Source of the DNA: Saprospiraceae bacterium
GTDB lineage: Bacteria > Bacteroidota > Bacteroidia > Chitinophagales > Saprospiraceae
DNA length: 48,200 nt
Assembly: GCA_020436935.1 (NCBI GenBank)
Contig: JAGQWX010000038.1
Span: forward strand, 1-48,200
Direction: 5' to 3'
Within the stretch, counting starts at the first letter, position 1; every line of letters begins with the position of its first letter. The notes beneath the pieces are model-generated. The model searched no databases and was not told the DNA's origin. It worked only from the letters and a program-made list of their open reading frames with translations. This document shows positions 1 through 48,200 of this stretch, piece after piece. A program made the translations under genes and the position numbers.

Positions 1-111
1 GGATCAGAAGGTAAATTCAGTCAAAAGGTCTTGTATGTCAAATAAAAGAAGAATCCATGATTCGGCCTTTGGGGGCAACAATCCACCTAATGGCGCAGGC
101 AAAGCTTGGAT

Positions 112-2283
112 ATGAGTACCGTTGTCATAGAAATGAGTTGTCGGTGGCAAGGCCTGAAAGTCCGCACGCTTATGTTATTGGTCATTTTGAGCGTTGTGCT
201 GCTCATCAGGACGAATGCTCAAAACCCCAACTGGACGCCGCCAACAGGCTCAGCCTTCCAGTTTACTGCCAATGTCATTGCTGTGGTGGAGCTTTCTGAT
301 GTGCCCTCCAACGATGTGGGTGATGTCATTGCTTTTTTTGATGGCAATGATATCAGAGGAAGAGGCAATGATGTGCAGCTGACCAATGGCACAGTAGTAC
401 ACTTCATCACCTTGTACTCCAATCAGGCAGCAGATACTTTTTCGATAAAGGTGTACCATGCTGCCACCAATCAGGTTTATGAAGTTCAACCTATATTTTT
501 ATTTAGATCTCAAAACGTCACGGGAAGTGTGGATGAGCCTACAGTCATCCACATCTTTCCCGGCAATATTGCACCCTTGTCTTTATTGCCGGTCATGCCC
601 AGGACACAACTGGATGGCTATCCTTTTGATGAGATAGATATGAATGATTATCTCATCCAGCCGGAAGGTGCGCTTGTTCAGTGGGGTTATACTCCAAATC
701 CGAATCTTTTGGTCAATTTTACGGGCAGTGTTTTGCAGGTCAGTGCCGTCAATGGCTTCACGGGTCAGACTCAGCTTGTGGTGAGTGCGACCAACCTCAA
801 TACATTCAATGCTCAAAGCAGAGGTGGAAGCACAGACCGATCCGCAATTGGCGCACCTGCTGAAACCACCATTACTTTTAATGTCACTCCCATTTATCCC
901 GCACCTCTGTGGGAGCCCGCAATTCCGGGTCAAGGCATTGTCACAGGGTCAAAATTTGATTCCATTCCTCTGCATGATTTCGAAAACCAGTTTACAGGCC
1001 CAAAAATCACTTACGATTATATACCCATCATCGAAGAAGCGCAGCCCAACGAGATAAAGCCCTCTTGGCAGGTCACTCAAAGTTTTGGATCTACCATGTC
1101 TGTTGTCGCCCGTCTCGATTATACACCAAAATATCAATTCCACAGCGATGATGATCTACTCGTGGCCATGGTCAACGGTGAGGTGAGGGGCGTAGCTACA
1201 AGAGACAGCGAGAATGGGCTGTATTATCTGTCGGTCGGAGGAAGTCCTATGATTGGAGATCCTGTAGAATTGAAGCTTTACAGCAGTGCCATGAAGCGCA
1301 TTCTCTCTATAGATAGTGCCTTTTTCTTTGAGCCTTATGCTATAATGGGATCCGATGAATTGCCCACAGTTTTTGAATTTGCACCCATCGTGCCGGTTGT
1401 TCCATATGAACCGGTGACCAATGGCATCTACACCATGCCTGTAAATATTTTGCAAGCTGGTTTCATCGGTTATGCCAGCTTCACCTTTTTTGCACGCGAC
1501 CCTGTATATCCTCAATATCTCTTTGACCAGACCAATGCTACTTTTTGTATCGTCACAGACTCGAGCGAGCTGACCATTTATTACGAAGACGCTGATGGAG
1601 ATGGGCTTGGCAATCCCTTGTCCTTCACTTACAATTGTACCCAGCCTACTGGATATGTCACAAATAATGAAGATTGCAATGATGGTGAGGCTACAGCTTC
1701 TGCATTTGCTTTGGTAATCACTGAAAATTCGGGTATCGCAAATGACGGTTTTGTTTGCCCTTCAACTAGTGTTACCATCGCGGTCGATCAGATAGCGTCC
1801 GGATATCTGTGGAGTACCGGACAGACCACACAAAGCATTGATGTAAACCCTGGATCAACGACCATTTATTCGGTTACTGTAACGACTGGATCTGCCTGCA
1901 ATGACGTGCTTGTTGACACCATTTTTGTGGAAGGTAAGATCGTTAAAAACAGTGCCAATGCCGGCTTCAATTCTTTGAGAAACGTCCTGGAATGTTTGAG
2001 TGAAAATGACACCATAAGCTATGATTTGCCCAATGTCCAAGGTACAACTCTGACAGAGGCGCTTAATTTTAACAAAAATGTGGTGATCATTGGCTCATTG
2101 ACGCTCAGACCCCATATCTTTATCGACTTTAATGCGGCGACCAATGGTATGATCATTCAAACCGGTAAAACGCTCAGCTTAAAAGATATTGATATCGAGG
2201 CTATAGGACTGACCAGTCAATCGGTGATTTCAGGTTCCGGAACTTTGGAAATCAGTGGAGAGACCCACATTTCAAATCAATAA
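112..2283 (+). CDS. Large secreted protein with MopE-like segment
   Basis: About 723 residues, exported: an N-terminal hydrophobic stretch (LMLLVILSVVLLI) ends in a signal-peptidase-like site before QNPNW. Two related modules are visible. Each opens with a W-containing strand, followed by a phrase of the type DVGDVIAFFDGNDIRGRG near residue 75 and DDDLLVAMVNGEVRGVA near residue 350, so the protein probably arose by internal duplication. Around residues 495-530 there is a MopE-like stretch (YYEDADGDGLGNP ... NNEDCND), a motif common in Bacteroidota surface proteins. No T9SS C-terminal domain is recognisable; the end looks beta-helical. The next secreted-protein gene starts 8 bases after the stop, so the two are probably cotranscribed. 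The ATG at 112 is chosen; an in-frame ATG at 133 would give a more usual signal peptide length. Function unknown; a surface or matrix role is inferred. Confidence 0.7.
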   Translation: MSTVVIEMSCRWQGLKVRTLMLLVILSVVLLIRTNAQNPNWTPPTGSAFQFTANVIAVVELSDVPSNDVGDVIAFFDGNDIRGRGNDVQLTNGTVVHFITLYSNQAADTFSIKVYHAATNQVYEVQPIFLFRSQNVTGSVDEPTVIHIFPGNIAPLSLLPVMPRTQLDGYPFDEIDMNDYLIQPEGALVQWGYTPNPNLLVNFTGSVLQVSAVNGFTGQTQLVVSATNLNTFNAQSRGGSTDRSAIGAPAETTITFNVTPIYPAPLWEPAIPGQGIVTGSKFDSIPLHDFENQFTGPKITYDYIPIIEEAQPNEIKPSWQVTQSFGSTMSVVARLDYTPKYQFHSDDDLLVAMVNGEVRGVATRDSENGLYYLSVGGSPMIGDPVELKLYSSAMKRILSIDSAFFFEPYAIMGSDELPTVFEFAPIVPVVPYEPVTNGIYTMPVNILQAGFIGYASFTFFARDPVYPQYLFDQTNATFCIVTDSSELTIYYEDADGDGLGNPLSFTYNCTQPTGYVTNNEDCNDGEATASAFALVITENSGIANDGFVCPSTSVTIAVDQIASGYLWSTGQTTQSIDVNPGSTTIYSVTVTTGSACNDVLVDTIFVEGKIVKNSANAGFNSLRNVLECLSENDTISYDLPNVQGTTLTEALNFNKNVVIIGSLTLRPHIFIDFNAATNGMIIQTGKTLSLKDIDIEAIGLTSQSVISGSGTLEISGETHISNQ

Positions 2284-2291
2284 CTTTGAGT

Positions 2292-4163
2292 ATGGCAGGA
2301 ACAAAGCATTATACATTACCAACCAACAACTACTGCACTGTGCAAAGAATCTTTGTCATCCTGCTGATTTCTGCCTTTTTCGGCTTTAACGCTGGAGCAC
2401 AGGCACATCTTATTGTTGGGGAATCCATCTATGAGGCTGACCCACAGGGAAATCCAGATACAAAAATTGACAGAAAGTCATTTGATAATGCACAAAAAAC
2501 CGCTCGTTCTCTACTCGCAGGTCCGATCTTGTACGATCAAAGTGAATTGATCAATTATCCGGGCCAGGGATTCGGCGGCGCTAATGTCAGCGGCAGCACA
2601 GGCATGTTGCTTGGGGTTTCCAATAACATATCTTCAAACCTCATTCTGGCAGATGAGTTTGTCGTGCCGCCTGGCGAATTGTGGATCATTGACTCTATCG
2701 TTGTCTTTCATTATCAGACACAAACGGTGCCTTCAACCACATCAAGCATCAATGATATCAGATTGCAGATCCGACAAAGCTCAGTACCTGGCATGGGAAC
2801 CATTGTTTTTGGAGACCTGGTCACCAACAGGCTGGCGAATTCAAGCTTCAGTACCATATACCGCACAAGGTCCAATGATTTGACCAACAACTTACGACCA
2901 ATCATGCGATCGGCGGTCAATCTTAGCGACCTTCCCCTGACCAGTGGCACATACATCATCGAATATTTGGCTGGTGGCTCACTGCCTACCGGACCTTTTG
3001 CCCTGCTCAGAACGCTGGGAACTACCCATATCACCACCGGCAATGGTTTTCAGTTCAGTGTAACCTGGAACAATCTTTTAGAACTAGACGCCAATGGAAA
3101 CAATCCACTGCCCAAAGGCACTACTTTCATAGTTTATGGCACCAATTGTACACCTCCGGAAGCTAGTTTCTCTGCTACCGCCTCTACTTGTACCAATGTA
3201 ACTCCAAACAACAACGGCTCGGTCACCTTGGTGTCTCAAAACAATGCCACTCATTTTGGCGTCAGTACTGCAGGAGCTATGAGTTACGACGGCCCTCTAA
3301 GTATTGGTGCTGCCACAACGCTACCGGCCAATGGTACACCTGTCTTATCAGGAATATCTCATGCAGGTGCAAGTTACATCATCAGGGTTTTTAATGGCAC
3401 CGATGCTTGTTTCATTGATGTGCCAATCGCTGTGCCATCTGGGCCTGATTGTGCATTGAATGGAGTTTTCGACCTTGCTTTGGATAAAACAGTAAGCAGT
3501 CTGCCTGTTCCGGCAAGTGCTGGAATGTTAATTACCTACACTCTAACCGTAATCAATCAGGGTGATTTTGTGGCAACCAATGTTGGTTTGAATGATTTCA
3601 TTCCTACAGGTCTTACCTTGGCGGATGCAGACTGGACAGCTCTTGGCAACACAGCGAGTTTGAATCAAGCCATCAATAATATAACTCCGGGAGGACAAGT
3701 GTCAGTTGATATTACCTTTATGATCAACAATATGGCTTCAGGCAATCTGGTCAACAATGCTGAGATCTCCGCAGCTTCAGGAGGTACAGACAATGACTCT
3801 TCTCCTGGCAATGGCGCAGCTGCTCCGACTGAAGATGACTACAGCAGTGCAGACGTAGACATTTGTATCTTGCCTACATTGACCGTAAAAAATGATACTG
3901 TTTGCAGGGGCAGTGCCGTCGATCTGAGTTCACTGGTATTATCCCATACCGGTGATGAATTGTCGTTTTATTCCAGCAGCATTGATGCTCAAAGTTCCAA
4001 CAATGCGCTGGTCACACCCAATGTTGTGGTCAACACTGCCACCAATTATTACATCAAAACCTCCTACAATCCGGAACTCCCTGAGTGTGAGGCCACAAAA
4101 GAGGTTACTGTATTTCTGAAGTCAGCCAGATGCGCCGGTATATCGGTGATGGGGCCGAGATGA
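2292..4163 (+). CDS. Secreted DUF11-domain repeat protein
   Basis: About 623 residues with a signal peptide (IFVILLISAFFGFNAGAQA near residues 20-38). The middle (about 40-270) is a beta-rich region of unknown type. A DUF11-type domain lies at about 395-500: FDLALDKTVSSLPV, TYTLTVINQGDFVATNVGLND, then SPGNGAAAPTEDDYSSADVD, the usual layout of this Bacteroidota surface-adhesin module. The C-terminus is a short Ig-like piece with no clear sorting signal, so either anchoring depends on a partner or the end is degenerate. The ATG at 2292 lies 8 bases after the upstream stop; an in-frame TTG at 2286 is less likely. Probably secreted together with the upstream gene product. Confidence 0.7.
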   Translation: MAGTKHYTLPTNNYCTVQRIFVILLISAFFGFNAGAQAHLIVGESIYEADPQGNPDTKIDRKSFDNAQKTARSLLAGPILYDQSELINYPGQGFGGANVSGSTGMLLGVSNNISSNLILADEFVVPPGELWIIDSIVVFHYQTQTVPSTTSSINDIRLQIRQSSVPGMGTIVFGDLVTNRLANSSFSTIYRTRSNDLTNNLRPIMRSAVNLSDLPLTSGTYIIEYLAGGSLPTGPFALLRTLGTTHITTGNGFQFSVTWNNLLELDANGNNPLPKGTTFIVYGTNCTPPEASFSATASTCTNVTPNNNGSVTLVSQNNATHFGVSTAGAMSYDGPLSIGAATTLPANGTPVLSGISHAGASYIIRVFNGTDACFIDVPIAVPSGPDCALNGVFDLALDKTVSSLPVPASAGMLITYTLTVINQGDFVATNVGLNDFIPTGLTLADADWTALGNTASLNQAINNITPGGQVSVDITFMINNMASGNLVNNAEISAASGGTDNDSSPGNGAAAPTEDDYSSADVDICILPTLTVKNDTVCRGSAVDLSSLVLSHTGDELSFYSSSIDAQSSNNALVTPNVVVNTATNYYIKTSYNPELPECEATKEVTVFLKSARCAGISVMGPR

Positions 4164-4398
4164 TAAAGTTTTAAGAATTTTTGTGCCTATTCAGACGACT
4201 GGTTGCAATGCTTGACTGGTTTTTTTAACACTCTAATGCAATTTTAAAAACTTACTTAATAAGTTCTCTGGCATTTTATCTCCTGGCCATTATTGGGCCA
4301 AGATGTCAACTTTGCACTCACATAAAATGGGGATGACCAGCTAATTTTTCAAAAAAATTATCGTGCAGATGAAAGCTCATTTTTTTTGGGCTATGATG

Positions 4399-4560
4399 TC
4401 ATTTTGGTTGGGCACTTTTCTTATTTCCCCAACTGCCAGCATTTGCAGAGGTAAATATTTCCAGTGTGCCTCCCTCTTTAAGCATTTGGTAGGTGATGTA
4501 GCTCTTCACATATTTATTTTTAACATCAATAATGTGGTGAAATCTATTTCTACTTGGTAT
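4399..4560 (-). pseudogene. Gene fragment resembling GH92 glycosidase C-terminus
   Basis: Reading the minus strand towards a TGA at 4401-4399 gives about 53 codons of protein-like sequence. It contains NRFHHIIDVKNKYVKS followed by YITYQMLKEGGTLEIF and a terminal SWGNKKSAQP. The order 'KN-YV-S ... YITH-ML--GGTLEF-M ... WG' is how I recall the end of family 92 alpha-mannosidases, with the ~10 residues normally between the two blocks missing here. No matching upstream coding sequence exists in this strand and frame, so this is a remnant. The family assignment is from memory of the motif. The segment at 4524-4558 recurs at 20399-20433. Confidence 0.4.
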
Positions 4561-4642
4561 AATAAAACATTGTCAAGAGATTCAACCCAGGATATTGATA
4601 AAAAGTTAAACCAATTGGAGAAGTCTTGGTTTCTTTGTCCAT

Positions 4643-5431
4643 ATGCTTCATCATACAACATATCTGGCCGATGCAAAAAAGCCCTGGGTGACTTTCATCC
4701 ACGGAGCTGGAGGAAGCAGTGCCATTTGGTACAAACAAATCAGGGACTTTCGTAAAGACTTCAATGTATTGCTCATCGATCTACGGGGCCATGGCAGATC
4801 AAAAGATTTGAAATACGAATCTCTGAAGTCATACACCTTCAAAGTGATCGGTGATGATGTCCTCGAAGTACTCAATCATTTAAAAATAGAAAAGACTCAT
4901 CTGGTGGGCATTTCCCTGGGTACCATCATAGCCCGGGATCTTGCGGAACGTTATGCTTATAGGGTTCAAAGCATGATCATGGGTGGAGCCGTGATGAAAT
5001 TGAATTTAAGGGGGCAAATATTGATGCGTATCGGTGCCATGTTTAAATCGGTCATCCCCTATCTGCTGCTCTATCGATTTTTTGCCTACATCATCATGCC
5101 TAGAAAAAAGCACAGAGAATCGCGCAATTTTTTCATCAAAGAGGCAAAAAAACTGTACCAAAAAGAATTCAAACGTTGGTTTACGCTTATCGCTGAGGTC
5201 AATCCCCTACTACGCTTTTTCCGCTACAAAGAAAATGGAATCCCGACCCTCTACATTATGGGATCGGAAGATTATATGTTTTTGCCTCCGGTGAAAAAAC
5301 TAGTTGCAGAACATCAATTGTCTACCTTGTTTGTGATTGAGCAATGTGGTCATGTAGTGAATTTGGAAAGGCCGGAGGTGTTTAATGAAACCGCGATTGG
5401 TTTTTTGGGGGGGACAGCTGTTGGCTGTTAG
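4643..5431 (+). CDS. Alpha/beta hydrolase
   Basis: 262-residue cytoplasmic alpha/beta hydrolase of the usual family length. Visible hallmarks are the oxyanion region FIHGAGGSSAIW near residues 18-29, the strand LLIDLRGHGRS near 43-53, the nucleophile elbow G-I-S-L-G with Ser near 91, the acid in MGSEDYMFL near 210, and the catalytic His in QCGHVVNLERPEVF near 236. A helical cap rich in basic and aromatic residues lies between about 125 and 185. The substrate cannot be told from sequence. The start is the first ATG before a conserved beginning; no Shine-Dalgarno is seen, as is normal in this phylum. The last residues run into a G-rich, T-rich stretch, so the C-terminus may be slightly extended compared with relatives. 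Confidence 0.85.
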   Translation: MLHHTTYLADAKKPWVTFIHGAGGSSAIWYKQIRDFRKDFNVLLIDLRGHGRSKDLKYESLKSYTFKVIGDDVLEVLNHLKIEKTHLVGISLGTIIARDLAERYAYRVQSMIMGGAVMKLNLRGQILMRIGAMFKSVIPYLLLYRFFAYIIMPRKKHRESRNFFIKEAKKLYQKEFKRWFTLIAEVNPLLRFFRYKENGIPTLYIMGSEDYMFLPPVKKLVAEHQLSTLFVIEQCGHVVNLERPEVFNETAIGFLGGTAVGC

Positions 5432-5450
5432 TTTTTTATTTTCGTCCTCC

Positions 5451-5523
5451 GTTTTCAATTTTCAATTTTCGGTTCTCAACTCTGAGTTTTCAGTTCTCAG
5501 TTTTCGGTTCTCAGCTTTCAGCT
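5451..5523. repeat. Degenerate TTTTCAGTTCTCAG tandem repeat
   Basis: A pyrimidine-rich run of imperfect 10-14 base units (TTTTCAATT, TTTTCGGTTCTCAAC, TTTTCAGTTCTCAG, TTTTCGGTTCTCAGC) immediately downstream of the hydrolase gene. There are no conserved spacers. It is a simple degenerate tandem repeat of a kind often seen between Bacteroidota genes. Confidence 0.7.
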
Positions 5524-5606
5524 ATTCTACATTCATAAACTCCAGTAATTTCATAATATTAAATCTATTAGATTCATATTGTCTTCCTAAAATCCCATCC
5601 ACAAAC

Positions 5607-5888
5607 TCAATGCAAAAATTGCCTTACCAGATTTTCCCACTCTTCATCCAGACTATGATCCGGAACCTCCATGCCTATCCTGTGGTACCAATAGCGTGCA
5701 TTCCACAGATCACCTTCTTTTCTATGAAGATATGCATGGATTCTGTCTGCGTCTTTTCCACTGAATTCATTAATTAAATCGTGGGCAAGTTCCCAATTTC
5801 CAAGTGCATCATAATACAAGGCTTTTAGCCTGATGTTTTCGGGAACATGACCCGTTTCTATGCTGTTAAGGAACTCTTCAAATGACAT
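5607..5888 (-). CDS. Small conserved hypothetical (YDALGNWELAH family)
   Basis: 93-residue soluble protein. The core LKALYYDALGNWELAHDLI, then ADRIHAYLHRKEGDLWNARY and WYHRIG matches a small protein family I recall as common in Bacteroidota and some Proteobacteria, whose members carry the same two helical blocks and end with an EEW motif (here LDEEWENLVRQF). Its function is not known to me; the pattern resembles a pair of TPR-like helices. The ATG at 5888 is chosen because family members begin at this point; an upstream in-frame ATG at 5966 would add a poorly conserved tail. It stands alone, convergent with the hydrolase gene. Confidence 0.75.
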   Translation of the reverse strand: MSFEEFLNSIETGHVPENIRLKALYYDALGNWELAHDLINEFSGKDADRIHAYLHRKEGDLWNARYWYHRIGMEVPDHSLDEEWENLVRQFLH

Positions 5889-6117
5889 TTTGATCGTATA
5901 AAAATTAGAGAAACCATGATAATCAGCCTCTTTTCTGAAAATTTCAAAAAGTAAAAATAAAGACAATCGCTCTTATTATTCTTGATATGAATTTGCTCTA
6001 TCGCACTTACGCAAAGGTAATAAGTAATGTCTCTTGAATTTATCCCAATTTTAATGAGTATAATCATTTATAAACTGAACATTCACACTTTTAAAAGTCT
6101 AGTCTCTTTCGAAAGCA

Positions 6118-6678
6118 TTGCATGAGTTTTGTTCAGGCTCACACAGTTTTAGCTTCTTAAAGCAAAAATAAATGTCGCTCACTAAAAAATATAAGGCGCG
6201 GGATTTGCCGACATTGTCAAAAAAGTTGTATCAATAAATGCACATAGCCAAACTTAAAGTCAATGTATAAAAAGAGGGTTCAGATTTCAGTGATAGTGAG
6301 CGAAGCAACGGAATGCCGGCTTTTGACATCGTAAATAATAAAACTTAAGCCAAAGAGTAAAAACTTGTGCACAAAAATCCAAGAAAGAATTATTGTCAAA
6401 AGACATAGGCTGAAGTTGCGAGAGCGAACGATCCCTAAGTGGAGCCATTAGATGCAATCAATGGCTCCACTTAGGGAATCACCTTAATCTGAACCAAGCC
6501 TTTTTTGTAACTTTTTTTGGCGAATGAAAAAAAGTTAGCACAATGCTAGATTTAAGGCAAAGCTATTTCTTAATGATAAATGTAAATATTACTGAATAGG
6601 CCCAATGAGAATGCATTCCAAAAGGAAAAGCAAAATCGAGTCATCCACAGCAATCACCTTAATCTGAACCAAGCCTTT
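6118..6678. repeat. Structured dispersed repeat, copy A (~560 bp)
   Basis: Aligns almost without gaps to 20781-21339 (a constant offset of 14661-14663 bases). Conserved blocks are ATAAGGCGCGGGATTTG at 6191, GGGTTCAGATTTCAGTGATA at 6276, CTTTTGACATCGTA near 6320, GTCAAAAGACATA near 6395, a 17 bp hairpin at 6433-6476, the 27 bp block beginning AATCACCTTAATCTG at 6477, a TAACTTTTTTT/AAAAAAAGTTA hairpin at about 6508-6537, and a second copy of the 27 bp block at 6652. The two 27 bp blocks are 175 bases apart in both copies although the sequence between has diverged. No ORF or transposase is present. It occupies most of the gene-free region 5889-6977. Confidence 0.8.
6433..6476. ncRNA. Covarying 17 bp hairpin in repeat copy A
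   Basis: Perfect 17 bp arms (6433-6449 and 6460-6476) around a 10-base loop, AGATGCAATC. Against copy B at 21094-21137 the only change is C6445-G6464 here versus A21106-T21125 there, which keeps the pairing. Conserved loop plus compensatory change suggests selection on structure, possibly as RNA; transcription and strand are unknown. Confidence 0.5.
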
Positions 6679-6902
6679 ATGCTCTAGCTTACGTAAGAAT
6701 TACAGAAATTTTCCAAAAGACAAGCATTCCTTCTCAGAATAACATTCGGCTACTTTTAGTCATGGTTTTGATTTCGATAAACTGTTTTCACAAAATGTAG
6801 GTTACAGATCAACACAACCGTCAAATAACCAATTCCCGGTTAAGCCGGCAAAAATAACAGGCCGGTGCTTACAATCACTCATAATATACATCATTACTTG
6901 AC

Positions 6903-6916
6903 ATGACTCCCGTCAT
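6903..6916. promoter_or_regulatory. Crp/Fnr-family-like palindrome ATGAC-N4-GTCAT
   Basis: A perfect 5+5 bp palindrome, ATGACTCCCGTCAT, centred about 68 bases upstream of the first gene of the PFOR-Rnf cluster. TGAC-N4-GTCA has the half-site spacing used by Crp/Fnr-superfamily regulators (Fnr TTGAT-N4-ATCAA; HcpR/Dnr types TTGAC-N4-GTCAA). A redox- or anaerobiosis-linked regulator would fit the operon, but no such regulator is encoded in the window. It is a single motif match. Confidence 0.35.
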
Positions 6917-6977
6917 AATGGTGCATGGTTTCAGATGCCTAATTTTAGATTTCGTTTAGCACAAAAACTAAAAAATC

Positions 6978-7355
6978 ATGGATAAGCATCAGGCAAACCA
7001 ACTCATATCTTCCGCCCACATCTTATTGCAGGGCGCTGAAGAAGAAGCCAACAGGTCTATCGAAGACAAGGTATCTTTTCTCATTTGTCACCATGCAAGA
7101 AAATCAACGATTTCTTTCCTGCAAGGCTTTCTGGCTGCCAATGAGTATGAAGGTTCTTCTGATCTGAGCATACAGGAATTGCTGGAGGTCTGTGCAAAAT
7201 ATGACCCCGCCTTTCTTGAAATCAATGTCAAAAATATGGTATGTGCAGGCCATCGCGACGACGGAGAATTTTGCCTCGACGATGACAAGGCCAATGGCTG
7301 CCTGGTGACTGCAAAAGCTGTAAGACAACACATCATGCACAGTCCCGTCTTATGA
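6978..7355 (+). CDS. HEPN-like small protein upstream of PFOR
   Basis: 125 residues, all helical in appearance. The spacing of ISSAHILLQGAEEEANR, VSFLICHHARKSTISFLQGF, LSIQELLEVCAKYDPAF resembles HEPN-domain proteins (helix, FL-C--A-K--FL helix, then LL--C---DP-F). Five cysteines (FLIC, EVC, MVC, EFC, NGC) are unusual for the fold. A terminal RQHIMH fits the loose R-x4-H HEPN nuclease pattern, but it sits at the extreme C-terminus and may be chance. The stop overlaps the PFOR start (ATGA at 7352-7355), so the two are probably translationally coupled and the small protein may assist or regulate the oxidoreductase. The function is inferred only from position. Confidence 0.65.
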   Translation: MDKHQANQLISSAHILLQGAEEEANRSIEDKVSFLICHHARKSTISFLQGFLAANEYEGSSDLSIQELLEVCAKYDPAFLEINVKNMVCAGHRDDGEFCLDDDKANGCLVTAKAVRQHIMHSPVL

Positions 7356-10300
7356 ACTGGTTTAAAAATCAAGTCAAAAATAAAAGGCAGGTCCCAACTG
7401 ACCTGCCACATTCATTCATGGTAAAACCTACATCAATGTTTGGCAAAAAAGAGCAACCCGTCGTAAAATATCCGGGTCAACGCATTGCATTGGATGGCAA
7501 CACAGCAGCCATCATGTGTGAAAGAGAATCTACTGACGCCGCAGGTGCCTACCCCATCACTCCTTCCACCCAAATGGGAGAATATTGGGCAGAAGCAGCT
7601 GCTGCTGGTCATTTGAACATCTCAGACAGACCCCTCATCTTTATCGAACCTGAAGGCGAACACGCCGCAGCAGCTGTAACAGCAGGCCTGTCCATGACCG
7701 GTCTGCGGGCTGCAAACTTTTCATCGGGACAGGGCATAGCCTATATGCATGAGTCACTTTATGCAGCAGTTGGTAAACGCCTGACGTACGTGCTCAACAT
7801 TGGTGCCCGCGCCATGACCAAATCCACGCTCAATGTACACGCAGGTCATGACGACTATCATGCCATTGACGATACAGGATTTTTCCAACTTTTTGCAAAA
7901 AATGCCCAGCACGTTGCCGACCTCAATATTTTGGCGCATAAAATCGCCGAACTCGCTTTGACTCCAGGCGTTATTGCACAAGATGGCTTCCTCACCACCC
8001 ACCTGATAGAATCGCTCAATCTTCCGGAAAGAGCACTGATCAGTGAATTTTTGGGACGCCCGGACGACATCATTCCCACACCAACGCCAGCCCAAAAACT
8101 CATATATGGCGAGACGCGAAGGAGAATACCTGAATTGTGGGACGTTGACAATCCACTCATGGCTGGAATCGTCCAAAACCAGGATGCGTACATGCAAAGC
8201 GTAGCGGCGCAGCGACCCTACTTTTTTGACCATATTCAGGATTTGACAGATCAGTCATTCGCAGCTTATGCTGCCCTCACCGGCAGACATTACTCCCGAG
8301 TAATGACCTATAAGACCGATGATGCAGACTACCTTATTCTTGGACAGGGCAGCGTTGTGACAAGCGCAGAAGTGGTGGCCGATTACCTGAGAGCAAGCCG
8401 GGGATTAAAAGTAGGAGTGGTGGACCTCGTGATGTTCAGGCCATTCCCTGCAGATCTGCTCAGCAAAATACTCAAAGGCAGAAAAGGCATCACCATATTG
8501 GAAAGACTCGACCAGCCTCTTGCAGCCGATGCTCCCATCACCCGTGAAGTACGCGCCATCATCAACAAATGCGTAGAAAATGGTCTTGTTGCCAACCAAA
8601 AACCATATCCAGAACTCGAAACCTATAAGTCAGGCGATGTACCACCCATTTATTCTGGTTCGTTTGGCATGGGCAGCCGTGACCTCCAGCCAGAAGGCAT
8701 CATTGGAGCCATAGAAAACATGCTTCCGGAAGGCAAGCACAAAAAACAATTCTATCTTTCAATAGATTTCATCCGGGACGCTCCGCACACACCCAAGCAG
8801 CGCCTTCACCAGGAATCCATCAGCGAAGCTTATCCCAAAGTAAAAGAACTGGCGATCAGGGGGTCTGAAAATCCTGACCTCATGCCAAAAGGTGCGATCA
8901 CGGTAAGATTCCACTCCATCGGAGGATGGGGAGCCATTACCACGGGTAAAAACCTGGCAATGACTTTGTTTGACCTGCTCAATTACGACATCAAAGCCAA
9001 CCCAAAATATGGTTCTGAGAAAAAAGGACAGCCCACGACCTACTATCTTGCAGCAGCACCGGAACCCATCAGAATCAACTGCGAATTTTTCTTTGTTGAC
9101 GTGGTATTGTCTCCGGACCCCAATGTGTTTAAACACACCAACGCTTTGGCGGGCTTGAAGAAAGGCGGATATTTCATCATCCAGAGTGATAAAACCAAGC
9201 CAGAAGAAGTATGGGCTGAAATTCCAAAACCTTACCAGAAAGTCATCATCGATCAGGACATCCACATCTGTTATATCGATGGTTTTAAAATTGCCAGAGA
9301 AGAAGCTACCGACCCTGAACTACAGCTCAGGATGCAAGGCATTGCCTTCCAGGGAGCCTTTTTCGCAGCTTCTCCGGTCATGGCCAATGCCGGACTTACA
9401 GAAGAAACCTTGCTCAAAGCCATTGAAGACCAGCTGCAGCACAAGTTTGGTGCTAAAGGTCAGCGCGTAGTGGAAGACAATATGCGGGTGGTAAAAAGAG
9501 GATTTACCGAAGTGGTTGAAATTAAAAATAAAAAAATCCTCGACGCCAAAGAAGAAAAAGAAATACTTAAAGCCGAGATTCCTATCCCTTCCATGCTGCA
9601 AAGCGCACCTGTCAGTGATTCAAAACTGAGCGATATCCATCGTTTTTGGGAACAAACAGGTTCTTTTTATCAGCAGGGCATGGGCAATGACAACATTACT
9701 GACCCATTCATAGGTCTGAGTCTTATGCCTGCTGTGAGTTCCGTATTCAGAGATATGACCGGCATCAGGTTTGAACATCCTGAATGGATACCCAACAATT
9801 GTACAGCTTGTGGCAAGTGTTATACCATTTGCCCCGACACAGCCATACCCGGATTGGTAAGTGAGCTTTCAGATGTCCTGGATACAGTTGTAAAAAGGGT
9901 GAGAAAAAACCACGACAAGCTGGAATATCTTCCGAAATATACCCGACAACTGGAAAGCAAAGCAAGAGCATTGTTCGCTGCTGATGGCAAAGAAGTTTCA
10001 GTCAACGATTTGATCCATGACGCCATCGAGTCCCTGATTGCAGAAAGTGGAAATACCAATGGATTGGCCACAGAGTTTGAATGGTTTAAGGAAGAACTGG
10101 GTGACTTCAAATTTGCACTCACCCGACCTTACTACGAACTGTTTGAAAAAGACCAGGCCAATTCAGGAGGGCTCTTCAGCATCACCATCAATCCTACCAC
10201 CTGTAAAGGCTGTATGGAATGTGTCAATGTTTGCGAAGACGATGCATTGCGCATAGTCACCCAGTCTGAAGAATCTGTTGTGAAATTGAGGAACGAATGG

Positions 10301-12355
10301 GAATTCTGGAATGACCTTCCTTCCACACCTGACAAGTTCAATAGGATAGAAAGTCTGGAGGAAAAAATAGGTCCGCTTGAAACCATATTGCTCAACAAAC
10401 AGGCCTATACCCAATTTGCCAGCGGTGACGGCGCCTGCCTGGGATGTTCAGAGAAATCCGTTGTCCACCTGTTTACCGCCACCGTTGAGTCGCTGATGCA
10501 ACCACGCATCAAAACCCATGTGGCCAAGTTGGACAACCTGACCAATCAGCTCGAAGCATACCTGCAGAAAAAGTTGCTTCAACAAGTGGACGTGACCGAT
10601 ACCGATTTGATGACCAGCATTCTGGCACAATCTCAAAATACGGACCTGACCATGGCAGAAATCGCCAGCAGGTTTGAATCCACAAGAGGCAAGGCACCGA
10701 TCGATCAGGAATGGCTGAGGGAAGTGAGTCAAATCCTTGCTCAGCTCAAAAAACTGAAATGGAAGTATACCACCGGAACAACCGGCAAAGGCAGGTCAAC
10801 CATGGGCATGTGTAACGCTACCGGCTGTACTTCAGTCTGGGGCAGTACATGGCCGTACAACCCCTACCCTTTCCCTTGGGCGAATCACCTGTTCCAGGAT
10901 TCTACTTCCATGGCCATGGGTATTTTTGAAGGCCACATGGCCAAGATGGCTGAAGGATTTAAAGCGATAAGAAAGGCGGAACTCATCCTCAAAGACGAAT
11001 ACAATGCCTCCAAGTCCAAAGAATTTTTCACCTACTTCACCTGGCATCAATTTACAGATGAAGAGTGGTTGCTATGCCCACCCGTTGTAGCACTCGGAGG
11101 TGACGGAGCAATGTATGACATAGGCTTCCAAAACCTCTCCAGAATGATGGCCTCTGGCAAACCCATCAAGGTCATAGTTGTGGACACGCAGGTATACTCC
11201 AATACGGGAGGTCAGGCCTGCACATCAGGATTCATCGGTCAGATTTCCGACATGGCCCAATACGGCAAAGTCTGGAAAGGTAAGCCTGAGCCAAGAAAAG
11301 AAATTGGGCTCATCGCCATGGCCCACAGGAATACCTTTGTCATGCAGGCGACCCTGGCCAATACGAGTCATCTGATAGAAGGCTTCATCGATGGACTCAT
11401 GGCCCGAAGACCGGCTTTGTTCAACGTATACACTACTTGTCAACCGGAGCATGGCGTAGCTGACGACCTGGGCGCTCACCAGGCAAAACTGGCCAATGAG
11501 TCCAGGGCATACCCCATATTCAAATACAATCCTGAACTCGGCATCAAAGTCAGGGAGGCTCTTGACATCACCGGCAATCCCGACATCGATAAACTTTGGC
11601 CTACTTATACTTTGAAATACCTTGAAAACGGCAGACAGAAGAAGATGGAATTGCCAATGACCTTTGCAGATTTCGCCATCACCGAGGCAAGGTTCAGAAA
11701 ACATTTCAGACAAGTACCACGCGATGCATGGAACGAAAACATGGTGCCGCTGGCAGAGTTCCTGGAGTTATCCAAAGATGATCGATCAGGAAAATATCCG
11801 TACATCTGGGCCATCAACAGGCAGCAAGCCCTCAACAGAGTGCTGGTCGACAGCACCATTGTAGATTCTTGCGAAGAAAGAAGAGACTTCTGGATATTGC
11901 TGAGAGATATGGCAGGAAATACAGAAGAACATGCTGCCTCAACCGCTGATATTGAACAAAAAGTTCGTACTGAAGTCGTCACGAAAATTGCCCAGGGATT
12001 GATGCAAATGGCGTCTAATGGCAATGCTGTTGAGCCGCTGCTGCAACTCTCCGGAAATGGTAACGGACATGATGCTGCGCCAGCCGCTAATGCAACAGCA
12101 AGCCAAAGCATGGGCCCGTGGCTGGAGACTCAGGATTGCTCTTCGTGTAATGAATGCATCAAAATCAACTCTAAAATCTTTGCCTACAACGAAGACAACA
12201 AAGCATACATCAAGGATCCTGACGGTGGACCATTTGAAGACATCGTTAAGGCCGCAGAGAAATGCACAGCAAGGGTCATCCATCCCGGATTGCCCAAAGA
12301 CGCAGGCATGAAGGACCACGACAAATGGGTAAAAAGAGCAGAAAAATTCAATTGA
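7352..12355 (+). CDS. nifJ: Extended pyruvate:ferredoxin/2-oxoacid oxidoreductase
   Basis: 1667 residues; canonical single-chain PFORs are about 1170-1230. It decarboxylates pyruvate or another 2-oxoacid to acyl-CoA and reduces ferredoxin. Domains in order: pyrimidine-binding half with DAAGAYPITPSTQMGEYW near residue 65; domain II near 325-430; gamma domain with VRFHSIGGWGAITTGKNLA near 515; 4Fe-4S motif CTACGKCYTICP near 816; second motif CKGCMECVNVC near 950; GDGACLGCSEK near 1027; TPP site with GGDGAMYDIGFQNL near 1248 and VYSNTGGQ near 1280. Two insertions stand out: about 130 residues between the ferredoxin motifs, and a helical stretch of about 100 residues after GACLGC. The C-terminus (about 1590-1667) adds a ferredoxin-like motif, CSSCNECIKINSKIF with a late Cys in EKCTARVIHPG. 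It overlaps the HEPN-like gene and is followed 10 bases later by rnfC. Confidence 0.93.
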   Translation: MNWFKNQVKNKRQVPTDLPHSFMVKPTSMFGKKEQPVVKYPGQRIALDGNTAAIMCERESTDAAGAYPITPSTQMGEYWAEAAAAGHLNISDRPLIFIEPEGEHAAAAVTAGLSMTGLRAANFSSGQGIAYMHESLYAAVGKRLTYVLNIGARAMTKSTLNVHAGHDDYHAIDDTGFFQLFAKNAQHVADLNILAHKIAELALTPGVIAQDGFLTTHLIESLNLPERALISEFLGRPDDIIPTPTPAQKLIYGETRRRIPELWDVDNPLMAGIVQNQDAYMQSVAAQRPYFFDHIQDLTDQSFAAYAALTGRHYSRVMTYKTDDADYLILGQGSVVTSAEVVADYLRASRGLKVGVVDLVMFRPFPADLLSKILKGRKGITILERLDQPLAADAPITREVRAIINKCVENGLVANQKPYPELETYKSGDVPPIYSGSFGMGSRDLQPEGIIGAIENMLPEGKHKKQFYLSIDFIRDAPHTPKQRLHQESISEAYPKVKELAIRGSENPDLMPKGAITVRFHSIGGWGAITTGKNLAMTLFDLLNYDIKANPKYGSEKKGQPTTYYLAAAPEPIRINCEFFFVDVVLSPDPNVFKHTNALAGLKKGGYFIIQSDKTKPEEVWAEIPKPYQKVIIDQDIHICYIDGFKIAREEATDPELQLRMQGIAFQGAFFAASPVMANAGLTEETLLKAIEDQLQHKFGAKGQRVVEDNMRVVKRGFTEVVEIKNKKILDAKEEKEILKAEIPIPSMLQSAPVSDSKLSDIHRFWEQTGSFYQQGMGNDNITDPFIGLSLMPAVSSVFRDMTGIRFEHPEWIPNNCTACGKCYTICPDTAIPGLVSELSDVLDTVVKRVRKNHDKLEYLPKYTRQLESKARALFAADGKEVSVNDLIHDAIESLIAESGNTNGLATEFEWFKEELGDFKFALTRPYYELFEKDQANSGGLFSITINPTTCKGCMECVNVCEDDALRIVTQSEESVVKLRNEWEFWNDLPSTPDKFNRIESLEEKIGPLETILLNKQAYTQFASGDGACLGCSEKSVVHLFTATVESLMQPRIKTHVAKLDNLTNQLEAYLQKKLLQQVDVTDTDLMTSILAQSQNTDLTMAEIASRFESTRGKAPIDQEWLREVSQILAQLKKLKWKYTTGTTGKGRSTMGMCNATGCTSVWGSTWPYNPYPFPWANHLFQDSTSMAMGIFEGHMAKMAEGFKAIRKAELILKDEYNASKSKEFFTYFTWHQFTDEEWLLCPPVVALGGDGAMYDIGFQNLSRMMASGKPIKVIVVDTQVYSNTGGQACTSGFIGQISDMAQYGKVWKGKPEPRKEIGLIAMAHRNTFVMQATLANTSHLIEGFIDGLMARRPALFNVYTTCQPEHGVADDLGAHQAKLANESRAYPIFKYNPELGIKVREALDITGNPDIDKLWPTYTLKYLENGRQKKMELPMTFADFAITEARFRKHFRQVPRDAWNENMVPLAEFLELSKDDRSGKYPYIWAINRQQALNRVLVDSTIVDSCEERRDFWILLRDMAGNTEEHAASTADIEQKVRTEVVTKIAQGLMQMASNGNAVEPLLQLSGNGNGHDAAPAANATASQSMGPWLETQDCSSCNECIKINSKIFAYNEDNKAYIKDPDGGPFEDIVKAAEKCTARVIHPGLPKDAGMKDHDKWVKRAEKFN

Positions 12356-12365
12356 GGCCGGGGAT

Positions 12366-13712
12366 ATGATGAACTTTCTGTTACATAACAAGGGAACATT
12401 CCACCACGGCATCCATCCTCCGGAGATGAAGGATGATACCAAGGCTTTGTCCATCAGGCAATTTCCTTTCCCACCTGTGCTGGTGCTGCCACTTTCACAA
12501 CACATTGGTGCAGCAGCCGAGCCTGTAGTGAAAGAAGGGCAGTCGGTGCAAAGGGGCCAGCTGATTGCGAAAGCCAACGGGTATATGTCGGTGCCATTGC
12601 ACGCCCCTGTTTCAGGCAAGGTCCGAAAGATAGACTATGTACCCACCATTTCAGGTAAAAAAACGATGGGCATATATCTGGAGAGTTTCCCCTCTTCCGG
12701 CCAAGAAGTCATTGAGGGCAAGTGCATAGATCTCTATACTTCAAGTCCTTCTCAAATTCTGGCCGGTATCCAACAAGCAGGAATTGTTGGACTTGGCGGA
12801 GCAGCCTTCCCGACCCATGTAAAACTTGCCATTCCGGAAGGAAAGTCGTGCAAATATCTCATCATCAATGGCGTGGAATGCGAGCCCTACCTTACTACGG
12901 ACCACCGGGTCATGCTCGAACAATACAACGACATATTTATGGGCATTCGCTACCTCATCAAGGCCCTCGATCCTGAGAAAGTCATCATAGGTATTGAAGC
13001 CAACAAAGAGGATGCATACGACATGCTCAAGCGCAAAAAACCTTTGGATATGGAAGTTGAACTGGCTTTGCTGCCTGTAAAATATCCACAGGGCGCAGAG
13101 AAAATGCTGGTCACGGCAGTCACCGGACATGAGGTTCCTTCAGGTAAGCTGCCCATAGAAGTAGGAGCAGTGGTCATCAATGTCGCCACAACGGCAGAAA
13201 TAGGACGCTTGTTGCCCCACGGCAGGGGAATTCAGGAAAGGGTCATTACCATCACAGGTCCAGGCATCGCCAAAAAAGGCAATTATCTGATTACCATTGG
13301 CACGCCGCTTCGCTTTATATTGGAGCAAGTGGGAGCTGAAGGTGTCCAGGAAGTATTCATGGGAGGACCCATGATGGGCGTGTCGGTATCAAATCTCGAT
13401 ATGCCCATTACCAAAGGCACTTCGGGTATCGTCGCTTTCAGGCAGGAGCAAACACTTGCAGACCGGCCTGAGTTCGCATGCATCCGATGTGGTGCCTGTC
13501 TGGACGCCTGCCCTTTGTCGCTCAACCCCTCACAATTGGGGGTATTGGCCAAAAACGAGGCATATGACCTCATGGCCTCAGATCACCATCTGATGGATTG
13601 TTTTGAGTGCGGCTCATGTTCATATGTTTGCCCTTCAAACATTCCCCTCGTTCAGTATTTCCGGCTGGCCAAAACCATCGTGAGAAAAAGACAAACAAAA
13701 CCCACGGTATGA
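12366..13712 (+). CDS. rnfC: Rnf complex subunit RnfC
   Basis: 448 residues, the usual RnfC length; a peripheral subunit that in Rnf complexes binds NADH/FMN and passes electrons to the membrane subunits. Visible are the N-terminal barrel-sandwich region (NKGTFHHGIHPPEMK; GYMSVPLHAPVSGKVRKID near 80), the Rossmann-like nucleotide/FMN region with GIVGLGGAAFPTHVKL near 140 and NGVECEPYLTTDHRVM near 170, an SLBB-like segment near 300, and two 4Fe-4S motifs, CIRCGACLDACP near 372 and CFECGSCSYVCPSNIP near 412. It starts at tandem ATG codons 10 bases after the PFOR stop and overlaps rnfD by ATGA. Placement directly after PFOR suggests delivery of PFOR-reduced ferredoxin to this Rnf. Confidence 0.95.
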   Translation: MMNFLLHNKGTFHHGIHPPEMKDDTKALSIRQFPFPPVLVLPLSQHIGAAAEPVVKEGQSVQRGQLIAKANGYMSVPLHAPVSGKVRKIDYVPTISGKKTMGIYLESFPSSGQEVIEGKCIDLYTSSPSQILAGIQQAGIVGLGGAAFPTHVKLAIPEGKSCKYLIINGVECEPYLTTDHRVMLEQYNDIFMGIRYLIKALDPEKVIIGIEANKEDAYDMLKRKKPLDMEVELALLPVKYPQGAEKMLVTAVTGHEVPSGKLPIEVGAVVINVATTAEIGRLLPHGRGIQERVITITGPGIAKKGNYLITIGTPLRFILEQVGAEGVQEVFMGGPMMGVSVSNLDMPITKGTSGIVAFRQEQTLADRPEFACIRCGACLDACPLSLNPSQLGVLAKNEAYDLMASDHHLMDCFECGSCSYVCPSNIPLVQYFRLAKTIVRKRQTKPTV

Positions 13713-14740
13713 AAGAGTTGACCTTACAAATAAGAACATCACCTCACCTCAAAACAACATTGAGCACTGATACCATTATGCTCCATGTCATTCTTTCTCT
13801 GATACCAGTGGTCATTTTTGCGGTCTATGCCTTTGGATGGAGTGGTCTGACATTGATGGTGACTACGACCCTCTCCTGTGTCCTGACAGAATACATATTA
13901 AACGGCAAGGACAAAGGGACAAAAGCGCTCAAGGACTGGTCGGCAGTCTTGACAGGGCTTCTTTTGGCCCTGACTTTACCACCAGGATTCCCGCTGTGGA
14001 TGGCATTTGTTGGTGGCATGGTAGCCATCGCTCTCGGCAAGTTTGTTTTCGGGGGACTGGGACAAAACCTGTTTAATCCGGCATTGGTCGGCAGGGCGAT
14101 GTTGCAGGCTGCTTTTCCGGTGGCGATAACCACGTGGACAAATGCCATGGCGCCTGATCGTTTTTCAAGCTTCATAGCTTCAAGTCTTACTCTTCCTTTT
14201 TTAGAACCCATAAAAGCCGATGCCATATCCGGAGCTACGCCACTGTCTGCCTTTAAGTTTGATAAAATCACCACGGATGTTCAGGACCTGGCGCTTGGTT
14301 TTACCTCAGGATCACTCGGAGAGACATGTGCTGTGCTGATTGCACTGGGGGGACTTTATCTTGCAGTGAGAAAGATGCTCAACTGGAGAATTCCTGTGGG
14401 CATTTTGGGTACGGTGGCCGTGTTCACCGGACTATTGTATCTGATTGACCCCTCAAAATATCCTGCTCCCCTGGCCATGCTTTTTTCAGGAGGGCTGATG
14501 CTGGGGGCAGTGTATATGGCTACAGACATGGTATCGAGTCCGCTTTCCAGCATCGGCGTGTGGATTTACAGCTTTGTTATTGGGCTTTTGGTGGTATTGA
14601 TCAGGATTTGGGGTGGATTGCCGGAGGGAGTGATGTATGCCATATTGTTTGGCAATGCTCTGGCCCCGGTACTTGATAAGACCATCCCAAAAAGAATATA
14701 TGGAATGCCTTCTGTAAAAACCAAAACAGCAAAGGCATGA
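13709..14740 (+). CDS. rnfD: Rnf complex subunit RnfD
   Basis: 343-residue integral membrane subunit with about nine to ten hydrophobic helices. The motif DAISGATPLSAF near residue 175 carries the Thr that binds FMN covalently in RnfD/NqrB. TGLLLALTLPPGFPLW and FGGLGQNLFNPALVGRA are family hallmarks. The ATG at 13709 overlaps the rnfC stop as ATGA and begins MKELTLQIRTSPHLK, a typical RnfD start; the longer open frame from 13607 lies inside rnfC and is not used. It ends overlapping rnfG by ATGA. Confidence 0.95.
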   Translation: MKELTLQIRTSPHLKTTLSTDTIMLHVILSLIPVVIFAVYAFGWSGLTLMVTTTLSCVLTEYILNGKDKGTKALKDWSAVLTGLLLALTLPPGFPLWMAFVGGMVAIALGKFVFGGLGQNLFNPALVGRAMLQAAFPVAITTWTNAMAPDRFSSFIASSLTLPFLEPIKADAISGATPLSAFKFDKITTDVQDLALGFTSGSLGETCAVLIALGGLYLAVRKMLNWRIPVGILGTVAVFTGLLYLIDPSKYPAPLAMLFSGGLMLGAVYMATDMVSSPLSSIGVWIYSFVIGLLVVLIRIWGGLPEGVMYAILFGNALAPVLDKTIPKRIYGMPSVKTKTAKA

Positions 14741-15435
14741 AGACGAATTCAAATACCCAACAGAGCTCAAACTCATTCCAACTGTTTAAATCTATGGTTG
14801 GCATTGGGCTGATTTGCGCAGCATTGATTGCAACCGTTTACCAATCAACGGCAGAAAGAATCAAAAAACTCAAAGCCGAAGCACTCGAGCAGGCTGTTTA
14901 TCAGGTGATTCCCGGTATGAAAGAAAAAAAGACATTCATGGTCAATAATGAGGGGGAAGTTGTTCCCGTACAGGATGGCAGCGCCCCGGCAGAGCTCATT
15001 TTTGCAGGATATGGTGAAGATGGCCGTTTTTTGGGTTTGGCCATTCAAGCGAGTGGTATGGGTTTCGCAGATGTCATTAAAGTCATCTATGGTTATGACC
15101 CGCAAAAGCAATTGGTGATAGGCTACAGGGTGCTCGACAATAAAGAAACCCCGGGACTTGGGGACAAAATAGAAAAGGATGAAGATTTCCTGGCCAATTT
15201 CAAGGCGCTCGATGTTTCCCTCACCGATGATCGTAAAACCATAAAAAATACAGTCACCACCGTCAAAAACGGACAAAAGAAAAACGCATGGGAAATCGAC
15301 GGCATCACCGGCGCTACCATTTCATCAAGAGCCATCGGTGCCATCTTCCAGGAAAGCACGCAAAAATGGATGCCGATCATTGCTGACAACATCCAGGTAT
15401 TTACCAACGATACAAGCCTCAGCCATGGTCAATAA
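14737..15435 (+). CDS. rnfG: Rnf complex subunit RnfG
   Basis: 232 residues: a single N-terminal membrane anchor (SMVGIGLICAALIATVYQ) followed by a periplasmic FMN-binding domain. The covalent flavin site is ITGATISSRAI near residue 192, matching the (S/T)GAT(S/T) motif of RnfG/NqrC. Upstream in the domain are GMGFADVIKVIYGYD and NKETPGLGDKIEKDEDF, both characteristic of the family. Translation starts at the ATGA overlap with rnfD. The end overlaps the rnfE start by 11 bases, continuing the tightly packed C-D-G-E-A order. Confidence 0.94.
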   Translation: MKTNSNTQQSSNSFQLFKSMVGIGLICAALIATVYQSTAERIKKLKAEALEQAVYQVIPGMKEKKTFMVNNEGEVVPVQDGSAPAELIFAGYGEDGRFLGLAIQASGMGFADVIKVIYGYDPQKQLVIGYRVLDNKETPGLGDKIEKDEDFLANFKALDVSLTDDRKTIKNTVTTVKNGQKKNAWEIDGITGATISSRAIGAIFQESTQKWMPIIADNIQVFTNDTSLSHGQ

Positions 15436-16078
15436 AAAAGCGACAACGACAAAAACAGGCTTCTTCGATCAGATGGCCTCGGCACCTTCAACCGATGAGT
15501 TCATCAAAGGACTCTGGAGAGAGAATCCCATATTTGTGCAGGTTCTGGGAATGTGTCCCACGCTGGCAGTAACAAATTCTCTGACCAATGCACTGGCCAT
15601 GGGCCTGGCAACCACCTTTGTACTCGTGGCTTCCAATGGACTCATCTCGTCTTTGCGCAATTTCATCCCCAAACAAGTGAGGATCGCCACCTACATCCTC
15701 ATCATTGCCACATTTGTAACGCTTATTGATTATGGCATTCAGGCGACCAGCGTGGCGCTGCACAAGAGTCTCGGGGCTTTTATTTCGCTGATCGTGGTCA
15801 ATTGTCTGATCCTGGGAAGAGCCGAAGCTTTTGCTTCAAAAAATAACGTTGGTCTATCGCTTTTGGATGGCCTGGGCATGGGCCTTGGATTCACCTTTGC
15901 ACTCTCGTGTCTGGGTGCGCTCAGGGAGATTATGGGCAACGGCAGTCTGCTGAATGTTCAAATTTTCGGGGAAGCTTACCAGGAATGGATCGTGATGATA
16001 TTGCCTGCTGGAGGTTTCTTCACACTGGCCATATGGTTGTTATTTTTTAATGTTTTGAAAAAGAAAAAAATGGCATGA
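15425..16078 (+). CDS. rnfE: Rnf complex subunit RnfE
   Basis: 217-residue membrane protein with six predicted helices, homologous to NqrD. NPIFVQVLGMCPTLAVTNS near residue 33 contains the conserved Cys-Pro of helix 1 which, with its partner in RnfA, helps hold the intramembrane iron centre of Rnf/Nqr complexes. FIPKQVRIATYILIIATFVT and GLGFTFALSCLGALREIMGNG (which carries the second conserved Cys) are typical. The ATG at 15425 overlaps rnfG by 11 bases; the open frame from 15338 is internal to rnfG and rejected. The end overlaps rnfA by ATGA. Confidence 0.94.
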   Translation: MVNKKATTTKTGFFDQMASAPSTDEFIKGLWRENPIFVQVLGMCPTLAVTNSLTNALAMGLATTFVLVASNGLISSLRNFIPKQVRIATYILIIATFVTLIDYGIQATSVALHKSLGAFISLIVVNCLILGRAEAFASKNNVGLSLLDGLGMGLGFTFALSCLGALREIMGNGSLLNVQIFGEAYQEWIVMILPAGGFFTLAIWLLFFNVLKKKKMA

Positions 16079-16659
16079 CACACGAATCGCTTTGGCAAAT
16101 ATTCATCAATGCCAGCCTGGTCAACAATTTTGTGCTGGCGTATTTTCTGGGCATTTGTCCATTTCTCGGTGTTTCCGGCAAAATGGAAACGGCCACAAAA
16201 ATGGGTGTTGCCGTAACTTTTGTCATGGTCATCAGTGCCATCAGCGCCTATGGCATTCACAAAGTCCTGACCATGATCCAGGCACCCTTCCTTGAACTGA
16301 TCAGCTACATTGTGGTCATCGCGGCGACGGTGCAATTGGTGGAAATGTTCATTAAAAAAGCAAGTCCTGCTTTGTTTAAGGCACTCGGCATATTCCTACC
16401 CCTGATCACGACCAACTGCGCCATTCTGGCGGTAGCCTTATTCCAAACCAACAAAGGATATGGCTTTCTTGAAAGCATCGTATACGCACTTGGCGCTGGT
16501 ACAGGATTTACCCTAGCCTTGCTTCTTATGGCGGGAGTAAGAGAAAGGGCTGATCTCGCCACTGTACCCGGCATTGTCAAAGGGACCATACTGACCCTAT
16601 TCATTGCTGGCATTTTATCATTAACATTTATGGGCTTTGCAGGCCTTGGAACCCAATAA
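16075..16659 (+). CDS. rnfA: Rnf complex subunit RnfA
   Basis: 194 residues, six predicted helices, homologous to NqrE and pseudo-symmetric with RnfE. NNFVLAYFLGICPFLGVSGK near residue 17 and LPLITTNCAILAVALF near 103 contain the conserved cysteines of the intramembrane iron centre. GAGTGFTLALLLMAGVRERAD near 141 is the conserved loop before the last helix. Initiates at an ATGA overlap with rnfE. The usual gene order would place rnfB nearby; here two extra genes intervene, which is the noteworthy feature of this operon. Confidence 0.95.
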   Translation: MTHESLWQIFINASLVNNFVLAYFLGICPFLGVSGKMETATKMGVAVTFVMVISAISAYGIHKVLTMIQAPFLELISYIVVIAATVQLVEMFIKKASPALFKALGIFLPLITTNCAILAVALFQTNKGYGFLESIVYALGAGTGFTLALLLMAGVRERADLATVPGIVKGTILTLFIAGILSLTFMGFAGLGTQ

Positions 16660-16670
16660 ATATCAAGCTT

Positions 16671-16853
16671 ATGTTCTCATTTATTCTTGGATTTACTTTT
16701 ATCATTTTGGCAATGTCGCTGTGGATTTTCATTCAAAACCGCTGGAAGGCAGCTTTTTCAGAAGAATACGACGAAGAAGATGCACTGGCGAACAGATCAG
16801 ATTGTCATTCGTGCGGTAATTGTTCTAAACAATGCAAAACCAAATCACATTAA
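16671..16853 (+). CDS. 60-aa cysteine-motif membrane protein, NqrM-like
   Basis: 60 residues: one N-terminal membrane helix (FILGFTFIILAMSLWIFIQ), an acidic linker (EEYDEEDA), then four closely spaced cysteines, CHSCGNCSKQC (C-x2-C-x2-C-x3-C), and a short basic tail. The gene begins 11 bases after rnfA and 28 bases before the reductase gene. The layout (helix, an AMS phrase, C-terminal cysteines) resembles NqrM, the small membrane protein required to install the iron centre between NqrD and NqrE, which are homologues of RnfE and RnfA. A role in maturing or supplying iron to this Rnf complex is inferred; no homology search was possible. A frame-overlapping longer ORF starting at 16687 is rejected, because the reductase start at 16882 is the conserved one. 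Confidence 0.7.
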   Translation: MFSFILGFTFIILAMSLWIFIQNRWKAAFSEEYDEEDALANRSDCHSCGNCSKQCKTKSH

Positions 16854-16881
16854 TTCATTTGCAATTTCAAAAACATACATC

Positions 16882-17739
16882 ATGGCAACGATATCAGATT
16901 TTTCAAAAGAAAGGAAGTTTCAGGCAGTCATCAAAAATACGTCCCGCCTCACTCCCGAAAACACCGACGAAGTAAGGGAAATTGTCATCGAGGTGAAGGA
17001 TCCAGAATTTCATTGCAGTGTCAATCAAAGTTTTGGGGTATTGGTAGCTTCCAATGGTGAATTTGGCAACGCCTACCACCACAGATTGTATAGCGTGGCT
17101 GATCTCCCGGAGTCAGGTGACAACAGGACAAGATTGACCATGCTCGTCAAGAGGTGTTATTACATCGATGACTTCAATGGCGAAAAATATTCGGGCATCG
17201 CTTCCAATTACCTGTGCGACAGGAAAGAAGGAGATCTCATCACCATCACAGGGCCGCACAGCCTGCCATTCGAAGTTCCGGAAGACCATACCGCCAATCT
17301 CATCCTCATCGGCATGGGCACCGGCATTGCACCCTTTAGAGCTTTCATTAAACACATCTACAAAAACATTCCTGACTGGCAGGGGCAGGTGCGCTTGTTT
17401 TATGGGGCCAGAAGTGGTCTGGAATTGCTATATCTCAACGACCAGGACGGAGATCTGACCAACTACTACGACAAGGATACATTTGAAGCTTTCCACGCTT
17501 TGAGTCCTCGTCCACACATGGGAGATCCGATCGCCATCGATCAGGCCCTCATTACCCGCGCAAGTGAAATCGTACACCTGTTGTCGCTGTCAAATACCTA
17601 CATCTACGTGGCCGGATTCAAAAACATCAAAGAAAATCTGGACAAGACCTTTGCAAAAATTCTCGGTTCCAAAGAAAAATGGGAGACAAGAAAAGCTGAA
17701 CTGATCGCCGGAAGAAAGTGGGCAGAGATCATTTATTGA
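16882..17739 (+). CDS. Ferredoxin-NADP+ reductase-like flavoprotein
   Basis: 285 residues with the plant-type FNR layout. The FAD site is HHRLYSVAD near residue 68 with a second contact in SGIASNYLCDRKEGD near 107; the NADP-binding Rossmann loop is GMGTGIAPFRAFI near 144, followed by FYGARSGLELLYL. YVAGFKNIKENLDKTF lies near the end, and the last residue is Tyr, as in FNRs where a terminal aromatic stacks on the flavin. It would exchange electrons between ferredoxin and NADP(H). Lying between rnfA and rnfB, it gives PFOR-reduced ferredoxin a second outlet besides Rnf. The ATG at 16882 is chosen because the conserved protein begins there (MATISDFSKERKF). It could also be an accessory subunit of the Rnf complex. 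Confidence 0.85.
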   Translation: MATISDFSKERKFQAVIKNTSRLTPENTDEVREIVIEVKDPEFHCSVNQSFGVLVASNGEFGNAYHHRLYSVADLPESGDNRTRLTMLVKRCYYIDDFNGEKYSGIASNYLCDRKEGDLITITGPHSLPFEVPEDHTANLILIGMGTGIAPFRAFIKHIYKNIPDWQGQVRLFYGARSGLELLYLNDQDGDLTNYYDKDTFEAFHALSPRPHMGDPIAIDQALITRASEIVHLLSLSNTYIYVAGFKNIKENLDKTFAKILGSKEKWETRKAELIAGRKWAEIIY

Positions 17740-17791
17740 TCCACAAATCAAATGCTCATGTACTTTACCACGATACCAAACAAGCCGTAAA

Positions 17792-18655
17792 ATGATCTGG
17801 ATAGCAATTATAGCCTTGGGTGTGCTCACCGTATTTCTGACCACAATGCTGGCAGTCGGACAAAAAAAATTGTATGTTTTTGAAGACCCGCGCATAGATC
17901 AGGTAGAGGAAATGTTGCCCCACGCCAATTGCGGAGCGTGCGGTCATCCGGGGTGCAGGCCATTTGCTGAGGCTTTGGTGGCAGGAAAAGTACTCCCCGG
18001 AAAGTGTTCTGTAAGTTCTGAGGAGGGAAGGCTCAAAATTGCTGCTTTCCTCGGAGTTGACGCTGGTGCTGAAGAAAAAAAAGTGGCCAGACTGGCATGT
18101 GCGGGAGGCAACAATGTGGCCATAAAACGAGCTTCCTATACTGGTTTGCAAAGTTGTAAAGCTGCAGCTCTGGTATCCGGAGGAGGTAAAGGTTGTTTTT
18201 GGGGATGTCTGGGATTGGGGGATTGTGAGGTCGTTTGTGACTTTGATGCCATCACCATGAATGAATATGGCCTTCCTGTCGTGGATGTCAACAAGTGCAC
18301 TGCCTGCGGTGATTGCGTAGAAACGTGCCCAAAAGACTTGTTTTCAATTCAAGCCATCAGCCACCAGCTCTGGGTCAATTGCAAAAATCTCGAAAAAGGT
18401 GATGCTATACTTGAAGAATGTGAGGTGGCATGTACGGCTTGTGGCCGCTGCGCCATGGATGCACAGGACGGACTCATCACCATGGCGTTCAATCTGCCGG
18501 TGGTCAATTATGCCAAAAACCACAAAACTATGTTACCAATTCAGCGATGCCCTACGGGGGCTATCGTCTATATTGATGATCAAAATGGTGTGATTAAAGG
18601 AGAATCCAGCAAGAAGATAATTCGGAAGGAAGAAAGGGAATTGGGGAGATCCTGA
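17792..18655 (+). CDS. rnfB: Rnf complex ferredoxin subunit RnfB
   Basis: 287 residues. An N-terminal membrane helix (IAIIALGVLTVFLTTMLAVG) is followed by the RnfB Fe-S domain CGACGHPGCRPFAEALVAGK near residue 47 with a distal Cys in PGKC, then a cysteine-rich region (LQSCKAAA, GKGCFWGCLGLGDCEVVC) and a ferredoxin motif, CTACGDCVETCP, near 169, plus further cysteines in ECEVACTACGRCAMDA and QRCPTGAI. It collects electrons from ferredoxin for the Rnf pump. It starts 52 bases after the reductase gene, a looser junction than in the rest of the operon. The stop at 18655 is followed by the palindromic terminator. Confidence 0.94.
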   Translation: MIWIAIIALGVLTVFLTTMLAVGQKKLYVFEDPRIDQVEEMLPHANCGACGHPGCRPFAEALVAGKVLPGKCSVSSEEGRLKIAAFLGVDAGAEEKKVARLACAGGNNVAIKRASYTGLQSCKAAALVSGGGKGCFWGCLGLGDCEVVCDFDAITMNEYGLPVVDVNKCTACGDCVETCPKDLFSIQAISHQLWVNCKNLEKGDAILEECEVACTACGRCAMDAQDGLITMAFNLPVVNYAKNHKTMLPIQRCPTGAIVYIDDQNGVIKGESSKKIIRKEERELGRS

Positions 18656-18680
18656 TCAGATATTCATTTTTTTTCGCGAA

Positions 18681-18724
18681 AAAAAAAGGTAGAGACGCAA
18701 TGCATTGCGTCTCTACCTTTTTTT
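18681..18724. terminator. 44 bp perfect palindrome, bidirectional terminator
   Basis: Two perfect 22-base arms meet at 18702/18703: A7 followed by GGTAGAGACGCAATG, mirrored to give T7 on the right. An RNA from either strand would form a GC-containing stem followed by a U-run. It lies between the convergent ends of rnfB (18655) and the GerW-like gene (18820). A partial extra copy of the right arm (GCGTCTCTACC) follows at 18725, and a separate 8 bp hairpin TTTTGCGT/ACGCAAAA sits at 18787-18806. Confidence 0.75.
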
Positions 18725-18819
18725 GCGTCTCTACCACATATTTTTGGGGTCAGTACCATTTTTTACGAAAATACGACGCCCATTTTTTTTGCGTAGACAC
18801 GCAAAACGTTACCAGGTCG

Positions 18820-19194
18820 CTACACCTCTACCAATTCTTCACGCATTTTTCTGGTTTCCAGGTATTTGGAAATCAGGTCAGGCACTTTCTCAAATGCTGC
18901 GCTTAAGCCGGTATGGTTTTTAGTGCTGATAAAATTGATTTGATCGCCTCTTGAAACGAGGAAACCAATGGGGTCAATTCCAAGTCCTGCACCTACACCG
19001 CCACCATTGCCGTGACCTTGTTTGACAGCTTCGCCTTCGCCGGCGCCACCACCAAATCCGGTACCCATTCGTATCACAGGAATACAATTGAATTCTCCCA
19101 ATTTGAAAGCTTCACCAACAATGGTTTCTGTGCGGGCTTCAGATCTCAAAAAATCAGTAATTTGACCCAGCATTTCTTTAAATTGAACTTCCAT
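18820..19194 (-). CDS. GerW/YtfJ family protein
   Basis: 124 residues, matching the family length. The N-terminal helix (FKEMLGQITDFL), VVGEAF-type strand (TETIVGEAFKLGEFNCIPVI), the Gly-rich centre (MGTGFGGGAGEGE; GNGGGVGAGLGIDPIGFLVS) and a C-terminal helical piece (VPDLISKYLETRK) are the signature of GerW (Bacillus YtfJ), first described in spore formers but present in many non-sporulating bacteria. The minus-strand neighbour upstream, 17 bases away, resembles DUF2953/YtfI, the partner found beside ytfJ in Bacillus, so the pair is conserved across phyla. Its biochemical role is not established. Confidence 0.85.
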   Translation of the reverse strand: MEVQFKEMLGQITDFLRSEARTETIVGEAFKLGEFNCIPVIRMGTGFGGGAGEGEAVKQGHGNGGGVGAGLGIDPIGFLVSRGDQINFISTKNHTGLSAAFEKVPDLISKYLETRKMREELVEV

Positions 19195-19211
19195 CTTATA
19201 TTTTTTAAAGA

Positions 19212-19715
19212 TTATATAATCGCTCTTAGTATCCTGATCATTCTGTTTTCTACCACCAATTCCAATTCATTATCCCCGCCAAAAACAAATTGTACATCTC
19301 TGTTCCGGCCATTGATCAGGAATCGGATAGGATACAACAGACCATTGCAATAATAGTCACCTGTATCTATCCTCAGCTTTAGATTCCTGACCTTGAATGT
19401 TCGGAATAGTCTCCACATCTTCCTGCCGGACAGGGAAAAACGGTTTTTCTTGCTTTTCACCTGAGGCTGGATTTTTTTAGTGCTTCGCTGCGTTATTTGT
19501 TCCAGTAAATCTATTTTGAATGTTTTGCTGAACAGCATGTTGTGCATATGCACAAAAAGATCAGTATCCATTCTTCTGAAATCAACCGATACTACGCGAA
19601 AAAGACTAAGTTGATACATATGCCTTTTGGTATCAATGCTCAACAAAATGGGCGCTAAAATGACCCACAACAACAAGCTCAGCAGAACTAAAATTATGAT
19701 GGTAAAAACTGCCAC
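19212..19715 (-). CDS. DUF2953-like (YtfI-like) membrane-anchored protein
   Basis: 167 residues: an N-terminal membrane helix (IIILVLLSLLLWVILAPILLSI), a beta-rich stretch, a basic linker (QPQVKSKKNRF), and a C-terminal part with LKLRIDTGDYYCNGLLYPI and VQFVFGGDNELELVVENRM. In DUF2953 proteins a short helix, basic linker and similar G-D-----N--L-P- pattern occur; the sequence is divergent, so the assignment leans on the neighbouring GerW/YtfJ gene 17 bases downstream. The two probably form one transcript and act together at the membrane. Confidence 0.55.
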   Translation of the reverse strand: MAVFTIIILVLLSLLLWVILAPILLSIDTKRHMYQLSLFRVVSVDFRRMDTDLFVHMHNMLFSKTFKIDLLEQITQRSTKKIQPQVKSKKNRFSLSGRKMWRLFRTFKVRNLKLRIDTGDYYCNGLLYPIRFLINGRNRDVQFVFGGDNELELVVENRMIRILRAII

Positions 19716-20014
19716 TTTTAACGATTTACAGAAGCTAAAATTTGAACTTCATAGAATCAGAAAAAACCTATAGCTTAAGAAAAATTATAATCTTAAAGCT
19801 TGTTATTTTCTTGATATCTGGTCCAAATGTGTAGAAATTGAAGTCTTGCTGTCAATGACCCAGGACAGTGTTAAGAGTGATCTGAAAAGATAATAGATTT
19901 CGATTTTTTTGGTCAAAATAAGTACAGGTCCAAAGCTTGACGAAGCTCGGTAAAAATTAAAGAAAGACTAGGTTGGTAGAAGAATCTGTCAAATAAATAC
20001 GGGGGAATATTTAT
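19716..20014. other. AT-rich intergenic region without recognised features
   Basis: About 300 bases between the YtfI-like gene start and the Rof-like gene end. No ORF, strong hairpin or repeat was recognised; it presumably carries the promoter of the YtfI-GerW pair on the minus strand. Confidence 0.5.
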
Positions 20015-20236
20015 TTAAAATCTTGGTTCAACATTGACCTGATCCAGTCGATATACCGTTCCATTGCTGAAGCTTAGGTATTCCGCTCCTTCTTTGGTAA
20101 AAATATCGACAATTTGACCCCTATGCCTGGCATGGGAGGTTCTCTCTGTCAAAACGAGCTCGGTCCTTCTCATTTGCCAGAGCACATACTGGTCATATAG
20201 ACCACATGCAACTACTTTGTATTCGCTCACATTCAT
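20015..20236 (-). CDS. Rof-like (Rho-binding antiterminator family) protein
   Basis: 73 residues, the size of Rof proteins. The pattern YKVVACGLYDQYVLW, a helix-strand (TELVLTER), GQIVDIFTKEGAEYLSFSNG and VYRLDQV parallels the Rof family (C--YD at the start, L------- G-I-D-----EYL and RLD-I at the end), an Sm-like fold that inhibits transcription termination factor Rho in E. coli. Identification is from the motif pattern only. It stands alone; a hairpin lies upstream at 20264-20312. Confidence 0.55.
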   Translation of the reverse strand: MNVSEYKVVACGLYDQYVLWQMRRTELVLTERTSHARHRGQIVDIFTKEGAEYLSFSNGTVYRLDQVNVEPRF

Positions 20237-20263
20237 GGATTATAACTTTAAATACATTTATAA

Positions 20264-20312
20264 AAAATGAAAACACCCCACAGAGAATGATCCGAAAGGT
20301 GTTTTTCATTTT
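20264..20312. terminator. Hairpin upstream of the Rof-like gene
   Basis: AAAATGAAAACACC and GGTGTTTTTCATTTT form a 14-15 bp stem with one bulge around a 20-base loop. On the minus strand it is followed by a T-run, so it could end transcription coming from the remnant at 20352-20495 before the Rof-like gene. Confidence 0.4.
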
Positions 20313-20351
20313 AACTTAAATAGAACTGCGAGAATTTTTAAAGCACCAGCT

Positions 20352-20495
20352 TTAAGATTTCTTTTTAAACCAATGGGACATTGATTGACCATTTTTATCA
20401 TCAATAATGAGGTCAAATCTATTACCGCTTGGTTTTCCTTTGGATACTAACCGCAAATAAGCTATTGATAACAGCTTAATTACCTGCTTAATCAC
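20352..20495 (-). pseudogene. Short ORF or gene remnant
   Basis: Minus-strand open frame of 47 codons from a GTG (in-frame stop just upstream) ending KPSGNRFDLIIDDKNGQ then MSHWFKKKS and TAA. Composition looks protein-like, with a plausible basic end, but no family was recognised. Bases 20399-20433 match 4524-4558 at 30 of 35 positions in the same reading frame (PSGNRFDLIIDDKN here, PSRNRFHHIIDVKN there). It may be a remnant of a duplicated gene or a genuine small gene. Confidence 0.3.
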
Positions 20496-20633
20496 TTTTT
20501 ACTGCATTACAAAGAACCAACTTATTCTCTTGATATGAAACTAGGGGAAACCCCGAATTTGTGGTGATTGTTCTTTTTTCAGCAGATGGAACCCACAACA
20601 AAAGCATTCCTCGCAGGAATAGCATAAGGCTAT

Positions 20634-20672
20634 ACTTTTTGGCTTGACCCAAAAAGTACCAAAAAAGTCAAG
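20634..20672. repeat. Overlapping inverted repeats of the ACTTTTTGG type
   Basis: ACTTTTTGG (20634-20642) pairs with CCAAAAAGT (20649-20657), and CTTGAC (20643-20648) pairs with GTCAAG (20667-20672), giving two mutually exclusive hairpins. Similar strings are frequent between Bacteroidota genes, so it is probably a common intergenic repeat. Confidence 0.5.
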
Positions 20673-20780
20673 CGCTGAATATTTTTCTTAACGCTCGCTC
20701 TCACTTCATTTAGCTAAGCTTAAAAAACTCGCCCCTTGTCTAACGTTTCCTGTATTTTTTTCTTGAGGCAACCATTTCTC

Positions 20781-21339
20781 TTGCTTGAGTTTCGTTCAGG
20801 CTCATACAGTTTTAAGCTCTTAACGCTAAATGAAGCGTCGCTCTCTAAAAAATATAAGGCGCGGGATTTGTCGAGAGGGTCAAAAAAAATGCATTTATAA
20901 ACTCATCGAGCCAAACTTAATGACAATGGATAAAAAGAGGGTTCAGATTTCAGTGATAGTGAACGAAGCTATGGAATGGCGGCTTTTGACATCGTAGATC
21001 CATAAACACAAGAACGGAAACATAGAATATAGCAATTACCTCAAATCGAAGATAGGTCAAAAGACATAGCCTGGAATAGCGAAAGTGAGCGATCCCTAAG
21101 TGGAGACATTAGATGCAATCAATGTCTCCACTTAGGGAATCACCTTAATCTGAACCAAGCCTTTTTTGTAACTTTTTTTGGCGATTGAAAAAAAGTTAGC
21201 ACAATGCCAGCTGTACGGCAAAGCCTATTGCCTGAGTGGAAATATGCATTACAAAAATGGCCAATTGAGCATGCTCGCGATATATCAAAAGCCACTTTTA
21301 TGCACCCGCAGCAATCACCTTAATCTGAACCAAGCCTTT
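20781..21339. repeat. Structured dispersed repeat, copy B
   Basis: Second full copy of the element at 6118-6678, in the same orientation, with the same blocks: ATAAGGCGCGGGATTTG at 20854, the GGGTTCAGATTTCAGTGATA block at about 20939, CTTTTGACATCGTA at 20983, GTCAAAAGACATA at 21056, the 17 bp hairpin at 21094-21137, the 27 bp block at 21138 and again at 21313 (175 apart, as in copy A), and the TAACTTTTTTT/AAAAAAAGTTA hairpin between them. The interior segment between 20997 and 21055 shares almost no sequence with copy A but is within two bases of the same length. Confidence 0.8.
21094..21137. ncRNA. Covarying 17 bp hairpin in repeat copy B
   Basis: Arms 21094-21110 and 21121-21137 pair perfectly around the loop AGATGCAATC. 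A21106-T21125 replaces the C-G pair of copy A (6445-6464), a compensatory substitution. Whether it is transcribed is not visible from sequence. Confidence 0.5.
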
Positions 21340-21400
21340 TTTGTAAAAAGTATAAGGCGCGGGATTTGTCTTGGGTGTCAAAAAAGTTGCTTTTATAAAG
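21340..21400. repeat. Third, truncated copy of the dispersed repeat
   Basis: Directly after the second 27 bp block of copy B, a new start of the element appears (ATAAGGCGCGGGATTTGTC, then TCAAAAAAGTTGC and TTATAAA), corresponding to about 6191-6236 of copy A. It shows that units can join end to start, as in a tandem array or a recombination junction. Confidence 0.65.
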
Positions 21401-21465
21401 GTATATTTGACTTAAGAAAAAGGAGTTATGCCGAAATCTTGAATCGCATAAAAGAGAACCTCATA

Positions 21466-22113
21466 TCATAACTTCTTCAAAATATTGTACTCATACACCA
21501 CCCGCACCAGCCCGGCAGTATTTTTAACCCCCAATTTGATCATAATATTCCGCCTGTGTGTCTCCACAGTGCCAAATGAAATAAACAACTTGTCTGAAAT
21601 TTCCTGGGTAGTTTTTTCCTCCAGAATCAATTCAAGAATTTCCTCTTCTCGCCTGGACAATTTGGGGAAAGGTGAATCAGGTCGCGGCTTATAATCGCTT
21701 TGGTTGAGGTTGAGCAACGCATCGGAGATTTCTTCACTGAGATATTTTTTGCCGGTCAGCACATGATGAATCGCTTCTTTTATTTCTTCATGGCCAGCAT
21801 TTTTGTGGAGATATCCTCCAGCACCGTTTTTCAGCATCAATTTGATGAGATTGCTTTCACTGATCATTGACAGGGCAATAATGTGCACGTGCGGATAAGA
21901 CTTTTTAATGATTTTTGTTGCTTCTATTCCATTGAGTTCTGGCATGTTGATGTCCATTAAAATAACATCAGGCACATGCTTTTCAAGACTTTCTATAAGG
22001 TCATTGGCATTGCTAAATGTTTTACTTACCTCCAAATCAGTATCAGTATTCAGCAAAAGGCTAAGGCCTTCCAGCACCATTTTATGATCATCGACAATGT
22101 AGATTTCTGTCAT
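21466..22113 (-). CDS. NarL/FixJ-type response regulator
   Basis: 215 residues. The N-terminal receiver has the acidic pocket IVDDHKM, phosphoacceptor Asp in VILMDINMPELNGIEA near residue 54, and Lys in LHKNAGHEEI. The C-terminal LuxR-type helix-turn-helix is LSRREEEILELILEEKTTQE, then KLFISFGTVETHRRNI. The start overlaps the stop of the upstream kinase gene as ATGA, so it is translated with it. It is the only regulator in a three-gene set with two HisKA_3-type kinases, so both kinases probably feed this one regulator. Targets cannot be told. Confidence 0.93.
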   Translation of the reverse strand: MTEIYIVDDHKMVLEGLSLLLNTDTDLEVSKTFSNANDLIESLEKHVPDVILMDINMPELNGIEATKIIKKSYPHVHIIALSMISESNLIKLMLKNGAGGYLHKNAGHEEIKEAIHHVLTGKKYLSEEISDALLNLNQSDYKPRPDSPFPKLSRREEEILELILEEKTTQEISDKLFISFGTVETHRRNIMIKLGVKNTAGLVRVVYEYNILKKL

Positions 22114-23945
22114 TTGTTTAAAGTTATATTGGTATAAACAGATGGTGGTAATTCAATATTTACCTGAGTGCCTTTTCCGGGTTTTGAATCATAATGCAAA
22201 CTTCCGCCCAGGTATTTCACTCTTGATTCTATACTTTTCAAGCCCATACCTTTGGCATTGAGCACTTCATTGATGTCAAAACCTTTGCCATTGTCTTCTA
22301 CTGTGACATTGAGTCCATTGTCATGACCAACAAATTGAATACTTACTTCAGTTGCACGGGCGTGTTTGATGATGTTTTGCAAGAGTTCCTGAAGCGTGCG
22401 GTAGATCAGTGCTCCATTGTTTTCACTTACATCATGGAGATGTGCATCATAAACGTCTATCTGACAGCTGATGCCCTGTTGTTTAAGACTGTTTCTAAAA
22501 TCAGGTAAAGCACCTTCCAGACCATGCATTTGCAGGCTGTGCGGAATCATATTGTGCGCAATTCTTCTCACTTCTGTACATGCTTCATCGATGAGCTGGT
22601 TGGTTTTAGAATATACATCGAGCTTTTTCAATTGCTCGATCTCACTGGAAATTGCACCAAAATGTGCTTTGACGGAAGTTAGCAAACCGCCAAGACCATC
22701 GTGCAAATCCCTCGCTATCCTCATGCGTTCACTCTCCTGACCTTCTATTACCGCGCTCAATGACAGCAACTGATTTTTTTGTTCCAGTTCAACAATTTGT
22801 TGTTTCTGAATCTCAGCATTTGCACCGAGAATTTTTGATTTGTACTGACTCCTTTTTTGCAGGAAAAAATACAAAAGTGAAAAAAGCAGCAAGGAGCCAA
22901 TTGCAGCAAAAAAATACCATCTTTTCTGCACATTGGCCTGTTGTAGCAATAACATTGATTTTTCATTCTGAGCCTCCAGTTCCAGGTTCTTATATTTAGC
23001 CTCAAACTCAGAAGTCAGTCTGGTAATCCTTTCGTCTCTTTCCGCCTTGAAAACAGAATCCTGCATGATGCGGTAGGTTGAAAGTGCAGCATATGCCGCA
23101 TTTGGATTTCCCAATTGGTACAGGATTTCTGACCTCACCAAATAATTGTTGGCAAGATGATGCAGGCTAACTCCTTCTTTCTCTCTGATTTCCAATGCCT
23201 TATCATTATACTGATTTGCAAGAACAAATTGACCTTCCTTCTGAAAACAAACCGCCAATACACTGTAAACATTTGAAAGTACGTCCGTCTGATGATATGC
23301 CTTGAATTCCTGAAGATATTGGTTTGCAAAAGATTTTGCCTTATCACAATTTCCCGCCTTATTCTCTAATTCAGACATGTTGGCGATCATGATGGATGTG
23401 CTCATGGTATCCCCATTGATGATATGTTGGTCAAGTGCCTTTTTATGGTAGATATACGCATTTTGAAAATCCCCCATCTCTATGTATTGAATGCCGATGT
23501 TGTTGTTCACATTGGCAATCCACGTGGTATTTTTTTCTTTTTCAAAAAGGGCAAGAGCTTTTTTATAATATTCGATAGAAAGATCTGGTTTTCGTTTGTA
23601 TTCCATGCAAGCCCCGATATTATTGAGGCTTAGTGCCAGGAAATAATTGTCACCTGCATTGGTGAAATAATCTCTCGCTTTTAAATAATAGGTCATTGCT
23701 TTTTCATAATCTCCTTGCAGGTGATGGCTCATTCCCAGGAAATTTTTGCCTTTACCTTTGTATAAATCGTCTTTACCCAGGCTGGCAAGACTGTCATATC
23801 TGCTTGCGTCTTGCAGGATATCTGATGCTCCTTTAGACATGGTAGTTCTTATTGCTCTTTCTAAACTATTGAGTTGCATTGTATCCTGAGCAATCAGATT
23901 TGTCAATACAAATGACATCAAACTAAAAATCATCCAGCTCTTCAT
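22110..23945 (-). CDS. TPR sensor histidine kinase (HisKA_3 type), copy 1
   Basis: 611 residues. A signal-like N-terminus (FSLMSFVLTNLIAQ) precedes tetratricopeptide repeats over about 60-300 (LSLNNIGACMEYKRKPDLSI, NNNIGIQYIEMGDFQNAY), a membrane helix near 342-362, a coiled linker, the HisKA_3 dimerisation helix ESERMRIARDLHDGLGG with His near 415, and an ATPase domain with LLQNIIKHARA and VTVEDNGKGFD. Repeats outside and kinase inside the membrane is the common Bacteroidota layout. Its stop overlaps the regulator start and its ATG lies one base after the stop of the second kinase, so the three form one operon. The ligand is unknown. Confidence 0.93.
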   Translation of the reverse strand: MKSWMIFSLMSFVLTNLIAQDTMQLNSLERAIRTTMSKGASDILQDASRYDSLASLGKDDLYKGKGKNFLGMSHHLQGDYEKAMTYYLKARDYFTNAGDNYFLALSLNNIGACMEYKRKPDLSIEYYKKALALFEKEKNTTWIANVNNNIGIQYIEMGDFQNAYIYHKKALDQHIINGDTMSTSIMIANMSELENKAGNCDKAKSFANQYLQEFKAYHQTDVLSNVYSVLAVCFQKEGQFVLANQYNDKALEIREKEGVSLHHLANNYLVRSEILYQLGNPNAAYAALSTYRIMQDSVFKAERDERITRLTSEFEAKYKNLELEAQNEKSMLLLQQANVQKRWYFFAAIGSLLLFSLLYFFLQKRSQYKSKILGANAEIQKQQIVELEQKNQLLSLSAVIEGQESERMRIARDLHDGLGGLLTSVKAHFGAISSEIEQLKKLDVYSKTNQLIDEACTEVRRIAHNMIPHSLQMHGLEGALPDFRNSLKQQGISCQIDVYDAHLHDVSENNGALIYRTLQELLQNIIKHARATEVSIQFVGHDNGLNVTVEDNGKGFDINEVLNAKGMGLKSIESRVKYLGGSLHYDSKPGKGTQVNIELPPSVYTNITLNK

Positions 23946-23946
23946 T

Positions 23947-25863
23947 TCAGGGTATGGGTATGGTCATATTTATTGTGGTACCTATTCCAATTTTGCTATC
24001 AATGTCCATGTCGCCATGCAAATACTGGATTCTGGACTCGAGACTTTTGAGACCCAAACCCTTTTTATTGATCAGTTCATTGATGTCAAATCCTCTACCG
24101 TCATCTTCGGTAAGGATATGCAGGTTGTTTTCATCTCCAAAAAATTGGATGAGCAAGTGTTTTGCACTGGCATGTTTGATGGTATTTTGAACAATTTCCT
24201 GCAAAATGCGGTATATCATCGAAATTTTTTCCTCAGGAATTTTGACCAAAGGAAAATGAATGTCTATCCTGGTATCAATGCCTTCTTCTTCAAGTGTTGT
24301 TTTTAATTCAGTTAATGAACCTTCCAGCCCTATCTCGGTCAAAGATTGCGGCATCATATCATGAGCAATTCGACGCACCTCTCCACAAGCCTCATCGATG
24401 AGTTCATTTGTTTTTTGGTAGACATTGATTTTGCTCACTGCATCCAACTCCTTAGCGATTGTATTGAAATGGGCTTTCACTGATGTCAGCAATCCACCCA
24501 GGCCGTCATGCAGGTCCTGTGCAATCCTCAGTCGCTCTGATTCCTGGCCTTCAATCATTGAACTGAGGGCTAATAGTTTATTTTTCTGTTCAAGATCCAT
24601 AATCTTTTGACGGTTGATTTCTTCCTGCTGGAGATTTATTTTCTTCTGATATCGAAGACGTCTGTAATAAATCATCAACCCTGAGAATGCCATAAGCAAT
24701 ACAATGCTGCCTCCACCAAGAAGTCTGGTTTTTTCCAATTTGAGATCTTTCAATTCAATGTTTTTTCTCATCAGTTCGTTTTCTTTTAGTTGGGTTTGGT
24801 ACTTGGCTTCATATTCAGCAATTTTTCCGTTAAGGACCTGACTGTAAGAAGAATCCTGCAGCGCCATATATGCCTCTAAAGAAGCCAGGGCTTTCTGAAA
24901 TTGACCTGTGCTTTTATAAATTTCGTACTGATCAAGATGGGTATTTTTCAGGGAGTGGGTATACCCTTTATTTTGGATGAGCACCGTATCCAATTGGGCC
25001 AATGCCTTACTATGTAGGCCAGCCTTCTCATACTTATCCGCAAGTTCCAATCGGGTTTGGTCATTCGGCACAGAAATACTATCCTTTTTCAGAGCGGCAA
25101 GCTTCTGCTCTAAAACTTTAATACCCAACTCTTTATCATCAAAAAATTCGAGCAAACCGCTGTGGGCTGCATCCAACTTTTTTTCGGGAGAGCCTGCCAT
25201 TTTAAAAGCAATAAATTCATCCAGCAAACGGTCAAACTCTGCTTTGCTCCATCGGTCTTTTGCTGCCAATAACATAGTATGCAGCACAAAGCCACGGTCC
25301 ATCCTATTGGTGGATTTTTTGAGGTAGTTATATGCTATTTTTAGATATTCGTCTGCTTTACCGTAGTCTTTTAACTGCAGATACACCAGATATCTATTGT
25401 AATTCGGCGACCATTGAGCCTCCTCAGCTCTCGTTTTCATATAAATATCTGAAGTAAGTTGCGCATACAACAAAGCACTGTCCAAGACATTCAAATCCTT
25501 ATAATATAAGGTGATGGAATTGTAATATTTACCCAATAATCGTTCAGGCTGACCTGAATTTCTGGCAATTTTGATCGACTCCACCAATAAGTCTTTCGCT
25601 GGCTTGAGCAAATCATTCACGTAATATAGGGAAGAAAAAGTATTCAGCGCCCCCAGTTTTACTTCCGTGTTTGGCTGACTTTTCAAATAATCGATGTAGG
25701 GCTGACAGCATTCTAATTTCTTATTGCATGCCCTGAAAATTTGTCTGGTGATATCAGATATGGATTTTTCATCCTCACATTGCATCAAAGCTACCATCAG
25801 GCTATCCTGACCGTAGTTCAACACTGATGAAAGCATCATAACCATTAACAGCCACTTTACCAT
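23947..25863 (-). CDS. TPR sensor histidine kinase (HisKA_3 type), copy 2
   Basis: 638 residues, paralogous to the next gene: signal peptide (LLMVMMLSSVLNYGQ), divergent TPR-like helical repeats to about residue 330, a membrane helix near 383-400 (GSIVLLMAFSGLMIYY), then ESERLRIAQDLHDGLGG with His near 451 and an ATPase domain with IVQNTIKHASA and LTEDDGRGFDIN. The catalytic halves of the two kinases are far more alike than the sensor halves, as expected from duplication followed by change of input. First gene of the three-gene operon; the intergenic region 25864-26016 upstream holds its promoter. Confidence 0.92.
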   Translation of the reverse strand: MVKWLLMVMMLSSVLNYGQDSLMVALMQCEDEKSISDITRQIFRACNKKLECCQPYIDYLKSQPNTEVKLGALNTFSSLYYVNDLLKPAKDLLVESIKIARNSGQPERLLGKYYNSITLYYKDLNVLDSALLYAQLTSDIYMKTRAEEAQWSPNYNRYLVYLQLKDYGKADEYLKIAYNYLKKSTNRMDRGFVLHTMLLAAKDRWSKAEFDRLLDEFIAFKMAGSPEKKLDAAHSGLLEFFDDKELGIKVLEQKLAALKKDSISVPNDQTRLELADKYEKAGLHSKALAQLDTVLIQNKGYTHSLKNTHLDQYEIYKSTGQFQKALASLEAYMALQDSSYSQVLNGKIAEYEAKYQTQLKENELMRKNIELKDLKLEKTRLLGGGSIVLLMAFSGLMIYYRRLRYQKKINLQQEEINRQKIMDLEQKNKLLALSSMIEGQESERLRIAQDLHDGLGGLLTSVKAHFNTIAKELDAVSKINVYQKTNELIDEACGEVRRIAHDMMPQSLTEIGLEGSLTELKTTLEEEGIDTRIDIHFPLVKIPEEKISMIYRILQEIVQNTIKHASAKHLLIQFFGDENNLHILTEDDGRGFDINELINKKGLGLKSLESRIQYLHGDMDIDSKIGIGTTINMTIPIP

Positions 25864-26016
25864 TTGCTGTTTTTTCTTGTGAAATTATATCAAAAATCTT
25901 TTGTTGCAACTACCCATCTACAAAATATATGATTTCATAGATTTTGCCTTTTCTCCATGAAATAAGTCTTTGAACCGGGACAATCCAAAGGAAATTTGGA
26001 AAAAATTCCTCAAAAC

Positions 26017-26505
26017 ATGAAGTACCTCTTTACCCTGGTTATATTGTTGCTGTTAAAACTTTCTCAGGCACAAGACATCAATGGATTCCTTGCCAGCGGA
26101 GGCAGTAGCGTGAGTCTTCCTTCAGTAAAAGTCCATCAGGTATTGGGCTCTACTTTTATAGGCACGTCTTCTGCAAAATCCACCTACATCAGCCAGGGTT
26201 TGTTGTTCCCGACCGGTCTCTACCCTACAGTCCCAACACTCAATTTACATTTTTCAAAAATAGATTGTTACCCCAATCCTGCCTACGGTTATTTCAAAAT
26301 AAGTTTTGCACAGGAGCACGACATCAGTGGCATTGAAATAAGATCTGTACAAAGTTCCCAACTCATCTATCAGGCATCAGTGGAGAACAACAAAATTTTG
26401 GAAGTGATCACCAATGACTGGATCAGTGGCACCTATATGATTCAATCCATTCATTCAAAAGGAAGAAAACATTTCCAGGGCTTCATTATAGTCATCAACC
26501 AATAA
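26017..26505 (+). CDS. Small T9SS-sorted secreted protein
   Basis: 162 residues: signal peptide (YLFTLVILLLLKLSQAQ), a short middle part with TYISQGLLFPTG, and a C-terminal T9SS type A-like sorting domain beginning CYPNPAYGYFKISF near residue 87 and ending with ISGTYMIQSIHSKGRKHF. The mature part is only about 65 residues, similar to the small proteins that precede large repeat proteins in this phylum. The ATG at 26017 is chosen; an in-frame TTG at 25996 is unlikely. It lies 24 bases before the collagen-like gene and probably shares its transcript. Confidence 0.8.
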   Translation: MKYLFTLVILLLLKLSQAQDINGFLASGGSSVSLPSVKVHQVLGSTFIGTSSAKSTYISQGLLFPTGLYPTVPTLNLHFSKIDCYPNPAYGYFKISFAQEHDISGIEIRSVQSSQLIYQASVENNKILEVITNDWISGTYMIQSIHSKGRKHFQGFIIVINQ

Positions 26506-26529
26506 AAAATCCATAAAAAATCATACATT

Positions 26530-28878
26530 ATGAAACACATTTTCACCTTTTTCTGCACTTTGTTTATCGCAGGAAACCTAATGGCTCAATCTCCTTCATT
26601 CTTCAATTATCAGGCCATCATCCAGGACGACAAAGGTGTACCGATAGCCAACCGGGCGGTAAAACTCAAGGTGTCGATCACTGCTCCGGGAGGCAGTTTT
26701 ACCGATACCTATGATGCTACCACGAATGATCTGGGCATCATCAATCTACAAATAGGTGGTCCTGATTTGGGTAAAATCAACTGGGCCAAAGGTGGAGGTG
26801 AAGTAGCCATGGAGGAATTGAATTTTGGAATCAAAATGCCCACATTCAGTTTGGCGTCGGTGCCATACGCACTTTATGCTGAAACGTCAGGATCTTCCAT
26901 ACCAGGTCCGGCACCCGCCCATGAGTGGGAAGGCACCAAGGTAAGGTTTGAAAACCCTGATGGTAGCTTCGGACCTTATGTCGACCTTAAAGGCGAGCAA
27001 GGCAACAGTGTCAGTGTGGTAGGTTCTGTGCAAAATGAATCAGATCTGCCAGGGAACTACAGTGGCAGAGCAGGTGATATGTATATTGTTTCAAGTACAG
27101 GCGGTGGATTTGTGTGGGATGGGGCAAAGTGGATAAGTGTAGGAAGAGTGCAAGGCCCTAAAGGAGATAAAGGGGATAAAGGGGACAAAGGCGAAAAGGG
27201 TGATACCGGAGCAAAAGGAGACGCAGGGGTTCAGGGTCCAAAAGGTGATACCGGAAGCCAGGGTGTTGCAGGGCCTGCCGGACCTCAAGGACAAAAGGGG
27301 GATAAAGGGGACAAAGGCGATAAAGGCGATAAGGGAGAAGATGGCACTAGCGTGAGCATTGTAGGTTCTGTGACCAATGCATCACAGCTGCCAGTAAGCG
27401 GGACCAAAGGTGATTTATACATCGTGACCAGTACGGGTGATGCCTTTGTCTGGGATGGCACCAAATGGGTGAATGTAGGAAAGCTTCAGGGACCAAAAGG
27501 TGACAAAGGAGATAAAGGCGATAAGGGTGACAAAGGTGATACAGGAGCCACCGGTGCTACTGGACCTCAGGGTGTCCAGGGAACTCAAGGTGCCCAGGGT
27601 GTTGCTGGTCCAACAGGACCTCAGGGCCCCAAGGGCGATACTGGTGCGACTGGTTCTGTTGGCGCTCAAGGACCCAAAGGAGATAAAGGCGACACTGGTT
27701 CACCGGGACCCAAAGGAGATACTGGTGCTACAGGGCCAGCAGGGCTTACAGGACCGCAAGGCCCAGCCGGGCCTCAGGGAAATCAGGGGCCCAAAGGTGA
27801 TACCGGCGCTATAGGGCCACAGGGACCCAAAGGTGATATCGGTGCTACAGGACCTCAGGGCCCAAAAGGAGATACCGGTCTCACAGGTCCTGCCGGTGCT
27901 GTTGGACCTCAGGGGCCCAAAGGTGATACCGGTGCCACAGGACCTCAGGGAAGTACCGGTCCACAAGGACCCAAAGGTGATACAGGTGCAAATGGCGCCA
28001 CTGGGCCAATCGGACCTCAAGGTCCAAAAGGTGACACAGGCCCTACCGGTGCCACTGGACCTCAGGGAATTGCAGGCCCCCAGGGACCTAAAGGAGACAC
28101 AGGGCCTCAGGGCCCTCCCGGATCTTATACACCGGGATCAGGCATATCGATTGCAAGCGGAGTCATCACCAATACCGGAGACACCAATCCAAATGACGAT
28201 GTCAAAAAAACCGACAATTTCGAAGGAGATGTAGTGGGCACTTACAATGCAACGACCGTGAAAAAGATCAATGGCTTTGGTGTTGCAGCTGTGCCGACAA
28301 ATGGACAATTTCTTTACTTCAACGGTACTGCCTGGATTGCTGTAAATCCCCCAGCATACACGGGAGGAACAGGGATCGCTGTCAGTGGAACAACCATCAA
28401 CAATACAGGGGACACAAATGCCGCAGACGATCTTACCACAAATACCGATCATGCAGGTGATGTCAGTGGCAAATACAATCTGATGACAGTTACAGCCATC
28501 CAGAAGCGCAATGTTTCCAACGCCAATCCACAGGTAGGACAGGCCTTGATCTGGAGCGGCAGCGCATGGACACCAACCACTATTTCCTCAGGAGGCGGAG
28601 GAGCGTTGGCTGCAGGCAGCGTTGGGTCTGATGGAGGGGAGACTTATGACGCCAATGGCAATTTCTCTTCTTCATATTCAAATGGAGTTTATACAATCTC
28701 TGTGTCAGGTCAGTCTTTGAATGCAAGCTCTTGCAGTGTAGTTGTGACTCCCCGGGGAACATACTCAGGTGCCACTTACAGCCCTTTTGTGTCTTTCAGT
28801 GGTGGAAGTGCTCAGATTAGGATACTTGCAGGAGGCGGAGATCCGGTGAGTCAGCCATTCAGCTTCATCATTTATTGA
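26530..28878 (+). CDS. Secreted collagen-like Gly-X-Y repeat protein
   Basis: 782 residues. Signal peptide ([17 protein letters not shown]), then an N-terminal domain ([20 protein letters not shown]) often seen on Bacteroidota tail-fibre-like and collagen-like proteins. Gly-X-Y triplets rich in GPKGD and GDKGDKGD occupy about residues 208-270 and 320-532. Between them and just before the first run sits a duplicated ~45-residue module ([14 protein letters not shown] ... FVWDGAKW and [14 protein letters not shown] ... FVWDGTKW). The C-terminal part has two further related modules starting near 535 ([17 protein letters not shown] and [17 protein letters not shown]), then a beta-rich end. It probably trimerises as an extracellular fibre. 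No T9SS tail is visible. The outer-membrane barrel gene follows 6 bases later. Confidence 0.88.
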
Positions 28879-28884
28879 TCAACC

Positions 28885-30543
28885 ATGAAAATTAAAATAG
28901 CAATATTTTTCAATTTTCTGGGTTGCTTACTGCTGGCACAGGATTTTCCAACGCTCTCAGGTGGCATAAATCTTGGCGGTGAGGTATATAGTGTCAATGG
29001 CATTGAAGCCAGGAGGAGTCCATATTCTTACAATATCAGCGGACGTATTGCCCTTTCATATAAGGGCTTTACGCTTCCTGTCTCGGGTTCCTACAGAGAT
29101 GCCCAATTCAGCTATGATTACACCTTCAACAGGCTGGGCATCGCACCAAGTTATAAATGGGCAAAACTATATCTGGGATGGAATACCATGTCTTTTTCAC
29201 CCTACACCATGGCGGGCAGGAGTTTTCTGGGAGTCGGATTTGAATTGCGTCCAGGCAGGTTTACCATTGCAGGTCTGAGAGGTAAAATCCAAAACCCGCT
29301 GGCCGTCAGGGATACCCTGGTGGATGGTGCTTCTCTGATTCCAACTTATGAAAGATTTGTCTTTGGCGGTAAACTGGCCTATGGGAAGGATAAGTCAAAA
29401 ATTGAACTCATAGTGATGCAAATCAAGGACGATGAAAACTCTTTCACCTATCCATCTGATTACACCTCCTCTTACGGCTACCAACAATTGACCCCAAGAG
29501 AAAATATATTGTTGGGGTTAAATGGAGGGCTGAGTCTTTTTAAAAAAGTTGATCTCTACATCAATACTGGGTTTAGTGGATATACCGCAGATCAGAGAGA
29601 TACGCTCTATCTCGATTATGGCAGTGCAGCTCCTGAAATTTCTTATGATGTCTTTCGGGCAAACAGTAGCTCAAGCTTTGCTGTCGCCGGTGACGGAGGC
29701 ATCAATGTAAGGCTGAGCAATGTCCGGTTTGGAGCAAAATACCGAAGAGTAGACCCATTTTATACCACACTTGCCGCCAATTACTTCGTCAATGATCTGG
29801 AACAATATACCTTCAACGGAGGCGTCAACCTTTGGCAGCGCAAGCTCAGGCTCGACGGTCAGCTGGGATTGGAAAACAACAACCTTACTGGTCGCAGAAC
29901 CAATACTACCGACAGGGTCATTGCCAGCGCCAACCTCAACTACTACCCTCAGGAAAAATTTTATACAACGCTGACATTCAGCAATTTCCAAACCTCTTCT
30001 GAAAACCAAATCCTCCAATTGGACGACACCCTGCGTTTTGTGTCTGTTTCCAATCAATTCGGACTTTCCAGCTCTTATCTTCCTCAATTGGGTGATAAAA
30101 GCATGACCATCAACTTTTCAGCATTTTACAATACTGTAACCGATCAAAGCGAAATTGCTCAGATTGGAGACATCAATATTCTGAGTCTGAATCTCAGCAA
30201 CAACATCAGTTTCAAACCTATGGATTTAACCATTGGCGGCAACCTCAATTTCAATCAGTACACTTATGCAGACGTCATCCAAAATCGCTATGGATTTGGT
30301 GTGAGAGCCACAAAAAGATTATTCAATAAAAAATTATCCCTCAACGCCAACGCCAATTTCTCCATCAATCAATACGATGGAAATGCTGATGGTGGCAATC
30401 AAATGTACCAGTTGGCAGCTGCCCTTAAAACGACAAGCAAGAGTACACTGAGTCTTAATTTTTCCCACAGAAGGGTTGAAAGTCTGGTCAACAGCTCTTT
30501 TGATGAGACGAGAGCAATGCTGAGATATGGTCACAACTTTTAA
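28885..30543 (+). CDS. Outer-membrane beta-barrel protein
   Basis: 552 residues with a signal peptide (IAIFFNFLGCLLLAQ) and alternating aromatic/polar strands throughout (YSYNISGRIALSYKGFTLPV, YKWAKLYLGWNTMSFSPY, LSLNANANFSINQYD), ending in MLRYGHNF with a terminal Phe as outer-membrane barrels require. No N-terminal plug domain is seen. Only 6 bases separate it from the collagen-like gene, so the two are probably cotranscribed and the barrel may display or secrete the fibre. This functional link is inferred from position only. Confidence 0.8.
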   Translation: MKIKIAIFFNFLGCLLLAQDFPTLSGGINLGGEVYSVNGIEARRSPYSYNISGRIALSYKGFTLPVSGSYRDAQFSYDYTFNRLGIAPSYKWAKLYLGWNTMSFSPYTMAGRSFLGVGFELRPGRFTIAGLRGKIQNPLAVRDTLVDGASLIPTYERFVFGGKLAYGKDKSKIELIVMQIKDDENSFTYPSDYTSSYGYQQLTPRENILLGLNGGLSLFKKVDLYINTGFSGYTADQRDTLYLDYGSAAPEISYDVFRANSSSSFAVAGDGGINVRLSNVRFGAKYRRVDPFYTTLAANYFVNDLEQYTFNGGVNLWQRKLRLDGQLGLENNNLTGRRTNTTDRVIASANLNYYPQEKFYTTLTFSNFQTSSENQILQLDDTLRFVSVSNQFGLSSSYLPQLGDKSMTINFSAFYNTVTDQSEIAQIGDINILSLNLSNNISFKPMDLTIGGNLNFNQYTYADVIQNRYGFGVRATKRLFNKKLSLNANANFSINQYDGNADGGNQMYQLAAALKTTSKSTLSLNFSHRRVESLVNSSFDETRAMLRYGHNF

Positions 30544-30578
30544 ATGATCCAACACCAAAAAAATCACTATCATATTCT

Positions 30579-31970
30579 TTAGAAAAGCTCCTCCGTGGTA
30601 ATTTCTCTTAGAAAATAGTGCTTGTAAGGTGTTTGAGCCAATCCGTACGGAGCTACAATTACCGGCCAAATGGTAGATTTCACAGGAATAAGCGTTCTTA
30701 TTTGGGCCTCTTTATTCCTCAAATCCAGGTCATACTTCTTTGTTATGACAAATGGTGTTTTGGCATATTTAATATCAACCAGATTCACAACCTTGTCTGC
30801 CCGTTCTATGATTAAATCTATCTGTGCATTTGCATTCGACCATGTACTCACATTGGTACTAACCCCTGCAATGCCTAGAGCATTTTTTATTTTATTTAGA
30901 TGATTGAGACAGACTATTTCAAAAGCATAACCTGACCAATTGTGATATTTGGGGGTATTCAAATTTTCCAACCAATAATTTTCAGTTGACATGAATGAAT
31001 CCATATTAATAACGAACAAACAATATGGATCAATGAGCTGGTAAATGCTCTGTTTACTTTTTTTACCAATAAAATTATATTTCCTGATAAAATTACTTTG
31101 CTCGAGATGATTGATCACCTTTGTAAGGTTACCACCGTTTGCAAGTTTGGTTTCACTCGAGATTTCTTCTCTGGTAAGCCCCTTATTTTTGCGGGCGATG
31201 GCTTTAACAACTTCGATATAGGTTTGATATTGATTGAAAAGCGATTTAAACAATAACTCAAATTCATTGACAAATTTTGCATTTTCTCCAAAGCACAATG
31301 AGTCAATATTTTGGCTTGGAGAGTAACCCGCAACAAATTGATCAAGATAATAGGGTATACCTCCAAAAACCATGTAAGCTTCAATGCATTGTTCCCTGCT
31401 GTAATGCATATTTCTGGAGTTGAAAAACTCCTCTACTTCTACCAGGGTAAAAGGATTTACTTTTATTCTACCTGTGACCCTATTGTAGAGGCCTCCTGTA
31501 TTCTTGAAAATCTTGCTGATCATCCAGGAAGATGAAGAACCACAAACGATGAGTAGAATGTCATTCCTTGCCGATGCCCAGCTATTCCAAAAATATTCAA
31601 TGCCCAATAATAAATCTGATCCCTGTGTATCCATCCAAGGTAGCTCATCCAGGAAAATCACCTTTTTACCCTCGTTTTGTCTTTTTAGAACCGCAATAAG
31701 AAGGTTAAATGCATCATACCAGGTATCGATTTCCTGCGTTTCTTCAATATCAAATTGAGATCTGATCGGAGATAAAAAGTTGTAAAGTTGCTGGGCTTTT
31801 TTGCCATTCAGCAATCCGGTGCAGTAAAAGGTAAATTGGTTATTAAAATAAGACCTGATCAAAAAAGTTTTCCCAACCCTCCTTCTACCATGTAAAGCAA
31901 TGAAGTGAGATCTGTCAGCATTAAAATATCTGCTCAGTTCCTTCCATTCTTCTCTTCTTCCAACAAACAT
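30579..31970 (-). CDS. AAA ATPase with C-terminal DUF234
   Basis: 463 residues. Walker A GRRRVGKTFL begins at residue 29, Walker B is VIFLDELPWMDTQG near 104, and a sensor-like motif is LLIVCGSSSSWM. After a winged-helix-like middle (NKGLTREEISSETKL), the C-terminal part (WSGYAFEIVCLNHLNKIK, AQIDLIIERADKVVNLVDIK) matches DUF234 and has a PD-(D/E)xK-like nuclease pattern (E ... D-(I)-(I) ... D-K). This family occurs in scattered bacteria and archaea, often solitary, with no established function. The upstream region has four copies of ATTTCGCCC. The gene stands alone on the minus strand. Confidence 0.85.
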   Translation of the reverse strand: MFVGRREEWKELSRYFNADRSHFIALHGRRRVGKTFLIRSYFNNQFTFYCTGLLNGKKAQQLYNFLSPIRSQFDIEETQEIDTWYDAFNLLIAVLKRQNEGKKVIFLDELPWMDTQGSDLLLGIEYFWNSWASARNDILLIVCGSSSSWMISKIFKNTGGLYNRVTGRIKVNPFTLVEVEEFFNSRNMHYSREQCIEAYMVFGGIPYYLDQFVAGYSPSQNIDSLCFGENAKFVNEFELLFKSLFNQYQTYIEVVKAIARKNKGLTREEISSETKLANGGNLTKVINHLEQSNFIRKYNFIGKKSKQSIYQLIDPYCLFVINMDSFMSTENYWLENLNTPKYHNWSGYAFEIVCLNHLNKIKNALGIAGVSTNVSTWSNANAQIDLIIERADKVVNLVDIKYAKTPFVITKKYDLDLRNKEAQIRTLIPVKSTIWPVIVAPYGLAQTPYKHYFLREITTEELF

Positions 31971-31997
31971 GTCTTTTTGCTCAAATTTACATGTTTG

Positions 31998-32135
31998 GGG
32001 CGAAATCTATATATAATTACAAGATTTCGCCCTAATCATTACATTATAAAAGCTAAATCTGGGTCAATTATTTAATATTTCGCCCGTTTTAATTATGTTT
32101 CGGGCTATATCTTTGCAAAAAACAATATTTCGCCC
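31998..32135. promoter_or_regulatory. Four ATTTCGCCC motifs upstream of the AAA ATPase gene
   Basis: GGGCGAAAT at 31998-32006 (inverted) and ATTTCGCCC at 32024-32032, 32077-32085 and 32127-32135. The first two form an inverted pair 17 bases apart directly in front of the start codon at 31970; the last two share AATATTTCGCCC and lie 50 bases apart. Candidate operators for the ATPase gene or for a divergent transcript. Confidence 0.45.
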
Positions 32136-32253
32136 AAAATAATCCAAAAAACACCTGGATTTAAATATTTAGGTCCAAACTTGAACATCATTCTGAGTTC
32201 GCAAACACCGTTAAAGCTTTACAAAATCCGCCAATGATATAGCTCAGAATATT

Positions 32254-32336
32254 TCCTTCTTATAAAATCAGACCAACTCGTCCAGGATATTAAAGCATTC
32301 GAACGGATTTTGATAAATTCGGCTCAGTTAAAAATC
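32254..32336. repeat. ~83 bp direct repeat, copy 1
   Basis: TTCTTATAAAATCAGACCAA, then CTCGTCCAGGAT, TAAAGCATTCG and CTCAGTTAAAAAT, repeated with small changes at 33008-33091. It lies about 105 bases before the gene at 32443. Confidence 0.7.
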
Positions 32337-32442
32337 ATATATAATACCTGTCATCACATAAGCTGATTTTTATCACAGACTCTCAGAAAGCTTTGATACA
32401 CCTTTGAGTGAATAATGAACTCATCTGTTCATACCTGTTGCC

Positions 32443-32985
32443 ATGAAAAAATACTTCATTTCATTTTTGTTGCTTGGACTGATTTTAGATCAGCCTGTTT
32501 TTGGTCAAAATAAGATTTCTGCCGGCGTGGAGTTGGATGTACTTCCCTACCTTACCGGTGGCTATTTTGGTGCAGTTTGGTTGGGCAAGGGAAATGTAAG
32601 GGGGCGGGCACTGTACGCAAGTGTAAACATGCCGGACTTCATTGTGGAAGAGGGATTTACAAACAACCAAATCAAGTCTTTTGCAGTTCTGGGAGACTAC
32701 TTTTTCAAATCCAATTTTAAAGGATTCTGGTTGGGCGCCGGCCTGGTATATTGGAGTGGAATCATCCAATCTGATCAAAAGATTGAAAAGGCGAATTATG
32801 AGAGTTATCTCGTCAATGGCAGCATGGGTTACAATCTGAGGCTGGGCAAACATTTTTACCTGAGTCCCTGGGCTGGATTAAGCCTGCGTGTCGAAGGTGA
32901 TCGAAACATCGAAGTTGACGGCAGCATTTATAATCCTCCTGTTCTCAACCCGGAATTGTCCTTAAAATTAGGCTATCAGTTCTAA
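32443..32985 (+). CDS. Small outer-membrane barrel-like protein
   Basis: 180 residues with a signal peptide (YFISFLLLGLILDQPVFGQ) and about eight predicted amphipathic strands (ISAGVELDVLPYLTGGYFGA, FWLGAGLVYWSGII, FYLSPWAGLSLRVEGD), ending LSLKLGYQF with terminal Phe. This is the outline of a small eight-stranded outer-membrane barrel. No specific family is recognised. The gene sits between two ~83 bp direct repeats (32254-32336 and 33008-33091), so it may have been inserted or duplicated as a unit. Confidence 0.7.
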   Translation: MKKYFISFLLLGLILDQPVFGQNKISAGVELDVLPYLTGGYFGAVWLGKGNVRGRALYASVNMPDFIVEEGFTNNQIKSFAVLGDYFFKSNFKGFWLGAGLVYWSGIIQSDQKIEKANYESYLVNGSMGYNLRLGKHFYLSPWAGLSLRVEGDRNIEVDGSIYNPPVLNPELSLKLGYQF

Positions 32986-33007
32986 TCCTCTGGCATCCAA
33001 AATACTT

Positions 33008-33091
33008 CTTTCCTATAAAAATCAGGCCAACTCGTCCAAGATAATAAAGCATTCGCTTGGATATTGATAACTTTCGCTCAGTTAAAAATGA
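33008..33091. repeat. ~83 bp direct repeat, copy 2
   Basis: CTTTCCTATAAAAATCAGGC, then CAACTCGTCCAAGAT, TAAAGCATTCG and CTCAGTTAAAAAT, colinear with 32254-32336. This copy ends 4 bases before the dehydrogenase start codon, so the repeat may carry a leader or promoter. Confidence 0.7.
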
Positions 33092-33095
33092 TGCA

Positions 33096-34061
33096 ATGAA
33101 AGCAATCTGTCGAGACAATTATGGAGGACCTGAAATCATAGAAATTCGCGAAGTAGAAAAACCTCAACCCAAAGAGAAAGAAATTCTAGTTCGCGTGTAT
33201 GCCACAACGGTCAATCGCACCGACGAAGGAGTACTCCTGGGCAAGCCAAAAATATTCAGACTCTTTACCGGAATCTCAACACCGAGACATGCTACTTTGG
33301 GCACCGACTTTGCAGGCATCATTGAAGCCGTCGGTTCAGAGGTCACCAGATATAAGGTCGGTGACAGGGTATGGGGTTTCAGCGACAGCGGACACCCTAC
33401 ACAGGCTGAGTACACATGCTTTCCTGAAAAGGGAAACCTGGCAAAAATCCCTGATGACTGGGACTACACATCCATTGTAGCCTTCGCAGAAGGGGCCCAC
33501 TATGCCAGAAACTTCCTAAATAAAGTCGATTTTAAATCAGCAGAAAAAATATTGGTATATGGAGCTACAGGAGCCATCGGTTCGGCGATGGTCCAAATGC
33601 TCAAATACGAAGGCATTCCTTTTGACGCGGTATGCGCTGGAAAAGATGTTGCCTTGATCAAATCCCTTGGCGCGGATAAAGTCATCGACTACCAAACAGC
33701 AGATTTCACCTCAGAAGGCAAAAAATACAATTTTGTGTTCGACGCTGTTGGTAAGAGCAATTTCGGTACATGCAAAAAAGTACTCAAAGACAAGGGTGTT
33801 TACATATCTTCAGAACTTGGACCAGGTAATGAAAATCTTTATCTGCCGATAACCACCATGTTTTCAAACCAAAAGGTCTCCTTCCCATTCCCTGTGGACG
33901 TGTCCAGAAGCCTTGCCTATGTTTTGGAAATGATCAATGCTGGGGCATTCATGCCCGTAATAGAGAAAATCTACCCATATACAGAAGCGGTTGCAGCTTA
34001 CAAACACATGCTGAGCCAACAGAAAGTGGGCAACGTGGTATTGGATTTTTCCAGAGGATAG
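33096..34061 (+). CDS. Zinc-independent medium-chain dehydrogenase/quinone oxidoreductase
   Basis: 321 residues, usual MDR length. The GroES-like half contains EILVRVYATTVNRTDEGVLL and LGTDFAGIIEAVGSEVTRYK near residue 70 (GxDFAG--E-VG motif). The Rossmann half has YGATGAIGSAMVQMLKYEG near 156 and FVFDAVGKSNFG near 215. There is no catalytic-zinc Cys/His set, which places it with quinone oxidoreductase-like enzymes that reduce small carbonyl or quinone compounds with NAD(P)H. The ATG at 33096 begins with the conserved MKAICRDNYGGPE; the upstream codons from 33057 fall in the direct repeat and are unlikely to be translated. Confidence 0.88.
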   Translation: MKAICRDNYGGPEIIEIREVEKPQPKEKEILVRVYATTVNRTDEGVLLGKPKIFRLFTGISTPRHATLGTDFAGIIEAVGSEVTRYKVGDRVWGFSDSGHPTQAEYTCFPEKGNLAKIPDDWDYTSIVAFAEGAHYARNFLNKVDFKSAEKILVYGATGAIGSAMVQMLKYEGIPFDAVCAGKDVALIKSLGADKVIDYQTADFTSEGKKYNFVFDAVGKSNFGTCKKVLKDKGVYISSELGPGNENLYLPITTMFSNQKVSFPFPVDVSRSLAYVLEMINAGAFMPVIEKIYPYTEAVAAYKHMLSQQKVGNVVLDFSRG

Positions 34062-34079
34062 TAAGACCGATCAGCGGTT

Positions 34080-34508
34080 TTAAAAATCGACTTCCCTCAT
34101 CGTATGGTGAGACAACATTTCAAAAAGTTTTTTCTTTTTGCGATAAACTCTTTGATACCAAAGTGTATAATGCTGGCGACCGCCTTTACTTTCTTTTTCA
34201 ACAAACAGCTTACCATAAACAATAAAGATGTCAGGCTTGTGCAGATCTATATGTATTGAATCATGTTGCCTTTGCAAATAGGTAACTTCAACATTTTTTG
34301 CATTTGCGATCCACTCCTTTTTGCCGTCAATAAGGCCTGTGCCGTGATAAAAAACAAAATCATCGGCAAATGCTTTCTCCAAAAAATCTATATCTCTTTC
34401 AATTACAGCATTGTCTACTTCCTGATTAAAAAAAATTAAATTTTTATGGGCAGTCTGGCCGCAAACCACTAGTGCTGGAAAGAGCATGATGAGGAAAATA
34501 TGCTTCAC
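34080..34508 (-). CDS. Secreted NTF2-like (DUF4440-type) protein
   Basis: 142 residues: a signal peptide (IFLIMLFPALVVCG, possibly a lipoprotein-type Cys) then a single SnoaL/DUF4440-like cone: helix NQEVDNAVIERDIDFLEKAF, ADDFVFYHGTGLIDGKKEW, and strands FIVYGKLFVEKES and HYTLWYQRVYRKKKKLFEML. Such small NTF2-like proteins are enzymes or ligand binders of unknown substrate. Convergent with the dehydrogenase gene, 18 bases apart. Confidence 0.78.
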   Translation of the reverse strand: MKHIFLIMLFPALVVCGQTAHKNLIFFNQEVDNAVIERDIDFLEKAFADDFVFYHGTGLIDGKKEWIANAKNVEVTYLQRQHDSIHIDLHKPDIFIVYGKLFVEKESKGGRQHYTLWYQRVYRKKKKLFEMLSHHTMREVDF

Positions 34509-34654
34509 AATTTCAATTTGTTTTAATTCTAAATGTTATTGAAGTTCTGTTCAAACCTAGCAAAATAAACAGTACATATTTCATTAAAATCATTTTCTTT
34601 CTACGATAACAGGAAATTTTTCATTTTCGGCGCCACAAACAAAATCAAAAAATT

Positions 34655-35075
34655 CAATCCCGAAGGGATGATATGATTGCCCCAGGAACATGCTACATCC
34701 ATCAGCAATAACCAAAGTCCACAATGCCACAACGCATATTTAATGGCCAAACACTACACCAAGGCATGGTCTTTGGATGTCATCCCTTCGGGATTTTCAT
34801 ATTTCCTTCATTATTATTTTCTATAATCATTGCATCCCTTCAGGTTTATAGCTTTTTTCTTCGGAATCAGATAGAGCAATAATGGCAATGCCTATATATT
34901 CCATAGGGATACTAAGATTATAGCACCTCAATCAAAACCAAAATCCCAACCCTGAAAGGGTGTTATGATTATAGCAGACGAAATGTAAGTCAAAGCCAAT
35001 CCCGAAGGGATAATATTATTATAGCAGCACCAACAAAATTAAGAAAGCCAATCCCGAAGGGATGACATGATAATA
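34655..35075. repeat. Cluster of CCCGAAGGG palindromic repeats
   Basis: Imperfect units of consensus AATCCCGAAGGGATGATATG followed by ATTATAGCA. Plus-strand units lie at about 34655, 34941 (a CCCTGAAAGGG variant), 34997 and 35049; reversed units lie at about 34780 and 34820, and a weak one near 34902. Spacing is irregular and no spacers are conserved, so this is not a CRISPR array. It fills most of the gene-free region before the giant gene. Confidence 0.75.
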
Positions 35076-35174
35076 CCGTCCCCCTATATGATTTCCTATA
35101 TTTTTCTCGTCTGTTGGAATTGAGTATCACCCCCTGCCTTCCATTTAAGAAATTTGAAAGGTAAACTTCAAAGC

Positions 35175-38100
35175 ATGATTTCCCCAACGTCAAAACATAA
35201 AAACATATCCTTCTGGATGTTTTCCCTCCTAACATTGCTCACCATCGAGGCCTTCGCTCAGCGGCCATTGGAGGTCATCATCAATTTTTACCCGCCATAT
35301 CCAAGAGAATTCGCAGCCTATTACAACAATCCGCAAGACTATTCCATCAGTGTCATCAACTATACTGATGCCGACCAGGAAGTTTATTTTCTCGGCGAAC
35401 TCCATGGGCTGAGCAATGGCGTCCTCATCAGAACACTGCCTGGTTTTCGCATTGATGTGCCCATCACCATTCCTGCCAATGGCGTTGTCAACCTCACCGG
35501 TGATGAAATTGCATCATTTTACGGTGGTCTTACCATCCAGGATCTCGAAATCATAGGTATCCCACCCGACCAGCTCAACATCAACGGAGTCCTGCCTGAA
35601 GGCGAATACGAATGGTGTATAAACGCCTATGACTTCCAATCCGCCTTCCAACCCCTTTCTGTCGGATGTTCACAACCTTTTGCCATCCATTATGGTGACC
35701 AGCTGAATATCATCTCACCCTATGAAGGAGAGAACGTGATGAACGAAACCTTCAACATCCTGTGGAATCCGACCATGTCTGACCCCATCAAACGTGACCA
35801 ACTGGAATATGAAGTGAAAATCATTGACCTTACCGAATACCCAGACGCAGACCTTGACCTCTTATTTCTGGACGGCTCTGCCCAGCACATGCTCGAAATC
35901 GTCACAGACGACGAAAACTACATTTACAATGCAACAGGAACAGACCTTGAACTCACAGAAGGCCATGAATACGGGCTCCGCATTAGGGCTGTTGACCCAT
36001 TCAACGAGGTAGCTTTTGCCAACAATGGCTATTCTGAAATCAGAAGATTTACCTACAGAATGCCGGACGACACTTCCGAAGATGACACCCAGGATAATGT
36101 CACTGAATGTTATGAAAACTGCCATTACACCAACAATATTTCAACCAACTCTGCCTCCAATCCGGCCAGTATGTCCAAATGGCAAATCGGCTTTTTTGAG
36201 ATGGAAGACATCGACATCGAATCTCAAAATGGAAATACCCTTCAGGGCACAGCTTCCATCATGGTACCCTGGCTCAATGACATGAAAATTGCCGTTTTCT
36301 TCAATAACCTTCAGGTCAATTCGAATGGCCGGGTCTTCCAGGGGTTTGCAAAAGCCAGGGACGACAGCGGTGCAGAATACGACCTGGGTGATGTCTACAA
36401 TACGCTCTTTGTTGGCAGATCTGAATGCCCCTCAGCAACCCTTGCGGCCTTGTCTGATGATATTTCAACGGCAAGAAGCGTATTTAATATGGCCGCCGGA
36501 ATACCCGCCGGCCTTCCTTTGGGGCTCAACCAAAACCTGGAAGGCAGACAGTTTGTCCTGGGTATTGTGGATATGAAGTTTGAGCCCGATCGCGCATCCA
36601 TAGGCCTCATCAACATCCTAGATATGAGTACGCTGGCCGAAGATTTCTGGATCAGTATAGCCGGTAATGACGTGTGCCTGACTCCTGGTGGTATCGGGGG
36701 AGAATATGTACTTTACCAGGCATTCGAAAACCGGAAAGTGGGTTTCGGTAACCTCGACGTCAAAACCTTCGGAGGCCTTGGCGACAACCAGACGATCAAA
36801 GACCAGTACTGTTATATAGAAATGAACTGCGAAGGCATGAAATCCATGGCGATCCGCGGAGAAATTGGCTTCGATCGCTCGGTGATAGTTCCGGATGATG
36901 ATGGAGAAATCGGCAATGGGAAGGTAAAAGGGCGGTTTGAAATGACGCTCGACAAACGCAACGATCCTGCAACCAGCCTTTATGCCTACAACGATAATGC
37001 CGCCATGACAGGAACCCACCTCATGTTTGGCTTCGACATGGATGATTTCCAGATCACAGGATTGGATGGATGGACTTTCACTCCCGGCAACGGAAGCATG
37101 GACATGTCTGATCTTGAAAACCCTGTAGATATTGTCTTTCCCGAACAGTATGATGTCGAAGCCATTTATGGAGACGACGCCAATTTGATAACACTCTGGC
37201 GCGGCATGCACCTTGCAGAAGTAGAAATAAAAAGCCCAAAGGCCTTCCAAAACGGGGTCAGGCGTGGTGCTTTTGTACACAACTTTATTTTCGATCCAAG
37301 TCTTACGATGGATGCGGGCGTTGCAGGTTTGCTCGCCATAGGCGATGGCAATATGGAAGGATGGGGCTTTTCGATCGATACCTTTAAGCTCGAGATAGTT
37401 CAAAATACCTTCGTCAGTGGGGGTATGTATGGTGGCATCAATCCACCCATTACAGGAGATGTCGATTATCTCAATTACCGCGCCATCATCGACCGCAGTG
37501 AAACAGGTCAGTTTTCATTTCAGGCCATCGCCCTACCGGATTCCCTCATCTCTGTTCCCATTTCACTGGCAAAGGCGGCGCTTTGTCCCAACAGTTATGT
37601 TGAATTCACCACAGGGGGCGGACAGACCCAGGTCAGCACCTTCCTCAAAGGTCAGATGGTCATAGACGTATTGGAAAACATACCCGGAGACCTCGAATTG
37701 CCCGATGTCATCCCCGGATTCCAGATAAGGTTGGCAGACTTCCAGCTCAATTACAATTCTACCCAGGGATTTGTTACTGAAAGCATGGTCACCGATGGAA
37801 CAGGCAGTGCTTTTGCTTTCGGTGTAGAATTTCAGGATGGCACATGCGGAGACCTGTACAGCGGTCCGATTTTTGAGTTCGAAGGCTTTGAAGGCTATGA
37901 ATACGATGTTGATGACCTCGACAGATTGCTTCGTGAAGGACTTCCGAGGGACGCATCGCCCCAGGAAAATGTGGACAATTTTCCCATCTCCATCAACGAT
38001 ATAGCACTTGGTTTTTCAGGCAACCAGATCAGTATTGACTTTGACATAGATGTAAGCCTCAGTACCGATATGGCTGATTTTATGATTGGGACAAGGCTCA

Positions 38101-41100
38101 ATTTTCTGAGTAATCTCAATACCAACGCAAAAGGCATAGACCGCTTTAAAATCACAGGAGTGCGCATAGAGTGTGGCAGGTTCGGTGGCAGTGACCCTGG
38201 GTCGACCATAGGATTTGATCCATTTACGATCGCAGGTGAAGTCTGTTTGATACAAAACGAAGACGGCAGCAAAGGTTTCACCGGCGCTGTAGATCTTGGG
38301 CTTGGGGTATTCAATATGTCCCTGATTGCAGGTTTTGGCAACTATGGTAGACCTGAAAACGGGCCCTATGGTTCAGAAAGATATTATGGCTGGTGGTATT
38401 TTGATGGCATGGCCAGATTGTGGCCCGGTTTGCCTTTGGTACCACCATTTACAATTGCGCACTTCAATGGTTTTGGGGGAGGCATCTATTGGAACGCTAC
38501 TGCCCCTTCTGTCACCATTTCTATGGAAGACATCATGACCAACGGCGACGCCACCACGGTGCCACCTCCCACGAATGAGAAACCAAGACCCAGGTATGGC
38601 AACCGCACGCTTGCGTTCAGGACGAGCTGGAATATCATAGCAGACCAGATTTTTATGGTAGATCCCTTTGTTTCGGGAACCTGGAACACAGAATATGGCC
38701 TGCAGTCCCTATCTTTTGGTGGTGACTTTTGGTCGATGGCTTTGACATACAGCATGCGCAATGATGCACGGATCTATGGGACTTCAGTAACACAACTTAC
38801 CTTCATGGACCAGGGAGATGCTCCAGATAAAGTGGCGCTGGTAGGTACCAATACGATCAAAGCCAACATCATTCCCGGGATTCTGTACGGTGCCGGCCAG
38901 GATCGAACCCTGATCAATTCCTCCTTCGCTATTGGAGATGAGGTTTTTTTCCCGGGTGAACCCAGCAATAGCGATGAAGACGAAATCTTCTGGTTCTTCA
39001 ACGCTGGAAATCCATACAATGATGACATGGGAGGTGTTGTTTTTGACCTACCTGGTTTCAACCTGACCAAAAGCAAAAAAGAAAACAGCAATCTTGGCAT
39101 TGATGTAAGTTTTTCTGCGATGATGTATGCCATGATCGGTCAAAATATCCCGGCATTTTTACCAGATCCCCCCGGAGAAGTAGCTGAACTCTTTGGTACG
39201 GTTTCGAATGATGAAGGCAGTTTTGACGGAGGATCAAAGGAGGATGAAAGGGATCCAACTACAGCAAGTACAGGTGCAGGATTTGTTATGGGATTTCATG
39301 CCGTGGCAAGTTGTGAAATTCATGCCATTTTTTACGCGGGTTTATCACTCTTCAGTGGCATGGACATGATGCTTGTAAATCTTGATGGCGCCTCATGTTA
39401 TACCAGCAATGGTGAGGTTACCAATCCCGGTGTCAATGGTTGGTACGGCACAGGCAGAGCTTACACTGGCCTAGAAGGGGCCATTGGGGTGAAAGGTAAA
39501 ATATTCGGTAAGGAAATAGACATCAAAGTCATAGAACTCATCGCAGCAATGATGCTCAGTGCCGGAGGGCCTGATCCTATGTGGTTGGATGGAAGGGCGG
39601 TACTTCAATACAATTTGCTCGGAGGAACCATTAAAGGGAGTACGCGTATGATGATCAGTGTTGGGGATAAATGTATTCCTCCAGTTACCAGTCCATTTGA
39701 CTTTCCCATTATAGCAGAATATTATCCCAACGAGGAAGAAAACCGCGATATCGATCCATTTGTCAGCCCAACGGTCAGTTTTACCGTACCCATCAACGAA
39801 ATCCTTTACATACCGGATGTCGAGGGTGTAACCCAACAAATTCGACCCAAACTGGTTGAAAGTGACTTCACTGTAGTTGCCGATTGCAACAACTGCTCCA
39901 GTGCAGAGCACGACAGCAGGTATGAGATCATAGCTGAAGATGGCAGAAGCGCCACTTACAATCCGGTAAATGCTCTCGCTGGCCTGGATGGCGATGACCG
40001 CAAAAAACAATACAGAATGAAAATCAAAGTTACTGCCGAAGAATACAAAAACGGTGCCTGGAAGGATGTAAAAATAAATGGTGAAAAATGGGAGGAAGGT
40101 TTTGATTTCACTTTCAAAACAACGGCTCTTCCAGCTCAAATTCCTTCCTCTGAGGTAGGAAAAACCAAGCCTTCCGAAGGCCAGAAATTTTATCTTCAGG
40201 GCGAACACGTCGGAAACCACTACATCCACACGAGGTCAAATATGGAAGGCAGTTATTATTATGAAACGGGCTATGATGGCAAAGAATACGAATATTTTGC
40301 AGTATACAAAGATCAATACGGTGAGGAAGAACATCGCATGTCGGTAAATTATTCGGCGGACACCAAAAAGTTGAAGTGGGACAAGCCCAACCTCGAAAAC
40401 AATAAAAAATACATTGTCCAGCTGGTAAGAAAACAAGTAGTGTCCCTTTTACCCGGAAGTTCCGTGCTGGAGCGTAAAGTCATCATCAGCCAGCGTTTAT
40501 TAGACACCTTATCCACCGACTTTGAATATGAAGTAGAACCGGAATTGCCTGAATTGTCTGCCCTCACAGCAGTAAGTCCCGGCGAAACATTGTTGTATGC
40601 TTTTGAGTTTGAAACCAGCAGATACAATACACTACTGGAAAAAATGGAGAACGTAGCATTTAACTACGAAGAGAAAAATGGTTTTCAAAGGCTTAACTTT
40701 ACAGAATTTGAAGGCTTTGACATTTTTGACATCGACGGCGACATTGACAGCGACCCGCTATATACTTCTCCCTCCAGGGTCAACATCACTGATCCGTTTA
40801 CATCGTCTTTCCATGAGAGCCTTTCAAAGCCCCTACTTGGCGACTTTGCTACCATCTACAATGCACAATACGAAGGAGAATGGACGGGAGTCGAGTCAGA
40901 TCCGGTAGACCTTACAGGTGGAGGGGAGATCGTTCTCGGTGGAGGTGGATTTACCATTTATGGCGCACAAAGTTCTACAGGAGGCACCAATCAGACAAGT
41001 TCTCAGGGAAGTGCTACATTATCAGGCCAAGGATCAAGCGAAAGGGTCCCGGTAAATTATCCATTACTGCCGAGAGTAAACTATGCATGGTACGATGCCG

Positions 41101-41579
41101 AAGAGGTAAGTCAAAATCTGAATGAGCACGCCATCAGAGCCACCATTTTGGACACAGAGGATGAAGACGATATATTTCTGGGATCTTCAGGAGGAAGTTT
41201 TGGAGGCGCCATCGCCAGCAGCACACCTGTCGTAGATTATTACAATGATTTCTCCATCAAATACTACGTTCTCGAAGATGTATTGCATGATGCAGAAGAA
41301 TATGCAGACTTTGGAGAGGAATGGGTAGACATTACAAGAACAGGAAATTACAATACCGGCAGTGGTCTTGATTATGACCAGACACTTAGTACTACTGAAG
41401 TCAATAATTTAGTAAGAGATCTTGAAGGAATTACGGAAGCCATCCAGAACAGCAGGCTGATTACCGGGCCTGGTTCCGGAGGCTTCTCGAATTCGGTTCG
41501 TTTTAGGGCCAACAAATCTTATGAATCAGGTGAGACAGAGCGGGGCACAACCAAAAATGTCAATTTTGATATTCACTGA
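35175..41579 (+). CDS. Giant TANFOR-like secreted surface protein
   Basis: 2134 residues. Signal peptide (ISFWMFSLLTLLTIEAFAQ) followed by RPLEVIINFYPPYPREFAAY and TLPGFRIDVPITIPANG, the pattern I recall for TANFOR domains of very large Bacteroidota surface proteins. A fibronectin-like stretch near residue 175-300 (IISPYEGENVMNETFNILWN) follows. The long middle (about 330-1550) is rich in Gly, Asp and aromatic strands with repeated phrases such as FGGLGDNQTI and FDMDDFQITGLDGW. The C-terminal 600 residues include charged linkers and SGGGEIVLGGGGFTIYG-type Gly runs. No T9SS tail is seen, so it may be anchored through partners. The ATG at 35175 is chosen because the signal peptide starts there. 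Confidence 0.7.
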   Translation: MISPTSKHKNISFWMFSLLTLLTIEAFAQRPLEVIINFYPPYPREFAAYYNNPQDYSISVINYTDADQEVYFLGELHGLSNGVLIRTLPGFRIDVPITIPANGVVNLTGDEIASFYGGLTIQDLEIIGIPPDQLNINGVLPEGEYEWCINAYDFQSAFQPLSVGCSQPFAIHYGDQLNIISPYEGENVMNETFNILWNPTMSDPIKRDQLEYEVKIIDLTEYPDADLDLLFLDGSAQHMLEIVTDDENYIYNATGTDLELTEGHEYGLRIRAVDPFNEVAFANNGYSEIRRFTYRMPDDTSEDDTQDNVTECYENCHYTNNISTNSASNPASMSKWQIGFFEMEDIDIESQNGNTLQGTASIMVPWLNDMKIAVFFNNLQVNSNGRVFQGFAKARDDSGAEYDLGDVYNTLFVGRSECPSATLAALSDDISTARSVFNMAAGIPAGLPLGLNQNLEGRQFVLGIVDMKFEPDRASIGLINILDMSTLAEDFWISIAGNDVCLTPGGIGGEYVLYQAFENRKVGFGNLDVKTFGGLGDNQTIKDQYCYIEMNCEGMKSMAIRGEIGFDRSVIVPDDDGEIGNGKVKGRFEMTLDKRNDPATSLYAYNDNAAMTGTHLMFGFDMDDFQITGLDGWTFTPGNGSMDMSDLENPVDIVFPEQYDVEAIYGDDANLITLWRGMHLAEVEIKSPKAFQNGVRRGAFVHNFIFDPSLTMDAGVAGLLAIGDGNMEGWGFSIDTFKLEIVQNTFVSGGMYGGINPPITGDVDYLNYRAIIDRSETGQFSFQAIALPDSLISVPISLAKAALCPNSYVEFTTGGGQTQVSTFLKGQMVIDVLENIPGDLELPDVIPGFQIRLADFQLNYNSTQGFVTESMVTDGTGSAFAFGVEFQDGTCGDLYSGPIFEFEGFEGYEYDVDDLDRLLREGLPRDASPQENVDNFPISINDIALGFSGNQISIDFDIDVSLSTDMADFMIGTRLNFLSNLNTNAKGIDRFKITGVRIECGRFGGSDPGSTIGFDPFTIAGEVCLIQNEDGSKGFTGAVDLGLGVFNMSLIAGFGNYGRPENGPYGSERYYGWWYFDGMARLWPGLPLVPPFTIAHFNGFGGGIYWNATAPSVTISMEDIMTNGDATTVPPPTNEKPRPRYGNRTLAFRTSWNIIADQIFMVDPFVSGTWNTEYGLQSLSFGGDFWSMALTYSMRNDARIYGTSVTQLTFMDQGDAPDKVALVGTNTIKANIIPGILYGAGQDRTLINSSFAIGDEVFFPGEPSNSDEDEIFWFFNAGNPYNDDMGGVVFDLPGFNLTKSKKENSNLGIDVSFSAMMYAMIGQNIPAFLPDPPGEVAELFGTVSNDEGSFDGGSKEDERDPTTASTGAGFVMGFHAVASCEIHAIFYAGLSLFSGMDMMLVNLDGASCYTSNGEVTNPGVNGWYGTGRAYTGLEGAIGVKGKIFGKEIDIKVIELIAAMMLSAGGPDPMWLDGRAVLQYNLLGGTIKGSTRMMISVGDKCIPPVTSPFDFPIIAEYYPNEEENRDIDPFVSPTVSFTVPINEILYIPDVEGVTQQIRPKLVESDFTVVADCNNCSSAEHDSRYEIIAEDGRSATYNPVNALAGLDGDDRKKQYRMKIKVTAEEYKNGAWKDVKINGEKWEEGFDFTFKTTALPAQIPSSEVGKTKPSEGQKFYLQGEHVGNHYIHTRSNMEGSYYYETGYDGKEYEYFAVYKDQYGEEEHRMSVNYSADTKKLKWDKPNLENNKKYIVQLVRKQVVSLLPGSSVLERKVIISQRLLDTLSTDFEYEVEPELPELSALTAVSPGETLLYAFEFETSRYNTLLEKMENVAFNYEEKNGFQRLNFTEFEGFDIFDIDGDIDSDPLYTSPSRVNITDPFTSSFHESLSKPLLGDFATIYNAQYEGEWTGVESDPVDLTGGGEIVLGGGGFTIYGAQSSTGGTNQTSSQGSATLSGQGSSERVPVNYPLLPRVNYAWYDAEEVSQNLNEHAIRATILDTEDEDDIFLGSSGGSFGGAIASSTPVVDYYNDFSIKYYVLEDVLHDAEEYADFGEEWVDITRTGNYNTGSGLDYDQTLSTTEVNNLVRDLEGITEAIQNSRLITGPGSGGFSNSVRFRANKSYESGETERGTTKNVNFDIH

Positions 41580-41605
41580 ATCTCCTTTCCATAATTTTTG
41601 TCTGA

Positions 41606-43090
41606 TTATTCGGTTTTGTAAACGGGTATGGTTTGAGTAGTGGTAGAATTATTGAGCACCAAATAGTATAGTCCGGATGGCAATGCTGATAAATCCTCCT
41701 GGTCATTTATCAGACGCGAATTTTTGATCAGTCTTCCTTCATTATTGTAAATGGCCAGGCTGGTTGGAGCATTTGCAGGGTGATGGTTTTTCAACTTAAG
41801 GGGACCATTGGTTGGGTTTGGAAAAATGGTCCATTCATTCGATGGCACAGATTCCATTTCGATCGGGGTGGTGACAGCATCATATGCAATAACCGTTGTG
41901 AAAGCTCCAGTAATTGTTGTTGGAATGCTTTGACCCTCACCATTGATAAATGTGGCGTTGATTTCCACTGCACTTTCACCCGGCATCAAATCAAATACCT
42001 TATTGAGGATGAGGTGATGCGTCTTTGAATCAGGGTGTGTATTTTTCAACACCACAGTATGCTCCTGGACATCCTTTTCCTTTTTCAGAATAAGTTGAAC
42101 AACCAAACTGTCATTTCCCCTCAATTGGCTTTCACCAGTGAATGAAATCAAAGCCTTGCCAGGTGATGTTGCATTGATTTCACTTTTACCAACAAGCGTC
42201 TTTTTTTGATATTCCAATACCTCAATGTTCACATCCTGATGATGATGCAACTCTTCTGCAGTTTCATCAAGGATTTGTGCATAAAAGTAACCATAGACCG
42301 CATTGTTAGGATTACCCATAACTCCGCTGGTTTTTCTGGCAAAAAGTTCAATCTGATGCTCACCTGCCGGTAAGTCAAGAATCTCATAAAAGGCAAAATG
42401 TTCATACTGTTTCCTCCAGGGGTGATAGGTGCTTTGTTCACGCAAGACTTTGTTTTGGCCAATATTCTTTAGACCAAAAATAATGTTGCCATCTTCAAAA
42501 GCATAATTTCTTCCTACAAAGGTCAATAGCACTTTTGCCGACTTTTTAAGACTTATGCCAAATGTATCTACAGCAATTTGTGTCTCTGTCAACGGGAGAG
42601 GATATCCATTAACAGCCAATTGTGTAAGAACCGGTCCATCTGTGATTTCAGGAATGAATTCTATGACCATTCTTCCTTTTACAGTAATAAGACCTGTCCC
42701 ATTTTTATCTGTCCAGTTGTGCGCAAGCGCATAAAAAGTCCTTTTACCTGGTTCAACTTTATAAACCATTCTGTGTTTGAAATGGTGATCTGTCTGCACA
42801 TCATTGTTGCAAGTGGCAGAAGAGTTTCCATGGCCATTCGATAACCAGCCCTCGTAATAACTGGCAGCAAATACAATAGCGTCTCCTTTTGCAATATTGG
42901 CATTGCCTTCTATGTATACCACAACATATCCATCAGACGGAATTTCTACTTCTGCAGCTTTCATTTGAAAGGCCTTTTGGGTTCTGACATTTATGCTATC
43001 GTGTAAAAAATCAAATTCCCAGATTTTGTTTTGTGCCTGTAAAGTGAGCACTTCAAACATGATCAGAGCAATCAGATAAAACAATTTCAT
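41606..43090 (-). CDS. Secreted protein with T9SS C-terminal domain
   Basis: 494 residues. Signal peptide (LFYLIALIMFEVLTLQAQ); the middle contains beta-sandwich-like strands with repeated phrases on appearance and age of a hydrated object (FALAHNWTDKNGTGLITVKG, VLRNEN-like K/Q-rich strands) that I cannot assign. From about 418 a type A sorting domain: EWTIFPNPTNGPLKLKNHH, then SLAIYNNEGRLIKNSRLI and LPSGLYYLVLNN, ending QTIPVYKTE. Secreted by T9SS and probably attached to the cell surface. Its 3' end faces the giant gene with only 26 bases between the stops. Confidence 0.78.
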   Translation of the reverse strand: MKLFYLIALIMFEVLTLQAQNKIWEFDFLHDSINVRTQKAFQMKAAEVEIPSDGYVVVYIEGNANIAKGDAIVFAASYYEGWLSNGHGNSSATCNNDVQTDHHFKHRMVYKVEPGKRTFYALAHNWTDKNGTGLITVKGRMVIEFIPEITDGPVLTQLAVNGYPLPLTETQIAVDTFGISLKKSAKVLLTFVGRNYAFEDGNIIFGLKNIGQNKVLREQSTYHPWRKQYEHFAFYEILDLPAGEHQIELFARKTSGVMGNPNNAVYGYFYAQILDETAEELHHHQDVNIEVLEYQKKTLVGKSEINATSPGKALISFTGESQLRGNDSLVVQLILKKEKDVQEHTVVLKNTHPDSKTHHLILNKVFDLMPGESAVEINATFINGEGQSIPTTITGAFTTVIAYDAVTTPIEMESVPSNEWTIFPNPTNGPLKLKNHHPANAPTSLAIYNNEGRLIKNSRLINDQEDLSALPSGLYYLVLNNSTTTQTIPVYKTE

Positions 43091-43284
43091 ATTCTTTATA
43101 TTTTTTGGTTAAATCATTATGATGGGTCAAACATCTTTACTTTTTCAAACTGGAAAAAATTATAGCACTTGTGCCGTAGTTGATTTACATCTGAGGTGCA
43201 GGAAAATATAGTTGAAGTGTTTTGTGAGCCATTTTCCTTTCAGATGTGATGGGAGACTTTTATTATTGGGTTAAAGGAATTAGG

Positions 43285-43311
43285 TTGAAGCTTATGCTCC
43301 ATACGCTTCAA
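43285..43311. promoter_or_regulatory. Inverted repeat upstream of the globin gene
   Basis: TTGAAGC and GCTTCAA, 13 bases apart, about 120 bases before the globin ATG. It could be an operator or a chance palindrome. Confidence 0.25.
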
Positions 43312-43386
43312 AACGTCTTTTACCTACTTAAGTCTTGAAAAACGCCGCTTGAGAAAACATCAATTTTATCTGACAGCAATAGTCTT

Positions 43387-43394
43387 TACCTTTG
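43387..43394 (+). promoter_or_regulatory. Candidate -7 element TACCTTTG of the globin gene
   Basis: Matches the Bacteroidota -7 consensus TAnnTTTG, 37 bases before the globin start at 43432. The -33 element (TTTG-like) is weak, so the call rests on the -7 match. Confidence 0.35.
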
Positions 43395-43431
43395 AATCCG
43401 GATTATCGCATTTTCTATATCCATTAAAAAC

Positions 43432-43833
43432 ATGACAAATCAAGAAATCAAGTTGGTAAAAAATTCCTGGCGCAAATTGATGGGCATCGATCACGGCATC
43501 ATTGGGGACGTATTTTACTCGAGGCTGTTTATTCAACAACCCGGACTGCGCAAAATGTTTCCCGCTGACATGACCCAACAGAATAAGAAACTGGTAGACA
43601 TGCTTGTTTACATTGTCGGCGGACTTGAACAAGCAGATATCCTTTCGAATGAGATCCGCGCTCTAGGTAAACAACATCAAAATCTTGGAATTGTAGCACA
43701 CCATTATGAAACCGTTGGCGATGCACTAATATGGACCCTTGAAAAAGCTCTGGGAATCGACTGGAATGAGGAATTAAAGAGTGCCTGGAAATCTTGCTAT
43801 AGTGAATTGGCAGAAAGCCTCCAAGAAGCATAA
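43432..43833 (+). CDS. Single-domain bacterial globin
   Basis: 133 residues, the length of Vitreoscilla-type single-domain globins. Conserved features are the distal-side LFIQQPGLRKMFP (E7/CD region), the proximal F-helix GKQHQNLGIVAHHYETVGDALI with the heme-binding His near residue 82, and the C-terminal WNEELKSAWKSCYSELAE. No reductase domain follows, so it is not a full flavohemoglobin. Likely O2 or NO binding or detoxification. It is monocistronic with a TACCTTTG promoter-like box, and no known regulator site is seen. Confidence 0.88.
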   Translation: MTNQEIKLVKNSWRKLMGIDHGIIGDVFYSRLFIQQPGLRKMFPADMTQQNKKLVDMLVYIVGGLEQADILSNEIRALGKQHQNLGIVAHHYETVGDALIWTLEKALGIDWNEELKSAWKSCYSELAESLQEA

Positions 43834-43939
43834 TAGGTTTTATCATATCAATCTTTAATTCATCTGCTTTAAACCAAAAAATATACGCTTCCTCGATATT
43901 TTATGCATTTAAATTGTGTTTTGGTCTATATTTCCAACT

Positions 43940-46900
43940 ATGAAGTTTTTGGTCATATTTATATCCATCTTTTTCTCAATTGTTGCGCTCAAAGGTCAAC
44001 AAGACATAGGCCATGACCATTCTCAACCACTCTTTAAGCCAGATCTTATATTCGAACACATCACCGAAAAAGATGGATTGAGCAACAACATGATCATGGA
44101 CATGATCTCAGACCAAAAAGGCTACTTATGGATTGCCACCCAGAATGGCCTAAATCGCTTTGACGGCAAAAAATTTGATATTTTCAGAAGGAAAAAAGGA
44201 GACCAAACTACCATATTGCAGAACCACATATCCTGTTTGGACATAGATGACCAGCATCACCTATGGTGCGGATCTATTGATGGCTTATCATGCTACGTTC
44301 CGTCCAGCAATACATTTTTAAATTTCCGAAACACAGATCAGAGCAAATCTAATATCATTGAAGACCTTGTTTGTGACAACGAAGGCATGATTTGGTTTGG
44401 AAATGAATACGGCCTCTGCCGCTTTGACCCAATATCCGAGGTCTATACATACTTTTCAGCTGACACCATTCGGAATGGAAGACTTCCAGATCAAAAATTA
44501 TACAGAAACAGCATGGTTTTTGACGACTTCCACAATGGTATCTGGTTGGCAACCCAACAGGGATTGGCATTCATGGACATAAAAACACAAAGAATAAGCA
44601 GTCATATCAATGAAAAAAAGATAGCATCATTTGATAATCACATTGTTTCTGCTTTACACCTGTCAGCACATGGATTATTGTGGTTTTTAGACAATTCAGA
44701 ACAAAAAATCATTGGTTATGATACTCGGTCTAATCAAATAAAGCACCGTTTTGACATTTCAGATGCAGTCAATGATGCTTACGCGGGACATATTTTTGAG
44801 ACAAGCAATCACTACCTGTGGTTCTCCAGCAACTCTTATGAAATCATCAGAATCGATATAGCAAAAGGGACAATCCAGCAATTTGCCAACGATGTTTCCA
44901 GACCTACGTCGATTATTGCCGACTATTTTTCAGGAGCAGTAGAAGATTCTGACGGCACTATCTGGTTGGGTACCATTGGAGGAATATCCAAATACAACGA
45001 TGGGGCTTCCTTCTACAGAATTATCCACTCTTCCAAGGTCTTTCCTGAATTGGAAGAAAACTGGAGAATTACTTGTATGGCACAGGATCCAAAATCTGAA
45101 GATTGGTGGGTAGGCTCTGCTGATGGGTCTGTCTATATTTATAATTCCACTAAAAATGAATGGACAAAAAATAACTTCAGCCAACAAGCAGGCATGAAAA
45201 ATCTGTCCTATCTCACCGACATAGAATTTGTGGACCATAGAGTCATTTTCAGTTATGGCTCCACCCCACCCTATCAACTGGACATGCGAACTGGCCGATT
45301 TTCAAAATTCGAGGGCTTACAAGCTGCCTTTGCCAACCACAAAACGCAATTGATGGTCGCAGAAACCGATTCTACTTTTTTAATTGGTAATACCGTACCC
45401 ATTTTGAGGTGGAATGCCCTCAGCAATAAAATTACACCTATCTCATTTTATAATAAAAATCCTGGCGGTTCAGCTCCAGTATCTACCGGCTGGCTGAATG
45501 CATCTAAAAATCACGGTGCCTGGCTTGCACTTTCCAACGAAGATGTCGGTTATCTCCATCCAGGTGACACTGTTATCTACAGCATCCCTCTACCCATTGG
45601 CAAACATGCCAATCTAAGTGGATATTTCAATGCGCTGTCTGTCGACAAGAATGGAGATGCCTGGATCTCTATTGCTGCACAAGGCATTTTTAAAATTACA
45701 AAAAAAATTCCTGCTATAAAAAATGAAAATGACATTGAAGTCACTCAATGGCAGGTTTCTGACGGCCTCACTTCAGAAAGCATACTCACTGCATTACCCG
45801 ACGATTCCAGCCGTATATGGTGCGCGTCATTCAATAAGTTTTCGATGTTGGATCAAAAAACCGGTCAGTTTAAAAATTTCAAAGTCAACTTAGCCGAATA
45901 CAATCCATTCTACTACAATTATTCCACGGTCCTGAAAAACGGCCATATTCTCACCAATGTACGGGGAGATCTTGTAGAAATTATACCTGCTGCGATGTCT
46001 CAATCTATCCCTTCCAATCCCCTGACCATAAGCTACGTTAAACTTCAGAACAAAAAAATTCTCCTCTATGATGATCTGAATATTGTGCTGGAACCACATG
46101 AAAATTTCATCAATATCGGTTTCGGTACATTGAGTTCAACAGCAATAACCCCTTTCCAAATCCAATACATGCTGGAGGGCATCAATACAGAATGGGTAGA
46201 TGCCAATGAAGATTTCGAAGCCAGTTATACTGATTTGAACCCTGGTAACTATACCTTCAAAATAAGAAATACCTCACCTGACCACGAATGGACGTCAGCA
46301 CCAACAACACTGAAAATTTTTATAAAAGCCCCATTCTATAAAACCTGGTGGTTCATCAGCCTGGTTGCAGTAATCAGCTTAAGTTTGTTGTACTACATCA
46401 TATCGTCGAGATTGCGCACCATGAAAAACATGGCCATGCTGAAATCAAAAACCCAATTGCTGGAAAAAGAAAAAACCACCGTCATGTATGAAAATTTGAG
46501 GCAACATCTCAATCCTCATTTCCTTTTCAACTCGCTTACGTCCTTGAGCAGTCTGATCAGAATTGACCAAAAACAAGCCGGAATATTTCTCGACAATATG
46601 AGTAAGGTTTATCGATACATTCTTCGGAACAAGGAACAGGAAAGTGTTGCTTTAAGCGAGGAACTTGGGTTTGTAAATCTGTATATTCAATTACAAAAAA
46701 CAAGACTCGAGGACGGGCTTGAAGTCATCGTCAATATTCCGGATGAATATTTTCACCGCCGTATTGCTCCCGTCACCTTGCAAAATCTTGTGGAAAATGC
46801 CATCAAACACAACATTGCTGATGCCGAACAAGTGCTGACCATTCAGCTCTACATAGAAAATGATTACCTCTTTGTTGAAAACAACCTCCAGCGCAAAAAT

Positions 46901-47026
46901 TTTGTGGAAACCAGCAATCAACAGGGATTGAACAGCATGATCTCCTTGTACAAATTCCTGAGCAGCAGACCTGTCTTTATTGAAGAAACAACTCAGGTTT
47001 TTAGGGTTGGCATCCCTTTGATTTAA
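43940..47026 (+). CDS. Propeller sensor histidine kinase (LytS-type)
   Basis: 1028 residues. Signal peptide (FLVIFISIFFSIVALKGQ), then two-component regulator propeller repeats across about 35-680 (KGYLWIATQNGLNRFDGK, EGMIWFGNEYGLCRFDP, DGTIWLGTIGGISKYN and others), a Y_Y_Y domain near 725-790 (YTDLNPGNYTFKIRN), a membrane helix near 802-822, and a His_kinase domain with LNPHFLFNSLTSL (His near 858) and LQNLVENAIKHNI. It senses an outside signal, probably a sugar or polymer, and phosphorylates the LytTR regulator whose gene starts 28 bases after its stop. The ATG at 43940 is chosen; an in-frame GTG at 43916 precedes the signal peptide. Confidence 0.9.
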   Translation: MKFLVIFISIFFSIVALKGQQDIGHDHSQPLFKPDLIFEHITEKDGLSNNMIMDMISDQKGYLWIATQNGLNRFDGKKFDIFRRKKGDQTTILQNHISCLDIDDQHHLWCGSIDGLSCYVPSSNTFLNFRNTDQSKSNIIEDLVCDNEGMIWFGNEYGLCRFDPISEVYTYFSADTIRNGRLPDQKLYRNSMVFDDFHNGIWLATQQGLAFMDIKTQRISSHINEKKIASFDNHIVSALHLSAHGLLWFLDNSEQKIIGYDTRSNQIKHRFDISDAVNDAYAGHIFETSNHYLWFSSNSYEIIRIDIAKGTIQQFANDVSRPTSIIADYFSGAVEDSDGTIWLGTIGGISKYNDGASFYRIIHSSKVFPELEENWRITCMAQDPKSEDWWVGSADGSVYIYNSTKNEWTKNNFSQQAGMKNLSYLTDIEFVDHRVIFSYGSTPPYQLDMRTGRFSKFEGLQAAFANHKTQLMVAETDSTFLIGNTVPILRWNALSNKITPISFYNKNPGGSAPVSTGWLNASKNHGAWLALSNEDVGYLHPGDTVIYSIPLPIGKHANLSGYFNALSVDKNGDAWISIAAQGIFKITKKIPAIKNENDIEVTQWQVSDGLTSESILTALPDDSSRIWCASFNKFSMLDQKTGQFKNFKVNLAEYNPFYYNYSTVLKNGHILTNVRGDLVEIIPAAMSQSIPSNPLTISYVKLQNKKILLYDDLNIVLEPHENFINIGFGTLSSTAITPFQIQYMLEGINTEWVDANEDFEASYTDLNPGNYTFKIRNTSPDHEWTSAPTTLKIFIKAPFYKTWWFISLVAVISLSLLYYIISSRLRTMKNMAMLKSKTQLLEKEKTTVMYENLRQHLNPHFLFNSLTSLSSLIRIDQKQAGIFLDNMSKVYRYILRNKEQESVALSEELGFVNLYIQLQKTRLEDGLEVIVNIPDEYFHRRIAPVTLQNLVENAIKHNIADAEQVLTIQLYIENDYLFVENNLQRKNFVETSNQQGLNSMISLYKFLSSRPVFIEETTQVFRVGIPLI

Positions 47027-47054
47027 TTTTGAAAATTCCAAAAAAGCTAAACAC

Positions 47055-47828
47055 ATGTACAAAATTGTCATTATCGAAGACGAAAGCCTGATTGCTAAAG
47101 AATTGCAGTATAAACTCAAAGACATTGCCCCGGATTTTGAAGTCATTCAGACTTTGCCCAGTGTCAAAACTGCCAACCGATGGTTTATGGAAAACGCAGA
47201 ACCAGATCTCATTTTCGCAGACATTCAGCTGGGTGATGGTGTAAGCTTTGAGATCTTCAAAAACTTCCAACTCTCATGTCCGGTCATTTTCACGACAGCC
47301 TATGATGAGTATGCGCTCCAGGCTTTTAAGGTCAATGGTATTGACTATCTGCTCAAGCCAATCGATACAGATGAACTCACTTCAGCCATAACAAAAGCCC
47401 GTACCATCCTGGAAAGCAAATCCCACTATCCCCGGGACTTGCAGTCATTGGTGGACATCATCCGCCAACCTGATGTACTCAGGCAGTCTTACAAAACCAG
47501 CTTCATCGTCCAATCACAAAAACAATGGATTCCCATCCAGGTCAGTGACATCGCATGTTTCAGCAAAGATGCCCTCAACTTCATTTATACCCTTTCAGGA
47601 GAAAGATATGTGCTTGACTTCACCACGCTCGAAGAAGTCGAGGCCCTGCTCGATCCACACAAATTTTTCAGAGCCAATCGCCAGCATATCATCAATTACG
47701 ACGCCATTCTCAAAATCAAACCCCACGAAAACCAAAAACTCACCGTCACACTCAAAGGACCTCAAAAGCTCGAAACAGACATCAGTCGTGAAAAAGCGCC
47801 TGTTTTCAAAAAGTGGCTGGAGCGGTAA
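47055..47828 (+). CDS. LytTR-family response regulator
   Basis: 257 residues. The receiver has IEDESLIAKEL, the phosphoacceptor Asp in DLIFADIQLGDGVSFEIF near residue 55, and the Lys loop in FKVNGIDYLLKPIDTDELTSA. The DNA-binding LytTR domain spans about 150-255 with SDIACFSKDALNFIYTLSGE and FFRANRQHIINYDAILKIK. Cognate of the propeller kinase immediately upstream (28-base gap). A group II intron inserts about 22 bases after its stop. Confidence 0.93.
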   Translation: MYKIVIIEDESLIAKELQYKLKDIAPDFEVIQTLPSVKTANRWFMENAEPDLIFADIQLGDGVSFEIFKNFQLSCPVIFTTAYDEYALQAFKVNGIDYLLKPIDTDELTSAITKARTILESKSHYPRDLQSLVDIIRQPDVLRQSYKTSFIVQSQKQWIPIQVSDIACFSKDALNFIYTLSGERYVLDFTTLEEVEALLDPHKFFRANRQHIINYDAILKIKPHENQKLTVTLKGPQKLETDISREKAPVFKKWLER

Positions 47829-47928
47829 GCCTTGCCCTTATTTTAAACTTATCGAGTAGAGCAAAGTAAAACAATATTTTAAACCTACGGATACCGCAAA
47901 GGATATTGTTTTACTTTAGCCCTCTCAC

Positions 47929-47962
47929 ACCACCGGACGTACGGTTCCGTATCACGGCGGTT
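47929..47962 (-). ncRNA. Group II intron domain V
   Basis: Exactly 34 nt: outer stem AACCGCCG/CGGTGGT, a two-base bulge, inner stem and loop ACGGAACCGT. It carries the CGC catalytic triad position in the 5' arm. It follows the maturase stop by about 12 bases. Confidence 0.75.
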
Positions 47963-47974
47963 CCTAGAATTTGT

Positions 47975-48200
47975 TCAGCTGTACTGCGTGTGTATCTTTT
48001 GCAATGACAGAAGACCTGCGGTTTCAAAATACTTCTTTGGGTATGCCTCATTCATGTGGCTTGACCCAGCGTTCCACCATGCGCCTCGTTGGTTAAAGCT
48101 TCCCTGTACTGCTCTCTCTTCTTTTATTCCTCTTTTAAGTAAGGCCTGTAACCTTGTCCAGTTCCTCTTGAGCTGTTGCCATATTACCTTGCGCAATTTC
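47975..48200 (-). CDS. Group II intron maturase/reverse transcriptase, C-terminus (partial)
   Basis: About 74 residues of the C-terminal maturase (X) domain, open past the right edge: KVIWQQLKRNWTRLQALLKR, GAWWNAGSSHMNEAYPKKYF, ETAGLLSLQKIHTQYS and stop. Conserved features are the W-QWKR--TR---L---G block and the M--AYP-KYF---GL-SL block. No HNH endonuclease domain follows, so this is an endonuclease-lacking form. The reverse transcriptase core lies outside the window. Confidence 0.88.
   Translation of the reverse strand, partial: KLRKVIWQQLKRNWTRLQALLKRGIKEERAVQGSFNQRGAWWNAGSSHMNEAYPKKYFETAGLLSLQKIHTQYS

Follow-up and report, generated by a model that had tools for sequence, protein, structure and literature searches.

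A stretch of 48,200 nucleotides from a Saprospiraceae bacterium (the window, which is the whole of contig C113 of the source assembly; 5.8 Mb, 181 contigs) carries two copies, A and B, of a dispersed repeat. Its conserved part, a single long hairpin in which the internal loops are conserved too, is held by compensatory changes while the paired sequences themselves change. The repeat family apparently consists of mobile, non-coding DNA elements that occur in several Bacteroidota groups. Taking class and role together, we consider it an even bet that these are gene-less, non-autonomous mobile elements of the MITE kind that carry a transcribed hairpin at their 3' end.

The constant offset between the two copies, as given in the initial annotation, was reproduced by a repeat search: 6118-6349 and 20781-21012 lie 14663 bases apart (82% identical) and 6395-6563 and 21056-21224 lie 14661 apart (92% identical), which confirms the two-base net shift. 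The 27-base block AATCACCTTAATCTGAACCAAGCCTTT likewise starts at 6477 and 6652 in copy A and at 21138 and 21313 in copy B, with a spacing of 175 in both, and the truncated third start reported behind copy B lies at 21344-21406 (78% identical to 6183-6245). Using copy A as a BLAST query, we found copy B with an E value of 5.4e-133 and 79% identity over query positions 1-561; hence, the likeness of the copies is not due to chance. The repeated stretch around copy B spans 20594 to 21406.

Other parts of the initial annotation needed refinement. The repeat of about 560 bases is real but is not a natural unit: the block joins a partial upstream hairpin domain to the whole of the core hairpin, with a small AT hairpin, a spacer and another right arm behind it. 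The interior stretches said to be unshared look like diverged homologous spacer once more copies are aligned. Copy A contains no ORF of at least 80 aa and in this sense no transposase; the end of copy B is overlapped by a 97-aa TTG ORF (21178-21471, + strand) without a Pfam match. Across loci, an ORF of at least 100 aa covers the core in 3 of 40. The parts of the copies, in source contig positions, are as follows.

6118..6276, + strand: copy A domain I remnant, 5'-truncated, with spacer (repeat and motif maps; fuller domain I in copy B, G005 and G092)
6192-6207, + strand: island TAAGGCGCGGGATTTG in the copy A domain I remnant (repeat and motif maps)
6277..6495, + strand: copy A core hairpin (covariation within the genome and across genera; model matches; letters checked)
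6277-6286/6486-6495, 6290-6294/6478-6482, 6305-6309/6415-6419, 6315-6317/6408-6410 and 6320-6327/6395-6402, + strand: copy A core stems (covariation)
between 6328 and 6394, + strand: copy A core apical loop, variable (covariation alignments)
6432..6477, + strand: copy A extra hairpin TCCCTAAGTGG...CCACTTAGGGA in the 3' side of the core (letters checked)
6501..6506, + strand: copy A T-tract, five bases past the core stem (same strand in 37/43 copies)
6509..6536, + strand: copy A small AT hairpin AACTTTTTTT-GGCGAATG-AAAAAAAGTT (letters checked; counterparts in other genomes)
6540..6651, + strand: copy A spacer from the AT hairpin to the second right arm (motif maps)
6652..6678, + strand: copy A second right-arm block, 27 bases, start of a further partial unit (repeat and motif maps)
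20594..20939, + strand: copy B upstream domain I (motif map, RNAalifold, letters checked)
20634-20657, + strand: hairpin ACTTTTTGGCTTGACCCAAAAAGT within copy B domain I (letters checked)
20940..21156, + strand: copy B core hairpin, outer stem 20940-20949/21147-21156 (covariation, model match, letters checked)
21093..21138, + strand: copy B extra hairpin, with GACATT/AATGTC instead of GCCATT/AATGGC (letters checked)
21162..21197, + strand: copy B T-tract (21162-21167) and AT hairpin (21170-21197) (T-tract count, letters checked)
21313..21339, + strand: copy B second right-arm block (repeat search, letters checked)
21344..21406, + strand: truncated further start, domain I island (repeat search, family D7)

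The core fold is supported by covariation at three depths. Among ten source-genome copies, the 18 middle-stem pairs are 98.9% paired and four of them changed on both sides; the covariation score was reached by none of 500 shuffles and the count of four pairs by 102 of 500. One stem occurs in this genome as GCAAC/GTTGC, as GCTAT/ATAGC (the second pairing type, that of the copy B core) and as GCAAT/ATTGC, while copy C144 breaks the pairing. Aligning seven source-genome copies with three from G008, a genome of another genus, gave both-side changes in 13 of 33 pairs (score 0.349 vs 0.124), with the extra hairpin cut out of six source-genome rows; this hairpin is missing from source-genome copy C160c and from the G008 copies. 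The outer arms read GTCTGCTTA/TAAGCAGAC in G008 where the source genome has GGTTCAGATT/AATCTGAACC.

Broader alignments extended this result, both of them fitted to the model structure and so biased towards it. Alignment A8, with 35 distinct rows, is 94.0% paired and scores 0.420 vs 0.133; both sides changed in 28 of its 33 pairs (176 cells). A10 (16 representatives from nine genomes) has compensatory changes in 28 of 33 pairs and 131 cells, with a score of 0.644 vs 0.193 when shuffled; in A10, the outer stems of the two window rows are taken from the extra hairpin, and this counts against the compensatory tally. The number of further pair types in A10 was matched by 49 of 500 shuffles, and any of the other four measures by none. 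Sliding the partner columns by 1-3 gave scores of at most 0.085. Mean identity in A10 is 79% over the 49 internal-loop columns and 69% over the 66 paired columns. Hence, the covariation that the initial annotation had seen in a single pair reaches well beyond it.

The core also occurs in other genomes. BLAST with the window repeat found no match in 59 relatives, five of them of the same genus. Covariance model R1 found two copies in G008 (E 2.8e-17 and 1.5e-14), and BLAST within that genome added a further, third core and one fragment. Of 395 other genomes of the order, G074, G282, G364, G374 and G080 gave strong matches to model R2; out of 394 other genomes of the class, G092 and G726 matched R3 strongly, and the two samples may overlap. 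Including the source, at least nine genomes from six genera and three families bear the core, and most genomes scanned with the models gave no match. Since the best 6-7 candidates per genome were scored under strict filters, absences and copy numbers from these searches are lower bounds.

Weak model matches (E 7e-4 to 0.8; G007, G026, G045, G050, G344, G526, G724 and G770) were treated as chance: reading the G007, G526, G724 and G770 loci showed no core motifs, the G344 locus lacks the core arms, and a second search of G026, G045 and G050 gave no match at E 0.01. A DNA pattern for one form of the core found 27 stretches in a collection of named species genomes, 17 in Saprospiraceae MAG SJ85, 8 in an Aureispira-labelled MAG and 2 in Saprospiraceae MAG UBA7687; judging by their equal coordinates, these MAGs are probably G074, G282 and G374. 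An exact scan of this collection, in which the source or very near genomes are possibly absent, gave no left arm; hence, the exact left-arm letters do not travel. Copy B had no match among plasmids, where the G092 unit had one 59-base match (a Haliscomenobacter plasmid), and viral contigs gave no match to one pattern. No known Rfam family reached its gathering score in the window, and in six core-bearing loci searched at E up to 1 the only Rfam match was mir-146, below the cut-off and outside the core. Judged mostly by title and the opening of the abstract, the open-licence literature held no description that we recognised as the core-hairpin family.

In three other genomes (G074, G092 and G008), the core lies within units of 0.4-0.5 kb that have TIRs and unrelated flanks and, in some copies, target duplications of 8-9 bp. 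Hence, these units are MITE-like, and the core, which sits well inside their TIR ends as judged by position only, is not simply the end of an IS, an alternative left open by the initial annotation. The TIR sequences vary between genomes while the fold is constant. SJ85 units carry the TIR GTGTGTATAACAAATTGCAC (20 bp in G074); six of the 17 SJ85 loci have both ends, five of these have flank, and two of the five have exact 9-bp duplications. A search of G074 with this TIR gave 55 matches vs 1 for the control. The six G092 copies have common ends and unrelated flanks, five of them measuring 472-480 bases and one 421 between CTGAG and its counterpart; by eye, the 8 bases outside ACTGA match at 8/8 in one copy and at 6-7/8 in four. 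G008 has one 9-bp duplication by a scripted test and one of 8 bp by eye.

Overall, the scripted test, applied to 39 chosen copies with enough flank, showed that 4 of 29 copies from other genomes had a TIR together with an exact duplication of 8-10 bp, compared to 8 of 1256 mismatched pairs. None of the 15 copies from G080, G282 (including the named MAG), G374 and G726 had a TIR or a target duplication. In the source genome, neither 14 clusters nor the 10 copies of the scripted test gave a TIR or a target duplication; the sole match among the 10 lies inside copy B, in its own AT-rich repeats, and was rejected. An autonomous partner was not seen in G074, where a reading by eye of 56 listed TIR places, most of them near contig ends, gave no inward pair more than about 0.43 kb apart on one contig. 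The initial annotation had proposed a structured RNA or a structured non-autonomous mobile unit; both structure and mobility are supported, and the checks it set for itself left it standing.

The source genome holds far more than the two copies first seen. With copy A as query, BLAST scored 40 of 52 candidates and gave at least 51 pieces, spread over 21 contigs; 12 of these contigs carry a piece no more than 300 bases from an end. Exact matches to the left arm GGTTCAGATTTCAGTGATAG number 19; allowing up to three mismatches gives 24 places, one of which is the right arm read backwards, leaving 23 left arms, compared to 3 for a reversed-pattern control. Model R3, run on retrieved loci, scored 16 source-genome copies at E <1e-10. 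Many copies are truncated, and as mosaics they combine several hairpin modules, in the order domain I or the TGGTTTCGACTCCGCTCAACCACC hairpin, core, AT hairpin, spacer of about 110 bases and another module; in some, a second insert type replaces the inner hairpin. A further large hairpin, CCCCTCTT...CGGGGTGTTGT, forms a separate module of these mosaics and was found only in the source genome among 100 genomes. Two G364 loci (L173 and L178) have cores with a hairpin module inserted at about the position where source-genome copies hold the second insert type, and both inserts share the opening ATGACTGA; an exchange of modules between genera is possible. A CCTGCC... palindrome is inserted in the part with the T-tract and AT hairpin at L160 (G008) and at L185 and L189 (G282).

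Upstream of the core, domain I is predicted to fold into another large hairpin in the copies of G005, G092 and the source genome (RNAalifold, run with no shuffle control); the G092 copies are too alike for compensatory changes to show. The entire order of domain I, core and AT hairpin is found within one unit in G092, and a stretch of about 50 bases near the start of domain I has matches in 26 of 100 genomes, source included. The nearest relative, G005, has its own dispersed repeat (loci L110-L116) that matches domain I and in which model R3 found no core. By eye, domain I resembles an inverted relative of the core; since R3 had no match in the G005 loci, we do not claim this kinship. In G053 (L121, about 980-1500), three tandem copies of a short repeat carry a similar AT hairpin and are possibly a distant relative.

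A run of five or more T within 18 bases after the stem is on the + strand in 37 of 43 copies and on the other strand in 6. Of 39 loci with two flanking ORFs, both genes run in one direction in 23, and the core lies with transcription in 18 of these and against it in 5 (two-sided sign test, about 0.01; the choice of ORFs was mechanical); copies in both counts are not independent. A one-sided T-tract and a biased orientation are at odds with a fold that matters as DNA, that is, with the same mobile element carrying a cruciform or single-stranded hairpin that a protein recognises in transposition or replication, by analogy with the hairpins of REP/RAYT or IS200/IS605. This reading, which we regard as unlikely though not negligible, draws its strength from the pairs themselves: 880 of 925 cells are Watson-Crick and 13 are G-U (1.4%), whereas six tRNAs from these loci have 7.4% (10/135; Fisher p 2e-4). 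With weak rows and the outermost pair left out, these 13 G-U cells compare with 5 A-C, which leans towards RNA (p 0.10); with weak rows included, the counts are 19 and 10. By eye, domain I and the core also look like inverted versions of each other, with an AT hairpin at each outer end, and copy A folds better than shuffles on both strands (z -4.02 on + and -4.67 on -). A strict terminator scan of copy A, for a GC-rich stem directly before a T-tract, found none where 0.8 were expected, and the single G726 match (best 6-7 candidates per genome scored) sits between trpG and trpD, a position that would be costly for a strong terminator. Against a DNA fold, the source-genome RAYT gene lies in another repeat array and the modules lie near neither a RAYT nor an IS200-like gene; in addition, HUH transposition would not be expected to give TIRs with 8-9 bp duplications. 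On balance, a fold that acts as RNA is weakly favoured.

The scarcity of G-U pairs could also arise without any function. If the copies were MITE debris in which one arm is corrected from its partner by template switching within palindromes, the arms would be perfectly Watson-Crick and G-U pairs few, as observed, and the many truncated mosaics would fit as well; such a history leaves unexplained both the internal loops conserved across families and the one-sided T-tract, and we think it improbable. Conserved loops and strong covariation would suit a family of host regulatory RNA genes that is not mobile. Common ends, unrelated flanks, TIRs and some target duplications speak against this explanation, to which we give very little credence; moreover, most scanned genomes have no match, and at the single orthologous site compared G005 carries no copy, although its upstream gene is also different there.

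In the mobile element with a transcribed 3' hairpin that we prefer, a transposase supplied in trans would move the unit by its TIRs. A unit inserted behind a gene would be transcribed together with it, and the + strand transcript would fold into the long 3' hairpin, followed by a U-tract and the second hairpin. The folded 3' hairpin may then end or stabilise the transcript, for which reason insertions in the co-transcribed direction would be tolerated best. In the source genome, units probably piled up, swapped hairpin modules and formed mosaics. More tentatively, the folded nucleic acid and not the ends may be the lasting part, the core having persisted across Bacteroidia families while arms were rewritten one pair at a time and TIRs were exchanged between lineages; with the TIRs, the transposase presumably was exchanged too.

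The closest known systems include bacterial MITEs and the ERIC, Correia and RUP elements. The usual picture of bacterial MITEs is one of IS ends enclosing disposable filling and limited to a strain or genus, and MITECca01 of Cardinium fits this description. The present family shares their common features of being gene-less, short, mostly intergenic and multicopy, with TIRs and duplications in G074, G092 and G008. In contrast, its filling is conserved, with strong covariation across three families. Its kind is MITE-like, and the unusual part is that families share the folded inside and not the ends. MITECca01 is about 240 bp and derives from an IS982-family element, and its authors did not find it in other Cardinium strains (PMC9769881); unlike it, the window family has a folded inside common to families and TIRs that differ by genome. 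BrickBuilt of Porphyromonas gingivalis resembles the window family in kind, being MITE repeats in Bacteroidota that break assemblies (PMC5771137). The covariance model allows such repeats to be annotated in Bacteroidota drafts, where they are located at contig ends, and makes the RNA or DNA nature of the fold directly testable.

The family also resembles intrinsic terminators in having a stem and then a T-tract on one strand, but its stem is far larger, the T-tract is 2-6 bases off the stem and a second AT hairpin lies behind. With REP, REPIN and BIME elements and their RAYT it has in common intergenic imperfect palindromes, mosaic arrays and a possible inverted pairing of two hairpin units; it differs in its far larger hairpin (about 110-220 bases), in the TIRs and duplications of three genomes and in having no RAYT adjacency. 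A RAYT-driven REP family was rejected, as another array accompanies the RAYT-like gene at C141:11784-12125 and neither Y1 gene has the modules around it. That array, at L143 2803-3750 (G000:C141), adjoins the RAYT-like Y1 transposase gene, consists of units of about 215 bases with GCTTTAGC-type hairpins and is unrelated to the window repeat. The window itself holds a different REP-like hairpin, the AATCCCGAAGGGAT palindrome (family D8), in four short copies at 34634-35075, and a stretch similar to it lies at L143 9463-9503. Elsewhere in the window, a 782-aa ORF (26530-28878) carries a long repeat of the Gly-X-Y (collagen-like) type, recognised by eye from its nine-base periodicity.
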